From: a virus
Length of the DNA stretch: 46,672 nucleotides
Virus record (IMG/VR): IMGVR_UViG_3300025849_003570
Location: 1-46,672 of that record
Direction: 5' to 3' (one strand)
Below are positions 1 through 46,672 of this stretch, in pieces (the first letter of the stretch is position 1; each line of letters opens with the position of its first letter). The notes below the pieces were generated by a model. That model was not told the DNA's origin, did no database searches, and saw only the letters and a program-made list of their open reading frames with translations. A program made the position numbers and the translations under genes.

Positions 1-2
1 CA

Positions 3-98
3 AATATAACTTCAGCATCTCTAACTTTAACTCACGAGGACTCAACCTCTGTTGGTACCTTTTACGCATACTTCACAACTACTCACGTAACACCGTAA
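3..98 (+). CDS. C-terminal end of an upstream gene (partial)
   Basis: An open frame enters from the left edge and ends at TAA 96-98. The 31 visible residues are rich in Thr and Ser (…HEDSTSVGTFYAYFTTTHVTP), with the alternating polar/aromatic look of a beta-rich phage structural protein such as a fibre or neck protein. That reading is an inference from composition only. Of the other two forward frames, one stops after two codons and the other gives an implausible peptide. The next gene starts 21 nt later. Confidence 0.5.
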   Translation, partial: NITSASLTLTHEDSTSVGTFYAYFTTTHVTP

Positions 99-119
99 GA
101 TTGAAATAAAAGAAAGGTT

Positions 120-974
120 TTGAAAATAATTTGGGTCTTAGAAAATATACAGGAAAAAAAAAGCTTTTATAGTAAGTTAAATGTTATGTTACTACTTGCT
201 TCCGTATCTCTATGGAAGAAACATAACCCTCAAGACAATCTTGTTCTCTATTGTGACAGGTTAACACATAAACTTCTTAAAGACCTAGAAGTCACTTCCT
301 TGTGGAATGACATCCTAGAATACAATCACACAAGACCTATAAACCGCTCGGTATTTTGGGCAGCCAGTAAAGTTCAAGTTCTTTCTGAGCAAACCGAACC
401 TGTTATCATAATGGATAATGATACTCTAGTTTTCCAACCAATCAAACACTTACTAAACCCAGATACAGTATATGTAAGTAATTTTGAAATAGGTAAAGGG
501 TATTACCCTAATACCATTGATCTCTATGTGCAAAAACTTTCATACAGGAGTAGGTGGAAAACTGAATCTGTTAATGTTTCTTTTCTATATTTACCCGACC
601 CGGTATTTACACAAATGTATGCCAAGTTAAGTTTAAATATGATGGAAGAATTTACTGTAATGAATGTACCCCATTCTCAATACCTAATTTTTGCAGAACA
701 GTTACTTTTAAAACATCTTGTAGATAGAGAAAAAATTAAATGTAGAAGTATAATCTCCACCTATTGGGATTGCAATTCCTGGAAGTGGGGTGAAGACAAT
801 GAGCTAGGTTTTTGGCCAATTGATAAATCCGGTTCCTATTTTAATCACTACGGACCTTTAAAGTCTTGGATTATAAAAGATGAAGGAGATAATAGTTATG
901 AAAAAGAAATGAAAATGTTGTTTAATTGTGTAAATATACCTACCTTAGATTTATCAATCATTCATAAAAAATAA
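120..974 (+). CDS. Putative glycosyltransferase-like protein with a DxD motif
   Basis: This 284-residue protein starts at TTG 120, placed by an AGAAAGG ribosome-binding site just upstream, one of the few clear ones in the cassette. Residues 94-104 read VIIMDNDTLVF, with D99-N-D101 after a hydrophobic strand. This is the usual metal/nucleotide-sugar motif of GT-A glycosyltransferases. The N-terminus (KIIWVLEN…LLLASVSLWKKHNP) also fits such folds: a first strand, then a helix that scans for a donor. No signal peptide or membrane segment is seen. It is the first gene of the rightward glycan operon and its TAA overlaps the next ATG by one base (TAATG). The exact family and the sugar transferred are unknown. 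Confidence 0.6.
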   Translation: MKIIWVLENIQEKKSFYSKLNVMLLLASVSLWKKHNPQDNLVLYCDRLTHKLLKDLEVTSLWNDILEYNHTRPINRSVFWAASKVQVLSEQTEPVIIMDNDTLVFQPIKHLLNPDTVYVSNFEIGKGYYPNTIDLYVQKLSYRSRWKTESVNVSFLYLPDPVFTQMYAKLSLNMMEEFTVMNVPHSQYLIFAEQLLLKHLVDREKIKCRSIISTYWDCNSWKWGEDNELGFWPIDKSGSYFNHYGPLKSWIIKDEGDNSYEKEMKMLFNCVNIPTLDLSIIHKK

Positions 975-1735
975 TGCCGTTATTAGATAAAGAATTCACA
1001 AAGTCACGTCTAACCAATAACCAGCTAAATAAGAAAAAAGCAGATGGGACAGATTATGTAGATTTACAGTCTACACCCTATCGATGGACTCACGGTGCAA
1101 CTGATTTTCATTTAGGAGACGGTCTTTTGGTCTACACAATAATACAGGTTATGAGATTTAAGACATGTGTATGCCTGGGATCCGGAGGCGGTTTCATTCC
1201 CCGTATAATGACTCAGGCAAGATTAGATCTACATGATCAAGAAATATTTGAAGGCAGTGCGGACTATAATTGGGGTGATATAGGTGTTACATACCTTGTC
1301 GACGCCGCTAACGGCATCGGCGGTAATATAGACTACCTAGATGAAGACTCTTTCTTTAGGTACCTTTTTGCACCGAGGTTTATAAAAGATACAACAGAGA
1401 ATGCATATTATAATTTTTTTGTTAAACAGGGTATCAAAATTGATCTACTTCATATAGATGCAGGTCATTCTTATGAGGATGTAAAAAAAGATTTTGAGCT
1501 CTACTCTAAACTCATTAATCCAAACGGTATAATTACAATTCACGATACAGATGAAAATTTTCAAAAAGAACTAATTGTATCTGAAGATGAAAAAAAGTAT
1601 TTTAACTCATTTGATGGACCATCTAAATTTATAAAGGAGATCGGACCAAAATGGAAGCAATTTAATTTTTTCAATGTAGGTAACCATCCTTCGAAACCTT
1701 CATCAACCGGTTTGACACTTATACAGCGTGCCTAA
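974..1735 (+). CDS. Class I SAM-dependent methyltransferase
   Basis: This 253-residue protein has a Rossmann-type SAM site. The glycine-rich loop LGSGGG lies at residues 68-73, and a later strand reads LLHIDAGHSYEDV (about 158-170). The D-x-GHSYE segment is typical of the Methyltransf_24 group, often found with sugar or polysaccharide genes. After it comes the predicted strand NPNGIITIHDTD. It is sandwiched between two glycosyltransferase-like genes and overlaps both (1 nt upstream, 8 nt downstream), so it is probably translationally coupled. A sugar or glycan O-methylation role is inferred from context. The acceptor cannot be told from sequence. Confidence 0.75.
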   Translation: MPLLDKEFTKSRLTNNQLNKKKADGTDYVDLQSTPYRWTHGATDFHLGDGLLVYTIIQVMRFKTCVCLGSGGGFIPRIMTQARLDLHDQEIFEGSADYNWGDIGVTYLVDAANGIGGNIDYLDEDSFFRYLFAPRFIKDTTENAYYNFFVKQGIKIDLLHIDAGHSYEDVKKDFELYSKLINPNGIITIHDTDENFQKELIVSEDEKKYFNSFDGPSKFIKEIGPKWKQFNFFNVGNHPSKPSSTGLTLIQRA

Positions 1736-2567
1736 TTTAGTTACAGTAGTAGGTAGTAATACTCATATACTCCCTCATATGTTAAAGCATTATGAAAAGG
1801 TAGTTGATAAAATCTATGTAATAGTCTACAGACAATCCGAAGATGATACTATATTAGAAGAGATAGAAGAGTTAGGAATTAAACCTCACAAAATAGTCAC
1901 AGAGCCTAAATTTCATTGGGAAAGAGTAACCGATATATACAATACAGTAAAATTAACAAAACCAAACGATTGGTGGATAGTATCTGACGATGATGAACTA
2001 CAAATATACCCTGACTCTATTGAAAGTATAATAAAGACGTGTGATAGAGGCGGTTATTCCTTTGTCTCTGGAGGTTTTTTAGATCGAATAGGCAAAGATG
2101 GTACATTCCCGAAAGTAACAAGAGAGACGAAATTAAACGAGGCTTTTCCTTTAGCTGGTTTTTTTAGGTACCCGATGTCCGGAGCATGCCCAAATAAGGT
2201 TACATTAATGAAAGGTTATCAAAAAATATGTTCCGGTCAACACTACGCTATATTTGAAGACGGAACCAACAGTTGGGGATCATCACATCCAAAAAGACTT
2301 CCTATCCAAGAATGCTTCACCCAAGTACACCATTTTAAATGGGACTCAACAGTCCTTGAAAGACTCAAAGAAGTTGCGGATATTAAAAAAGAATATGCTT
2401 ACTCAGAAGAATACGAAAAAATGTATAACGCTATAAAAAACTCAGATTGGAAAATAAATACAAATAATTCTGACTATTTAGTTGAAAATTTGAATAAAAG
2501 TTCATATATTACATACGAAAGTTATTCCAAATGGGAAACACTAAAACATGGTATAATTAAAATCTAA
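1728..2567 (+). CDS. GT2-like glycosyltransferase
   Basis: This 279-residue protein starts at GTG 1728, overlapping the end of the methyltransferase gene. The N-terminus (LVTVVGSNTHILPHMLKHY) matches the first strand/helix of GT2-type enzymes that handle a nucleotide sugar. Residues 81-91 read DWWIVSDDDEL, an acidic metal-binding motif after a strand with aromatic residues, as in the Glyco_tranf_2_4/GT92-like group. A later HHFKWDS segment (near residues 205-211) resembles the conserved HxxW region of that group. No membrane segment is seen, so it probably acts in the cytoplasm. The sugar specificity is unknown. Confidence 0.65.
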   Translation: MPNLVTVVGSNTHILPHMLKHYEKVVDKIYVIVYRQSEDDTILEEIEELGIKPHKIVTEPKFHWERVTDIYNTVKLTKPNDWWIVSDDDELQIYPDSIESIIKTCDRGGYSFVSGGFLDRIGKDGTFPKVTRETKLNEAFPLAGFFRYPMSGACPNKVTLMKGYQKICSGQHYAIFEDGTNSWGSSHPKRLPIQECFTQVHHFKWDSTVLERLKEVADIKKEYAYSEEYEKMYNAIKNSDWKINTNNSDYLVENLNKSSYITYESYSKWETLKHGIIKI

Positions 2568-2574
2568 ATAAATA

Positions 2575-2769
2575 ATGGCAGCATCTACTCAAAAAGACAA
2601 GGAATTTTTAATGTTAGAAGAACGTAAAGTCAAAGCGTTAGAAAAAATTGCAGTTTCAGTAAACGCATTAACTATCTGGTTCGAAGAAATGGATACACCA
2701 GGATGGGATGCTCGTTTACAGTTTTATCTTGCTAAATTTCTGGATATGTCCGAAGAAAATAAAGAGTAA
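2575..2769 (+). CDS. Small conserved-looking hypothetical protein
   Basis: This is a 64-residue, highly charged protein. It has an amphipathic helical N-terminal half (KDKEFLMLEERKVKALEKIA) and a second region with aromatic residues (WFEEMDTPGWDARLQFYLAKFLDM). No catalytic motif, signal peptide or membrane segment is seen. It lies 7 nt after the GT2-like gene and 3 nt before the first GT7 gene, in the same operon. I do not recognise the family; it could be a small accessory or interaction protein. Confidence 0.6.
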   Translation: MAASTQKDKEFLMLEERKVKALEKIAVSVNALTIWFEEMDTPGWDARLQFYLAKFLDMSEENKE

Positions 2770-2772
2770 TTT

Positions 2773-4194
2773 ATGCATTTATTAGGAATTGTAGTCCCCT
2801 ACAGGGATCGGTATGAGCAGCTAGTAAAGTTTAAATCAAAAATTACAAAGTATTTAGAAAAAACCGACATTGACTATAGGTTAATTGTTGTAGAACAGGA
2901 CAATGCTACCTCTTTTAATAGAGGTAAACTTTTAAATATAGGTTTTGAACATGCTTGTAAATTAGGGTGTGATTATGTAGTATTTCACGACGTTGATATG
3001 CACCCGGTTAGAGTTGATTACAGCTATGCTGATGTCCCTTTACACCTATCTACCGGAGTTATAAGAGAGGGTATATTAGAAAAACTTCCTTTTCCTCATT
3101 ATTTCGGTGGAGTGACTCTTTTTCCTATTGAAGATTTTAAGTTAATAAACGGTTATTCTAATAATTACTGGGGATGGGGATTTGAAGATGATGATTTACT
3201 GTACAGGTGTGTAAAAAGACATGTTCCGGTAGACATTATGAATGTTGATAACATAGGAGCTAATATAGCAACGTTAAAATTTAATGGAGCTGACTCTTCT
3301 GTTAGAATCCCTAACACTATAACATACATTAAAGATTTTACTATCCATATCTCCATTGAACCAGATGAACTAGTATTAGACCACACTAAAGACAACGATA
3401 GAATAGTAATCTTTAACGTACCGGGGTATGATTTTACGCTCTACTATAATTCATTTAACAGGTACGTACTGGAAGTATTTGATGACACTAAAGCAATAAC
3501 CACCATAACAACTCAGATACAACCAGTTTACAAAACTAATTTTTCTGTCACCTGGGATAGTATAAGCTGTATTATTGGTTTATACCAAAACGGAGTGCTA
3601 GTAGAAAAAAAACAGCTAAAAGATAAACTTATACCTTATCATAAGATAAAATATCTAACTTTAGGTTGCAGAACGATAGAAGAAGATGATTCTGAATACG
3701 AACACTACAAAGGTCTTATAGATCAATTTATGGTTTGGGATATAATGCTCCCGGAAAAAGCTATAAAATCAGTAGCAGAAAATACATATTTTGGATTTAC
3801 TCACTCCTTTGCCAACTATCAGAATGGTTCTGATCTTGTTATATACTACGATGCTAAAATGATAAAAAACTATGAGCTTGTAGACTTAACTGGAAAAAAT
3901 AATCCTGCAAAAATATACAACTGTGAGATTATAGGCCATAATCATCAAGATAGTAAGCAAATTCGAATACCTTTTAGAAGAAATTCAACTTTTAGTACTG
4001 TAGATACAAAAGTAGACAACTACCTTGACGGAAGATGGCGCCACCAGACCACTAGATTTAATCAATTAAAATATGTTAATGAAGTTTCAAAAGGTTTATC
4101 GGATTTAACTAAAGATGGGCTTTCTACTTTAGACTACAAACTACATAGTACAACATCGCTAGATAGAGAAACTCACATGACAGTAGCAATATGA
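2773..4194 (+). CDS. GT7-type (beta-1,4-galactosyltransferase-like) enzyme with an inserted LamG-like domain
   Basis: This 473-residue protein has the GT7 hallmarks: VVPYRDR at 7-13, FNRGKLLNIGF near 49-59, the metal motif D73-V-D75 in VVFHDVDM, and the acceptor/metal motif GWGFEDDD at 134-141. Eukaryotic B4GALT enzymes continue directly from that point to a C-terminal segment ending DGLNSLxY…ITVDI. Here the matching piece (DGLSTLDYKL…HMTVAI, about 448-473) comes only after some 240 extra residues (about 165-405). The extra block starts LKFNGADSSVRIP and resembles a LamG/concanavalin-type beta sandwich (F-x-G-x-x-S-x-x-I-P entry, then VPGYDFTLYYNS). So the lectin-like domain sits inside the GT7 fold. 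The ATG is 3 nt after the preceding stop, and the end overlaps the paralogous next gene by 4 nt. Confidence 0.8.
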   Translation: MHLLGIVVPYRDRYEQLVKFKSKITKYLEKTDIDYRLIVVEQDNATSFNRGKLLNIGFEHACKLGCDYVVFHDVDMHPVRVDYSYADVPLHLSTGVIREGILEKLPFPHYFGGVTLFPIEDFKLINGYSNNYWGWGFEDDDLLYRCVKRHVPVDIMNVDNIGANIATLKFNGADSSVRIPNTITYIKDFTIHISIEPDELVLDHTKDNDRIVIFNVPGYDFTLYYNSFNRYVLEVFDDTKAITTITTQIQPVYKTNFSVTWDSISCIIGLYQNGVLVEKKQLKDKLIPYHKIKYLTLGCRTIEEDDSEYEHYKGLIDQFMVWDIMLPEKAIKSVAENTYFGFTHSFANYQNGSDLVIYYDAKMIKNYELVDLTGKNNPAKIYNCEIIGHNHQDSKQIRIPFRRNSTFSTVDTKVDNYLDGRWRHQTTRFNQLKYVNEVSKGLSDLTKDGLSTLDYKLHSTTSLDRETHMTVAI

Positions 4195-5609
4195 CAAAAC
4201 ATAAATTAGGGGTCTGTGTACCGTACCGTAACAGGGAGTTACATATGCATGAGTTTATACCCAAGGTTGGAAAATATCTTAAAAATGCTGGTATAGATTT
4301 TCAAATGTATTTCTGTCATCAAGTAGATGATAAACTCTTTAATAGAGGTACAACCAAAAACATAGCTGCAAAACATGCCTTAGAAGAAGGATGTGATTAT
4401 GTAGTATTTCACGATATAGATATGATCCCCGAAGAAGGGGCTGACTACTCCTATCCTTCAGAGGCACCACGTCATATTGCCACTAAAATATCTCAAATGA
4501 ACTATCAGTTAAAATACCATGAATATTTTGGAGGAGCAGTTCTATTTACTAAAGAACAGCTTGAAGCAACAAATGGTTACTCTAATAACTACTGGGACTG
4601 GGGCATGGAAGATGATGATTTATTCTGGCGGTGCTACAAAGAGGGGTATACAAATAATACATATTTAAATGAAACTCCTATTCAACAGAAATTTAAAGAA
4701 TTTAACGGTGAATCTTCTTATATAAAATTAACTCCCTCAAGAGATTTTAAAGGTCTAACAAGTAATTCTCATACTATCTCTATATTAGTGAGAGCATATC
4801 AGCAACCGGATAAAAATAAAATCTTTTTGATAGGAGATAAGGATAATAGATATGTTGAATATCCAATTTTTAGAATACCGGGGTATGATTACGGTGTATC
4901 CTTTAACAATTCCAGAGCACTTTCTCTTACTTATTGGAATACATTTAACAAACACCACTACATGTGGGTAAAGAGGTATGATAATCAATGGAGTTGGATT
5001 ACAGCAGTCATAGATAGTAAGGGTAAACAGTCTCATTTTTACTTAAACGGATCTGAAGTTGACTCTAAAGGAGGGTACGGAAGCCCCTCGCCATTAAAAT
5101 TGGAAGGCTTACTAAAAGAGTATAATACTAAAGATATATACTTAGGAATGTCACCTTCTACTCCCGAAGAACAGGGTAACAAGTATTTTAAAGGTGATAT
5201 TGCTAAAACCTTTATATGGAATAGAGCTCTCTCTCTCAAAGAAGTTAGTAATTTACATAAAGAAATTGATTCTAACGGCCTAATTATAGATATAGATTTT
5301 AACTCCCCACGAACTAGTTTTGAAAGTTTCGATACTATAGACAAAGTTGATGAGTTTAAGATTCCTAATTCAATTCTACCCTACAGAGTAGAAGGTAGAT
5401 TCAGATGTCTCCCTCATGATGACGAAGGATTAGTAAATGGAAGATGGGTTAAAGGTGAAACAACCGCTGCAAACGAAAGAAGGTATGTTCTTCAAATGCA
5501 GCAAGATAAAATACAACATAAAGAAGATGGAATAAAGCAATTGAGTTACGAATTCCTAGGAGAAGAAAAATTTACTCCTTGGGCAAAAATGATAAATATA
5601 AAGTTATAA
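4191..5609 (+). CDS. Second GT7-type enzyme with an inserted LamG-like domain
   Basis: This 472-residue protein is a diverged tandem paralogue of the gene before it. GT7 motifs are CVPYRNRE near 8-15, FNRGTTKNIA, D75-I-D77 in VVFHDIDM, and WDWGMEDDD at 135-143. The GT7-like C-terminus DGIKQLSYEF starts at residue 446. Between them (about 165-400) lies a LamG-like region beginning FNGESSYIKLTPS. It includes RIPGYDYGVSFNNS, which aligns with the other copy's VPGYDFTLYYNS, and IYLGMSP…YFKGDIAKTFIWNRALS, the terminal strands expected of LamG folds. The ATG overlaps the previous stop (ATGA). The two copies share layout but are clearly diverged, so the domain insertion pre-dates the duplication or both were inherited together. 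Confidence 0.8.
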   Translation: MTKHKLGVCVPYRNRELHMHEFIPKVGKYLKNAGIDFQMYFCHQVDDKLFNRGTTKNIAAKHALEEGCDYVVFHDIDMIPEEGADYSYPSEAPRHIATKISQMNYQLKYHEYFGGAVLFTKEQLEATNGYSNNYWDWGMEDDDLFWRCYKEGYTNNTYLNETPIQQKFKEFNGESSYIKLTPSRDFKGLTSNSHTISILVRAYQQPDKNKIFLIGDKDNRYVEYPIFRIPGYDYGVSFNNSRALSLTYWNTFNKHHYMWVKRYDNQWSWITAVIDSKGKQSHFYLNGSEVDSKGGYGSPSPLKLEGLLKEYNTKDIYLGMSPSTPEEQGNKYFKGDIAKTFIWNRALSLKEVSNLHKEIDSNGLIIDIDFNSPRTSFESFDTIDKVDEFKIPNSILPYRVEGRFRCLPHDDEGLVNGRWVKGETTAANERRYVLQMQQDKIQHKEDGIKQLSYEFLGEEKFTPWAKMINIKL

Positions 5610-5612
5610 GTT

Positions 5613-7016
5613 ATGTTAAATGAAGTCTTTGAAAAAACTAGAAGCAAGTTAAATAAAGTAGGCTGTGGAATGTGTTTAGCAAAATGGACACAAGTCACAA
5701 TGCACTTACATAATGGTATGACACATTCCTGTCATCACCCAACAGCTCATAAAATACCTTTAAGTGAATTACAAAATAATCCTTCTGCTTTACACAATAC
5801 AAACTATAAAAAATTAGCACGTAAAGAAATGCTGGAAGGCGGTAAGCCAAAAGAATGTGATTATTGTTGGAAGATTGAAGACAGCAGTAACGCATTTTCT
5901 GACAGAACATATAAATCATCAGAACCTTGGTCTGCTCCTCACTTTGAAGAAATTACTACCAGTAGCTGGAAAAAGGATTTTAACCCGAAATATGTTGAAG
6001 TCGCATTTAGTAATACATGTAATTTCAAATGTTCGTACTGTGGCCCAATGTATTCTACAAAATGGGTAGAAGAAATCAACCAGTTCGGACCTTATAAGAC
6101 AAGTACGTCTTTTAATAGTATGAGTACATACAAAGAACGAGGGGTAATGCCCTATCAGGTATCTGAACATAATCCATACGTAGAGGCTTTTTGGAAATGG
6201 TGGCCAGATTTATATCACGATCTACATACATTTAGGATTACAGGTGGCGAACCTCTACTCAGTAAGGATACATTCAAAGTATTAGATTACATTATCGAAA
6301 CAGATAATCCAAATAAAAGATTAAGTTTCTGTATAAACAGTAATTTAGGCATACCTGAATCGTTATTTAAAAAATTTGTAGAGAAAGTTGAAATCATAAT
6401 CGATAAAGAACTAGTACACGAGTTTATAATCTTTACTTCTTGTGACGCTTACGGAGAACAAGCAAACTACATTAGAAATGGATTTAATTATAATCAATTC
6501 TACGAAAGAGTAGATTTTTTATTAGATAAATTTAAACCAATGACCATTGACATAATGTCAACCTACAATGCTCTTTCAGTTCCTAGCTATAAAAAATTAA
6601 TAGAAGACGTAGTAATACTTAAAGAAAGACACCATAATCCATCAAGATACTGGGGCTCTTCTCTTTTATTAGATTCATCATACCTTCGATGGCCCACCCA
6701 TCAGACTGTTAAGATACTTGATAAAGAATGGGTAAGGGAAATCGATGAACAGGCAAAATTAGTTGACTTTTATGAACAAATGCGTACCGGTTTAGATGGA
6801 TATGGCTTTACTGATATCGAAATAAATAAAATTAAAAGAATTAAAGATTGGTTTATTTCAGAAGAAAATGAAGAGAATTTAAACACAAATCGAAAAGATT
6901 TTTATAAATTTATCACAGAACATGATAAAAGAAGAAACACCGATTTTGTAAAAACATTCCCTGAGCTTGAAGAATTTTTAGCAAAATGTAGAGTAACAAA
7001 ATCTAGAGTATCATGA
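5613..7016 (+). CDS. Radical SAM enzyme with an N-terminal twitch/auxiliary-cluster-like domain (copy 1)
   Basis: This 467-residue protein carries the radical SAM motif C136-x3-C140-x2-C143 (TCNFKCSYC) and the SAM-binding GGEP (FRITGGEPLL). An unusual cysteine-rich block precedes the core: C18, C21, C40, C82 and C85 (KECDYCWKIED). It resembles the twitch/SPASM auxiliary-cluster segment normally found after the barrel, which fits the family described as N-twitch radical SAM proteins. The C-terminus has DKRRNTDFVKTFPELEEF, closely matched in the second copy at 7935. The substrate is unknown; such enzymes may modify peptides or sugars. The start is 3 nt after the GT7 stop and the end overlaps the LamG-like gene by 4 nt. 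Confidence 0.8.
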   Translation: MLNEVFEKTRSKLNKVGCGMCLAKWTQVTMHLHNGMTHSCHHPTAHKIPLSELQNNPSALHNTNYKKLARKEMLEGGKPKECDYCWKIEDSSNAFSDRTYKSSEPWSAPHFEEITTSSWKKDFNPKYVEVAFSNTCNFKCSYCGPMYSTKWVEEINQFGPYKTSTSFNSMSTYKERGVMPYQVSEHNPYVEAFWKWWPDLYHDLHTFRITGGEPLLSKDTFKVLDYIIETDNPNKRLSFCINSNLGIPESLFKKFVEKVEIIIDKELVHEFIIFTSCDAYGEQANYIRNGFNYNQFYERVDFLLDKFKPMTIDIMSTYNALSVPSYKKLIEDVVILKERHHNPSRYWGSSLLLDSSYLRWPTHQTVKILDKEWVREIDEQAKLVDFYEQMRTGLDGYGFTDIEINKIKRIKDWFISEENEENLNTNRKDFYKFITEHDKRRNTDFVKTFPELEEFLAKCRVTKSRVS

Positions 7017-7933
7017 TATTTAAAGATAAATTAGCATACTTGGTCAAAAACGAAACCAGAAACAATACCAATACAAAAAAGTACAACTTATTAGAAGAGG
7101 ATTTTATTTTTGAGACAACATTTAAACCAGATTTATCCAATAGTGAAAATGAATTCTGTGTAATTGGTAGGACTGGTTACAACATGGGCATATTCTCACA
7201 TGCGGGTAAATCAATAAAATGGGCCTGGTGGAAGATAGAAAATGAAGTTATTGTTTATGATGATTTATTTTTTGGTTCTAAAGATACGGAGGATGTTGAT
7301 GAAAATCATGCTAGATGGTGGAAGGAGTATATAATAAAAAACACACCCATTAAGATGAGTGATGCTGCGGTCAATGGTTTAGTTAGAAGATGGGGGTTTT
7401 ACGATGCATCCCAACCCATCACAGACCCATCAGGAAATGATGGAGGGTATATAGCTATTGATTATAAAATTGAGGGTATACCCGATGAAACATTAAGAGA
7501 ATGGGTCATAAAACATGATAACCATAGAGTTGAAACTTTAAGTCTATTACCTGAGATAATTAAAGTTAAGGTAGTAAAAAAAGACAATAAGTTTCATTTA
7601 TATGTTGGTGATATCTTTTACAATAGTAAAGATTGCGGACAAGTGTATGATTATTCAAACCAGACAATTTTTATTGGCGTAGCTAACCCATACTCTTTCA
7701 ACGAAAATCAATTTTGGTTTTACGGTGAAATATTTGAAGTAAAAATATATAATAGTAGTATTGAAAAACCAGAAAACCTGTACCTCTGGTTTGATTTGGA
7801 AAGAAATTCAAGGTTTAAAACATTTGATAAATCCGGAAACGGTAACCATGGAGAACTTTATGAAACTGAAGAAGTCAAACAAGAAAAACATCTAGAATTT
7901 AATAAATCCGCAAGACCAGCTAAAATAGTTTAA
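7013..7933 (+). CDS. Free-standing LamG/concanavalin-like protein
   Basis: This 306-residue protein has no GT7 motifs but looks like the inserts of the two GT7 proteins. Features are an early FIFETTFKPDLSNSEN strand pair, KVVKKDNKFHLYVGDIFYNS, a terminal FWFYGEIFEVKIYNS, and a closing FDKSGNGNHGELYE segment. This D-x-S-G-N-x-N-x-G end is a common signature of LamG/jellyroll domains. No signal peptide is seen, so it is either cytoplasmic or built into the virion. It sits between the two radical SAM paralogues (4-nt overlap upstream, 1 nt gap downstream) and is probably co-translated with them. Glycan binding is inferred from the fold. Confidence 0.6.
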   Translation: MIFKDKLAYLVKNETRNNTNTKKYNLLEEDFIFETTFKPDLSNSENEFCVIGRTGYNMGIFSHAGKSIKWAWWKIENEVIVYDDLFFGSKDTEDVDENHARWWKEYIIKNTPIKMSDAAVNGLVRRWGFYDASQPITDPSGNDGGYIAIDYKIEGIPDETLREWVIKHDNHRVETLSLLPEIIKVKVVKKDNKFHLYVGDIFYNSKDCGQVYDYSNQTIFIGVANPYSFNENQFWFYGEIFEVKIYNSSIEKPENLYLWFDLERNSRFKTFDKSGNGNHGELYETEEVKQEKHLEFNKSARPAKIV

Positions 7934-7934
7934 T

Positions 7935-9392
7935 ATGTCAGAAGAATTAAAAAAATGGAGAGATACTCGTTTAAATTCAATAAGTAAAAGCTTCTGCGCC
8001 GCAAAGTGGTATAATGCTAGTTTACATTTAGGACATGGGTTCACAAATTCTTGCCACCTTCCTTTACCCCACCCTATTGATTTAAAGGAACTAAAAGACA
8101 ATCCATCAGCACTTCATAATACCAAACATAAGAAAGAGATGCGAAAAATGATGCTAACAGGCGTCAGACCAGCAGAGTGTTCTTATTGTTGGAAAATTGA
8201 AGACATTGGTAGAGATAACATATCAGATAGGGTTTACAAGAGTAATATATACACAGATAAAGAAATTGCCGACTTAAAAGATTCAGATTATAATCAAGAT
8301 ATTTTATTAAAAACTGTAGAAGTTAGTTTTGATAGAACTTGTAACTTTGCCTGTAGCTACTGTAATGCCGGGTATAGTACCACATGGGGAAAAGATATTA
8401 CAGAGAATGGACCTTATCAAAAATTTAAATCCTTTAGTAGCGGAGCATACCAAAGCGATGGATCATGGTCAGAACAATTTAGTAAGAATGGTCTAGATAA
8501 CCCCTATGTTGTTGCTTTTTTAGAATGGTGGCCAGAGCTGACAAAAACTCTACAGGAAATAAGGATTACTGGTGGCGAACCTGCACAAAGTTTTAATTTC
8601 TGGAATTTTATCGAGCTAATGAAAAAACATCCTTCTAAAAATTTAAGATTTGCAGTTAATTCAAACCTTGGAGTAAATGAAAGGTTACTAAACAAGCTAA
8701 TTGATGCTACTTATCAATTAGAAATAAAACAATTTGATCTATATACCAGTAATGAATCACTTGGACTTCACGCCGAGTACATTAGAGATGGTTTGAAATA
8801 CGATGAATGGCGATCAAATATGGTCAAGTTTATTGAAAAAGCAAACCCTAAAATATTTAGATCATTAACTATAATGATGACAGTAAATAGCCTATCTCTT
8901 GTTAGTATTGTTGAATTTTTAGAAGATATAAAAATACTCAAAATAAAATACGGTCATAATAGACCTAATGTTGATTTAAATATACTAAGATGGCCAGCAT
9001 TTATGTCCCCCCTTGTTCTTCCTGATAACATAAAAAAAGAACTACATGCTAAGCTGAAAAAATGGTATAATGAAAATAAAAATAGTCCTTTATTCAATAT
9101 ACATGAATTAGCTCAATTTGAAAGACTTCTTGATTATATTGAAGTAGTCAATAGAGGCCACAGAGGAACAGAATCAGATAGAGATGTGTTATTTCACGAT
9201 TTTAAAAGTTTTTACATGCAGTATGATAAAAGAAGAGGTAAAGACTTCAAAACCACCTTCCCTGAGTTAGCCGAATGGTATGAAACATTAAAAGTAGATA
9301 ACAGTATACCTAATCGTCCTGTCTTTAATGGCGAGATAAGTCATTTCGAAACAGGGGAATATGTACCAGATACTAAGAATGATAAACTATAA
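7935..9392 (+). CDS. Radical SAM enzyme with an N-terminal twitch/auxiliary-cluster-like domain (copy 2)
   Basis: This 485-residue protein is a paralogue of the gene at 5613. The radical SAM cysteines fall at the same residue numbers (C136, C140, C143; TCNFACSYC), as do C21, C40, C82 and C85 (AECSYCWKIED); C18 of copy 1 is not kept. It also shares NPSALHNT, RITGGEPAQS in place of GGEPLL, and DKRRGKDFKTTFPELAEW near the end. About 35 extra C-terminal residues (VDNSIPNRPVFNGEIS…) are specific to this copy. Conserved cluster ligands suggest both are active. The change after GGEP and the lost C18 may reflect different substrates or cluster binding. Confidence 0.8.
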   Translation: MSEELKKWRDTRLNSISKSFCAAKWYNASLHLGHGFTNSCHLPLPHPIDLKELKDNPSALHNTKHKKEMRKMMLTGVRPAECSYCWKIEDIGRDNISDRVYKSNIYTDKEIADLKDSDYNQDILLKTVEVSFDRTCNFACSYCNAGYSTTWGKDITENGPYQKFKSFSSGAYQSDGSWSEQFSKNGLDNPYVVAFLEWWPELTKTLQEIRITGGEPAQSFNFWNFIELMKKHPSKNLRFAVNSNLGVNERLLNKLIDATYQLEIKQFDLYTSNESLGLHAEYIRDGLKYDEWRSNMVKFIEKANPKIFRSLTIMMTVNSLSLVSIVEFLEDIKILKIKYGHNRPNVDLNILRWPAFMSPLVLPDNIKKELHAKLKKWYNENKNSPLFNIHELAQFERLLDYIEVVNRGHRGTESDRDVLFHDFKSFYMQYDKRRGKDFKTTFPELAEWYETLKVDNSIPNRPVFNGEISHFETGEYVPDTKNDKL

Positions 9393-9414
9393 AAAAATTA
9401 TAATAAACTAAACC

Positions 9415-9816
9415 ATGGAAAATAGAAAATACCTTCCCACTTTAGCTGAACTAGTAGATAGACTTTCAATAGCACAGCTCAAAGAAGTTAAAATACCAGA
9501 TCACAAGGAAGAATACGCTCAAGAAATTGCAGATATAGTTCACGATATTCAACTATATTTAAATGAAAGTACCTCAATTAATGCAGAAACAATTAGAGCT
9601 ATAGTGGTACTCTCCCAGATGAATGCACACATTTGGCATAATGAATCTGCTGTAAGAGCAGGAACTGCAGGTCCTTCTAATTTAGCTCTTACTCACGGTA
9701 TTAACGGTATACGTAATACTGCAAAAAATAAAATTCAAGAAATAGTTGGAGGAAGAAAAGATTATAAAATCGACTGCCTAGCTGCTGAATTTGAGGATTG
9801 GAATGTATCCTGGTAA
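9415..9816 (+). CDS. Hypothetical protein, all-helical
   Basis: This is a 133-residue protein. The N-terminal part reads LPTLAELVDRLSIAQLKEVKIPDHKEEYAQEIADIV, then helices, a central QMNAHIWHNESAVR and a C-terminal DCLAAEFEDWNVSW. The L-x-E-L-x-D-R-L-x-I-x-x-L-K opening and N-x-x-I-W-H-N-E pattern remind me of small helical proteins encoded beside glycan genes in other marine phages and bacteria (DUF4254-like). I cannot confirm this by eye. No enzyme motif or membrane segment is seen. It is separated from its neighbours by short gaps of 22 and 31 nt. Confidence 0.6.
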   Translation: MENRKYLPTLAELVDRLSIAQLKEVKIPDHKEEYAQEIADIVHDIQLYLNESTSINAETIRAIVVLSQMNAHIWHNESAVRAGTAGPSNLALTHGINGIRNTAKNKIQEIVGGRKDYKIDCLAAEFEDWNVSW

Positions 9817-9847
9817 AAATTAAAGTTTACTATAGACAAGTTCAATT

Positions 9848-11395
9848 GTGCAAAAGTATAAGTATGCGGATCTAGATTATTTACAAGTAGTAAAAAAGCT
9901 AATAGACAATGTAATTTGGACAACATTAGATGAAAAGTACAGTGAACCTGGAAAAACTAACCCGATAGTAGAAAGTTCCGACTGGTTTAGCAGGTTGCTT
10001 AAACCCGACACATACAAAATCAGGGATACTGTTTATACCTTTCATATACCTGCTATGGTGGAGCTGTTAAAAAAGTATAAACCTATCACCGAGTTACCCT
10101 ACCCCGAAGCTTTACTTGCAATTAAAAATCAAAAAACAAAACAAATTATACTTCAGTTAAACTTACACACCTCTATTGATGATCCAAAAGCAATAAAAAC
10201 TACCTTTTTTGATAAGCTTTTTAAAAAACACCCCGAATTGATTGTGAATATGAAAAAAGACAGATTAACAATGCTTTTGTATTTTGGGTGGGAAGCTGAT
10301 AATTTTGCACACAATCCTAACCGGCCCCAAGATTATCATAATACCTATTATGAAGTGTTTGATAATGTACGTAGTAAGTACGGTCTTCCTCCTAAGTCTA
10401 TAATAGTCCTAAGTTCAAATAAAAAAGGTTACGAACAGGAGCAGGAATTTTACGGAGAGGATTTAAAACTTGGAAATTATACTCGTGTGATTTACGAAAA
10501 TGCATATGAAATTAACTCATTTCAAGAGAAAAATAAATGGAACCCTTACTATACATTCGATGAGTATATAGCTAATATAGAGAAAAAAGAAAGCAAAAGA
10601 CTATTAAGAATTAATAGAACTCAATTACAAAGTAGAGATTTTATGCTCTACTGGTTAGAAAATACAAAATACATAGAAGACAGTATAGTAGAATACGAAT
10701 TAGGAAACGAACAGAATGAGCACATTCTTTTTCAAAAAACTGAAGAACAAGCGATCGGATACCCAGGACCTGAACCTTTTGATTACCATAAATTAAGATA
10801 TAAAATACGAAATTGCTATAAAATAAGTACTGAACTATCTTATAATCATTTACTTCCTTTTCTTAAGTTTGATAAAAAAATTGTGGATAAAATTAAACAG
10901 ACCTCTTCTTATATTGCGAGTAAGATTGAAGAAAATTATGATTCTACTTTGAGAAGTATAGTGAAAAGTGAATATACAAATAAAACAATCCCGGCTGATG
11001 TTTACCGTAATTCAATTTTCTCCTGGGTATCAACATCTTTAGCAGATAGAAAAGATCAAGTTTTCATAAACATGTCTACATTTAATCCAATACTACACTA
11101 TCACCCGCTTGTATTTTATTCAAATCCATCTCATAATAAGTACTTTGTTGAATCAGGATACAAACCATACGATTGGTTTACAGAAACAGAAAAAGTTGAC
11201 AAAACTTTAAATATTAACCATAAAATGGTATTAAATTTATATGAAATCGATAGACTAGTGAATATACCTAAAGACAGCCTTATCGGGACTATAAAGGATA
11301 ATAGGTCTTCACTTGAATATAATAGAAACCTTCTATTTGAATGCAAAAGTATTGAAAATATTCTTAAAAAACTTTACGTTACTATATCTGCGTAA
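9848..11395 (+). CDS. Putative glycosyltransferase-like protein related to the duplicated 19145-21712 product
   Basis: This 515-residue protein starts at GTG 9848. Its C-terminal region (about 395-505) runs FINMSTFNPILHYHPLVFYS, FVESGYKPYDWF, an N-L-x-E-I-D-R-L helix and a final RSSLEYNRNLLFE. The order of these elements parallels the ISEKSFK…FPLILAS…FFDDVI-DYD…RL…EIKRI…NN end of each half of the 855-residue protein on the other strand. That in turn resembles the nucleotide-binding end of GT10 (fucosyltransferase-like) or related GT-B proteins. The family call is inference from this weak pattern. The N-terminal ~390 residues, with a GWEADNFAHNP segment, are not recognised. No membrane segment is seen. 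Confidence 0.5.
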   Translation: MQKYKYADLDYLQVVKKLIDNVIWTTLDEKYSEPGKTNPIVESSDWFSRLLKPDTYKIRDTVYTFHIPAMVELLKKYKPITELPYPEALLAIKNQKTKQIILQLNLHTSIDDPKAIKTTFFDKLFKKHPELIVNMKKDRLTMLLYFGWEADNFAHNPNRPQDYHNTYYEVFDNVRSKYGLPPKSIIVLSSNKKGYEQEQEFYGEDLKLGNYTRVIYENAYEINSFQEKNKWNPYYTFDEYIANIEKKESKRLLRINRTQLQSRDFMLYWLENTKYIEDSIVEYELGNEQNEHILFQKTEEQAIGYPGPEPFDYHKLRYKIRNCYKISTELSYNHLLPFLKFDKKIVDKIKQTSSYIASKIEENYDSTLRSIVKSEYTNKTIPADVYRNSIFSWVSTSLADRKDQVFINMSTFNPILHYHPLVFYSNPSHNKYFVESGYKPYDWFTETEKVDKTLNINHKMVLNLYEIDRLVNIPKDSLIGTIKDNRSSLEYNRNLLFECKSIENILKKLYVTISA

Positions 11396-11409
11396 AATAT
11401 AAATTCTGG

Positions 11410-12312
11410 ATGTTAAAACCAATAACATACGTTTATTTAGAAACAACTAATTACTGTAATCTTGCTTGTTCATTTTGCAACAGAGATGAGGTTATTGGTA
11501 CATTACAACATATGCCAATATCTAAATTTAGAAAGTTATTGGAAAGCATAAAAGATCACCCTATTAAGGAAGGTAAACTAATGGGAATGGGTGAACCAAT
11601 GTTACATCCAAAATTTGACCAAATTTGTAAAATATTTAAAGATTATTTTCCATCCGCTAAATTAATAGTAGCAACTAACTGTCAATATAAAATTAAAGAA
11701 TCTTTTACCAACTCTTTAAAGTATATAGATCTTCTTTATTTTAGTATAGACGGGTATAAAGAATCTTATGAGAGAGATAGAGCACCTGCAAAATGGGATA
11801 AACTTATTACTTTTTTAGATAAATTTAAAGAAGTTAATAGGTATAAATGTGATGTTGTTATTAACTATGTTGTTAATCCTGACAATATTTATGATATACA
11901 AAAAATAGATAGATTAAGAAAGGATAACAAGTTAGGTGAACTTCGTTTAAATATAGCACAGGATTGGAGTGAAGATAAATCACTACCCGGTGGGTATAAT
12001 AAAGAACAAATTTTATATTTAAAAACTAACTGGTCTAACAACATTAAAGGAAAGAGTAAATGGGATTATGAAGATTGTTTCTGGGTTGAAGAAGCATTAT
12101 ATACTACTGTAGAAGGTAATGTAAAAATGTGCTGTATGAATACAGGAGCAAAACCTTTTGGTAACCTATTTGAAACAGATTTGAAGTTAATAAGAACTTC
12201 TGATGATTTTCAAAATGTAAAAAACGGGTGTAAGACCAATAACCCAACATCGCACTGTAAAAACTGTTCGTATAAAGAATTAGTACCCATACTAAGTGAA
12301 GTTAAAAACTAA
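11410..12312 (+). CDS. Radical SAM enzyme with a C-terminal SPASM-like domain
   Basis: This 300-residue protein has the radical SAM motif C16-x3-C20-x2-C23 (YCNLACSFC) right at the N-terminus. GMGEP takes the place of the GGEP SAM-binding motif. The C-terminal third is cysteine-rich: EDCFWVEEALYTTVEGNVKMCCMNTG, then GCKTNN and HCKNCSYKE. This is the normal C-terminal SPASM arrangement for auxiliary Fe-S clusters, in contrast to the N-terminal version at 5613 and 7935. SPASM proteins modify peptides or small molecules; a sugar or amino-alcohol substrate is suggested only by the next three genes. Its TAA overlaps the next ATG (TAATG). Confidence 0.8.
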   Translation: MLKPITYVYLETTNYCNLACSFCNRDEVIGTLQHMPISKFRKLLESIKDHPIKEGKLMGMGEPMLHPKFDQICKIFKDYFPSAKLIVATNCQYKIKESFTNSLKYIDLLYFSIDGYKESYERDRAPAKWDKLITFLDKFKEVNRYKCDVVINYVVNPDNIYDIQKIDRLRKDNKLGELRLNIAQDWSEDKSLPGGYNKEQILYLKTNWSNNIKGKSKWDYEDCFWVEEALYTTVEGNVKMCCMNTGAKPFGNLFETDLKLIRTSDDFQNVKNGCKTNNPTSHCKNCSYKELVPILSEVKN

Positions 12313-13298
12313 TGATAAAACGAAATTTTAATTCTACAATCCCTCATAACAAATTGAGACTACATTCCTCAGAAAGAAATACACCATGGGGGAAAGTATT
12401 TAAGGAATATAAAAAATTATTGACAGAAGAGGATTTAAAGTTTTACCCAAATACACAAGAACTACACGAACCATTATTTAAATTTTACGGGTACGATAAC
12501 TTTATGATGGGATTTGGTTCAGATAGATGCATAAAGTATTTTGTAGAATCTAATTCAAAAAAACATTGGCTTTGGGGTAGAAAGAAACTAATAATCACAG
12601 ACCCAACATTTCCAATGTTTAAGGTGTACGGTGAAATGTACAATTTAAAAGTAAAACCCATTCCATATGACATTATAAAATTTCCAATAGATTCTTTTTT
12701 AAAATCTATAAGAGAAAATTCTATTGTAATTATATCAAATCCATCATCTCCAATAGGGGATACAATTTCATATTATGATATAATTAGCATACTTGATAAA
12801 GGAGTTCCTACTTTAATAGATGAAGCATATATAGAATTTTCAAATGAAAGAAGCTGTATTGATTTAATAGATAAATACCCTAATTTATATGTTACTCGAA
12901 CATTTTCAAAAGCATATGGTTCTGCAGGTGCTAGATTTGGTTTGATATTTTCTCAAAAGACAAATATAGACTATATGATTCAATATAGAGATATGTATGA
13001 GATTACCGGACAGACTCTTAGATGGGTAGAAACTTTATGTAAAAATAAAGATGTGGCAGATGAGTACATATCAAATGTAAAAAAAACCCGTAGTGATTTA
13101 TTCTTAAAGCTTCAAGATAGAGGTATCAAGTTTATACCATCATCATCTAACTGGTTTCATGTAAAAGAATCTGACTTAGGAAAACCACCAGATAATATTA
13201 TATTTAAAAATAATTGCACAATTATAGGGAGAGGATGCGGTTGGGTACGTTTACAGATAACAGATAATTTAAAGGATTACAATTGGATTTTAAAGTAA
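12312..13298 (+). CDS. PLP-dependent class I/II aminotransferase, HisC-like
   Basis: This 328-residue protein has the fold-type I aminotransferase signature. ISNPSSPIG occupies the usual NP-N-P-T/S-G position, and D170-E-A-Y173 (LIDEAYIEF) binds the PLP ring nitrogen and phenolic oxygen. TRTFSKAYGSAGARFG carries the Schiff-base lysine K200. It is slightly shorter than typical HisC (~350 residues). HisC-like enzymes in surface-glycan loci can transaminate or decarboxylate small phosphate esters; in Campylobacter capsule loci they make amino-alcohol phosphates. Next to an APH-type kinase and a nucleotidyltransferase, a similar role is plausible. The substrate is inferred, not seen. Confidence 0.8.
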   Translation: MIKRNFNSTIPHNKLRLHSSERNTPWGKVFKEYKKLLTEEDLKFYPNTQELHEPLFKFYGYDNFMMGFGSDRCIKYFVESNSKKHWLWGRKKLIITDPTFPMFKVYGEMYNLKVKPIPYDIIKFPIDSFLKSIRENSIVIISNPSSPIGDTISYYDIISILDKGVPTLIDEAYIEFSNERSCIDLIDKYPNLYVTRTFSKAYGSAGARFGLIFSQKTNIDYMIQYRDMYEITGQTLRWVETLCKNKDVADEYISNVKKTRSDLFLKLQDRGIKFIPSSSNWFHVKESDLGKPPDNIIFKNNCTIIGRGCGWVRLQITDNLKDYNWILK

Positions 13299-14032
13299 AA
13301 GGTCATAGTAACTATATTCTAAAATTAAAGAATAATTTAGTTAGTAAGACATCCTATAATAAGGATAGTAGATTACATGTGTCCGCAATAAAACAGAAAC
13401 AATTTAAGAGTAATTTTTTTAGATCTCCGAACGTTATTGATATACATGAAAATGGTTTCAGTATGGAATACATACAAGGTCAATCATTTTCACAATTTCT
13501 CACTAGTGCAACTAAACGAGATTTAGATAACCTTATTTATAGAATTGATGGATACCTAAAGGAAAGAATAATCGGCGAAATGAATATACCAATTCAGATT
13601 CTAAAGGATAAACTCTCTTTACTACCTGGCGGTAAAAACTTATTACCTATTTTATCCAATAAAGAATCTGTAAAAGTAAAAGTGGGTTTAACCCATGGTG
13701 ATCTTACTTTTTCAAATATGATTTTTGCTGAAGATATATACCTAATTGATTTTCTTGATTCTTATATAGAATCACCAACAATAGATATTGTTAAATTAAG
13801 ACAAGATACTCACCTATACTGGTCATTAAATATGGTAGAGGAAGTAGTAGATTTAACTAAAATAAAAATAGGGTTGAACTACATAGATAACTGGCTCACA
13901 GATAAATACCCAGTTAAGGATTACGAATTATTTCAAATAATTAATTTACTACGTATTTATCCTTACACTAAAGACGATAAAGTAATACATTACTTAGAGA
14001 AAAACATCAACAGGTTATGCGAACTCTTATAA
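13283..14032 (+). CDS. Aminoglycoside/choline kinase-like phosphotransferase (APH fold)
   Basis: This 249-residue protein has a Brenner-type catalytic loop H138-G-D140-LTFS-N145 followed by the metal-binding LID156-F segment (YLIDFLDS). These are the hallmarks of APH/choline-kinase (LicA-like) enzymes. The N-lobe is reduced and contains a possible ATP-site lysine in NNLVSKTSYN. It starts at TTG 13283 inside the end of the aminotransferase gene (16-nt overlap) and overlaps the next gene by 16 nt, so the three are surely co-expressed. The likely role is phosphorylating a small alcohol or amino alcohol before nucleotide activation. The substrate is inferred from the neighbours only. Confidence 0.7.
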   Translation: MDFKVKGHSNYILKLKNNLVSKTSYNKDSRLHVSAIKQKQFKSNFFRSPNVIDIHENGFSMEYIQGQSFSQFLTSATKRDLDNLIYRIDGYLKERIIGEMNIPIQILKDKLSLLPGGKNLLPILSNKESVKVKVGLTHGDLTFSNMIFAEDIYLIDFLDSYIESPTIDIVKLRQDTHLYWSLNMVEEVVDLTKIKIGLNYIDNWLTDKYPVKDYELFQIINLLRIYPYTKDDKVIHYLEKNINRLCELL

Positions 14033-14610
14033 TTCCATGTGCAGGAAAAAGTAGTAGGTTTACTACTAAAACTCCAAAGTGGTTACTAAAACACCCAAGT
14101 GGTAATTTAATGGTATATGAATCCATAATCGGATTACCATTGGATACATTTGATAAAATTATAGTAGTTGCTTTGAAAAGGCACCTAACTGATGAAATTA
14201 TTGACAAGATATATACTCAATTTGAATCTATACCTCAGTTTAAATTAATACAACTCAGCGAAGATACTGAAAGTGCATCCCAAACCGTTTACCAGGGTAT
14301 TTCAATATTAGATATTAGTGGCTCTATATTTATAAAAGATGCAGATGATTATTTTTTCATCAGTGAAATAGAACCAAATGAAATTTGCACATACTCATTA
14401 AATGATTGTAAGAATATTACACCAGGAAATAAATCTTACATAAAAAAGAATGGTAATAATGAGGTGTTAACGATAGTAGAAAAAAGTGTTATCTCTGCTG
14501 ATTTCTGTTGCGGTTTATATACATTTGATTCAGCACAAGAATTTGTTGAAACATATGAATCTATAGACCAAGAAAATGAAATTTATATATCTCATGTAAT
14601 TTTAAAATGA
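14017..14610 (+). CDS. Sugar/alcohol-phosphate nucleotidyltransferase, C-terminus cut off by homopolymer frameshifts
   Basis: The 197-residue product has the nucleotidyltransferase signature IPCAGKSSRF (6-15) and TPKWLL (19-24), then SIFIKDADDYF, the metal-binding Asp strand. LicC-like and hexose-1-phosphate enzymes share this layout. The ATG is preceded by AACAGG. The frame stops at TGA 14608, after ISHVILK. In the same frame, only two codons past a second stop, the missing family-type end resumes (GKQFKNRETTQFIDWGTQEDW, 14620-14727). Adding one A to the run 14604-14607 and removing one from 14615-14618 would restore a 236-residue protein ending at 14727. It may be a pseudogene, a sequencing error or a natural shift. 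It would activate the kinase product as a CDP- or NDP-ester (inference). Confidence 0.75.
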   Translation: MRTLIIPCAGKSSRFTTKTPKWLLKHPSGNLMVYESIIGLPLDTFDKIIVVALKRHLTDEIIDKIYTQFESIPQFKLIQLSEDTESASQTVYQGISILDISGSIFIKDADDYFFISEIEPNEICTYSLNDCKNITPGNKSYIKKNGNNEVLTIVEKSVISADFCCGLYTFDSAQEFVETYESIDQENEIYISHVILK

Positions 14611-14727
14611 TACTAAAACGGTAAGCAATTTAAAAATAGAGAAACCACCCAATTCATTGATTGGGGAACTCAAGAAGATTGGGATATTTTTAATAAAGGT
14701 TATAGTAAAAATAAGTATAAAAAATAG
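14611..14727 (+). pseudogene. Displaced C-terminal part of the nucleotidyltransferase gene
   Basis: Downstream of stop codons TGA 14608 and TAA 14614, the same frame encodes NGKQFKNRETTQFIDWGTQEDW, then a Lys-rich end and TAG 14725-14727. The FIDWGTQEDW motif is the typical closing segment of NTP-transferase proteins of this type. The piece therefore belongs to the gene at 14017. It has no start codon or ribosome-binding site of its own. Confidence 0.7.
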
Positions 14728-14748
14728 TAGTAAATTTAAATTTGAAAA

Positions 14749-15597
14749 ATGAGAGTATTTGTGTTAGGAGATTCTTTTGCTGAGAATATATATGAACGTC
14801 CAATAAAAATTCATAAAAAAGGAGCTGATATTACCTCTGATGATATAACATACCTTTCTCATAATACTGGGATTCACAGCTTTATAAAGTTACTAGCAAA
14901 GGCTAAAGGTAAATACCCTTTACACTTTACAGATTATTTTAAATTATTTGGATATGAGGTTATTAATTTTGGAGATGGTGGCTGCTCCGTCTATTCTATA
15001 TATAATCAATTTACAAAAATAGATAAGGAATTTAAAGAAGGAGATAGAATAGTAATTAATTGGACATCTCCTTGCAGATTTGATTGGATTCGAGAGGATG
15101 GTGAATGGGACCTAACAATCATAGGTGATATAATACCAGAAGATATTCCTCAAGAACGCAAAAGAATGTTAATTGAGCAGAAACTATATAGAAGCAACAG
15201 TTTTGAGAAAGGTTTTTTAAATGAAAGGATGATACCCTTCATGTCTCACCTTATTTCCCTACACAGTAAATATAAACCAATTCTATGGTCACCATTTCCT
15301 CGGATATCGAAAATATTTGAAAATGATCAGTTTTACTTTTGGGAGGCTTCTAATGAAGTCTTTAAAAATATTATACCAGAATACAATGTACTGAGTATAA
15401 TAGAAGAAACTAACCAAAGAGTAGACGATAACCACTACGGTAGATACGGAAACTTTTATACTGCTATAATTCTTAAAGAAATATTAGAGTATAGTCAAAA
15501 TAATAATATAACCAGATACACTGAAGATAAAGAATTATTTAATAGAGTAGTAGATAAAATAAAAAATACTCCCCACGGTTTTGAACCCCTATACTAA
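14749..15597 (+). CDS. SGNH/GDSL-like hydrolase family protein
   Basis: This 282-residue protein has the block I motif G7-D-S9 (VLGDSFAEN), with the candidate nucleophile Ser9. A probable block V follows: D226/D227-N-H229 (RVDDNHYGRYGN). An INWTSPCRFDW strand lies in the middle. SGNH proteins remove or transfer acyl groups on glycans, which suits this cassette, but the canonical block II/III Gly and Asn are not clear to me. It is the last gene of the rightward arm and converges with the leftward arm, with only 24 nt between stops. Two more proteins of the same general type lie at 16164 and 24424. Confidence 0.6.
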   Translation: MRVFVLGDSFAENIYERPIKIHKKGADITSDDITYLSHNTGIHSFIKLLAKAKGKYPLHFTDYFKLFGYEVINFGDGGCSVYSIYNQFTKIDKEFKEGDRIVINWTSPCRFDWIREDGEWDLTIIGDIIPEDIPQERKRMLIEQKLYRSNSFEKGFLNERMIPFMSHLISLHSKYKPILWSPFPRISKIFENDQFYFWEASNEVFKNIIPEYNVLSIIEETNQRVDDNHYGRYGNFYTAIILKEILEYSQNNNITRYTEDKELFNRVVDKIKNTPHGFEPLY

Positions 15598-15621
15598 TAC
15601 GTACTATAAGATATTATTTTT

Positions 15622-16158
15622 TTAGCTATAGTAAAGTTCCGGATATTCAACTATAACATGTATACCTCCTTGTGTATAAACGTGCTTGTAAGTCTCTTCT
15701 ATAGACTCCCAATTTTTTAAATCATGAAATTGTATATTAGGGCACATAGATTCGAATTCTTGTAAATAATTTCCTTTGTGCTGATACCCAGGGTCTAACG
15801 GTTTATCTGATCCTTTTCCTAATCTTATAATCATGTTTACCTTCCATCTATCACCACTCATTAGACCAATTTTATCTACATGGTTAACTAGTTGATTTGT
15901 TGCACAAATTAAAAAATCCCACCTCGGGTAAAAAGAAATAACAAATTTGCCTGCCATCGCCATACCTAGAGAAATACCCATTTGAGATTCTTCCATAACA
16001 GGTAATTCAATTAACTTGTTTTTAGGTACATCAACAATCGTGGTACTCATTGGATTTCCTTGCCAAAGTACTTGTTGACCTATAAAAATAGTATCTTCCT
16101 GCTGACCTAGGTAAGTCATTGAACTTAAGAGTGAATCTTTATATAAACTTTTTTCCAT
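15622..16158 (-). CDS. Thiamine-diphosphate E1 beta-like subunit (pyrimidine-binding domain only)
   Basis: This 178-residue protein matches the pyrimidine-binding (transketolase-like) domain of E1 beta subunits. ELPVMEESQMGISLGMAMAG (51-70) carries the conserved Glu near E56 that activates the cofactor. It is followed by RWDFLICATNQLVNHVDK, the DF…Q-x-x-N-x-x-A/D-K helix. Normal E1 beta proteins are about 320-340 residues; here the C-terminal transketolase domain is absent, replaced by a short strand (GGIHVIVEYPELYYS). It is last in the leftward operon, about 5.6 kb downstream of its likely partner, the alpha-like gene at 21722. Together they could run a decarboxylase/ketol-transfer reaction on a sugar nucleotide; this is inferred. 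Confidence 0.75.
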   Translation of the reverse strand: MEKSLYKDSLLSSMTYLGQQEDTIFIGQQVLWQGNPMSTTIVDVPKNKLIELPVMEESQMGISLGMAMAGKFVISFYPRWDFLICATNQLVNHVDKIGLMSGDRWKVNMIIRLGKGSDKPLDPGYQHKGNYLQEFESMCPNIQFHDLKNWESIEETYKHVYTQGGIHVIVEYPELYYS

Positions 16159-16163
16159 AATTT

Positions 16164-16994
16164 TTAAATTAGAGTTTTAACAGTATTGATTTTGTCTATT
16201 ATACTTGAAGCCATAACTTGATTACACTCTTTTGATGGATGATGATCTTTTGGTGTTATAGAAAAATGTTCAAGATCATTATAAATAACTAGATTTTCAT
16301 TTTCATCTGTTAGGTCTCGTATAGAGTTATAAGTTTTACCTTTATAATGCAAAGGTATAAATCTCTGTGACATAAAACTATCCGATTCAACCAAAGGGTG
16401 GTAATCATTTTCCCAATTGAGAAAGAGTGTTTTGATTCCTTTGGATTCATAAAAAGAAAAGGTATCTTTTAACTGATTAAACACATTTTTAACATGATTT
16501 GAATACCATTTATCAAAATCTAAATTCTTATACTTTAACCATTTAGAAAATTCTTCTTGCTTTTTTAATGAATAGGGCGTATAGTTGTATTCAACATCAT
16601 CGAGGGTGTAGGTAAAACTATTTCTATCAGGTTGGCTGGTTTGGACTATAATATATCCAATCTCATTGAAAGATAATGTATCTGTGAATAGATGGTCATA
16701 TCCATCAATGAGCCCAAAAACTCTTTTGAGGTACTGGAAAGTAGTCTCTTCTGAACCTCCGTTCTGTAACATACAGACTTCAAATGTATTAAAATGATTT
16801 GCAACTAAACGAGGGTATCTCAATGTAGCACCATACCTTCTATGAGCATCTGTGACAAGTAAACCATCATAATCATCAGGAGCCGGTTCTTTCAAAGTAG
16901 GGAGGTTGGAGTAGTAATAAAGACCTTGACCCCAAGTGAAGGAGCACCCACCAAATACAATACCTTTGCTAATCTTATTTGAATTCGTTTTCAT
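16164..16994 (-). CDS. SGNH-like hydrolase family protein
   Basis: From ATG 16994 the product is 276 residues. A longer frame from GTG 17018 is possible, but it would overlap the upstream epimerase gene by 44 nt instead of 20. The opening GIVFGGCSFTWGQG carries a G-C-S nucleophile motif (Ser18). A late DHHPS segment (TPKDHHPSKECNQVMASSI) would supply the catalytic Asp/His. This GCSFT…HPS pairing is shared with the gene at 24424. The expected function is acyl-ester hydrolysis or transfer on glycans, from family knowledge. It lies 5 nt upstream of the E1 beta-like gene in the leftward operon. Confidence 0.6.
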   Translation of the reverse strand: MKTNSNKISKGIVFGGCSFTWGQGLYYYSNLPTLKEPAPDDYDGLLVTDAHRRYGATLRYPRLVANHFNTFEVCMLQNGGSEETTFQYLKRVFGLIDGYDHLFTDTLSFNEIGYIIVQTSQPDRNSFTYTLDDVEYNYTPYSLKKQEEFSKWLKYKNLDFDKWYSNHVKNVFNQLKDTFSFYESKGIKTLFLNWENDYHPLVESDSFMSQRFIPLHYKGKTYNSIRDLTDENENLVIYNDLEHFSITPKDHHPSKECNQVMASSIIDKINTVKTLI

Positions 16995-17949
16995 GTTTTT
17001 TATACCAATTATAAGCACTTGTTAAACCGTCTTCAATACTAGTTGTTGCTTCCCACCCTAATTTTTCTTTAATTTTATTAGAATCAATTTTACGAGTTGG
17101 GATCATAGAAGGCTTTCCACTAATAAACTCAGTCGGTGCATCAAACTTAGCAATAACTTTCATTTTTTCTAACACCTCTAATACCGAATAAACCTTATTA
17201 GAACCAACATTATATACCTCAAACATCTCAGTTTCTTTTTCCATTATAATCTGTAATGCTTCGACAAAGTCTTCAATATACAGTAGATCCCTTAACTCAC
17301 TACCATCACCCCAAACCGGTATAGGGTTCATTTCATCTGCTACTTTTCGTATAGTAGCCGGAGTGACATGACATTTATTGAAATCATACTTATCATGTGG
17401 TCCAAATAAATTTGCTGGTCTAACAACAGTACATTTCATCTTTACAGGTAAATACTTACCATATAACTCGCATTGAATTTCAGCATACCTCTTCATCCAA
17501 CCTACAGGAAAGTAAACCGGGTAAGGTTCATCAAATAGAAAATCAGTTTCGACAACAGGTACATCTCCTTTTGGTGGATAAACCGTATTGGAAGATAAAA
17601 ATATATAATGTTTAATACTATTTCTCCAACTGGCATCAATTAGAAAATTATTCATAGCAACATTAGGTGTAACATGTGCTAGAGGGTCAACCACAGTGTC
17701 TACTGCATTTGAAGTACTTGCCGCACAATGATACACAACATCAATATTTTTAGTTGCTTTTAGACATTCTTCGTAGTTCTGTAAATCATGACTAGAGTAG
17801 TGAACACCCTTTAACATTTCTCTAACATTCCTAGTATGTAAATTAACTACTAAGCTTTTATACCCGTCCTTGTGTAACCGAGCTACTAAATTTTGACCAA
17901 CCAAACCGGAACCTCCGGTTATTAGTATTCTTGAATTTTTACTTATCAT
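16975..17949 (-). CDS. NAD-dependent sugar-nucleotide epimerase/dehydratase (extended SDR)
   Basis: This 324-residue protein has the NAD(P) motif TGGSGLVG (11-18), then YHCAAS and the FLSSNTVYPPKG active-site strand. PANLFGPHDKYD and WGDGSELRDLLYIEDF are sugar-nucleotide site motifs. All fit a GDP-fucose-synthase/UDP-sugar epimerase type enzyme. At the catalytic position the sequence reads V149-G-W-M-K153 (FPVGWMKRYAE), so the usual Tyr four residues before the Lys is a Val; Y146 lies nearby. An AT-rich leader with TATAAATA on the coding strand (complement of 17976-17983) precedes the gene. It is one of three SDR proteins in the cassette. Confidence 0.85.
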   Translation of the reverse strand: MISKNSRILITGGSGLVGQNLVARLHKDGYKSLVVNLHTRNVREMLKGVHYSSHDLQNYEECLKATKNIDVVYHCAASTSNAVDTVVDPLAHVTPNVAMNNFLIDASWRNSIKHYIFLSSNTVYPPKGDVPVVETDFLFDEPYPVYFPVGWMKRYAEIQCELYGKYLPVKMKCTVVRPANLFGPHDKYDFNKCHVTPATIRKVADEMNPIPVWGDGSELRDLLYIEDFVEALQIIMEKETEMFEVYNVGSNKVYSVLEVLEKMKVIAKFDAPTEFISGKPSMIPTRKIDSNKIKEKLGWEATTSIEDGLTSAYNWYKKHENEFK

Positions 17950-17989
17950 ATTCTATTTGTTATTTTATTAACTTTTATTTATATTGATT

Positions 17990-18241
17990 TTATATTGGAG
18001 TCTCTTTCCTCAATCTCATTATAAAGTATTGGAGATTTATAATTAACAGTTGGATTATTCGGATCACTGTAATCATATCTACATTGTAGAATAGACTCTC
18101 TATTTTATCTATCTCAGTTTTAAGTTCGTTGGTTTTAGAATCAAAGTATATACTTTCATCCTTATCCATAAGGTCATGTGGATCACCTACATAAAAACCT
18201 TCTTTTAAAAAATCATCTGGAGGAATTGGTATAGAATTCAT
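17990..18241 (-). CDS. Small hypothetical protein, probably frameshifted
   Basis: The continuous frame gives 83 residues, but the last ~35 (FYNVDMITVIRIIQLLIIN…) look like out-of-frame translation. One frame over, the same DNA reads RESILQCRYDYSDPNNPTVN…YNEIEERDSNIKSI and ends at TAA 17979-17981. One extra A in the coding-strand A4 run (T run 18103-18106 on the + strand) would join them into an 87-residue protein, 17979-18241. The N-terminus reads IPIPPDDFLKEGFYVGDPHDLMDKD. I do not recognise the family. It overlaps the end of the upstream epimerase gene by 29 nt. Confidence 0.5.
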   Translation of the reverse strand: MNSIPIPPDDFLKEGFYVGDPHDLMDKDESIYFDSKTNELKTEIDKIESLFYNVDMITVIRIIQLLIINLQYFIMRLRKETPI

Positions 18242-19145
18242 AAACTTCTTTTAATCTTACAATAAATGATTTAGTTGGTAAAGTATTATAATGTGCTTGC
18301 TTTGTAATATCCATTAATCTCTTTAAGTCACCGTTAGGTTTTGATGTATCCCATTTGATATCTAAATCTTTTCCACTAATACTAGCTATATTATCGACTA
18401 TCTCTTTGATTGAAATCTCAATTCCGGACCCAAAATTAACAATATCGTTTATTTGATTAGTATACATTTTTATAATAGCATCCGCTACATCACCGGCGTA
18501 AACAAAATCTCTAATTGGTGATCCATCACCCCAGCATACAATTTCATTCTTTGCTTCTGCAACTTTTTTAATTGTTGAAGCTATCACAGTACCGAATCCA
18601 CTAAAATCATCATATTCACCGAATATGTTTGCTGGTCTTATAATTGACCATTTATTATAGTCATACTGTACCTTGTAAGCACCAAGAAGTATTTCTCCCA
18701 TTCTTTTACTCCAACTAGGGTACCAATCAGCCTCAGAGGGAAGAGTCTTCCAAACAGTATCTTCAATAAATACCTCAGCCGGAGCATATACCCCTACCGA
18801 ACTAACAAATACTAACCAAATATCTTGCTTAGCACATTGGTTTATAATCTCAGTATTGATTTTGAAAGAAGGGTAAAGAAAATCGACCGGACTATTTTTA
18901 GCCTTTAAAGGTGATCCTTTTATACCGAATGTATTAAATACCGCATTAAATTTATTACTCGAAAAAATATTTTCAATTACATTACTTTTAATTAGATCAG
19001 CTTCAATAAAAGACCATCCATCTATAGGAAGGTGTTTACTGCGGTATAAATCAACCCCTACTACATCGTAACCTAGTCCGATACATTTTTTTACTAAATG
19101 TGTTCCCACTAGACCACTACACCCTGTTATTAGTATTTTTTTCAT
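18213..19145 (-). CDS. NAD-dependent sugar-nucleotide epimerase/dehydratase (extended SDR)
   Basis: This 310-residue protein has the nucleotide motif TGCSGLVG (7-14) and the active-site strand FVSSVGVYAP. IIRPANIFGEYDDF and CWGDGSPIRDFVYAGDV are the substrate-side motifs of extended SDRs acting on nucleotide sugars. In WYPSWSKRMGE the Lys is K147 but the Tyr is at 142, five residues before it rather than four. This resembles the anomaly in the paralogue at 16975. The ATG lies at the end of the upstream 855-residue gene (TAATG-type overlap). The exact reaction (epimerisation, dehydration or reduction) cannot be told. Confidence 0.85.
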   Translation of the reverse strand: MKKILITGCSGLVGTHLVKKCIGLGYDVVGVDLYRSKHLPIDGWSFIEADLIKSNVIENIFSSNKFNAVFNTFGIKGSPLKAKNSPVDFLYPSFKINTEIINQCAKQDIWLVFVSSVGVYAPAEVFIEDTVWKTLPSEADWYPSWSKRMGEILLGAYKVQYDYNKWSIIRPANIFGEYDDFSGFGTVIASTIKKVAEAKNEIVCWGDGSPIRDFVYAGDVADAIIKMYTNQINDIVNFGSGIEISIKEIVDNIASISGKDLDIKWDTSKPNGDLKRLMDITKQAHYNTLPTKSFIVRLKEVYEFYTNSSR

Positions 19146-21712
19146 TATATTAATTTCTTTTTAGTATAATTCTCCTTAATATTAATTTTACGAGGTAGAT
19201 CACATAATCCTAATAGAAAATCTCTATCTCTATGATTATTAGCCCATTTTAAAGATTTTTTATAATTATCAGTAAACCTCTTTTTGTTATTCTTATAAAA
19301 CTCTATAAAAAATTCTTTATTATCGTTAATTCTTTTTACTTCCTTGACGAATTGAAATAACCTATCCCTGTGATTAAGAACCGTATCATAACTATGATCT
19401 ATAATATCATCAAACCAATCGAAATCATAATGATTTTTAATTTCGGTAATATGATACGGAGATGCAAGTATTAGAGGAAATTGCATAACATAAAATGCTT
19501 TGAAAGACTTCTCACTAATATGTAAAACATCTGAATCAAACTCTGTTTCGGTGGTTATGTTAAAATATGAATTTTCAAAAGTTTCTTTTATATAAGTCTC
19601 TCCCCAATTGATAGAATCTGTGTCTTCCCTACTATCAAACCAAGTAAACTGCTCTTCATATTTATTTTTTTTCTGTTCTATATTTTGAAAATAATCAATT
19701 TCTTCCTGTAGTTCAACTACATCTGCATCATTTAGTACATTACAGTAGAAAACTATATGTATATTTTTAGCATTCCATCCGTTAACTAAAGACCAATCTA
19801 CATTGTCTATAATATTATTTTTCTTTAATAACGAAAGTAGTGCATACCTATGAGGCCTGGGTCTCCTATTTTGACATAGGAAAAAAGCTCCCTCCTTATC
19901 TGTTTTAAAATCAAGAGTGCCCATCTGTTTGCGCATAATTAAAGCAATCTGATCTCTTAGTATTGATGTAACGTGAAAATTAATATCACTTTTTAGTCTT
20001 TTCTTATAATCATTTAACTGTATATTGTTATTAGCAATCCATAATTGTTTTTGATTTATATTGAGCTCAACAGCCCATTCGTGAATAGCTTTAACAGTTT
20101 CAAAGTTTTCATATTCATGTTCATTCATCATAATAATATTAAAGTTAGGAAACTTTAATACTGTATCAATAACCTCGGCAGGCATCGGCAACAACCCCTC
20201 TCTGAGATTAGAGAGTATCCTATTAGGAGTTAATATTATAAAATAAAAGAATCTTCTATCTGGATAATTAGCTATATCCTCTAATGGGTACCTTCTAACT
20301 AGAACCCCTGGAAAATGTAAAGGACCTAGAGGTGAGTCAATATTCATTAAGAAACCTGTATAAACCTCCCTACAATTAGGATTATCAGGAAATTGCAGTT
20401 TCTCATTCCAATTATCATATATAAGATTGAGGTTACCAGTCGGTGGTTTAACCCCTAAACTATCTAAATAACCAAAAAACCTATAATCGTGGATATTGTT
20501 AAGATTTTCAAGTACTTCACGGTTGTTAATAAATCTTTCTTTATTTTTTTTATAAAACTCTATAAAAAAATCTTTTTTACCGTTGATTCTTTTTATTTCT
20601 TTAACAAAGGCAGCAAGCCTTTCTCTGTCATTTACAATATTATCATAATCGTGATTTATTACATCATCAAAAAAATCTATATCGGGATAGGCTTTTCTAA
20701 AATAATAACCATGACGGTAGGATGCTAGGATAAGAGGAAATTGAAAATAAAGAAACGGCTTAAAAGACTTTTCTGATATATGAACATCCTCATTATAGAA
20801 ATTAGACTCAGTTACAATATTAAAATATGAGTTCTCATAAGTATTAGGTTCAAAAAAGATTGATTGATTATCCCGCTTATCAAATTCATTTCTATCAATT
20901 TCGTATTTACTTTTTTGTATTGTGATAGAACGAAAAAACTCAATCTCCTGAGATACTTCATGATATTTTTGTGGATTCAAAACCCGTAAGTAATCTTCCT
21001 CCACAAAATCAGCATTATTATCCCAACCGTTAATTAAAGACCAGTTTATATCTCCTAATAGGTCGTAGTTTTTTAATAAACACAGCAAACCGTATCTATG
21101 TATTCTAGGAGACCTATTGTGACATAGAAAAAAAGAACCCGGATCTTTATCAGATTTAAAGTTTAATACCTTGTCCTCATCCTCTATAGCATTTAACATT
21201 GTACGGGTGGTATAAACTTGCGCACTAATGCTCAAATCTGCTTTATAGTCTTCTAGTTTTTCATTATTACTCACAAGAATAGTACGAGTAGGATCTAGTT
21301 TTAATGTCTGTACGAGTTTTTCTAAAGAAACTAGAGAATCTTTAGGTTCAAATTCACATTCATTCATTAGGAGTAAATATAAATTTGAGTTTTGATTAAA
21401 CATCCGAATAACTTCATTATCAACAGGCATTTTATCATGAGCAAACGAATCCCTAAAGAAACTTTCTCTGCACCAAACATAATAAAAGAAAACCTCATCT
21501 GGGTATTTTATAACATCTTCTAACTTTCTTGGTACTGTTTTAACTGAAGGAAGAACTGAGATCATATTCATTTCAGTTAACCACCGTCTATCAGCACCAG
21601 GCTGAGGTGTAATATTGGTTTTAGGTCTATTAGGTTTCGGAATATTTTTTTCTAAATCCCAATCGTCATAGACGAGGTTTAAAACAATTTCTTTTTTACT
21701 CTGGTTTGACAT
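19145..21712 (-). CDS. Internally duplicated GT10-like putative glycosyltransferase
   Basis: This 855-residue protein is two copies of one ~415-residue unit. Starts are LNLVYDDW (about 10) and LNLIYDNW (about 425). Shared blocks include FFLCHNRSPRIHRYGLL versus FFLCQNRRPRPHRYALL, then WSLINGWD versus WSLVNGWN. Further on come YENSYFNIVTE versus FENSYFNITTE, and HISEKSFKPF…FPLILAS versus HISEKSFKAF…FPLILAS. The end pairs FFDDVINHDYD with WFDDIIDHSYD and FFIEFYKKNKERF with FFIEFYKNNKKRF. The E-N-S-Y-F-x-I…H-x-S-E-K-x-F-K pattern is the donor-binding signature of GT10 (fucosyltransferase-like) GT-B enzymes. Both halves keep the motif, so it may be a bifunctional or tandem enzyme. The sugar is unknown. 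Confidence 0.65.
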   Translation of the reverse strand: MSNQSKKEIVLNLVYDDWDLEKNIPKPNRPKTNITPQPGADRRWLTEMNMISVLPSVKTVPRKLEDVIKYPDEVFFYYVWCRESFFRDSFAHDKMPVDNEVIRMFNQNSNLYLLLMNECEFEPKDSLVSLEKLVQTLKLDPTRTILVSNNEKLEDYKADLSISAQVYTTRTMLNAIEDEDKVLNFKSDKDPGSFFLCHNRSPRIHRYGLLCLLKNYDLLGDINWSLINGWDNNADFVEEDYLRVLNPQKYHEVSQEIEFFRSITIQKSKYEIDRNEFDKRDNQSIFFEPNTYENSYFNIVTESNFYNEDVHISEKSFKPFLYFQFPLILASYRHGYYFRKAYPDIDFFDDVINHDYDNIVNDRERLAAFVKEIKRINGKKDFFIEFYKKNKERFINNREVLENLNNIHDYRFFGYLDSLGVKPPTGNLNLIYDNWNEKLQFPDNPNCREVYTGFLMNIDSPLGPLHFPGVLVRRYPLEDIANYPDRRFFYFIILTPNRILSNLREGLLPMPAEVIDTVLKFPNFNIIMMNEHEYENFETVKAIHEWAVELNINQKQLWIANNNIQLNDYKKRLKSDINFHVTSILRDQIALIMRKQMGTLDFKTDKEGAFFLCQNRRPRPHRYALLSLLKKNNIIDNVDWSLVNGWNAKNIHIVFYCNVLNDADVVELQEEIDYFQNIEQKKNKYEEQFTWFDSREDTDSINWGETYIKETFENSYFNITTETEFDSDVLHISEKSFKAFYVMQFPLILASPYHITEIKNHYDFDWFDDIIDHSYDTVLNHRDRLFQFVKEVKRINDNKEFFIEFYKNNKKRFTDNYKKSLKWANNHRDRDFLLGLCDLPRKINIKENYTKKKLI

Positions 21713-21721
21713 AAGCTAGTC

Positions 21722-22354
21722 TTAAAACACCACCCATTTACCTGTACCGTAATGTGGCCATTTCTTTTTGTAATCATACCAAATAACATCACTTGGTATT
21801 TCTCTTTTTTTATCATTCCAAGTCTTCTCGGTAGGGGTATTAGTTGAAACACCATTGTCCTCCACAATAAAGACTATAGGGAGATTGTAGTTAGTAGCAT
21901 ATTTGTGCATTTCATAGAAACCTCCGGTTTCAAAAGCCATATCTCCTATAAAGCAGAATACCTTATCATCCTTACCGTCTATCTTATTAGCCATCGCTAT
22001 ACCGGTTGCTATTGGTATAATTGCACCAACTATTGCTGATGCATAGAATTTATACTCTTCACTAACGATAGTAATAGAACGGCCAGCCAGAATTTCACCC
22101 GCCAACCACTTTGAAGGTACACCTTTCAACAGAGCATGATAATGAGAACGCCATGTTGAGAACACCCAATCGGTAGGTTTAATTCTTTTACAAATTTCAA
22201 TTAACTCATCTTCATTCCCACCACTCAAGTGAACAGGTCCTTTTATTTTACCTAATTCCCAATCTACTACTATATCTTTTTCAAACTGCTCTAAACCTTC
22301 TTTGTCGTAGAGGGTCTCTTTTACTATCGGGTATTGTTCTAAATTTTTTATCAT
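21722..22354 (-). CDS. Thiamine-diphosphate E1 alpha-like subunit (short form)
   Basis: From ATG 22354 this is a 210-residue protein; this start gives a 4-nt ATGA overlap with the upstream rmlC-like gene. An in-frame codon at 22393 would add 13 residues inside that gene and is less likely. The TDP-binding motif is G137-D-M-A…N167 (IGDMAFETGGFYEMHKYA…FIVEDN). WRSHYHALLKG and GAIIPIATGIAMANK are typical of E1 alpha subunits. Length is about two thirds of a standard E1 alpha, ending PHYGTGKWVVF, so it is a compact form. Its likely partner is the beta-like protein at 15622. Substrate and product are unknown. Confidence 0.75.
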   Translation of the reverse strand: MIKNLEQYPIVKETLYDKEGLEQFEKDIVVDWELGKIKGPVHLSGGNEDELIEICKRIKPTDWVFSTWRSHYHALLKGVPSKWLAGEILAGRSITIVSEEYKFYASAIVGAIIPIATGIAMANKIDGKDDKVFCFIGDMAFETGGFYEMHKYATNYNLPIVFIVEDNGVSTNTPTEKTWNDKKREIPSDVIWYDYKKKWPHYGTGKWVVF

Positions 22355-22896
22355 CGGTCTCTTTTTTGTAATACAGGAGATAAAGTAGGCCATTCCATCT
22401 GATAATCAGGATCATTCCATTTCACCACCCCTTGTTCATTAGCATCGACATAGCCGTCTTTATAAAATAAATTGTAATGGAACATACAATCAGTTAAGGC
22501 ATAATGCCCGTTAGCAAACCCTGGTGGAATTAACACCTGGTTTCTATCTTTTTCAGTTATCATAAATGATTCCCAAACACCAAAAGTAGCAGATTCTTTT
22601 CTTACATCTAATACAATTAAGTATATATCACCTACGGCTGCTTGAACTAATTTCCAAGTCTTATTATCATAATGTAGCCCTCTCAGTACACCTTTGTATG
22701 ATTTAGAAAATCTACCGTGAATACTAATTTCATTTTTTTCGTAATGGATATGCTTCATTACTGGATGCTCTTCACTATGAAATGTAGTAAATATTTCACC
22801 TCTATATTCCCTATAGATTGAAGGAGTGAAGACTGGTACCTGATACCCAAATTTCTTTGATGGAGTTTCTATGAACTCATCCCATTTATTGCTCAT
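22351..22896 (-). CDS. rfbC: dTDP-4-dehydrorhamnose 3,5-epimerase-like (RmlC) protein
   Basis: This 181-residue protein has the RmlC cupin motifs. VLRGLHYDN carries the catalytic-base His75, and IPPGFANGHYAL (123-134) is the metal-free cupin core signature. A later FYKDGYV supplies the usual active-site Tyr region. Family length (~180) is normal. RmlC-type enzymes epimerise C3 and/or C5 of dTDP-4-keto-6-deoxy sugars, so a deoxy-sugar nucleotide is a likely intermediate in the leftward pathway. No rmlA/B/D set is recognisable here, so the keto-sugar may come from the host. It overlaps the oxygenase-like gene upstream and the E1 alpha-like gene downstream by 4 nt each. Confidence 0.85.
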   Translation of the reverse strand: MSNKWDEFIETPSKKFGYQVPVFTPSIYREYRGEIFTTFHSEEHPVMKHIHYEKNEISIHGRFSKSYKGVLRGLHYDNKTWKLVQAAVGDIYLIVLDVRKESATFGVWESFMITEKDRNQVLIPPGFANGHYALTDCMFHYNLFYKDGYVDANEQGVVKWNDPDYQMEWPTLSPVLQKRDR

Positions 22897-23351
22897 ATTA
22901 ATGTTGTATGTTGTGATGTAAATAAATGATTATTTAGAAAACCTACTAATGTAAATCGTTTACCAATGCAATTTTCTACTCTATGAGCTTCATCTCTTGT
23001 GAAGTACACCATAGTCCCAATTTTTGGTTTTAAACTTACCTCACTGAATACCAATTCACCCCCTGAGTAATTATCATTTAAAAATATAACAAATGAATAA
23101 CGATTTAGATGTAAATGTGTAGTTTCAACTTGCTCAATATCCTCATCAGTACACTGTATTCTAAATTTCTTAAAATCACAGTTTAACAACTCAGGAATAA
23201 TATCAATAACTTTTTTCAAATGTGGAATTAAATTAAATCCTTGAAAACGGTAAATATTATCCTGACTTACTATAACATCTGTATTACTCCATAAATTCAA
23301 TATAGAATTACATTGTGTTTTTGATATATAGTCATCTATGATTGTAATCAT
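22893..23351 (-). CDS. 2OG-Fe(II) oxygenase-like protein with an altered HxD motif
   Basis: This 152-residue protein matches the core of small phage 2-oxoglutarate/Fe(II) oxygenases. RYSFVIFLNDNYSGGELVFSE (84-104) is the ‘FxLYLN…GGEL’ region. It is followed by KIGTMVYFTRDEAHRVENCIGKRFTLVGF with the distal His123 and the 2OG-binding Arg132. The first iron motif, normally H-x-D, reads H79-L-H81 here (THLHLNRYS). The enzyme may therefore use an unusual facial triad, or the alignment may be one step off. Hydroxylation of a sugar or protein side chain is the expected activity. It lies between two sugar-nucleotide genes in the leftward operon. Confidence 0.65.
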   Translation of the reverse strand: MITIIDDYISKTQCNSILNLWSNTDVIVSQDNIYRFQGFNLIPHLKKVIDIIPELLNCDFKKFRIQCTDEDIEQVETTHLHLNRYSFVIFLNDNYSGGELVFSEVSLKPKIGTMVYFTRDEAHRVENCIGKRFTLVGFLNNHLFTSQHTTLI

Positions 23352-23366
23352 ATAACATTACTCATA

Positions 23367-24338
23367 TTATGTTTGATTAGCGTAACCTAAAGGGAAACCG
23401 TTTCTGAATTCTGCTCCCATTTTAGGGACTATCATCTGGTAAGCCATTATTAGTTGTAGTATGCCGTTATCAATATTCCATTCCGGCTTCCATCCTGTAG
23501 CTTCAATCTTAGTATTAGATACGATATAGTTACGCTTGTCCGGATCTTCATAATAGTCATCGTACACCACCGCAAAATCTTTTACATGTTTTTGTATTTT
23601 CTCTAGTAGTTCTTGTTTAGAAAGATTAGCATCACTTAGTCCGACATTAAAAATTTCACCCTTGTAGGTATTATAATTGTCTAGCATAAATAAAAATGCA
23701 TTTGCTACATCCTGTATATGTATAAAATTTCTTTTAAAACTCTTCTCAAACACTACAATGTACTTATCAGTAATAGCTTTATAGGTAAAGTCATTTACAA
23801 GCAAATCAGTTCTCATTCTAGTGGAAACACCGAAAACAGTTGCTAATCTAAAAATTATAGCATCTGTATTTAATTTTAAATAATCTTCTGCCCTACATTT
23901 AGTACTACCGTAAATAGAAATAGGGCTCAAAGGAGACTCTTCGGTGTATTCTACTTGAACAGACCCTATACCGTACCCACTATTAGTATTAGGATAAAGT
24001 ATTTTTTTATTTTTACCTTGTATGAATCTGACAATATTACATATCTGTTTAAAATTTACATCCTCTGCTAAATCCGGTTCAGAAGCACAAGCTGGAAAAC
24101 CAACAATCGCCGCCAAAGGTATAATAACATCAGCATCGTTACATAATCTTTCTAAAAGATCTAGATTACGAACATCACCGTGTATAAATTTAAAATTAGG
24201 ATTAGAGGTATAGGATAGAAGAGAAACTTGATTGAATATTAGTTTATCTAAGACTACAACTTCATGACCAGATATCAACATCTTACCGACTATAACCGAA
24301 CCGAGATAACCAGCACCTCCTGTAATTAGTATTTTCAT
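23367..24338 (-). CDS. NAD-dependent sugar-nucleotide epimerase/dehydratase (canonical SDR)
   Basis: This 323-residue protein has GGAGYLG (7-13) for NAD binding, then GDVRNLD and PLAAIVGFPAC. The active-site strand is YPNTNSGYG and the catalytic dyad is Y143-GST-K147 (IYGSTKCRAEDYL). Unlike the other two SDRs in this cassette, the Tyr/Lys pair is canonical. FRLATVFGVSTRMRTDLLVND and FIHIQDVANAFLFML are sugar-nucleotide binding and C-terminal motifs of UDP-glucose epimerase/dTDP-glucose dehydratase relatives. It heads the leftward sugar-nucleotide genes, with an 85-nt gap from the SGNH-like gene upstream. Confidence 0.88.
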   Translation of the reverse strand: MKILITGGAGYLGSVIVGKMLISGHEVVVLDKLIFNQVSLLSYTSNPNFKFIHGDVRNLDLLERLCNDADVIIPLAAIVGFPACASEPDLAEDVNFKQICNIVRFIQGKNKKILYPNTNSGYGIGSVQVEYTEESPLSPISIYGSTKCRAEDYLKLNTDAIIFRLATVFGVSTRMRTDLLVNDFTYKAITDKYIVVFEKSFKRNFIHIQDVANAFLFMLDNYNTYKGEIFNVGLSDANLSKQELLEKIQKHVKDFAVVYDDYYEDPDKRNYIVSNTKIEATGWKPEWNIDNGILQLIMAYQMIVPKMGAEFRNGFPLGYANQT

Positions 24339-24423
24339 AAGTAGAACATAACTAAGATTAAACTAAAATAAAACTAATTTGTATAATTAAATATTAAAAA
24401 AGTAGGTTAAAAGTAAAAATACT

Positions 24424-25173
24424 TTAAAGAATAATGTGATTTTGTTCGAGGTAAGGCAAGATTATCTCCTCAGTAAATTTTTCATGACCAAATCTAGTAG
24501 GATGTGAATCATGAAATCCATTGACGGGAGGACCAAAACCTTCTTGATTGTAATTGTCTTGTACCCACTCTAGGCAACCCTCTACAGGTAGAAATTTTTC
24601 CCAATCAACCATATTGTAAAGATAGGAAATCTCCTGAATCTTGACTAACTCAGGATCAAAGAGCTTTTGCATTGTTGACATAAAGTATTTAATGTTCAAT
24701 CTTTTCAAGTACCATTGAACTCTTAAAATATGTTCAAGAGTATACACCGTTGAAGAGACGACATGATTAAACACCTTATAATGTAATTCACAATCCTCAG
24801 AACTCTGCCAGTCAGGTATCATAAGTCTCCATCCATCCCATTTATAATCAGTGACATAGGTTGGGTTATAACTTTGATATGGGGGTCCAACGTACATGTC
24901 ATCATGAGATATATAACGTTCACTTCTATCTATAGCCGACCACATAACTCCTACTACTATATTTTCGGTATTTGTAGGTGCAGTATGGTGCCAACCGGCA
25001 GCTGCTTGATTTGTATCGTGTATTATTTTTCTTGAAATTAAACCGTTCCCCTGAGATGGGACAGCAGAGTTTATCATATTAAAGTCAAAAAGTTCTTGGA
25101 GTATAACAGGCCAGTTATGATCATGAGCTGTAAAACTACAACCGCTTACTATTAAAGTTTTTTTAGATTCCAT
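24424..25173 (-). CDS. SGNH-like hydrolase family protein
   Basis: This 249-residue protein opens LIVSGCSFTAHDHNWP, with a G-C-S13 nucleophile motif. It ends with FHDSHPTRFGHEKFTEEIILPYL, where D-S-H-P is a clear SGNH block V (Asp/His). The overall layout matches the gene at 16164. Family members deacylate or transacylate glycans. It is the first gene of the leftward arm and is divergent from the + strand gene at 25253. The 79-nt gap between them holds a 16-bp palindrome that could carry promoters for both. Confidence 0.65.
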   Translation of the reverse strand: MESKKTLIVSGCSFTAHDHNWPVILQELFDFNMINSAVPSQGNGLISRKIIHDTNQAAAGWHHTAPTNTENIVVGVMWSAIDRSERYISHDDMYVGPPYQSYNPTYVTDYKWDGWRLMIPDWQSSEDCELHYKVFNHVVSSTVYTLEHILRVQWYLKRLNIKYFMSTMQKLFDPELVKIQEISYLYNMVDWEKFLPVEGCLEWVQDNYNQEGFGPPVNGFHDSHPTRFGHEKFTEEIILPYLEQNHIIL

Positions 25174-25217
25174 ATAACTAGTAAAAAAGTTTAAAGATAC
25201 GTAACTTAAAATCTATA

Positions 25218-25233
25218 TATAAATATATTTATA
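25218..25233. promoter_or_regulatory. 16-bp perfect palindrome between divergent genes
   Basis: TATAAATATATTTATA reads the same on both strands. It sits in the intergenic gap between the leftward SGNH gene (start 25173) and the rightward gene at 25253. It contains the T4 late-promoter core TATAAATA in both orientations, so it may drive both directions. This is an inference; the region is very AT-rich. Confidence 0.45.
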
Positions 25234-25252
25234 AATGTAAAAAATTAAAGTT

Positions 25253-25894
25253 ATGAGCAAAGCTATCATAATATCAGGATACTTAAATAATCTCTCTGAC
25301 AATATTATACCTTTTTTAGATGTTGAGACAGATCTTTATGTTCATACCTGGAAAGATAATGATAATCTGCGATGGGTTGCTAAATTAGAAAGATACAAAA
25401 AATATTGTAATCAATTTAACCTAATAGTAGAAGAACCAAAATATAATAACAAGTTACATTCCTATTTTTATTCTACCTGGAGAGCATTTAATAGTATAGA
25501 GAACCCAGAGACATACAGCCAGATTATAAAGTTCAAACCTAATCTAGACTCAGATAGAATTAAATGTAAGTTTAATTTAAATTACTATTTCAACAAAGCA
25601 GCCCTACAATCAAGACCTTTACTCGAAAATGTGAAAAAAGAAGAGTGTTTTTTTGGGTCAATTTACTATAAGACAATGGATGAAAGAATGTTTTCTGGAT
25701 TTCCGCAATCTTTTATGAACTTTTTTAGTTTAAAAGTACACGCCTTTGAAAAAAAGATGTTATATTTAGATAAGGTACTTGAAGACAAGTACGGAATTAA
25801 TTACGAAGGAAGCCTTTTTTGGATGCATTGGGCAGAAAATACAAATGTACCGTTAATACAAGATTTAGATTTAATAATACCTAACAATAAATAA
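25253..25894 (+). CDS. Hypothetical protein, possibly glycosyltransferase-related
   Basis: This 213-residue protein opens KAIIISGYLNNLSDNIIPFLDVETDLYVHTWKD. This early strand/‘D-x-Y-V-H-T-W’ pattern occurs in some phage and bacterial proteins near glycan genes. IIKFKPNLDSDRIK may hold a further strand with acidic residues. Later come FSGFPQSFMNFF and GINYEGSLFWMHW. I do not recognise the family firmly and no catalytic motif is certain. It is the rightmost gene of the glycan cassette and turns the direction back to +. The next small gene follows after 2 nt. Confidence 0.55.
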   Translation: MSKAIIISGYLNNLSDNIIPFLDVETDLYVHTWKDNDNLRWVAKLERYKKYCNQFNLIVEEPKYNNKLHSYFYSTWRAFNSIENPETYSQIIKFKPNLDSDRIKCKFNLNYYFNKAALQSRPLLENVKKEECFFGSIYYKTMDERMFSGFPQSFMNFFSLKVHAFEKKMLYLDKVLEDKYGINYEGSLFWMHWAENTNVPLIQDLDLIIPNNK

Positions 25895-25896
25895 TT

Positions 25897-26151
25897 ATGA
25901 AGTTAAAAGAAGAAGAATTAAAACAAATAACCGATTTTCAGCAAAGACAAGCAAGTTTACAATCAGAACTAGGCCAAATAGGTTTGATAAAGATACAAAT
26001 AGAAAGAAGAGAAATAGCCGCCAAAGAATACCACGAAACTACATTGGCCCTGGAGAAAACTATCGCCGCCGACTTACAGAAGGCATACGGCAACGGAACA
26101 GTGGATACAACTACAGGAACATTCAATCCAACCGAAGCTCCTACAGAATAA
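25897..26151 (+). CDS. Small coiled-coil hypothetical protein
   Basis: This 84-residue protein is mostly helical with heptad-like spacing (EEELKQITDFQQRQASLQSELGQ, IQIERREIAAKEYHETTLALEKTIAADL), so a coiled coil is likely. The C-terminus is a flexible Thr/Gly tail (GNGTVDTTTGTFNPTEAPTE) typical of small virion-associated or assembly proteins. No enzyme motif is seen. It links the cassette to the sheath gene, 117 nt downstream. Confidence 0.6.
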   Translation: MKLKEEELKQITDFQQRQASLQSELGQIGLIKIQIERREIAAKEYHETTLALEKTIAADLQKAYGNGTVDTTTGTFNPTEAPTE

Positions 26152-26268
26152 ACACCTTTATATAAGAGAAGGTACTATTTATTACTGCATTATAAAACAC
26201 TAAATACCAATTGAGGTTTTGATTATCTGTATATATTTATTATAGACATAAAATAAATTTTTCCTAAC
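26152..26268. promoter_or_regulatory. Leader of the tail sheath gene
   Basis: This 117-nt AT-rich gap holds two copies of the recurring box: CTATTTATT at 26174-26182 and ATATTTATT at 26232-26240. The second is 28 nt before the sheath ATG. A short ACCTT/AAGGT inverted repeat lies near its start. A strong late promoter is expected for an abundant structural protein, but the boxes are only pattern matches. Confidence 0.35.
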
Positions 26269-28008
26269 ATGGCAGAAACAATAATCTCCCCAGGTGTATT
26301 CCAAAGAGAAAACGACATTTCCTTTATACAACCAGCACCTATTGAGGCAGGAGCAGTAATACTTGGACCAACCGTTAAAGGACCAGTAGAAATTCCCACA
26401 GTAGTAACTTCTTACGGAAACTTCACAAATATCTTCGGAGTAACTTTTGAATCAGGTTCTAACTCTCATGAATTTCTTACCTCACTAGCAGTTAAAAATT
26501 ACTTCCAACAAGGAGGAAATACTTGTTTGGTAACTAGAGTAGTAAATGGATCATTTTCAGCAGCTACCTCTACATTTATATCAGCTTCACAGTCTGAATT
26601 TGCTTCTACTGCTTCCTTTAGTCTAGAAACATTAGGAAAAGGGGCTATCTTTAATAACTCTCAAGGAGTTGCCGATACCGGAGTAGAAAACACTGGCGGA
26701 TCTTTAATAAGCGGATCAGCAGATAATATAAGATGGCAAATCAGCAATGTAAGTGCCGCTAAAGGAACATTTGCTCTTTCGATTCGTAAAGGAGACGATA
26801 GTACAAAAGAAAAAACTATTTTAGAGACATTTAATAATCTATCTCTAGACCCTAATTCTCCTAACTATATTGAAAAAGTAATAGGAAATCAAGCACCTGC
26901 TATATCTGGAGATGCTAGTCAAGTTATTGCTACAGGAGATTATGTTAATCGATCTAACTACATTAGAGTAGCATCAGTTAACCTACCAACCCTAAACTAT
27001 CTAGGAACTGATGGCGTAACGGTACTTAGTGGATCTGATGCAAAATCTTTTACACATAGACTTCCTTTAGCATCTTCTGGATCTTTTTTCGGAGCAACAG
27101 GTACAGTAGCTAACGGAGCTAAATTGTTTAAAGACATCAGCACAACAACACAAGGTTTAGCTGCAACTGATTACGATGATGTAATTACACTACTAGGAAA
27201 TAAAGATGATTACCAGTTTAATATTATCTCAGCACCAGGTTTAGTTTACAGCTTACATTCAACTCAGATTGATAATATTATTTCTCTTGCAGAGTCAAGA
27301 GGAGATTGTATCGCAGTAGTAGATCTTCAATCTTACGGTGCTACAGTATCTAACGTAGTAGCTCAAGCTGACGTGTTAAATTCTTCTTATACATCTACAT
27401 ACTGGCCTTGGTTACAAATGCAATCAGCTACAGGTAAAAATGTCTGGGCACCAGCTTCAACAGTAATACCGGGCGTTTATGCTTTCACTGACGGTGCTTC
27501 TGCACCATGGTTCGCACCAGCCGGACTTGTTAGAGGAGGGTTGACAGGCGTTATTCAAGCTGAAAAGAAACTTTCTAAAACTGATAGAGATAATCTATAT
27601 AACGGAAAAGTTAATCCAATTGCTACATTCCCTGGAACAGGTATCGCAGTATTTGGTCAGAAAACACTTCAAACTAAAGCTTCTGCTTTAGATAGAGTAA
27701 ATGTAAGAAGATTGTTGATTGAACTTAAAAAATTCATTGGTAATCAAGCTAATAATCTAGTATTCGAACAGAATACAATAACTACAAGAAATAGATTCTT
27801 ATCTACTGTTAACCCATTTCTAGAATCAGTAACACAGAGAAACGGACTTTACGCATACAGAATTGTAATGGATGATTCAAATAATACTGCTGATGTAGTT
27901 GATAGAAATCAATTAGTTGGTCAGATATATATACAACCAGCCAAAACAGCAGAATTTATCGTTCTTGATTTTGTAGTAGAACCAACAGGAGCTTCTTTCG
28001 GAGTATAA
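26269..28008 (+). CDS. gp18: Contractile tail sheath protein (T4 gp18-like)
   Basis: This 579-residue protein forms the contractile sheath around the tail tube. The N-terminus (SPGVFQRENDISFIQPAPIEAGAVILGPTVKGPVEIPTVV) is the classic sheath start. The variable middle is followed by the conserved C-terminal sheath domain (about 477-579): NVRRLLIELKKFIGNQANNLVFEQN, then DRNQLVGQIYIQPAKTAEFIVLDF. Length is close to other T4-like sheaths (~650). Gene order sheath-tube-chaperone-tape measure is standard for myoviruses. The protein acts in the virion. Confidence 0.93.
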   Translation: MAETIISPGVFQRENDISFIQPAPIEAGAVILGPTVKGPVEIPTVVTSYGNFTNIFGVTFESGSNSHEFLTSLAVKNYFQQGGNTCLVTRVVNGSFSAATSTFISASQSEFASTASFSLETLGKGAIFNNSQGVADTGVENTGGSLISGSADNIRWQISNVSAAKGTFALSIRKGDDSTKEKTILETFNNLSLDPNSPNYIEKVIGNQAPAISGDASQVIATGDYVNRSNYIRVASVNLPTLNYLGTDGVTVLSGSDAKSFTHRLPLASSGSFFGATGTVANGAKLFKDISTTTQGLAATDYDDVITLLGNKDDYQFNIISAPGLVYSLHSTQIDNIISLAESRGDCIAVVDLQSYGATVSNVVAQADVLNSSYTSTYWPWLQMQSATGKNVWAPASTVIPGVYAFTDGASAPWFAPAGLVRGGLTGVIQAEKKLSKTDRDNLYNGKVNPIATFPGTGIAVFGQKTLQTKASALDRVNVRRLLIELKKFIGNQANNLVFEQNTITTRNRFLSTVNPFLESVTQRNGLYAYRIVMDDSNNTADVVDRNQLVGQIYIQPAKTAEFIVLDFVVEPTGASFGV

Positions 28009-28021
28009 TTTAAAAATAACA

Positions 28022-28030
28022 CTATTTATA
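28022..28030 (+). promoter_or_regulatory. CTATTTATA box upstream of the tail tube gene
   Basis: CTATTTATA ends 16 nt before the ATG at 28047. The same box recurs before 29662 and 31907 at similar spacing. TATTTATA is the reverse complement of the T4 late core TATAAATA, so it may be this phage's own late-promoter or leader element. This is inferred from recurrence. Confidence 0.35.
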
Positions 28031-28046
28031 ATAAAGCAAACATAAA

Positions 28047-28544
28047 ATGGCTATATTAGATTCATCAGCAATAATGTTCAAAGCATTTGAACCCAAAGTA
28101 CAAAACAGGTTCCTTATGTATATGGATACGGACGGTATTGAAATACCTTCTTATATGGTAAAAAACGTTAAAGCTCCATCCTTTACAGATTCCGTTGTTA
28201 AACTTGATCATATTAACTCTTACAGAAAGATTAGAGGGAAAAGAGAATGGCAAGATATGACCATGACATTATATGATCCGATTACCCCTTCTGGAGCACA
28301 AGCAGTAATGGAATGGGCTCGTCTTTCCTACGAATCGGTAACAGGTAGAGCAGGATATTCAGACTTTTATAAAAAACGCTTAAGACTAGAGATTCTAGGT
28401 CCTGTAGGGGATGTTGTAGGAGAATGGGAAATACACGGAGCATTTGTCACTAATGCAGATTTTGGTCAGTTTGACTGGTCCTCTGACGCGGTAGTAGATT
28501 TAGGCATTACAATATCGATGGATTATTGCGTACTCAATTACTAA
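28047..28544 (+). CDS. gp19: Tail tube protein (T4 gp19-like)
   Basis: This 165-residue protein forms the inner tube rings. The sequence has the typical tube pattern: FEPKVQNRFLMYMD near the start, IPSYMVKNVKAPSF, the LDHINSYRKIRGKREWQDMTMTLYDP strand pair, and a C-terminal WEIHGAFVTNADFGQFDWSSDAVVDLGITISMDY. Length fits gp19 (163 residues in T4). It follows the sheath gene by 38 nt, the usual order. An intrinsic terminator lies just after it. Confidence 0.93.
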   Translation: MAILDSSAIMFKAFEPKVQNRFLMYMDTDGIEIPSYMVKNVKAPSFTDSVVKLDHINSYRKIRGKREWQDMTMTLYDPITPSGAQAVMEWARLSYESVTGRAGYSDFYKKRLRLEILGPVGDVVGEWEIHGAFVTNADFGQFDWSSDAVVDLGITISMDYCVLNY

Positions 28545-28572
28545 TAGACATTTTAATTTAGTACTTTTAAAG

Positions 28573-28596
28573 ACCCGGATTATTTCCGGGTTTTTT
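28573..28596 (+). terminator. Rho-independent terminator after the tail tube gene
   Basis: A 7-bp perfect stem (ACCCGGA / TCCGGGT, 28573-28579 and 28585-28591) with a 5-nt loop is followed by six T residues (28591-28596). The GC-rich stem stands out in this AT-rich DNA. It would end the sheath/tube transcript. Confidence 0.88.
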
Positions 28597-28620
28597 GTTG
28601 TATATTAACTTTTTTTTAGT

Positions 28621-28630
28621 TATATTTATA
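28621..28630 (+). promoter_or_regulatory. TATATTTATA box upstream of the tail chaperone gene
   Basis: TATATTTATA lies 28 nt before the ATG at 28659 and just after the terminator at 28596. That is where a new transcript would have to start. It belongs to the recurring TATTTAT family in this window. Confidence 0.35.
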
Positions 28631-28658
28631 TAAGATCTAGTTATAAAAAATAAAATTT

Positions 28659-29396
28659 ATGGATTCTAAATTTCAAATGCCTACCGAAACGGTAGATTTA
28701 CCCACAAAAGGTTTACTTTACCCTGAAGATTCCCCATTAGCAGCCGGTACTATAGAAATGAAGTACATGACAGCTAAAGAAGAGGACATACTTACTAACA
28801 CAAATTACATAAAGAACGGTACGGTTATAGATAAACTACTGAAAGCACTTATTGTTACCGAAAATGTAGATTATAATGCGCTTCTCACAGGAGATAAAAA
28901 TGCAATCATGATAGCCGCTCGTATATTAGCATACGGAAAAAATTATGAAGTAGACTACAATGGAGAAACTCACACGGTAGATTTAACTCAACTTAAAGAA
29001 AAAGAAGTAGACTATTCTCTGTTTCAAAATCGTACTAATTCGTTTGAATTTAAATTACCTAACTCAGATAATAAAATAACTTTTAAGTTACTTTCTCATG
29101 AGGATGAGAGAAAAATAGAAGAGGAACAGAAAGGATTAAAGAAAATAAATAAAGACAGTAGTACAGAAGTAACTACCAGGCTGAAGTATATGATTACCGG
29201 TATTAACGGTGTAACAGAAAAAAAAGATATTCGAAATTTTGTAGATAATTACCTACTATCTAAAGATGCTAGAGAATTGAGAAAATTTTATACATCAATA
29301 TCCCCGGACATAGAGTTAAAATTTAGTACCACCGACGGCGAGGAGGACGTTGACCTGCCTATCGGGCTAACATTTTTTTGGCCAGATTCCAATTGA
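28659..29396 (+). CDS. T4 gp26-like / tail assembly chaperone-type protein
   Basis: This 245-residue protein contains VDLPTKGLLYPEDSPLAAGTIEMKYMTAKEEDILT, then DKLLKALIV and GDKNAIMIAARILAYG. These motifs match the T4-like phage protein usually annotated as gp26 (baseplate hub/assembly). Its position between the tube and tape-measure genes is that of the lambda-type chaperone G. It ends GLTFFWPDSN. The TTT-TTT-T run coding FF lies exactly where a second frame opens, so a fraction of ribosomes could make a longer fused product (see 29371-29625). The short form is cytoplasmic and probably not in the virion. Confidence 0.75.
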   Translation: MDSKFQMPTETVDLPTKGLLYPEDSPLAAGTIEMKYMTAKEEDILTNTNYIKNGTVIDKLLKALIVTENVDYNALLTGDKNAIMIAARILAYGKNYEVDYNGETHTVDLTQLKEKEVDYSLFQNRTNSFEFKLPNSDNKITFKLLSHEDERKIEEEQKGLKKINKDSSTEVTTRLKYMITGINGVTEKKDIRNFVDNYLLSKDARELRKFYTSISPDIELKFSTTDGEEDVDLPIGLTFFWPDSN

Positions 29397-29625
29397 TAGA
29401 GTAGGGGTATTCACACAAGTACATGAAATAGTTTTTCACGGCAACGGAGGATACAGTTGGGAAACAGTATACAATATGCCTATTTGGTTAAGAAGGTTTA
29501 CATACGCCCTTTTAAAGAAACATTACGAAAAAGAATCCGAAGAAGTAGTTCCACTACCATCTTCGAAAAATAAAATTCATAGACCAGGCATACAACCTTC
29601 ATATAGTACTAAGGCTTCTAAATAA
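29371..29625 (+). CDS. Start-less downstream frame, probable frameshift extension of the tail chaperone (G-T type)
   Basis: This frame opens right after a stop at 29368-29370 and runs to TAA 29623-29625. It encodes IDRVGVFTQVHEIVFHGNGG, then YSWETVYNMPIWLRRFTYAL and a Lys/Pro-rich tail. The H-G-N-G-G-Y-S-W-E-T-V-Y-N-M-P-I-W-L-R-R pattern is strongly protein-like and similar to C-terminal parts of tail assembly chaperones. There is no ATG, GTG or TTG before residue ~36 (ATG 29476), which lies inside the conserved part, and no ribosome-binding site. The frame is +1 (or -2) relative to the upstream gene. It would be joined to it at the T run 29373-29379, just ahead of the tape-measure gene. Confidence 0.65.
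   Translation, partial: HFFGQIPIDRVGVFTQVHEIVFHGNGGYSWETVYNMPIWLRRFTYALLKKHYEKESEEVVPLPSSKNKIHRPGIQPSYSTKASK
29373..29379 (+). other. Candidate slippery site (T7 run) for programmed frameshifting
   Basis: Seven T residues cover two Phe codons and the first base of TGG near the end of the chaperone-type gene. A +1 or -2 slip here moves ribosomes into the 29371-29625 frame, which opens only at this point. A polymerase slip or read error of one T would have the same effect. Confidence 0.55.
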
Positions 29626-29637
29626 CAGAAGCCTTTA

Positions 29638-29646
29638 CTATTTATA
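29638..29646 (+). promoter_or_regulatory. CTATTTATA box upstream of the tape measure gene
   Basis: CTATTTATA ends 15 nt before the ATG at 29662. It matches the box before the tail tube gene, also at 16 nt, including an A/T-rich spacer. It may be a late promoter or leader element; the function is inferred from repeated spacing. Confidence 0.35.
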
Positions 29647-29661
29647 GACATACCTTTATAT

Positions 29662-31881
29662 ATGGCTACTAAAAAAGAAATAGAAGAGAGTAATAAACTT
29701 TTAAGAGAACAGAATGAACTCTTAAAAAAAAACCGTCTCATCACAGAGGAGAGTCTAGACGATACCCGTGAGTTAGCAAATATACTACGAGATCAAACTA
29801 AAGAGATAGAATTTCAAGTATCTGAAAAAAACCAACTAAGATCTATCGGTAATAGTTTAAATAAACTTGCACAAGATTCATTTAATATTACAAACGATGA
29901 ATTAGCAGATCTCGGAACATCCAAAAAACTATTAGAATTTCAGAAAAAACTTAAAAAAGATGTCCTTGGTTTAGAATCCCTGAGAGGTAAGTTAATAGCA
30001 GCCGAACCGAAATTACAGGTAGAAATTAATAGAAATATTAAGGCTCAAATCGCATCTGCTGAAGACCTTGAAGCACAGTTAACAAAACAAGTAGAATTAA
30101 CACAAAAGATTAATAAAAATTCTAGTGTTAAAGCATTCCCCGGTTTAGAAGATCTTGTTAAAGCCATACCGGGTCTTAGAAAATTCTCAGAACCTTTTCA
30201 AGAAGCATCAAAAGCAGCAAGAAATGCAGCGTTAAGCAATTTAAAATCTATAAAACAGGTGAGCGTATTAGGCGCCGGATTTAGAGCATTAGGACCTGCC
30301 TTGATGAAATCACTTGGCCCGATAGGGTTACTAGGATTGGCAATAAATTTTATTGTAGATCTATTGATCGCTGCTGATGAAAATACAACTAATATTGCCA
30401 AGAACTTAGGAATATCAAAATCAGCAGCAGAAGAATTACGTTTGGAGTTTGTTGAAATCGCAAGAGAGAATAACAACCTTCTGGTAACTTCAACATCTCT
30501 AATAGCAGCCCAAGGTGAATTAACTCAAGCTTTAGGTGCAACAACTAGAGAATCTAAAAACTTATCCGAAAATCAAGTTTTTCTTACTAAAAATTTAGGA
30601 ATAGCAGGAGATAAAGCAGCTTTTATGCAGCTAATGTTTGCAGCCACAAATCAAAACGTGGATTCTGTAATAGACAGTACTCTTAATTTCGCAAGGGCAC
30701 AAGGAATAGCAAACGGGTACTTAATAACAGGAGAAAGCATACTAGCAGAAATAGCCACCACATCAGCTGAAATCTCAGGCTATTACGGATTTAATAATAT
30801 AGCATTAGCAAAAGCAGTTTATACCGCAAGACAGTTTGGATTAACTTTAATGCAAACCCAAAGCATTAGTAAAGGACTTCTTGATTTTGAATCTTCAATT
30901 TCTAACGAATTAGAAGCAGAATTAATATCCGGTAAGGCACTAAACTTTGAAAAAGCTAGAATGCTAGCACTCCAAGGAGATTCTGCAGGAGCTGCAGCCG
31001 AAGTTTTAAAACAAGCCCAAGCTCTTACAACCGAGCAAAGAAAAAACCCAATACTTATGGGAGCGATGGCAAAAGCTGCCGGACTTTCAGTAGAAGAGCT
31101 AAACAAAGCGTTTCTCATCGAGAAGAATTTAAAGATGTCTCGTGAGGATTATAATGAACTTTTAGCTAAAGGAGCAGAAACCGGAGATAAAGAGCAAGTA
31201 TCAAGCTTAGCATATTTAGGTAGAACAAAAGAGGAGATTGAAAAGACTTTAACTGCCCAACAAAAGTTTGCTGCTTCTTTAGAGAAAGCTAAAGATCAAT
31301 TTACAGGATTAGTAGGCTCCGGTTTATTAGATGATCTTGCAGATTCAATCGCCTCTTTGGTAAAGTTTATTGGATTCTTTACTGGCAATGCATTATCAGA
31401 CGTCGAGAAAGAAAAAAGATCTAAATTAACTGCTGGTAAAGATGGAATGTCCATGTCTGAAGCAACTAAGTTAATTAGATCTACTCGAGGTGCAGGAAAG
31501 ATGGATTATATAAAAGATGCTGTGATGCCTTTTTTTTCCGGATCTATTTCCAGCTTCATTAAAGGCACTAATTTTGCAGCTTCATCGGATGAAACCGCTA
31601 AAATTACATCTAAAGTACTTGAAAAAAAGCTTGCAGAAGCAGCTAAAAGAGATAAGATAGCCACTGCTATGGCTGATACCCCGCTAGCTACCGGAGGAAT
31701 AGTTACTAAGCCCACCAGAGCATTGGTTGGAGAAGCAGGTGCAGAAGCAGTCATACCTCTAACAGCACTCTATGCTAAATTTGACGAATTAATTGCTGCA
31801 GTAAATAAAGGAGGATCCGTATATATAGATGGTAATAAAGCAGGAGAAGCATTAATGCTCGGTTCATATAAACTAAGTTAA
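29662..31881 (+). CDS. Tail tape measure protein
   Basis: This 739-residue protein sets tail length. It starts with a long charged helical region (IEESNKLLREQNELLKKN…). It has a hydrophobic segment near 209-237 (ALMKSLGPIGLLGLAINFIVDLLIAA) that could cross the host membrane. More helix follows, and the end is the tell-tale ATGGIVTKPTRALVGEAGAEAVIPL seen at the C-terminus of many tape measure proteins. Position directly after the chaperone frame pair is classic. In T4 the equivalent role is filled by gp29 (590 residues); this one is longer. The Ala/Gly/Ser bias differs from the Lys/Ile-rich glycan cassette. Confidence 0.88.
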   Translation: MATKKEIEESNKLLREQNELLKKNRLITEESLDDTRELANILRDQTKEIEFQVSEKNQLRSIGNSLNKLAQDSFNITNDELADLGTSKKLLEFQKKLKKDVLGLESLRGKLIAAEPKLQVEINRNIKAQIASAEDLEAQLTKQVELTQKINKNSSVKAFPGLEDLVKAIPGLRKFSEPFQEASKAARNAALSNLKSIKQVSVLGAGFRALGPALMKSLGPIGLLGLAINFIVDLLIAADENTTNIAKNLGISKSAAEELRLEFVEIARENNNLLVTSTSLIAAQGELTQALGATTRESKNLSENQVFLTKNLGIAGDKAAFMQLMFAATNQNVDSVIDSTLNFARAQGIANGYLITGESILAEIATTSAEISGYYGFNNIALAKAVYTARQFGLTLMQTQSISKGLLDFESSISNELEAELISGKALNFEKARMLALQGDSAGAAAEVLKQAQALTTEQRKNPILMGAMAKAAGLSVEELNKAFLIEKNLKMSREDYNELLAKGAETGDKEQVSSLAYLGRTKEEIEKTLTAQQKFAASLEKAKDQFTGLVGSGLLDDLADSIASLVKFIGFFTGNALSDVEKEKRSKLTAGKDGMSMSEATKLIRSTRGAGKMDYIKDAVMPFFSGSISSFIKGTNFAASSDETAKITSKVLEKKLAEAAKRDKIATAMADTPLATGGIVTKPTRALVGEAGAEAVIPLTALYAKFDELIAAVNKGGSVYIDGNKAGEALMLGSYKLS

Positions 31882-31883
31882 AG

Positions 31884-31892
31884 CTATTTATT
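31884..31892 (+). promoter_or_regulatory. CTATTTATT box before the small gene at 31907
   Basis: CTATTTATT ends 14 nt before ATG 31907, the same arrangement as before 28047 and 29662. It overlaps the end of the tape-measure region. Confidence 0.3.
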
Positions 31893-31906
31893 TAAAAAAT
31901 AATATT

Positions 31907-32119
31907 ATGGGACTAAGAGATAAACTAGAAGCCGGTGAGATGGGTATAAAACTAACACAAGGTTTCTACAAATACAAAGGAGAAGAGATTGCAAATCAGG
32001 CTGATAATACACAGGCTTCAACAACTCATGCAGATGGACAAAAGAGATTACCGGGACAGTCTGAATTTGACTTAGACGGTAAAACACCAGCCAAATATAG
32101 TGATAATTTACCTAAATAG
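31907..32119 (+). CDS. Small hypothetical virion-module protein
   Basis: This 70-residue hydrophilic protein opens MGLRDKLEAGEMGIKLTQGFYKYKGEEI and ends with a disordered, Asp/Ser/Pro-rich part (LPGQSEFDLDGKTPAKYSDNLPK). No motif is recognised. Its TAG overlaps the next gene's GTG (TAGTG), so it is coupled to the baseplate protein at 32119. A small baseplate or assembly role is inferred from position only. Confidence 0.6.
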   Translation: MGLRDKLEAGEMGIKLTQGFYKYKGEEIANQADNTQASTTHADGQKRLPGQSEFDLDGKTPAKYSDNLPK

Positions 32120-33603
32120 TGTCTATACTAACAAACTATAATGAGGGCGATCTAACTGAATTAAACAAACTAAAATACGTTGGGTTTAGCAGTAGCGGAG
32201 GATCTCCGTTAATTACCAAAAAGATTCCAACCCGTGTAGATGAGCAAGGCCATAGTTCTAATGAGATCAACAGACGAACAGACGATCTAGTAAGAATTAC
32301 CAAGCTTTTAACAACTACCGGAGCTGGTATAAAACACCTTGGTAAAGAGACATTATTATTTTCATCAAAAAAGCCTTCTAATACCATAAGTAGTTTCATA
32401 TCAACTAAGCAACCTAAACCTGTTGGCTCAAATAACCTATCAACCCTTACTGGCCCCAAAGCATTTTCAGACAAACTCAAAAGCGGTTTCAATGACACTA
32501 TAGGGTCTATTACTAAAGATTCAATCATTGGTGCACTTAAACAAGCAGGTAGCTCTGCAGCTCGCTCAGCTCTAGTACTAGCGTCTACTTTAGCTCAAAT
32601 ACCTGTAAACGGAACCGGAACACATTTTGTAAGGGGATTCGCGGGTACTACTTTTCTTGGCGGTAAACTTACAACACAGGGAGGGTATTTAAGTAGCCTT
32701 AAGCTAAATGGAAGTGACGACTCTACTAATGAAACTCAATTTGCAAATTCACCCCATGCTCCTCTAGAAGGGGTCAAAGAAGCATATCAAATAAATGCTC
32801 CCGATACTAAAATTGAAAAAGAAAATAGATTGTTTTTAGGAACTCCTTCAAAAAGAAAAGCTTCAATAATAGATGATCCTGCAGGCAAAACAATGATAGG
32901 AACATTCGATCAGATAAATGCACTTGCACCCTATGATAATAGTGGCTCTGTAAAAGAAGAGGGGACAAACGACCTAATAAAATTTAGATTTAAAGTTATC
33001 ACCCCCGACAGTAAAACGTATCTTCATTTTAGAGCTTATTTAGATTCTTTTGATGATTCATTTACTGGAAATTGGTCAGATTTTAACTATGTAGGCAGAG
33101 GTGAAAACTTTCATACCTATCAGAATTTCAACCGTAGTATCAGTATAGGTTTTAAAATAGCAGCACAGACTAGGTACGAGATGAGACCTCTTTACCAGAA
33201 GATAGTAACTCTTGCTTCAGCAACCGCACCTACATATTCTACTGAAGGATTTATGAGAGGTACCTTAGTACAGGCTACAGTCGGGTCTTACATAAGAGAA
33301 TTACCTGGATTTTTAACAAGTGTGAATTTTAGCTGGGATAAAGAATACCCATGGGAGATAGCATTAGATGGGTCGGATCAACAGGAATTACCAATGATTT
33401 TAAACTGTCAATTACAGTTTACACCGATTCACAAATTTACACCCCAGACTGGTTTATATAATTATATGACTACAGATCAAACTGACAAACCTCGATTTTT
33501 TGCTGATGGTAAACAAATTGATCCTCCAGTCAAATTAGCAAAACCTGAAGATACCACAGTAGATACTGGAAATTCTTCCAACTTACAATTCGGTGCCTTA
33601 TAA
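32119..33603 (+). CDS. Baseplate / tail-tube initiator-type structural protein
   Basis: This 494-residue protein starts at GTG 32119. The N-terminal ~250 residues are Ser/Thr/Gly-rich and low in motif content. The C-terminal part (about 290-460) has strands FRFKVITPDSKTYLHFRAYL, FNRSISIGFKIAAQTRYEMRPLYQK, then RGTLVQATVGSYIRELPGFL and PMILNCQLQFTPIHKF. This ‘tube-like’ beta pattern resembles proteins that cap the baseplate and start the tube (T4 gp48/gp54 type). The assignment is by layout and position between the tape measure and a gp53-like gene. Individual T4 homology is not certain. Confidence 0.6.
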   Translation: MSILTNYNEGDLTELNKLKYVGFSSSGGSPLITKKIPTRVDEQGHSSNEINRRTDDLVRITKLLTTTGAGIKHLGKETLLFSSKKPSNTISSFISTKQPKPVGSNNLSTLTGPKAFSDKLKSGFNDTIGSITKDSIIGALKQAGSSAARSALVLASTLAQIPVNGTGTHFVRGFAGTTFLGGKLTTQGGYLSSLKLNGSDDSTNETQFANSPHAPLEGVKEAYQINAPDTKIEKENRLFLGTPSKRKASIIDDPAGKTMIGTFDQINALAPYDNSGSVKEEGTNDLIKFRFKVITPDSKTYLHFRAYLDSFDDSFTGNWSDFNYVGRGENFHTYQNFNRSISIGFKIAAQTRYEMRPLYQKIVTLASATAPTYSTEGFMRGTLVQATVGSYIRELPGFLTSVNFSWDKEYPWEIALDGSDQQELPMILNCQLQFTPIHKFTPQTGLYNYMTTDQTDKPRFFADGKQIDPPVKLAKPEDTTVDTGNSSNLQFGAL

Positions 33604-33611
33604 GTTATTTT

Positions 33612-33914
33612 ATGGATAGATACAACGACATAGGGCAATTATTTTCAGAATCAGGAACAAGATATAGGAGAAATCCTATATACCCAACTATTCCTCCTAC
33701 CGTAGATGATATTTACATTATTACTACAATAGGAGATAGGTATGATACTTTAGCTTTACAGTTTTATAATGATTCATCCCTTTGGTGGATTATTGCTATG
33801 TCGAATAATTATGAAAAAGCTTCTTTAGCAGTTAAACCCGGGGTACAATTAAGAATACCAGGCGATAAATCAAACGCATTACAGTTATACAGTCAAATAA
33901 ACTCAACAAGATAG
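33612..33914 (+). CDS. gp53: LysM-like baseplate wedge protein (T4 gp53-like)
   Basis: This 100-residue protein carries a LysM-like module: YIITTIGDRYDTLALQFYNDSSLWWIIAMSNNY…VKPGVQLRIP. Here D-x-x-D-T-L-A-x-x-x-Y and the closing L-R-I-P are the usual LysM ends. Baseplate wedge gp53 and the P2 gpX group share this compact module, which attaches parts around the tail tube tip. It is shorter than T4 gp53 (196 residues). It lies directly between two baseplate genes (8 and 1 nt gaps). Confidence 0.75.
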   Translation: MDRYNDIGQLFSESGTRYRRNPIYPTIPPTVDDIYIITTIGDRYDTLALQFYNDSSLWWIIAMSNNYEKASLAVKPGVQLRIPGDKSNALQLYSQINSTR

Positions 33915-33915
33915 T

Positions 33916-36168
33916 ATGTCTTTAGGGTATAAGTCAAAATCAATAGTAGGAGGACCTTTAGAAGAGAAGGTACTTGATCAACTAAGTGCCCGTAAGGCTG
34001 TAATAAAAAAAAGAAATGATAGATCAACTGAAGATCTATTATTCCTTAATAGCACTACCGGCTGGGTTAAAATGACCTCAGCAGTCGATGTTTCTACAGA
34101 AACTGACATTAAGGGGAACCCGGTTTATTCTAATGATACCTCTAAAAAAAATGTACTACTTGGCGGTACTCTAAATAGCGGAAGCATACAAGGCGGTATA
34201 TTTAATGATACCGATAACGCCTATAAGAAGTCCGATATGTTAGGCTATCGCCCGATGGCCGGTATAACAGGTTTTAAAGTAGACTCTAAAAACACTTTTG
34301 GAACACTACGTGTTGCTACTGTAGATTTTAAAGCTAATTCTATTGAACAGTTAGATGATCTTGAACAGTTATTTCTAAGACCAGGATTTAGTGTACTTTT
34401 AGAATGGGGTCATTCTTTGTATTTAGATAACAAGGGCACCTTGGGAAAAACCATAAAAACATTCCCTGACTTCTTTACAGGAAAATCAGCTAAAAAGATT
34501 TACGAGGAAATTGAAAGCCTACAGAAAGGCTCAAATTACAATTATGATGCAATGTACGGTTTTATTAAAAACTTTGCATGGTCTTATAATCTAGATGGCG
34601 GGTATGACTGTAAAGTAGATTTAGTATCTAGAGGTGAATTAATAGAATCCCTTGAAATACTGGTTCCCCCTTCTACTTCTACAAATTCCGTAGACCCAAG
34701 TTATTATAATTCAACTTCCTGGACAACAGCCTTACATTTATTTTTAAATACAATTAAAGAAGTTCCTGCTGAAGTTTTTTTTACTGGAAACGATGCTGAT
34801 ATAAAATCAGCGGACAAAGAATTTAATGATAGGGTTATAGAAGCACTAAAATCAACAGTAGAACCCCTGTGGAATGATTTAAGTAGTCTACTATTTGTTG
34901 AAGGTAGAGAGTTAAACATTAAACAGATTACAATACCAAACCAAGAAGGTAGCGAAGAGAACGTATCATCAGAAAAATACATACAGCTTGGACCGTTACT
35001 TGAACTTATTAATTTAGTATTTTTAATTAACTCGGATAAGGATGATAATAAAATTATAAGGTTTAAGACTGAAAATTTCCTTACCCCTACACCTTTCTTT
35101 ACATTCCCTCAACACTTTGCGTTAGATCCATTTATATGTATAATACCTAAACCTGGAAAACCTCCAGAACCAGAAGATAGTCATGTTGGTTACAATATTG
35201 CACACCAGACAACACCCATCCCGGGGATCAAAGACCAAGCAGGAGATATTATAGGCGGAGAAGAAGAGATTTTAAATATATATTTAAATATCAACTACAT
35301 TCTAGACTGCTTCCAAATTACCTCAGAAAGTAGTGAGAAAACTGTGCTAAACTTTGTTCAAACAATACTAAGAGGGGTGAATGAAAATTTAGGGTATATA
35401 AACGATTTAGATATACATTTTGCAGAGGAAGAATCTAATTACTACATTGTCGATAGAAAGATTACACCTTCAAAGGAGGATTTAGTAGATTCTAACATTG
35501 ATCTAGTAGGTTTAAATAGTATGCTTGAAAATTTATCATTTACCTCAAAAGTTAGTGCAAATATCAGCTCTATGATAGCCATAGGAGCACAAGCCTCTTC
35601 AACTAATGCAGGATTAGATATTTTAAATATACAGACATGGGGATCAGGTCTACAAGATAGGCACTTAAAAACTAAATTTATAGGATCAAAACCTGAAGAG
35701 GAAACTAAGGAGTTAGAAACACCAATTGCGGATATTAAAGGCTTTTTAGATTGGGTTAAGACTGTTAATAGTGCCCAAGATGAACATACCTGTAATATTA
35801 CTCGATCTGATATTGCTAGCAAAATACCAGTTCATAAATTCTTAATGACAAAAGCTTCCCAAATAGAAACTAAATTTGAAGAAACAAATCCCGGAGGACT
35901 AATACCATTTGAATTATCGTTCTCTATGGCAGGAATATCAGGTATAAAAATCGGACAAGCTTTTACTGTACCGGATAGTATTATGCCTAAAAGGTACAGA
36001 GGTACTATTGCATTTTTAGTTACCCATATTGATCATTCTATAAAAAATAATCGCTGGGTTACAGGAATTCAAACACAGATGATTGTTTCTAAAAAATTCG
36101 AAAAAAACAGTAATGATGAAAGCTTAGAAGTAGCTTTTGAAAATATTTTAAAACCAATTACTAGTTAA
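33916..36168 (+). CDS. Baseplate hub-type protein
   Basis: This 750-residue protein has an N-terminal half that includes GYRPMAGITGFKVDSKNTFGTLRVATVDFKANSIEQLDDLEQLF, then LRPGFSVLLEWGHSLYLD. These are strands of the hub (gp27/gpD-like) fold. The C-terminal part reads PFELSFSMAGISGIKIGQAFTVPD, then YRGTIAFLVTHIDHSI and NRWVTGIQTQMIV, a motif set common in phage hub/spike-base proteins. No lysozyme or spike motif is seen, so any tail lysin would be elsewhere. Exact equivalence to a T4 hub gene is inferred. It follows the gp53-like gene by 1 nt. Confidence 0.6.
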   Translation: MSLGYKSKSIVGGPLEEKVLDQLSARKAVIKKRNDRSTEDLLFLNSTTGWVKMTSAVDVSTETDIKGNPVYSNDTSKKNVLLGGTLNSGSIQGGIFNDTDNAYKKSDMLGYRPMAGITGFKVDSKNTFGTLRVATVDFKANSIEQLDDLEQLFLRPGFSVLLEWGHSLYLDNKGTLGKTIKTFPDFFTGKSAKKIYEEIESLQKGSNYNYDAMYGFIKNFAWSYNLDGGYDCKVDLVSRGELIESLEILVPPSTSTNSVDPSYYNSTSWTTALHLFLNTIKEVPAEVFFTGNDADIKSADKEFNDRVIEALKSTVEPLWNDLSSLLFVEGRELNIKQITIPNQEGSEENVSSEKYIQLGPLLELINLVFLINSDKDDNKIIRFKTENFLTPTPFFTFPQHFALDPFICIIPKPGKPPEPEDSHVGYNIAHQTTPIPGIKDQAGDIIGGEEEILNIYLNINYILDCFQITSESSEKTVLNFVQTILRGVNENLGYINDLDIHFAEEESNYYIVDRKITPSKEDLVDSNIDLVGLNSMLENLSFTSKVSANISSMIAIGAQASSTNAGLDILNIQTWGSGLQDRHLKTKFIGSKPEEETKELETPIADIKGFLDWVKTVNSAQDEHTCNITRSDIASKIPVHKFLMTKASQIETKFEETNPGGLIPFELSFSMAGISGIKIGQAFTVPDSIMPKRYRGTIAFLVTHIDHSIKNNRWVTGIQTQMIVSKKFEKNSNDESLEVAFENILKPITS

Positions 36169-36174
36169 TACAGT

Positions 36175-36777
36175 ATGTACCTACCTAAATCAAAATACAG
36201 CAAACCAAAATATACCCAAGGGTATGATTTTAACTTACCCAACGGTAAGCGGTATGTTGGATGGTGCTTTGAGACGTATAAAAAACAAGTATTTACAGGT
36301 AAGGAACCCTCCGATAAAAGTACACTACTGGTACCTGTTACTGAGACTACAAATAAACCTAGTAAGAAACTTATGTTTCAACCCCTTGCATCTACTATTG
36401 TAGATCGAGCAGCTATAGTTAGTAACAGGACAATAGATTCTGTAATTATTCCAAATAGTAAAACAGTAAAACAAGACATACTTGTAGACTCTACTGACAT
36501 AACCAACGGATATTTCCTTAGGTACTTTCTTCAAGATAAAATAACCAGAAATATCATTGAGGTAAAAAACAAGAAGTACATAGAGATGTTGAAAGAATCC
36601 TATACCATAGGGATTACATTAAAGTGGATTATTAAAGCACCTGCCGAAAACATAAAGAGAAACGGGTATACGTATATCGGAGCTTCTCAAAAAAATAAAG
36701 AAGCTGTAGAAGCCGCAGAAAAAACTGTAATAGGAATAAAAAACTTTATAAAATCATACGATCAGTTTGTAAATTAG
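36175..36777 (+). CDS. Hypothetical protein at the end of the tail module
   Basis: This 200-residue protein opens YLPKSKYSKPKYTQGYDFNLPNGKRYVGWCFETYKKQVFTGKEPSD. Later there is a predicted strand-rich middle (ILVDSTDITNGYFLRYFLQDK) and a helical end with YTIGITLKWIIKAPAEN. I do not recognise the family; the sequence looks structural. It lies 6 nt after the hub-type gene and is followed by a 9-bp hairpin before the replication genes. Confidence 0.6.
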   Translation: MYLPKSKYSKPKYTQGYDFNLPNGKRYVGWCFETYKKQVFTGKEPSDKSTLLVPVTETTNKPSKKLMFQPLASTIVDRAAIVSNRTIDSVIIPNSKTVKQDILVDSTDITNGYFLRYFLQDKITRNIIEVKNKKYIEMLKESYTIGITLKWIIKAPAENIKRNGYTYIGASQKNKEAVEAAEKTVIGIKNFIKSYDQFVN

Positions 36778-36781
36778 ATTA

Positions 36782-36803
36782 TTTTCATTATATTTAATGA
36801 AAA
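36782..36803. promoter_or_regulatory. 9-bp inverted repeat before the polymerase gene
   Basis: TTTTCATTA (36782-36790) pairs perfectly with TAATGAAAA (36795-36803) around a 4-nt loop, ending 10 nt before the GTG at 36814. No T run follows, so it is a weak terminator at best. The right arm overlaps the AAAAGG ribosome-binding site, so folding could limit translation of the polymerase. This is inferred. Confidence 0.4.
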
Positions 36804-36813
36804 GGTTATCTAA

Positions 36814-38139
36814 GTGTTTTATATAGTAGAATCAGAAGAGCAATTAACGCTCCTAAAAAATTACGGAAGTAAAGGCGGTTATGTTGAGGTTATATCCTCT
36901 CACGACCTATATCATCCAAAGCTCACCACCACAGTAGCTGTATATATTAAACCTACAGACCATAAGGAGGGTTACATAGTACCAATCAATCATGAAGAGG
37001 GTCTTAATGTAACAAAAGAACGTGTCTCTGATATTCTTTCTGCCTACCGAACACTTTATGTATTAGACAAAAAGAATGCACTCTACCACTTTAATATACA
37101 GCATGCAATAGATCTTTCACTGTTGTATTCCATGGTGAAGTACGAAAGGTTAGAGATACCAACAAAAAATAATACCGTTAATTGGTTTTATAATAAATTC
37201 AGTGAGTTTAAGAATATCAATCACTTAATTCCTATTTCTATACTACATCAAAAATGTGACAATAACTGTACTTACCTAGAAAAGTACTTTAATCTAGAAA
37301 TACCCACGGGGTTTGAGTATTATAATACAACAGCCACAAATGTATTCTTTTTAATAGAGCAAACAGGACTTGGAATACATTACCAAGCATTTAAAGATTT
37401 ACTTTCCCCTCGTCAACCCGAATATAGTATTACAGATAACGTAGTATTCACTTCATACAACCTATATAATGCAACATCCAGACCTACTAATTCCTTTAAC
37501 AGTGTTAATTTTGCTGCAATACCTAAAACTGAAGAACACAGGAAATGCTTCAAACCGCAGAATGATTTCTTTGTTGAGTTTGATTTTGACGGTTATCATC
37601 TCCGTCTTTTATGTGAGCAGATTAACTTCTCTCTAACATCAGAATCAGCACATAAACAATTAGCTAAAAACTATTTTGGAACCGAAGATATCACCGAAGA
37701 GCAATACTTAGAAGCAAAACAAATAAACTTTCAGGCAATTTATGGAAAAATACCTGATCAACATCGAAATTTAGAAATATTCAAACTAATACAGAGGTAT
37801 ATTGACGATATGTGGGAACAGTACGAAAAAACTGGTGTTGTACTCAATGCACATAGCTCAAAACCTTTTACAAAAGCCCTAAAAGACATGCATCCTGCTA
37901 AATTAATGAATTATATGATGCAAAGCTTGGAAACCTCAAGAAATATAGTTATATTAAAGAATGTATTAAGGTACTTAAAGGACAAAAAGACTAAAGTAGC
38001 TTTATATACCTACGATGCAATATTATTTGATTTTAGTAAAGAAGACGGTAAAAATACACTAGAAGACCTAAAACTAATACTAGAAGAAACAAATAAATAT
38101 CCAGTTAAGTTTAAATACAGTCAAAGTTTAGTTTTGTAA
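36814..38139 (+). CDS. Divergent family-A DNA polymerase-like protein
   Basis: This 441-residue protein starts at GTG 36814 with AAAAGG upstream. The three Pol I palm/finger motifs are visible. Motif A is D257-FDGYHLR264 (compare DYSQIELR), motif B is EAK302-QINF306-QAIY310-G, and motif C is TY-D401-A (compare VHDE). Both catalytic Asp residues (257, 401) and the K/F/Y of the O-helix are kept. The Glu of motif A is His262 and the Glu of motif C is Ala402. The N-terminal ~200 residues look like a worn 3'-5' exonuclease domain without its D-x-E motif. T4 itself uses a family-B polymerase (gp43), so this is notable. Confidence 0.7.
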   Translation: MFYIVESEEQLTLLKNYGSKGGYVEVISSHDLYHPKLTTTVAVYIKPTDHKEGYIVPINHEEGLNVTKERVSDILSAYRTLYVLDKKNALYHFNIQHAIDLSLLYSMVKYERLEIPTKNNTVNWFYNKFSEFKNINHLIPISILHQKCDNNCTYLEKYFNLEIPTGFEYYNTTATNVFFLIEQTGLGIHYQAFKDLLSPRQPEYSITDNVVFTSYNLYNATSRPTNSFNSVNFAAIPKTEEHRKCFKPQNDFFVEFDFDGYHLRLLCEQINFSLTSESAHKQLAKNYFGTEDITEEQYLEAKQINFQAIYGKIPDQHRNLEIFKLIQRYIDDMWEQYEKTGVVLNAHSSKPFTKALKDMHPAKLMNYMMQSLETSRNIVILKNVLRYLKDKKTKVALYTYDAILFDFSKEDGKNTLEDLKLILEETNKYPVKFKYSQSLVL

Positions 38140-38148
38140 AACAGTTTA

Positions 38149-38157
38149 ATATTTATA
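38149..38157 (+). promoter_or_regulatory. ATATTTATA box just before 38162
   Basis: ATATTTATA ends 4 nt before the ATG at 38162. This is closer than in the tail genes, so a promoter role is doubtful unless the message is leaderless. Confidence 0.2.
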
Positions 38158-38161
38158 CACA

Positions 38162-38611
38162 ATGCCAAATGTTATAAGCCCTACGTTCGATTACGATATC
38201 GACGATTTATACTTAAGTGAAGATATGAGTAATAAACTGTTCTGTACTTTTTCAACTGAAAATCAGCTGGAGGAAGTACTTTCTACTATAAAGAGTAGGT
38301 ACAAAATTATATATAATAAAATTTTTGTTCTTTATTCAAAAAGTCAAGATGAATACATCTGTACATATAATGTAGATTTTGGAAATGTTTCTAATTTTCT
38401 AGAAAATACAATCTTAGTACATAGAAAAAAAGAATCGAATACTCTTTACACTATAAATGCTCTTAATACCTTAATTAAAGGGTTAAACAACGGACAGCTT
38501 GATTCCTCCTTTAGAGTTAACTGGAGCGACTATACAAACTGTATACTATTAACAAAAGGCCCGGAGTTAAGACGAGTCAACACAAAACTACACCAAATTA
38601 TTGAACTATAG
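38162..38611 (+). CDS. Hypothetical protein in the replication module
   Basis: This 149-residue protein begins PNVISPTFDYDIDDLYLSEDMSNKLFCTF. It has two predicted alpha/beta segments (QLEEVLSTIKSRYKIIYNKIFVLYSKS and NTLIKGLNNGQLDSSFRVNWSDYTNCILLTKG). No motif is recognised. It lies between the Pol A-like gene and the ssDNA-binding gene. A polymerase accessory or regulator is possible but not supported by any motif. Confidence 0.6.
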   Translation: MPNVISPTFDYDIDDLYLSEDMSNKLFCTFSTENQLEEVLSTIKSRYKIIYNKIFVLYSKSQDEYICTYNVDFGNVSNFLENTILVHRKKESNTLYTINALNTLIKGLNNGQLDSSFRVNWSDYTNCILLTKGPELRRVNTKLHQIIEL

Positions 38612-38674
38612 TTGGTAGTTTGATAATAATTTCTTATATTATATTAAAATAAGTTTTAACCTAAATGTTATATT

Positions 38675-39490
38675 ATGGATTTGAATGCTATCAAGGCTAA
38701 GCTAGAGGCCTTAAATAATAATGGTCGTCAAGAAGAAAAGACAGACTATTCCACAATTTTTTGGAAACCCGAATTAGGAAAGCAAACGGTTCGCATCGTT
38801 CCTTCTGCTTTTGATCCTGCATTTCCTTTTAAAGAATTAACTTTCCACTACGGTGTCGGTAGATTTCCGATGGTCGCTTTATCAAACTTTGGTAAGCAAG
38901 ACCCTATTGAAGAGTTTGTTAAGGAATTACGGAAAACTAATGATAAAGACAATTGGTCTCTATCAGGAAAACTGCAACCTAAAACTCGTGTATTTGCTCC
39001 TGTAGTTGTAAGAGGAGAAGAAGATAAAGGAGTTAGACTTTGGGGATTTGGAGTCACCATATATAAAGCTTTATTAGCTTTAGCTGAAGATGAGGACGTA
39101 GGAGACTTTACTGATGTAATGAATGGTTGGGACTTAGTAGTTGAAATGGCTACAGGCAATCCTTACCCAGTTACAACTGTCCGTATCAAACCAAAACAAA
39201 CATCCTTATCGGATAATAACGAATTAGTTGATGCTTGGTTAAAGACTCAACCTAATCCTACAGAAGTACATAGACAATATGATTATGAGTACATTAAAAA
39301 AGCTCTTCAAGAACATCTTACTCCGGGGTCTGCCGACAGTGCTCAACCTACCACATCTACTGGTGATAGTAGTACTAATAGTACTCCAACGAATGCTGTA
39401 ACTCAGAAGAAAACTGATTTCACCTTAGAAACAGCATCCTCTACAGGTAAGACTACTACAGACAGTTTTGACGACTTATTTAGCGAATAA
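38675..39490 (+). CDS. gp32: Single-stranded DNA-binding protein (T4 gp32-like)
   Basis: This 271-residue protein has the gp32-type layout. The N-terminal basic/helical start is DLNAIKAKLEALNNNG. The OB-fold core begins STIFWKPELGKQTVRIVPS and includes FKELTFHYGVG, then RVFAPVVVRGEEDKGVRLWGFGVTIYKAL. A flexible Ser/Thr-rich linker leads to the acidic tail DSFDDLFSE, which recruits partner proteins. The zinc-binding His/Cys motif of T4 gp32 is not seen, as in many distant relatives. It coats replicating ssDNA. Its stop overlaps the uvsX start by 1 nt. Confidence 0.85.
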   Translation: MDLNAIKAKLEALNNNGRQEEKTDYSTIFWKPELGKQTVRIVPSAFDPAFPFKELTFHYGVGRFPMVALSNFGKQDPIEEFVKELRKTNDKDNWSLSGKLQPKTRVFAPVVVRGEEDKGVRLWGFGVTIYKALLALAEDEDVGDFTDVMNGWDLVVEMATGNPYPVTTVRIKPKQTSLSDNNELVDAWLKTQPNPTEVHRQYDYEYIKKALQEHLTPGSADSAQPTTSTGDSSTNSTPTNAVTQKKTDFTLETASSTGKTTTDSFDDLFSE

Positions 39491-40566
39491 TGGCTAAAAG
39501 TAAAGATACTCAAGAAAAAGCAAGCAAAGCAGTTAGAAGTAACTTCAATCTTGGAAATTTTAAAAAGAAAAAAGGTTTTTCACAATCTTCTGTAAAATTT
39601 AAAGAGCAGGGATGGATACCTTTATCGCAAGCATTCCAAGATATTACTTCTTTACCGGGTATACCTACTGGACACATCACCTTATTAAGAGGTCATAGTG
39701 ATACCGGTAAGACAACTGCCCTGCTAGAAGCTGCTGTGAACGCTCAGAAAGCAGGTATACTACCGGTTTTCATTATCTCCGAAATGAAATGGTCTTGGGA
39801 CCATGCTAAAGAGATGGGACTAGAGTTTGATGAAGTAAAAGATGCGAACGGAGTTGTAACAGACTACGAAGGTCATTTCTTATATGCAGATAGAGGTTCA
39901 TTAAATACCATCGAAGAGGTAGCAGTACATATGGCTGATTTAATGGATGAACAGGCTAAAGGTAACCTACCTTTTGATATGTGCTTCTTCTGGGATTCAA
40001 TCGGTTCTATACCTTGTGACCTATCAGTACGTTCTAATAAGAATAATAATGAATGGAATGCAGGCGCAATGTCCACCCAATTTGGTAACAACCTTAATCA
40101 AAAAATTCTACTATCACGTAAAGAAAATTCCCCCTATACCAATACGTTAGTAGCGATTAATAAAGTTTGGACTATGAAACCAGAACATCCTATGGGTATG
40201 CCTAAGTTACAGAATAAAGGAGGTATGTCGATGTGGTATGATGCTACATTGGTAATTACTTTTGGAAATATAACTAATCCTGGTACTTCTAAGATTAAAG
40301 CTGTAAAAGATGGACTTCAAGTTGAATTTGCCAAGAGGACTAATATTCAGATTGAAAAGAACCACATCGGGGGTGTTCAGTCAAGAGGTAAAGTTGTAAT
40401 GACATCGCATGGATTTATACCCGACGATAAAAAAGCTATCGATAAGTATAGGGACACTCATAAAGAGCACTGGTTAAAACTAGTAGGGAGTATAGACTTT
40501 GACTTAATAGAAGAAGGAGACGAACTCGAGGATGTAGCAATTAGTCCGGGGATATTAGATTCATGA
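39490..40566 (+). CDS. uvsX: UvsX/RecA-like recombinase
   Basis: This 358-residue ATPase has the Walker A motif G68-HSDTGKT (68-75), preceded by PGIPTGHITLLRG. The Walker B strand is MCFFWDSIGSI, with the SNKNNNEWNAGAMSTQFG segment typical of UvsX. Later come KGGMSMWYDATLVITFG and GRVVMTSHGFI-type strands. Length is close to T4 UvsX (391). It catalyses strand exchange for recombination-dependent replication and works with the gp32-like protein just upstream. It overlaps the next gene by 4 nt (ATGA). Confidence 0.9.
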   Translation: MAKSKDTQEKASKAVRSNFNLGNFKKKKGFSQSSVKFKEQGWIPLSQAFQDITSLPGIPTGHITLLRGHSDTGKTTALLEAAVNAQKAGILPVFIISEMKWSWDHAKEMGLEFDEVKDANGVVTDYEGHFLYADRGSLNTIEEVAVHMADLMDEQAKGNLPFDMCFFWDSIGSIPCDLSVRSNKNNNEWNAGAMSTQFGNNLNQKILLSRKENSPYTNTLVAINKVWTMKPEHPMGMPKLQNKGGMSMWYDATLVITFGNITNPGTSKIKAVKDGLQVEFAKRTNIQIEKNHIGGVQSRGKVVMTSHGFIPDDKKAIDKYRDTHKEHWLKLVGSIDFDLIEEGDELEDVAISPGILDS

Positions 40567-41585
40567 AGGACTACTCCAAATTAGTAGACAACCTAAAAGA
40601 AAGCCCACCCCGAGAAATAAACGATCACATACTGATTATAGATGCCATGAATATGCTTATTCGTAGTTTCTCACTAATCAAATCTATGAATCCTGAAGGC
40701 CACCACGTTGGTGGTCTGATAGGGTTTTTAAGATCACTCGCTTATGTGACACGTATATTTGACCCAACAAGAGTCGTTGTGGTATGGGACGGTAAAGGAG
40801 GTTCTGCAAATAGAAAGAATATTGATCCAAATTATAAGGCCCAGAGAGCTAATACTAGAATTACTCATTGGGGCCTTTATGATAACAAAGCAGAAGAAAC
40901 GGAAGCTTTAATTGCTCAATTATTTAGAACTCAAGATTATATAGAATTACTACCTGTACAGCAAATAATGATAGAAAAACTAGAAGCTGATGATGTTATT
41001 GCATATCTAGCTAATAAGTTTTCCGTTAATAGTAGAAAATGTACTATAGTATCGTCCGATAAAGACTTCTTGCAACTAGTTAATGAGTATATTGAGGTGT
41101 ATGCACCGGTAAAAAAGAAAGTTTTTACTCATGAGAATATAACTGAGGAGCTACAAGTACCACCTCAAAATTACAACATAGTTAAAGCACTATTAGGTGA
41201 TAACTCAGACAATCTAGCGGGTATTAAAGGTTTGGGTATGAAGACAATAATATCTGCATTCCCAGACCTTCTTAACGATAAAACATCCTCACTAGACTAC
41301 ATATACTCAGTGTGTGAAAAGAATTTAGACGGTAAGAAAATTTTCCCAAAAATCATTCATGAATGGTCTCAAGTAGAAAGAAACTACGAATTAATGAATC
41401 TTCATGAGACAGTGTTGGATGAGAACGAAATTCTTCATATATTTAACGTATTGAAGGAAGAAGTTAGAGGTCTTGAAACAGGTGCTTTCCTCCACATGTT
41501 ACAACACGACAAGATCGAAGGGATAACTAAGAATACAGAATCTTGGTTAGAAAATTTTAGAGGACTAACGGTTATTAAAAAATAG
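40563..41585 (+). CDS. 5'-3' exonuclease (FEN/PIN-type, T4 Rnh-like)
   Basis: This 340-residue protein has the FEN acidic cluster. HILIIDAMNMLIRSF comes first, then VVVVWDGKGGSANRKNIDPNYKAQR, KLEADDVIAYLA and VSSDKDFLQLV. A helix-hairpin-helix-like LLGDNSDNLAGIKGLGMKT follows. These give the Asp residues that bind two metals and the DNA-binding motif after the core. T4 Rnh is 305 residues and removes RNA primers; the same role is expected here, acting at the fork. It lies between the recombinase and helicase genes. Confidence 0.88.
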   Translation: MKDYSKLVDNLKESPPREINDHILIIDAMNMLIRSFSLIKSMNPEGHHVGGLIGFLRSLAYVTRIFDPTRVVVVWDGKGGSANRKNIDPNYKAQRANTRITHWGLYDNKAEETEALIAQLFRTQDYIELLPVQQIMIEKLEADDVIAYLANKFSVNSRKCTIVSSDKDFLQLVNEYIEVYAPVKKKVFTHENITEELQVPPQNYNIVKALLGDNSDNLAGIKGLGMKTIISAFPDLLNDKTSSLDYIYSVCEKNLDGKKIFPKIIHEWSQVERNYELMNLHETVLDENEILHIFNVLKEEVRGLETGAFLHMLQHDKIEGITKNTESWLENFRGLTVIKK

Positions 41586-41592
41586 GTTTTAT

Positions 41593-42939
41593 ATGACATT
41601 ACAAAAGCTAAATTCATACGGAAAAGGATTCCAACTCAAAGTACTTGGTTCCCTATTAACAGACAAAACTTTTCTTCTCAATGTACGTGATGTACTAAGA
41701 GATGATTACTTTGATTCTGATGCACATAAGTGGATAGTCAACCAGACTGTAAATTATTTTGATAAGTACCATACAACTATTACTATGGATGTTCTTAAAG
41801 TAGAACTTCAAAAAGTAGAAAATGATGTACTACAGGTTGCTTTAAAAGAAGAATTGAGAAATTCATACCAAGCCTCTCAAGATGATTTAAAGTACATACA
41901 AGAAGAGTTTGCTACTTTCTGTAAAAACCAAGAAATGAAAGGAGCAATTCTAGCATCAGCAGACCTACTTAAAGAAGGTGACTTCGACGGCATTAGAGAC
42001 ATGATCGAACGTGCTATGAAAGCCGGTATGGATAAAAATATAGGCCATGAGTATAATGTTGATATCGAAACTAGATACAGAGAAGACTATAGACCTACAA
42101 TTCCTTCACCTTGGCCTATACTTAATGATGCTATACAAGGTGGTTGGGGTCCTGGAGATTTAATTATAATGTTCGGTAACCCCGGAGGAGGTAAATCCTG
42201 GACTATGGTAGCTGCAGCAGCACATGCTGTTAAATCAGGTCATAATGTTAATTTTTACACCCTTGAATTAGGAGAAGACTATGTAGGGAAAAGATTTGAC
42301 TGCTACTTAACAGGTTACTCAATTGACGAAGTCAATAATCATAGAAAAGAAGTAGAAAAGGTAGTAAATGGGTTAAAAGGTAGGTTAATTGTAAAAGAGT
42401 ATGCCCCTAAAAATGCTACTGTCAATACTATTAAATCTCATATACAGAAGTGTGTAGATATGGGACATAAACCTGACCTGGTAATTATAGATTATGTTGA
42501 TTACCTCCGAGCACCGTCAAAAGGCAAATATGCAGAACGCAAAGATGAAATTGACGATGTGTTTATTGCTACAAAAGGTTTAGCTAAGGAGTTAAAGATT
42601 CCAATCCTTACTCCCTCACAGGTAAATCGAATGGGAGCCAAAGATAATATTATAGAAGGTGACAAAGCTGCCGGTTCTTATGATAAAATGATGGTCGCCG
42701 ACCTCTGTCTTTCCTTATCTAGACAAAAAGAAGATAAAGTTCTTGGTACAGGAAGAGTCCATGTAATGAAAAATAGATACGGCCAAGACGGCATGACTTA
42801 TAACGTTACAATGGATACAAACAATGGTCATATTGAATTTCAAGGCAAAGCAGATTTATCTGAAGAACTTGGTCCTAACGGAGAAGATAACTTCTCTATC
42901 TCCCAAGCCAAATTAACTAAATTATTTGAGAAAATTTAA
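41593..42939 (+). CDS. dnaB: Replicative DnaB-like helicase (T4 gp41-like)
   Basis: This 448-residue protein has an N-terminal helical domain (about 1-140) and a RecA-like DnaB C-domain. Walker A is G195-NPGGGKS202. After NFYTLELGEDYVGKRF comes the Walker B strand LVIIDYVDYLRAP. LKIPILTPSQVNRMGAKD is the glutamine-containing sensor motif, and KNRYGQDGMTYNVTMD closes the core. Length is near T4 gp41 (475). It unwinds DNA as a hexamer at the fork; no separate primase is seen in this window. An intrinsic terminator follows 47 nt after the stop. Confidence 0.9.
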   Translation: MTLQKLNSYGKGFQLKVLGSLLTDKTFLLNVRDVLRDDYFDSDAHKWIVNQTVNYFDKYHTTITMDVLKVELQKVENDVLQVALKEELRNSYQASQDDLKYIQEEFATFCKNQEMKGAILASADLLKEGDFDGIRDMIERAMKAGMDKNIGHEYNVDIETRYREDYRPTIPSPWPILNDAIQGGWGPGDLIIMFGNPGGGKSWTMVAAAAHAVKSGHNVNFYTLELGEDYVGKRFDCYLTGYSIDEVNNHRKEVEKVVNGLKGRLIVKEYAPKNATVNTIKSHIQKCVDMGHKPDLVIIDYVDYLRAPSKGKYAERKDEIDDVFIATKGLAKELKIPILTPSQVNRMGAKDNIIEGDKAAGSYDKMMVADLCLSLSRQKEDKVLGTGRVHVMKNRYGQDGMTYNVTMDTNNGHIEFQGKADLSEELGPNGEDNFSISQAKLTKLFEKI

Positions 42940-42985
42940 TATATATTTTGCTTTAAATTAGAATATATACCATATTTATCTCTAC

Positions 42986-43026
42986 ATCCTTGACGGCCTT
43001 GTAGATAAGACCCGAGGATTTTTTTT
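42986..43026 (+). terminator. Probable Rho-independent terminator after the helicase gene
   Basis: ATCCTTG (42986-42992) can pair with CGAGGAT (43013-43019), with one T·G wobble; an inner GG/CC pair follows a short bulge. Eight T residues (43019-43026) follow directly. The GC-rich piece stands out. It separates the replication module from nrdB. Confidence 0.65.
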
Positions 43027-43054
43027 ATCTCAATTTACAATTACCTATTAATAT

Positions 43055-44029
43055 ATGAGCCTACTACAAGAAAGAGTCGTTTACAAGCCTTTTGAATATC
43101 CACAAGCATTTGACTATTGGTTAAAGCAACAACAAGCTCACTGGTTACACACAGAAGTGCCGATGGCACAAGACGTAACAGATTGGAGTTCTAACTTAAA
43201 ACCCCATGAAAAGAACCTAATTGGAGGAATATTAAAGGGTTTCGCACAAACAGAAACAGTAGTTAATGACTACTGGACAGGTCTAGTAACTAAATGGTTT
43301 AGAAAGCCAGAGGTAATAGCAATGAGTGTTACTTTTGGTTCGTTTGAAACAATTCACGCAGAAGCTTATTCTTTACTAAACGAACAATTAGGGTTAGATA
43401 ACTTTGCTGAATTTTTAGAAGATGAATCTACGATGGCTAAAATACAGTCGTTAATGGATGTCAGGGATTCTCATGAAGAACCAGACTGGCACCAAAGAGC
43501 TGTTTCTCTCGCAATCTTTTCTGCCTTCACAGAAGGTGTTAACTTATTCTCATCCTTTGCAGTGTTACTTTCATTTAAAATGAGAAACCTTCTTAAAGGA
43601 GTTGGACAAATAGTTGAATGGTCTGTGAGAGATGAATCACTTCACTCAGAAGCTGGCTGTTGGTTATTTAGAACCTTAATGAAAGAACATCCAGAATTTA
43701 AGACCGAAAGGTTAGAAGAGGATATTAGAGTAGCAGCAACACTTGCTATTAAATTAGAGTTTGATTTCATCGACAAGGTATTTGAGATGGGAGATTTAGA
43801 GAATCTTACTAAAGACGAAATTAAAAACTTTATTAAGCATAGAGTCAATACTAAAATGGGCGATTTAGGTCTAAAACCTTTAATCCCATCATCAGAGATC
43901 GATAAAGGAGCATTGAAGACTATGAAATGGTTTGATGCAGTTATAGCTGGCAAACAGCAAACAGATTTCTTTGCAAATAGAGTTACAAATTACGCTAAGG
44001 GTCATATGGATTGGAGCGCAGCATTTTAA
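43055..44029 (+). CDS. nrdB: Ribonucleoside-diphosphate reductase beta subunit, class Ia
   Basis: This 324-residue R2 protein supplies the tyrosyl radical. FETIHAEAYSLLNEQ carries the iron-binding Glu/His and, in the last Tyr, the radical position. EEPDWHQRAVSLAIFSAFTEGVNLFSSFAVLL and VEWSVRDESLHSEAGCWLF provide the other metal-binding acidic residues and His. It works with NrdA 14 nt downstream. It lets the phage make dNTPs for its own replication. No intein is seen. Confidence 0.92.
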   Translation: MSLLQERVVYKPFEYPQAFDYWLKQQQAHWLHTEVPMAQDVTDWSSNLKPHEKNLIGGILKGFAQTETVVNDYWTGLVTKWFRKPEVIAMSVTFGSFETIHAEAYSLLNEQLGLDNFAEFLEDESTMAKIQSLMDVRDSHEEPDWHQRAVSLAIFSAFTEGVNLFSSFAVLLSFKMRNLLKGVGQIVEWSVRDESLHSEAGCWLFRTLMKEHPEFKTERLEEDIRVAATLAIKLEFDFIDKVFEMGDLENLTKDEIKNFIKHRVNTKMGDLGLKPLIPSSEIDKGALKTMKWFDAVIAGKQQTDFFANRVTNYAKGHMDWSAAF

Positions 44030-44042
44030 ATAAAATTATTTT

Positions 44043-45758
44043 ATGAGTAGTATAATAGACACCTCCAATTGGGAGGCAGGTAAGGATTACCCAGATTGGA
44101 TGAACGAAATTTCACTAGCAACAATATCAAAAGGGTATTTACTTCCTAATGAAACTCCAAAAACAGCGTATAAAAGAGTTGCATCTACAGTTGCTAAGAG
44201 ATTGGATAGACTTGATCTGGAATCAAAGTTTTTTAGGTACATGTGGAAAGGATGGTTAAATTTAGCTTCTCCGGTTCTCTCTAATACCGGTACAGACCGT
44301 GGCTTACCCATTTCGTGTTTTGGAATAGATACTCCTGATTCAATTCGGGGTATCGGCCTGACAAATGCTGAGTTAATGAGGTTAACATCTTTAGGCGGTG
44401 GAGTAGGAATTGGATTATCAAAAGTAAGAGGAAGAGGAGTAAAGATTGGCACCGGTGAAACTGAACAATCAGAAGGAGTAATTCCTTGGGCTAAAATTTA
44501 CGATTCTACAATCATTGCAACCAATCAAGGAGCAGTAAGAAGAGGAGCAGCATCTGTTAATTTAGATATAAATCATCCCGATATTAAGGAATTTTTACAA
44601 ATTAGAAGACCAAAGGGAGATCCAAACAGACAATGCCTAAACCTACACCAGTGTATCGTTATAGATGATACCTTTATGCAGAAACTAGATAGAAGAGATC
44701 CAGAAGCTATGGAGCTATGGGTAGAAATACTTAAATCTAGAGTTGAAACCGGAGAACCTTATATTATGTTTAAGGATAACGTAAATAATGCAAATCCTCC
44801 TGCATATACAAGAAATAATCTGGATGTAACAATGACAAATATATGTTCTGAAATTACATTACATACAGATGAAGAACATTCCTTCATTTGCTGTCTATCC
44901 TCAGTTAACATAACTAAATGGCATGAATGGAAAAATACAGATTTAATTGAAACTGCGGTTTACTTCCTTGACGGAGTTATGGAAGAGTTTTTAATTAAAA
45001 CAAATGGTAAGGATTCATTAGTTAGATCTAATAGATCAGCCAAAAAAGGAAGAGCAATTGGTTTAGGAGTATTAGGATGGCATACCTTCTTGCAGAATGA
45101 AAGAATACCTTTCGTATCCCTTGCAGCAACATCATATACTCATCAAATTTTCTCTAAAATTAAGTCACAAGCAGAAGATGCTTCAAGAAAGTTGGCTGAA
45201 GAATACGGAGAACCTTTATGGTGTAAAGGAACGGGTATGAGAAATAGTCATTTAATTGCTATTGCACCTACAGTATCAAATAGTACACTAGTAGGCGGTA
45301 TCTCCGCTGGAATTGAACCAGTTCCCGCTAACGTATACACATTTAATTCTGCCAAAGGAACTTTCATCAGGAAAAACCCAGCTTTAGAATTGTTTTTAGA
45401 AGAAAAAGGAGCAAATACTGAAGAAGTATGGGATCAAATTATGAGAGATAGAGGCTCGGTTGCTAATCTCCCCGAAGATGTTATGTCTGTTGAGGATAAA
45501 GAAGTCTTTTTAACTTTTGCTGAAATAAACCAGCTAGGATTAGTAGAGCAAGCCGCAGTTCGTCAAAAATACATAGACCAGACTCAATCTTTAAATTTAG
45601 CTTTTGACCCAACAGATAGTCCTAAGTTTATTAACTTAGTTCACCAAACAGCTTGGAAATTAGGGGTAAAAACACTATATTACCTAAGAACTGATTCTGT
45701 CATTAATGGAGATATTGGTTCAAGAACATCAGAAGACTGTCTATCATGCGATGGCTAA
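44043..45758 (+). CDS. nrdA: Ribonucleoside-diphosphate reductase alpha subunit without an ATP-cone
   Basis: This 571-residue R1 protein contains LASPVLSNTGTDRGLPISCFG, with the first redox Cys. LTSLGGGVGIGLSKVRG, NQGAVRRGAASVNLDINHPDI and MTNICSEITL (radical Cys and Glu) follow, then FICCLSSVNI with the second redox Cys. The C-terminal SEDCLSCDG is the swinging Cys pair. E. coli NrdA is ~760 residues and begins with an ATP-cone that senses dATP. Here the chain opens straight into the catalytic barrel region, so dATP overall inhibition is probably absent. It pairs with nrdB upstream. Confidence 0.92.
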   Translation: MSSIIDTSNWEAGKDYPDWMNEISLATISKGYLLPNETPKTAYKRVASTVAKRLDRLDLESKFFRYMWKGWLNLASPVLSNTGTDRGLPISCFGIDTPDSIRGIGLTNAELMRLTSLGGGVGIGLSKVRGRGVKIGTGETEQSEGVIPWAKIYDSTIIATNQGAVRRGAASVNLDINHPDIKEFLQIRRPKGDPNRQCLNLHQCIVIDDTFMQKLDRRDPEAMELWVEILKSRVETGEPYIMFKDNVNNANPPAYTRNNLDVTMTNICSEITLHTDEEHSFICCLSSVNITKWHEWKNTDLIETAVYFLDGVMEEFLIKTNGKDSLVRSNRSAKKGRAIGLGVLGWHTFLQNERIPFVSLAATSYTHQIFSKIKSQAEDASRKLAEEYGEPLWCKGTGMRNSHLIAIAPTVSNSTLVGGISAGIEPVPANVYTFNSAKGTFIRKNPALELFLEEKGANTEEVWDQIMRDRGSVANLPEDVMSVEDKEVFLTFAEINQLGLVEQAAVRQKYIDQTQSLNLAFDPTDSPKFINLVHQTAWKLGVKTLYYLRTDSVINGDIGSRTSEDCLSCDG

Positions 45759-45773
45759 TACTCTGTTACTGTT

Positions 45774-46672
45774 ATGAATAAAATAGAAGAAATATTTAAA
45801 GCTTGGAATATTGCTTTTAAACCAGATAGCAGTCAGACTAGTTTAGCTGCAAAAAGAATTGAAATTTGTAATTCTTGTGAGCATAAAAAAACTGATTTAG
45901 GTATTAATAGATGCGGAGTATGTGGATGCGCATTAAAGGGCAAAGTCTTCTCACCTGTTGAAGGTGCTTGCCCTGAGGGAAAATGGAATACAATAGATAA
46001 AGAAGTTATGGATAAAGAAAATCTAATTACACCAGAAGATACGATTTTTGTTCAAATTGCATCTTATAGAGATCCCGAACTAGTCCCAACCCTCACTGAT
46101 TTATTAGAAAAAGCAGATTATCCGGATAATTTAAGGGTAACTATTGCTTGGCAAACTTCTAAAGATGACCAGTGGGATAACTTAGATAAATTTCAAGATG
46201 ACAAGCGGGTTACTATACTCACTATACCATATCAAGATTCAAAAGGAGCATGCTGGGCAAGGAATAAAATACAAAAGGAATATAAAGGGGAAAAATATAC
46301 CTTTCAATTAGATTCTCACCATAGGTTCACCCAAGGTTGGGATAGTTCACTTATTAAAATGTTAAGGTACCTGCAGAGAATAGACCATAAAAAACCTCTT
46401 ATTACCGGGTACTTACCCTCATATAACCCTGAAGATGATCCTGCAGGAAGATCAAATGAACCGTGGTTAATGAATTTTGATAGGTTCACACCCGAAGGAG
46501 TAGTATTCTTTCTTCCAGCTTCAATACCAAATTGGGAATCAGCAACAGAACCAGTCCCTTCAAGATTTTATTCAGCACACTTTGCATTTACTTTAGGTAA
46601 ATTCGTTGAGGAAGTACCTCATGACCCTGATTTTTATTTCCATGGTGAAGAGATATCTATAACAGTACGAGC
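45774..46672 (+). CDS. Zinc-ribbon-like domain fused to a GT60-type glycosyltransferase (partial, runs off the right edge)
   Basis: ATG 45774 opens a frame with no stop through 46672 (299 codons visible). Residues 28-71 form a small Cys-rich module: C32-x2-C35, C47-x2-C50-x-C52 and C66-P-E-G-K-W. This looks like a zinc-ribbon (DUF6171-like). From about residue 85, FVQIASYRDPELVPTLTDLL, then RVTIAWQTS and FQLDSHHRFTQGWDSSLIKML match the GT60/GlcNAc-transferase family. That family includes eukaryotic Skp1 GlcNAc-transferase, and D-S-H is its metal motif. The ribbon may bind a substrate or partner. It lies 15 nt after nrdA. Confidence 0.75.
   Translation, partial: MNKIEEIFKAWNIAFKPDSSQTSLAAKRIEICNSCEHKKTDLGINRCGVCGCALKGKVFSPVEGACPEGKWNTIDKEVMDKENLITPEDTIFVQIASYRDPELVPTLTDLLEKADYPDNLRVTIAWQTSKDDQWDNLDKFQDDKRVTILTIPYQDSKGACWARNKIQKEYKGEKYTFQLDSHHRFTQGWDSSLIKMLRYLQRIDHKKPLITGYLPSYNPEDDPAGRSNEPWLMNFDRFTPEGVVFFLPASIPNWESATEPVPSRFYSAHFAFTLGKFVEEVPHDPDFYFHGEEISITVR

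Follow-up and report, generated by a model that had tools for sequence, protein, structure and literature searches.

Phage GT7 glycosyltransferases with a LamG-type domain inside the catalytic domain, encoded by tandem genes of a conserved cassette

Introduction

The beta-1,4-galactosyltransferases 1 (beta4GalT1) and 7 belong to CAZy family GT7, and so, presumably, do B4GALNT3 and B4GALNT4. The acceptor choice of beta4GalT1 is changed by alpha-lactalbumin, a separate lysozyme-type protein, with which it forms lactose synthase. In beta4GalT1, movement of the loop creates the donor lid and makes the acceptor site accessible, as described in passages of PMC4202792. Passages of PMC11254600 report that B4GALNT3 almost loses its activity upon removal of its PA14 domain, and that a disulfide bond is presumed to join PA14 of B4GALNT3/4 with the catalytic region at the C-terminus (C912A mutant); those passages do not mention a PA14 domain inserted in the GT7 hairpin.

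Glycosyltransferases are also found in the host recognition cluster of pelagimyophages, a large hypervariable island of marine T4-type phages, which carries radical SAM cassettes in two genomes (passages of PMC7029224). The main text of that paper has no occurrence of LamG or laminin, and the passages of PMC7150976 added nothing on LamG.

Here, we describe two genes, A and B, found in a viral DNA stretch of 46,672 nucleotides (IMG/VR record IMGVR_UViG_3300025849_003570), hereafter the window. Their products share with beta4GalT1 and 7 the catalytic fold, the DxD, FGG and GWGxEDDD motifs and the C-terminal block, but differ in having a large insert. Whereas the partner in lactose synthase is a separate protein, the LamG domain of A and B lies within their own chain. 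B4GALNT3/4 likewise have transferase and carbohydrate-related domain in one chain, and the latter is required for activity (PMC11254600, in part), but it is a luminal PA14 domain, not LamG. The surrounding gene cassette differs from the pelagimyophage cluster, in which GT8 is the most represented family (PMC7029224, in part).

Results

Gene layout and domain composition

Genes A (473 aa, 2773..4194) and B (472 aa, 4191..5609) lie in tandem on the plus strand, as do all features given below, and overlap by ATGA, the start codon of B lying on the stop codon of A. Their assignment as GT7 transferases with a LamG insert is based on Pfam and predicted models, together with the beta4GalT1 match for A and structure alignment for B. 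An earlier note, made from the sequence alone, had placed GT7 N- and C-terminal motifs in two tandem reading frames, with a LamG-type domain inside the catalytic domain of both paralogues. Open reading frames, Pfam and sequence agreed with this placement. For A, Pfam gave Glyco_transf_7N (65.5 bits), Glyco_transf_7C (63.7 bits) and Laminin_G_3 (37.1 bits), and for B the same families at 60.1, 71.1 and 53.4 bits, all above gathering (27.6 bits for Laminin_G_3). The Pfam LamG stretch covered residues 171-331 in A and 172-353 in B.

The N-terminal GT7 part, delimited by sequence and Pfam, comprises residues 1-153 in A (2773..3231), with DVD at 73-75, Y110-FGG and GWGFEDDD at 134-141. In B it comprises residues 1-155 (4191..4655), with DID at 75-77, Y112-FGG and DWGMEDDD at 136-143; the first Gly of GWGxEDDD, kept in A, is thus replaced by Asp. 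The LamG/pentraxin-like insert spans residues ~164-394 in A (3262..3954; VIA-align and Laminin_G_3) and ~164-393 in B (4680..5369; VIA-align and conservation), where it includes a Trp-rich stretch at 249-269. The C-terminal GT7 part begins at about residue 400 in A (3970..4191; alignments), and has a Thr (codon ACA) at the metal-His position 412. In B it covers residues 397-472 (5379..5606; alignments and profiles), and contains PxR, the metal-ligand His409 and DGIKQLSY.

A and B matched no NCBIfam family at E ≤ 0.01, and PHROGs matches were weak (best E 0.0055). Tblastn against 50,697 phage records found no match for A (E ≤ 1) or B (E ≤ 1e-5).

Predicted structures

The predicted models had a pLDDT of 94.1 and a pTM of 0.89 for A, and 94.3 and 0.88 for B. 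VIA-align superposed beta4GalT1 on model A with Z 27.2 (212 residues at 2.2 Å, model range 1..473) and on model B with Z 28.3 (215 residues at 1.8 Å, model range 1..472). In both models the GT7 fold is complete and includes the C-terminal segment, as the earlier note had proposed, with beta4GalT1 aligned from the first to the last residue. Identity of A and B to beta-1,4-galactosyltransferases 1 and 7 was 28-35% over 188-216 structurally aligned residues. Complexes of beta4GalT1 with alpha-lactalbumin were among the structure matches.

The middle region of both models consists of strands throughout and forms a beta sandwich, in keeping with the LamG-type pattern read earlier from the sequence. 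It matched LamG and pentraxin structures at Z 17-22 overall. The best scores by VIA-align were PAPP-A (Z 21.7, model 164..399), 4dqa (Z 20.9) and PTX3 (Z 19.5) for the A insert, and PAPP-A (Z 21.3, model 164..393), 4dqa (Z 19.8) and PTX3 (Z 20.1) for the B insert. We take the matched part of PAPP-A to be its LamG-like domain. The N-terminal LamG-like domain of PAPP-A, the pentraxins (PTX3, SAP, CRP) and BACOVA_03559 have the same fold as the insert over 185-201 aligned residues, but at 12-20% identity and in settings other than a glycosyltransferase core. The pentraxin likeness is a fold match only; the pentraxin family PF00354 stayed below its cut-off in A (21 versus 25 bits), and B had no match to it at E ≤ 1. 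Such pTM values for two domains of similar size suggest that the relative orientation of the GT7 and LamG domains is fixed.

A standard GT7 enzyme of this design, of which the earlier note knew none, was absent from the 50 best PDB matches of each model and from the 50 best BFVD matches of B (best TM-score by query length 0.36). Nor did we find a description of the GT7-LamG architecture in the open-licence PMC literature.

Insertion site

The insert occupies a hairpin turn at the foot of the long flexible loop, and the metal-His strand follows immediately. In all 13 insert-less bacterial/viral GT7 proteins compared (alignment A4), the anchor Arg and the conserved Arg are 11-12 residues apart. 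The same span is 257 residues in A, 252 in B, and 202-308 (median 256) in 250 insert proteins. Subtraction of 11 residues leaves a net insert of ~246 residues in A and ~241 in B, within the 240-280 estimated previously.

The profile of insert-less bacterial/viral GT7 proteins aligned with beta4GalT1 unbroken, in one stretch. At E ≤ 0.01, 37 of 57 short GT7-like proteins lacking the insert had C-terminal parts that matched profiles of the phage C-terminal segments (the 57 include six weak or GT2-like ones; 51 without those). Among 2380 non-GT7 open reading frames there was a single match, itself an open-ended insert fragment. A LamG domain merely appended at the C-terminus was rejected, since in both models the C-terminal segment superposes on the end of beta4GalT1; it also aligns with the tails of insert-less relatives.

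Catalytic residues

Residues were counted in 250 insert proteins, a set that excludes L173 and L177 (multi-domain proteins that have GT2 but no insert) as well as the 396-aa copy of L042. The Asp positions of DxD were kept in 249 and 247 of them, Asp141 of EDDD in all 250, and the metal His in 241. B of the window has this His (His409), and in A it is replaced by Thr412. Tyr112 was kept in 245 proteins; a Tyr at this position presumably favours Gal over GalNAc in beta4GalT1. The text of PMC7955280 has no mention of Y289L. A and B are most likely inverting, divalent-metal-dependent GT7 transferases, with galactose as the probable donor sugar. Because position 140 is not Glu in 14 and position 142 not Asp in 42 of the 250 paralogues, not all GT7-LamG copies need be active.

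Conservation of the insert

For the structure alignments, rows at ≥92% identity and a few divergent ones were excluded. This left 73 of 74 B-type and 14 A-type rows in alignment A2, and 76 of 79 A-type and nine B-type rows in alignment A3. Of the aligned relatives, in two overlapping sets, 80 of 87 and 75 of 85 had a Pfam LamG match (E ≤ 0.001).

In B, median identity was 0.47 for the insert versus 0.81 for the core. Amid this low identity, Tyr257, Trp259, Lys261, Arg262 and Trp267 were kept in 70-73 of 73 rows, which suggests a putative ligand site; alternatively, the conserved aromatics could serve packing. Most A inserts (14 rows) were without these aromatics, and the A-insert positions kept at 85% or more look mainly structural. 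The idea that A inserts evolve faster than B inserts was rejected: in pairs with 65-75% core identity, insert identity was 0.45 for A (n = 272) and 0.42 for B (n = 218), so that, measured against their cores, A inserts show no faster change.

Spread and origin

Relatives were sampled as the best 80 of at least 478 and the best 80 of at least 556 confirmed viral ones, a sample that leans to close relatives; contigs L152-L156 came from metagenome bins. The insert profile matched 251 of 253 long GT7 homologues and none of the 57 short ones. Conservation at this level led us to reject a chance LamG-like pattern or a frameshift fusion. Of the long homologues, 243 were encoded by viral contigs, most often as pairs with translational coupling.

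An insert shared with cellular GT7 proteins was not found in the genomes searched. In the phylum of a Parachlamydiaceae genome, 7 of 232 genomes had GT7 (E ≤ 1e-20), all as open frames of 226-288 aa. Among 395 genomes sharing the order of a bin titled Flavobacteriales, GT7 was found in that bin alone, as long frames on two contigs.

A quick tree, weak in its deep branches, was built from 74 of the 250 insert and 39 of the 51 insert-less rows after near-copy removal. Presence or absence of the insert required two state changes, compared with a mean of 32 for shuffled labels, and the well-supported branches force only one. This fits a gain of the insert in one or two acquisitions.

Gene cassette, phage and host

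Upstream of A, the window encodes a DUF6734 protein (120..974; PF20508, E 1.8e-11) and a methyltransferase (974..1735; family match to Methyltransf_24), both recurrent neighbours, followed by a GT2-type glycosyltransferase (1728..2567; PF13704, 28.5 bits). Downstream of B lie a twitch-domain radical SAM protein (5613..7016; NF033640, 331 bits), a free-standing LamG protein homologous to the insert by insert profiles (7013..7933), and a second twitch-domain radical SAM protein (7935..9392; NF033640, 300.5 bits). The order GT2, two GT7-LamG genes, radical SAM, free LamG, radical SAM is the usual one on contigs carrying the pair. Contigs were grouped by identical GT7 proteins into 118 groups (111 after merging at a shared identical 400-base stretch). 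The gene next upstream of GT7-LamG was GT2 in 100 of the 118, and the gene next downstream was radical SAM in 102. Adjacent GT7-LamG pairs overlapped by 4 or 1 nt in 87 of 113 cases.

The insert profile matched a 306-aa open reading frame of L003, the counterpart of the free LamG protein, at E 9e-14, and a profile of 43 free LamG proteins matched the inserts with 99.6-99.7% probability. In 46 of 98 contig groups, the gene after the first radical SAM gene encoded a free LamG protein, judged by similarity to the window's free LamG protein or to the insert; the insert profile alone found it in 43 of those 46. A further 31 proteins at this place, 29 of them from 43 contig groups labelled 'other', together matched the insert profiles at 96-97% probability. 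L155 has, after its radical SAM gene, a gene for an unrelated protein, SGNH-like by reading, and the GT7-LamG gene is still present.

Tblastn of the GT2 protein against the 50,697 phage records found no match (E ≤ 1e-5); radical SAM protein 1 had 14 Vibrio phage matches, all at ~21% identity. By the two proteins compared, the nearest isolate was Flavobacterium phage immuto (helicase 77.1% identity at 94% coverage; tail sheath 69.0% at 97%). The window may stem from an immuto-like T4-type phage of Flavobacteriia, and the host is probably a marine flavobacterium. No description of the cassette as a phage glycan pathway was found in the open-licence PMC literature.

Discussion

The architecture, the completed GT7 fold of the predicted models, the insertion site, the viral spread and the conserved cassette are established by computation. 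As to function, we lean towards a pair of transferases in which LamG serves to hold or select the glycan acceptor, with A and B acting sequentially in a glycan-building cassette. A complete LamG/pentraxin-type sandwich would have taken the place of the short turn that joins the strand following the EDDD helix to the metal-His strand. It was probably acquired once, and gene duplication would then have given the coupled A and B, and sometimes third, paralogues. The domain would hold or select the acceptor beside the active site, an in-cis equivalent of the lectin module or the alpha-lactalbumin that serves other transferases; the earlier note had proposed that it sits in the acceptor-side loop, where it could present or grip a glycan acceptor. 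A and then B would work alongside the GT2, the methyltransferase, the radical SAM enzymes and the free LamG protein, and the product may alter a host surface glycan or decorate the virion.

The ligands of LamG domains are often proteins and not glycans, which counts against an acceptor role. The general ability of these domains to mediate protein contacts would suit an insert that docks A, B, the free LamG protein and perhaps the radical SAM enzymes to each other without touching the acceptor. The translational coupling of A and B, and the free LamG or insert-profile-matching protein that often follows the first radical SAM gene, point the same way. We still regard docking as unlikely: L155 keeps GT7-LamG with an SGNH-like protein after its radical SAM gene, and docking gives no obvious need for an insertion ~15 residues from the metal ligand. 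That location, in the hairpin leading directly into the metal-His strand, could instead indicate a structural or gating element without a ligand of its own, which rigidifies the base of the lid loop and alters its open-close motion. The loop motion that builds the donor lid and acceptor site in beta4GalT1 (PMC4202792, in part) is consistent with gating, as is the high pTM, which suggests tight packing. A complete lectin-type fold of 240 residues, however, exceeds the needs of a brace, and the conserved aromatic and basic residues of the B insert suggest a ligand, which makes gating improbable.

It is very improbable that A and B are GT7-derived binding proteins and not enzymes. The Thr at the metal-His position in the window's A, and other residues at Glu140 or Asp142 in some paralogues, would agree with a loss of catalysis, but the near-universal retention of DxD (249 and 247 of 250), the first EDDD Asp (250) and the metal His (241) is hard to explain without it, and B of the window keeps all those positions.

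Returning to the acceptor-holding role, a bolder version is conceivable, though we would sooner doubt it than adopt it. The LamG insert would be an acceptor-specifying domain in cis, an intramolecular counterpart of alpha-lactalbumin that founds a phage-specific GT7 subfamily. The cassette (GT2, two or three GT7-LamG, free LamG, twitch radical SAM) would be an undescribed glycan-building or -modifying system of marine phages, and the B insert would recognise an invariant portion of the acceptor by means of a Trp-rich site absent from A inserts.

GT7 is a thoroughly studied family, and a lectin-type domain in the hairpin before the metal strand is a natural domain-insertion experiment on acceptor choice. 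If the acceptor role is true, exchanging a single self-contained domain would be a way to test GT7 acceptor specificity. Recurrence of the enzymes in a fixed cassette, seen in most of the 118 sampled contig groups, points to a widespread phage glycan pathway, which probably bears on recognition between phages and marine flavobacteria.

A LamG domain within the GT7 fold

Two tandem genes, A (2773-4194) and B (4191-5609), shared an ATGA at which the stop of A overlaps the start of B. Both proteins (473 and 472 aa) matched the Pfam models Glyco_transf_7N, Glyco_transf_7C and Laminin_G_3 above cut-off. A PDB sequence search matched beta4GalT1 (E ~1e-28) only to residues 2-154 of A and 2-152 of B, presumably because the insert interrupts the alignment; a profile of insert-less GT7 proteins gave a single unbroken match to beta4GalT1 (E 6e-60).

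AlphaFold2 models were built from alignments of window and locus proteins, with 85 rows for A (pLDDT 94.1, pTM 0.89) and 87 for B (pLDDT 94.3, pTM 0.88). By VIA-align, which reports only the first and last aligned residues, beta4GalT1 superposed on 212 residues of A (range 1..473, Z 27.2, 2.2 A) and 215 of B (range 1..472, Z 28.3, 1.8 A). About 240 residues lie outside the insert; that many aligned positions, in a span reaching the last residue, are as expected of a complete GT7 domain with the middle skipped. The skipped middle (~164-394 in A, ~164-393 in B) matched PAPP-A (Z 20-22), BACOVA_03559 (Z 19.8 and 20.9) and PTX3, SAP and CRP (Z 17-20). The earlier note had named two outcomes that would speak against an insertion, a C-terminal segment that does not complete the GT7 fold and a middle that is not a beta sandwich. 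Both models showed the opposite, with the fold completed and a LamG/pentraxin-like middle.

The insertion site was located by counting residues from the Arg that follows the EDDD helix to the conserved Arg in the motif RxGx(Y/F)xxLxH. This spacing was 11-12 residues in all 13 insert-less GT7 proteins aligned (12 from bacterial contigs, one viral), versus 257 in A and 252 in B (median 256, range 202-308, among 250 insert proteins), which places ~240 residues in a hairpin turn. The second strand of the interrupted hairpin bears the metal-ligand His (His409 in B). The metal-His position is matched to the flexible loop of beta4GalT1. PMC4202792 describes that loop as long, carrying the metal site, shutting over the donor and opening the acceptor site. 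The C-terminal block is true GT7, because phage C-terminal profiles matched the C-terminal parts of 37 of 57 short GT7-like proteins (E<=0.01) and one of 2380 other ORFs, an open-ended insert-bearing fragment. The structural half of the finding, a LamG domain inserted in the GT7 fold, is thus firmly supported.

Conservation of catalytic and insert residues

Of the 250 insert proteins, 249 and 247 retained the two DxD positions, all had the first EDDD aspartate, 241 the metal His, 245 the Tyr preceding FGG, 236 Glu140 and 208 Asp142. B retains every one of these positions and should therefore be an active metal-dependent inverting transferase. In beta4GalT1, a Tyr at the place of Tyr112 of B is the rule for a UDP-Gal donor; by analogy, Tyr112 suggests UDP-Gal. 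The window's A has Thr412 (codon ACA, 4006-4008) at the metal-His position, where all 75 other A-type rows have His, and may be weak or inactive; a second contig (L054) encodes a protein 100% identical to it.

Inserts were less conserved than cores (median identity 0.29 vs 0.58 in A, 0.47 vs 0.81 in B). With core identity matched, the inserts of A and B differed little (0.45 and 0.42). Of 73 rows of B inserts, 70-73 kept Tyr257, Trp259, Lys261, Arg262 and Trp267, and 66 kept Trp269; these residues were mostly missing from 14 A rows. In A inserts, 11 non-glycine positions were shared by at least 85% of 76 rows, including Asp209, Pro217, Asp220, Ser227 and Asp371. We read the conserved B residues as a putative ligand site, but they could instead serve packing.

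Distribution of the insert

Viral scans yielded 51, 18, the best 80 of 478 and the best 80 of 556 loci, on partly shared contigs, and a genome-collection scan 26. Among 311 distinct GT7-core ORFs that were complete, the length of the tail after the anchor was bimodal, with 57 short tails, 253 long ones and a single intermediate. The insert profile matched 251 of the 253 long proteins and none of the short ones; the two exceptions were very large and carried GT2 domains. The architecture proposed for the tandem paralogues is real and more widespread than this one pair. Viral contigs held 243 of the long proteins. All eight insert-bearing proteins of the genome collection lay on metagenome-bin contigs (L152-L156), probably phage contigs mis-binned among bacteria. 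Their bins are titled Pelagibacterales, Fibrobacter, Flavobacteriales and Gammaproteobacteria. Across 395 genomes of the order of the Flavobacteriales bin, GT7 (E<=1e-20) was found nowhere but in that bin. GT7 occurred in 7 of 232 genomes of a Parachlamydiaceae genome's phylum, every frame short.

On a core-only tree the insert required two state changes, of which well-supported branches forced only one; a single acquisition followed by duplication would be the simplest reading. A third paralogue type of 527-529 aa lay upstream of the pair on three contigs (L066:1987-3567, L067:2195-3781, L070:2195-3781), with no His aligned at the metal position.

The glycan cassette and its phage

Loci with an identical GT7-LamG protein in common formed 118 contig groups, or 111 once groups that share 400 identical bases in one stretch were pooled. 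Two GT7-LamG genes were present in 88 groups, three in 24 and one in six; adjacent pairs overlapped by 4 nt in 68 of 113 cases and by 1 nt in 19. The upstream neighbour was a GT2 gene in 100/118 groups and the downstream neighbour a twitch radical SAM gene (NF033640), recurring beside the pair, in 102/118. In 98 readable groups the gene after the radical SAM was a free LamG (46), 'other' (43) or another radical SAM (9). Free LamG was scored by similarity to the window's free LamG or to the insert (43 of 46 via the insert profile). Another 31 proteins of 185-225 aa were encoded at this position; 29 belong to the 43 'other' groups and two to the 46 free-LamG groups. Compared as a set with the inserts, profile against profile, they scored a probability of 96-97%, the 43 recognised free LamG proteins 99.6-99.7%, and the GT7 core, as control, 0.1-0.3%. 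Short GT7 genes have surroundings unlike the cassette, with a neighbour resembling any cassette protein at 2 of 64 loci.

In the window, two twitch-domain radical SAM genes (5613-7016, 7935-9392) flank a free LamG gene (7013-7933), whose protein is homologous to the GT7 insert and was not matched by the Pfam LamG model. Downstream, further putative sugar-related genes were recognised by reading. On the minus strand these readings included putative beta-like (15622-16158) and alpha-like (21722-22393) halves of a thiamine-diphosphate enzyme, separate genes ~5.5 kb apart within the sugar island. An 855-aa protein, also on the minus strand (19145-21712), by reading appears to consist of two similar tandem halves.

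The 46,672-base record is a T4-type myovirus, with tail sheath, tail tube, baseplate hub, single-strand binding protein, UvsX-like recombinase, DnaB-like helicase and ribonucleotide reductase genes at 26-45 kb. On the two core proteins compared, the closest isolate was Flavobacterium phage immuto (L258; helicase 77.1%, sheath 69.0%). Its sheath gene is adjoined by tail-fibre and structural genes, and the 29 kb preceding it hold no annotated glycosyltransferase. The sheath gene has 2130 bases in immuto (L258:29027-31156) versus 1740 in the window (26269-28008), and their alignment falls into two pieces; an extra sheath domain in immuto is possible. Pelagimyophages, according to PMC7029224, carry similar hypervariable islands that combine glycosyltransferases with some radical SAM genes and have a proposed role in host O-chain modification.

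For the LamG insert, gripping the acceptor is the most likely putative role. The insertion of this domain defines a GT7 subfamily within a conserved phage glycan cassette.

Follow-up and report, generated by a model that had tools for sequence, protein, structure and literature searches.

A single locus of a T4-like phage, probably one of marine bacteria, very probably gives rise to two forms of a tail assembly chaperone (TAC), a short one of 245 amino acids (TAC-N) and a long one of 321 amino acids (TAC-NC), by programmed +1 ribosomal frameshifting, as judged from comparison of homologous sequences. The DNA that we analyzed, called the window below, is a 46,672-base virus record from IMG/VR. 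A programmed frameshift in a tail chaperone gene had been proposed in an earlier note on this DNA, and the proposal is borne out by the position of the gene, homology to T4 gp26 and gp51, a conserved slip site and opening point, and selection on the part that lacks a start codon. The features of the locus and its neighbors are as follows.

26269..28008, + strand: tail sheath protein (phrog_23 tail sheath, E 1e-72)
28047..28544, + strand: tail tube protein (gp19-like), upstream neighbor (phrog_4542 tail tube, E 2e-25; Pfam Phage_T4_gp19, E 8e-6, just under the curated cut-off)
28659..29396, + strand: short tail assembly chaperone (TAC-N or 'G' form; gp26-like), 245 aa, zero frame (open reading frame; phrog_150 match; 55% identity to the immuto protein)
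29373..29381, + strand: putative slip site TTT TTT TGG, with codon 1 TTT, codon 2 TTT (proposed P-site slip codon) and codon 3 TGG (zero-frame A site) (YTT then T in 208/209 homologues; strongest synonymous constraint at or just after the site)
29379..29379, + strand: base that would be skipped in the +1 shift, the next codon being GGC at 29380-29382 (from the frame relation and re-pairing of UUU to UUU)
29380..29625, + strand: +1-frame extension (TAC-C or 'T' domain), 81 codons plus stop, open frame from 29371 (no start before 29476; homologues at 163/163 loci; phrog_150 match to 279/282; predicted three-helix domain)
28659..29625, + strand: predicted long form (TAC-NC or 'GT'), 321 aa, via +1 shift (TGGC translated as a single Gly step)
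29662..31881, + strand: probable tape measure protein, 739 aa, downstream neighbor (compared with the protein annotated as tape measure in Flavobacterium phage immuto: 28% identity over 350 aa, E 2e-22, and a common C-terminal motif)

Two reading frames between the tube and tape measure genes

The gene order in the window is tube, TAC, tape measure. The zero frame of the chaperone gene ends ...CTA ACA TTT TTT TGG CCA GAT TCC AAT TGA, which gives the C-terminus ...GLTFFWPDSN and a stop at 29394-29396. A second frame, shifted one base downstream, has a TAA stop at 29368-29370; from 29371 it reads CAT TTT TTT GGC CAG ... and stays open for 84 codons to 29622, 83 of them from the run of seven T (T7) at 29373-29379, before TAA at 29623-29625. 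The relation of the two frames is +1 or -2. The window has no ATG, GTG or TTG between the opening of the second frame and the T run, and the earliest ATG in that frame is codon 36 (29476). Re-checking the window sequence confirmed the letters and coordinates given earlier, including a frame of 83 codons without a usable start before about residue 36.

Homopolymers are error-prone, and a mistake in sequencing or assembly, or damage to the gene, could make the true count T6 or T8 and the locus a simple fusion, as the earlier note had recognized. However, an identical junction with T7 occurs in L087-L089, three further contigs of this virus in IMG/VR, which show one mismatch over 4.1-5.3 kb, and the same frame relation occurs in more than 200 homologues, isolates included, which already refute a reading as error. 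We regard the chance of such an error as negligible.

Two terminator-like hairpins, where chance would give 1.1, flank the locus. One, at 28569-28595, separates the tube gene from the chaperone gene; the other, at 29611-29635, has the stop codon of the extension in its loop. Elsewhere in the window, on the minus strand at 21722-22393, lies a thiamine-dependent dehydrogenase E1-like gene (Pfam E1_dh, E 4e-21) adjoining epimerase-like and sugar-nucleotide genes; all of these are possibly host-type metabolic genes carried by the phage.

Relationship to T4 gp26 and gp51

The product of 28659-29396 matches phrog_150, annotated 'baseplate hub', with E 1e-14 over profile positions 9-233 of 282, and is 55% identical to the 'baseplate hub subunit' of Flavobacterium phage immuto. 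The same family includes T4 gp26 (7e-71) and T4 gp51 (3e-84), both of which match PF12322, with a C-terminus that is about 48 residues longer in gp51; Pfam PF12322 gave no match to the window protein directly. By profile comparison, the product is a distant relative of gp26 and gp51, the tail assembly chaperones of T4.

The extension falls where gp51 outreaches gp26. Along phrog_150, gp26 stops at position 235 and gp51 reaches 280, and a 57-aa 'gp51' of cyanophage P-SSM2 covers positions 239-278. When the two parts of the window locus are fused, the end of the match moves from 233 to 279 of 282 and the score rises from 55.6 to 62.7 bits. Fusions from phage Mel-JY01 and huge phage LR756508 likewise lengthen the match (to 274 and 273), and those from immuto, RM378, GXN1 and LIS04 do not lengthen it that far. 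Plain hhalign comparisons of alignments of either part, or of the fusion, with single T4 proteins were too weak, and PHROG profiles were used instead. Because the short form matches the gp26/gp51 family and the fusion carries that match further, we take the extension to correspond, most likely, to the C-terminal domain of gp51, and the locus to encode a pair of short and long TACs.

The short form and the extension were folded separately. The model of the short form has a mean pLDDT of 93.5 and no significant match to solved structures in a PDB fold search; the HK97 tail assembly chaperone 2ob9, its second match, was set aside (E 0.77, not significant). A search by sequence found no solved homologue. 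The extension is predicted to form three helices, with pLDDT of about 90 for residues 11-50, and its best viral matches were short uncharacterized phage proteins, none with E < 0.001.

Conservation of the frame relation and the slip motif

Comparison of homologues shows the two-frame architecture, its conservation, the slip motif and the homology to gp26/gp51. In a first survey, the extension was in the +1 frame at all 163 loci that have both parts, among them those of the isolated phages Flavobacterium immuto and Microcystis Mel-JY01. A script placed 96 of 99 further loci in the +1 frame; the other three calls were L257, which is +1 on inspection, L186, which has its own start, and L196, which is -1 after T_TTT_TTC. 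One locus scripted as +1, L191, is actually another case with its own start. Inspection also gave a +1 extension for Rhodothermus phage RM378, Streptococcus phage GXN1 and Listeria phage LIS04; at only 27% identity, RM378 retains both TTT TTT TGG and the +1 extension.

L196, whose junction lies near 3161, is a relative of the GXN1 chaperone with a -1 extension, and GXN1 itself looks +1 (TTC TTT CGT). The direction of shifting has possibly switched among these relatives.

The junction codons of 209 distinct homologues are TTT TTT TGG in 179, TTC TTT TGG in 11 and TTT CTT TGG in 10, with CTT TTT TGG and TTT TTT TAC in three each and three singletons. In 208 of the 209, codon 2 is YTT (TTT or CTT) and the next base is T; the exception, L003 (LR756508), reads AAC TTT CTA TTC CCT near 3730, which is at odds with a codon 2 slip. 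The zero-frame stop follows 3-6 codons past codon 2. TTC accounts for 18% of the Phe codons elsewhere in the short form, and codon 2 is TTT in all 186 cases in which it encodes Phe. These motif and Phe-codon counts ignore relatedness, and beside them stand counts made on the tree, along which the motif changed at least nine times and the T run was interrupted or regained about six times, with YTT-T kept throughout except in L003. Synonymous entropy drops far under expectation at the slip codons and within the short overlap alone; across the rest of both parts it is normal. The locus thus bears the hallmark of programmed frameshifting, namely two overlapping frames with their relation and slip sequence conserved, and comparison of homologues, which the earlier note had suggested as a check, finds both the slip site and the opening point of the second frame conserved.

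The same variants bear on slippage of RNA polymerase, which could make the long form by losing one base, or gaining two, at T7. Most homologues do have T7, and runs of identical bases can slip. However, a run of seven T is short for efficient polymerase slippage, and the TTT CTT TGG and TTC TTT TGG homologues, including the isolated Flavobacterium phage, have only T3 or T4 with the frame relation unchanged. We therefore consider polymerase slippage highly improbable.

Translation of the extension

Between the zero-frame stop and the first possible start codon, 45 independent close pairs of homologues differ by 148, 96 and 403 substitutions at codon positions 1, 2 and 3, and the codon changes in these pairs comprise 296 synonymous and 194 non-synonymous ones. 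Judged by this pattern, the extension is under purifying selection ahead of any start codon. Its best-conserved part is its first residues, FFGL.

These observations weigh against reading the extension as a normal gene in its own right, with a separate start codon. Some ATG, GTG or TTG does occur in the extension frame between its opening and the slip site in 54 of 132 homologues, and the extension of Mel-JY01 is annotated as a separate gene; lack of a start codon alone excludes separate initiation in the window and most others, but not in those 54. The window and most homologues have no start ahead of codons 33-37, and yet the residues from the slip site onward are conserved and that part is under selection. 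As an account of the locus, separate initiation is very unlikely.

Two contigs do have an ATG directly after the stop of the first gene. In L186 (also L358, at 3218) and L191 (also L359, at 3215), whose short forms are 75% identical, the extension lies in another frame and begins with its own ATG, 5-8 bases beyond the stop codon's first base. The junctions of these two, TTC TTG TAT and TTC CTT TGG, have lost the standard slip sequence; close kin retain TTT CTT TGG or TTT TTT TGG, and two relatives, L360 and L361, keep TTT CTT TGG together with the +1 extension. This pair of contigs from one branch is a natural control, judged from their sequences, in which the need for a shift was lost along with the usual slip sequence. 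Homologues with their own start, named earlier as a finding that would count against frameshifting, thus exist, but they are confined to one small branch in which the slip motif has decayed.

Proposed mechanism

In the mechanism that we propose, most ribosomes would end at the TGA at 29394 and release the 245-aa TAC-N, and a minority would shift +1 at TTT_TTT_TGG_C. With UGG waiting in the A site, the peptidyl-tRNA on codon 2 (UUU; CUU in relatives) would move forward by one base onto UUU, a P-site slip like that in the synthesis of release factor 2 (CUU_UGA_C). Translation of 81 further codons would then complete the 321-aa TAC-NC, a product spanning ...GLTFFGQIPIDR, and its helical C-terminal domain would be the counterpart of the gp51 C-terminus. 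On the model of lambda gpG/gpGT, TAC-N would coat the tape measure protein, and TAC-NC would bring in the subunits of the tail tube. What we infer is that ribosomes actually shift here and that they move by +1 and not by -2, together with the precise codon at which they slip, how efficiently they do so and the chaperone function of the products.

A -2 ribosomal frameshift at the T run would yield both products as well. It leads to the same frame, T7 allows -2 re-pairing, and phage Mu uses a -2 shift for the same kind of gene (PMC5009743). In the TTC TTT TGG clade, however, a -2 slip at codon 2 puts tRNA-Phe on UCU, whereas a +1 slip re-pairs fully. Similarly, in most TTT CTT TGG homologues (AAC/AGC TTT CTT) a -2 slip of codon 1 lands on ACU or GCU, although a -2 slip from CUU to UUC at codon 2 would still be possible in this group taken alone. 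With a +1 slip at codon 2, the tRNA re-pairs from UUU or CUU to UUU in every homologue but L003; slipping at codon 1 would not work in the TTC TTT TGG clade and is the sole fit for L003 (UUU to UUC). Thus, the frame relation first described as +1 or -2 is confirmed and the comparative variants favor +1; we consider a -2 shift unlikely.

Counting against the proposed mechanism, no conserved stimulatory RNA structure was found downstream of the putative +1 site, where z-scores are slightly low, but no lower than further downstream, and no consensus fold emerged; Rfam gave only sub-threshold matches, all upstream of the chaperone gene. A Shine-Dalgarno (SD)-like element at the spacing of the release factor 2 site is likewise absent, and a GGGG about 9-10 nt upstream of codon 1 occurs in a minority of homologues only. 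A GAGG about 30 nt upstream, present in roughly half of the homologues, was considered as an SD-like stimulator and rejected; it is too distant and is explained by conserved Glu codons.

Routes to a long form in T4-like phages

In other phages the gp51-like part lies in the -1 frame, after T_TTT followed by TTC, TTT or TTG. The isolates are P-SSM2, Melnitz-2, S-RIM2, S-RSM4, Rhizobium I1_9, Aeromonas P19 and Vibrio K571 (L168, L169 and L171-L175), and the -1 extension is present in 58 of 58 P-SSM2-like contigs. The P-SSM2 group has an ATG four codons past the slip, which leaves both routes open, and S-RIM2 and S-RSM4 have none near. The annotated gp51 starts of S-RIM2, S-RSM4 and Melnitz-2 look internal, with homology extending upstream to the slip site.

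Vladimirov and co-workers are said to have reported, in 2022, conserved frameshifting in several groups of T4-like phages. Frameshifting of the G-T kind is widespread, with T4 as an exception, and shifts of -1, -2 and +1 are used in different phages (PMC5009743, 2016). Among T4-like TACs, some have separate short and long genes and others poly-T -1 signals (Vladimirov et al. 2022, Virology 566:9, as cited by PMC10885494, the PRFect paper, and PMC12846349, the Adele paper). The earlier idea that this locus is the T4-like equivalent of the G/G-T pair is therefore supported, although such an equivalent, according to those citing papers, was already published in 2022 and is not new. In the PRFect paper and later papers, including those through which Vladimirov et al. 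2022 is known, we found no description of a +1 version of a T4-like TAC. The kind of system is known, and its +1 direction and site appear, as far as checked, to be a new variant.

We think it likely that the T4-like TAC locus has repeatedly changed its route to short and long forms, through +1 shifting, -1 shifting, a separate start and gene duplication, with opposite shift directions reaching one protein outcome and the +1 site resembling that of release factor 2 but with a sense codon. On this reading, an old +1 shift at TTT_YTT_TGG would probably characterize a very large uncultured group together with the Flavobacterium, Microcystis and Rhodothermus phages. The -1 shift at T_TTT_TTY would likely belong to cyanophages and their relatives, the separate start to one small branch and the duplication to T4.

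If this is true, annotation has missed or truncated the long chaperone form in hundreds of T4-like phage genomes; in the immuto record, only the last 36 codons are annotated, as a hypothetical protein. With +1 shifting, -1 shifting, a new start and duplication all leading to one product in homologous genes, selection on the ratio of short to long form would be directly testable. A conserved +1 site at which UGG, a sense codon, occupies the A site and RNA structure is not evident would also help in asking what minimum a bacterial ribosome requires for +1 shifting.

Comparison with known systems

T4 itself has a homologous short form (gp26) and a long form with a C-terminal extension (gp51), all within phrog_150, but they are encoded by two paralogous genes on opposite strands, whereas the window has a single gene with a +1-frame extension. 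The TACs of Kyanoviridae and relatives (P-SSM2 and others) share the protein family, the place of the slip at the end of the short form and the C-terminal domain; theirs, however, is a -1 slip at poly-T, in contrast to the putative +1 slip at TTT_YTT_TGG in the window.

The likeness to lambda gpG/gpGT, a short and a frameshift-extended chaperone encoded directly before the tape measure gene, is one of arrangement. Lambda uses a -1 shift at a site of the form X_XXY_YYZ, and the extension in the window is in the +1 frame. Both gpG and gpGT are absent from virions (PMC5009743). The TACs of Mu (-2) and HSTV-2 (+1) serve the same purpose through a frame other than -1 (PMC5009743); Mu differs in its -2 shift, and HSTV-2 is an archaeal virus.

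For the slip itself, a close likeness is the +1 site of release factor 2 (prfB), CUU_UGA_C, where the tRNA in the P site goes from CUU to UUU and UGA C comes next (PMC5009743). A P-site YUU followed by U, with re-pairing on UUU, is found in 208 of 209 homologues of the window locus. The prfB site differs in having a stop codon in the A site and an SD element 3 nt upstream; homologues of the window locus have the sense codon UGG in the A site (UAC or UUC in a few) and no SD at 3-nt spacing, and no autoregulation is implied. The junction of immuto, CUU_UGG_C, is one base from the prfB site.
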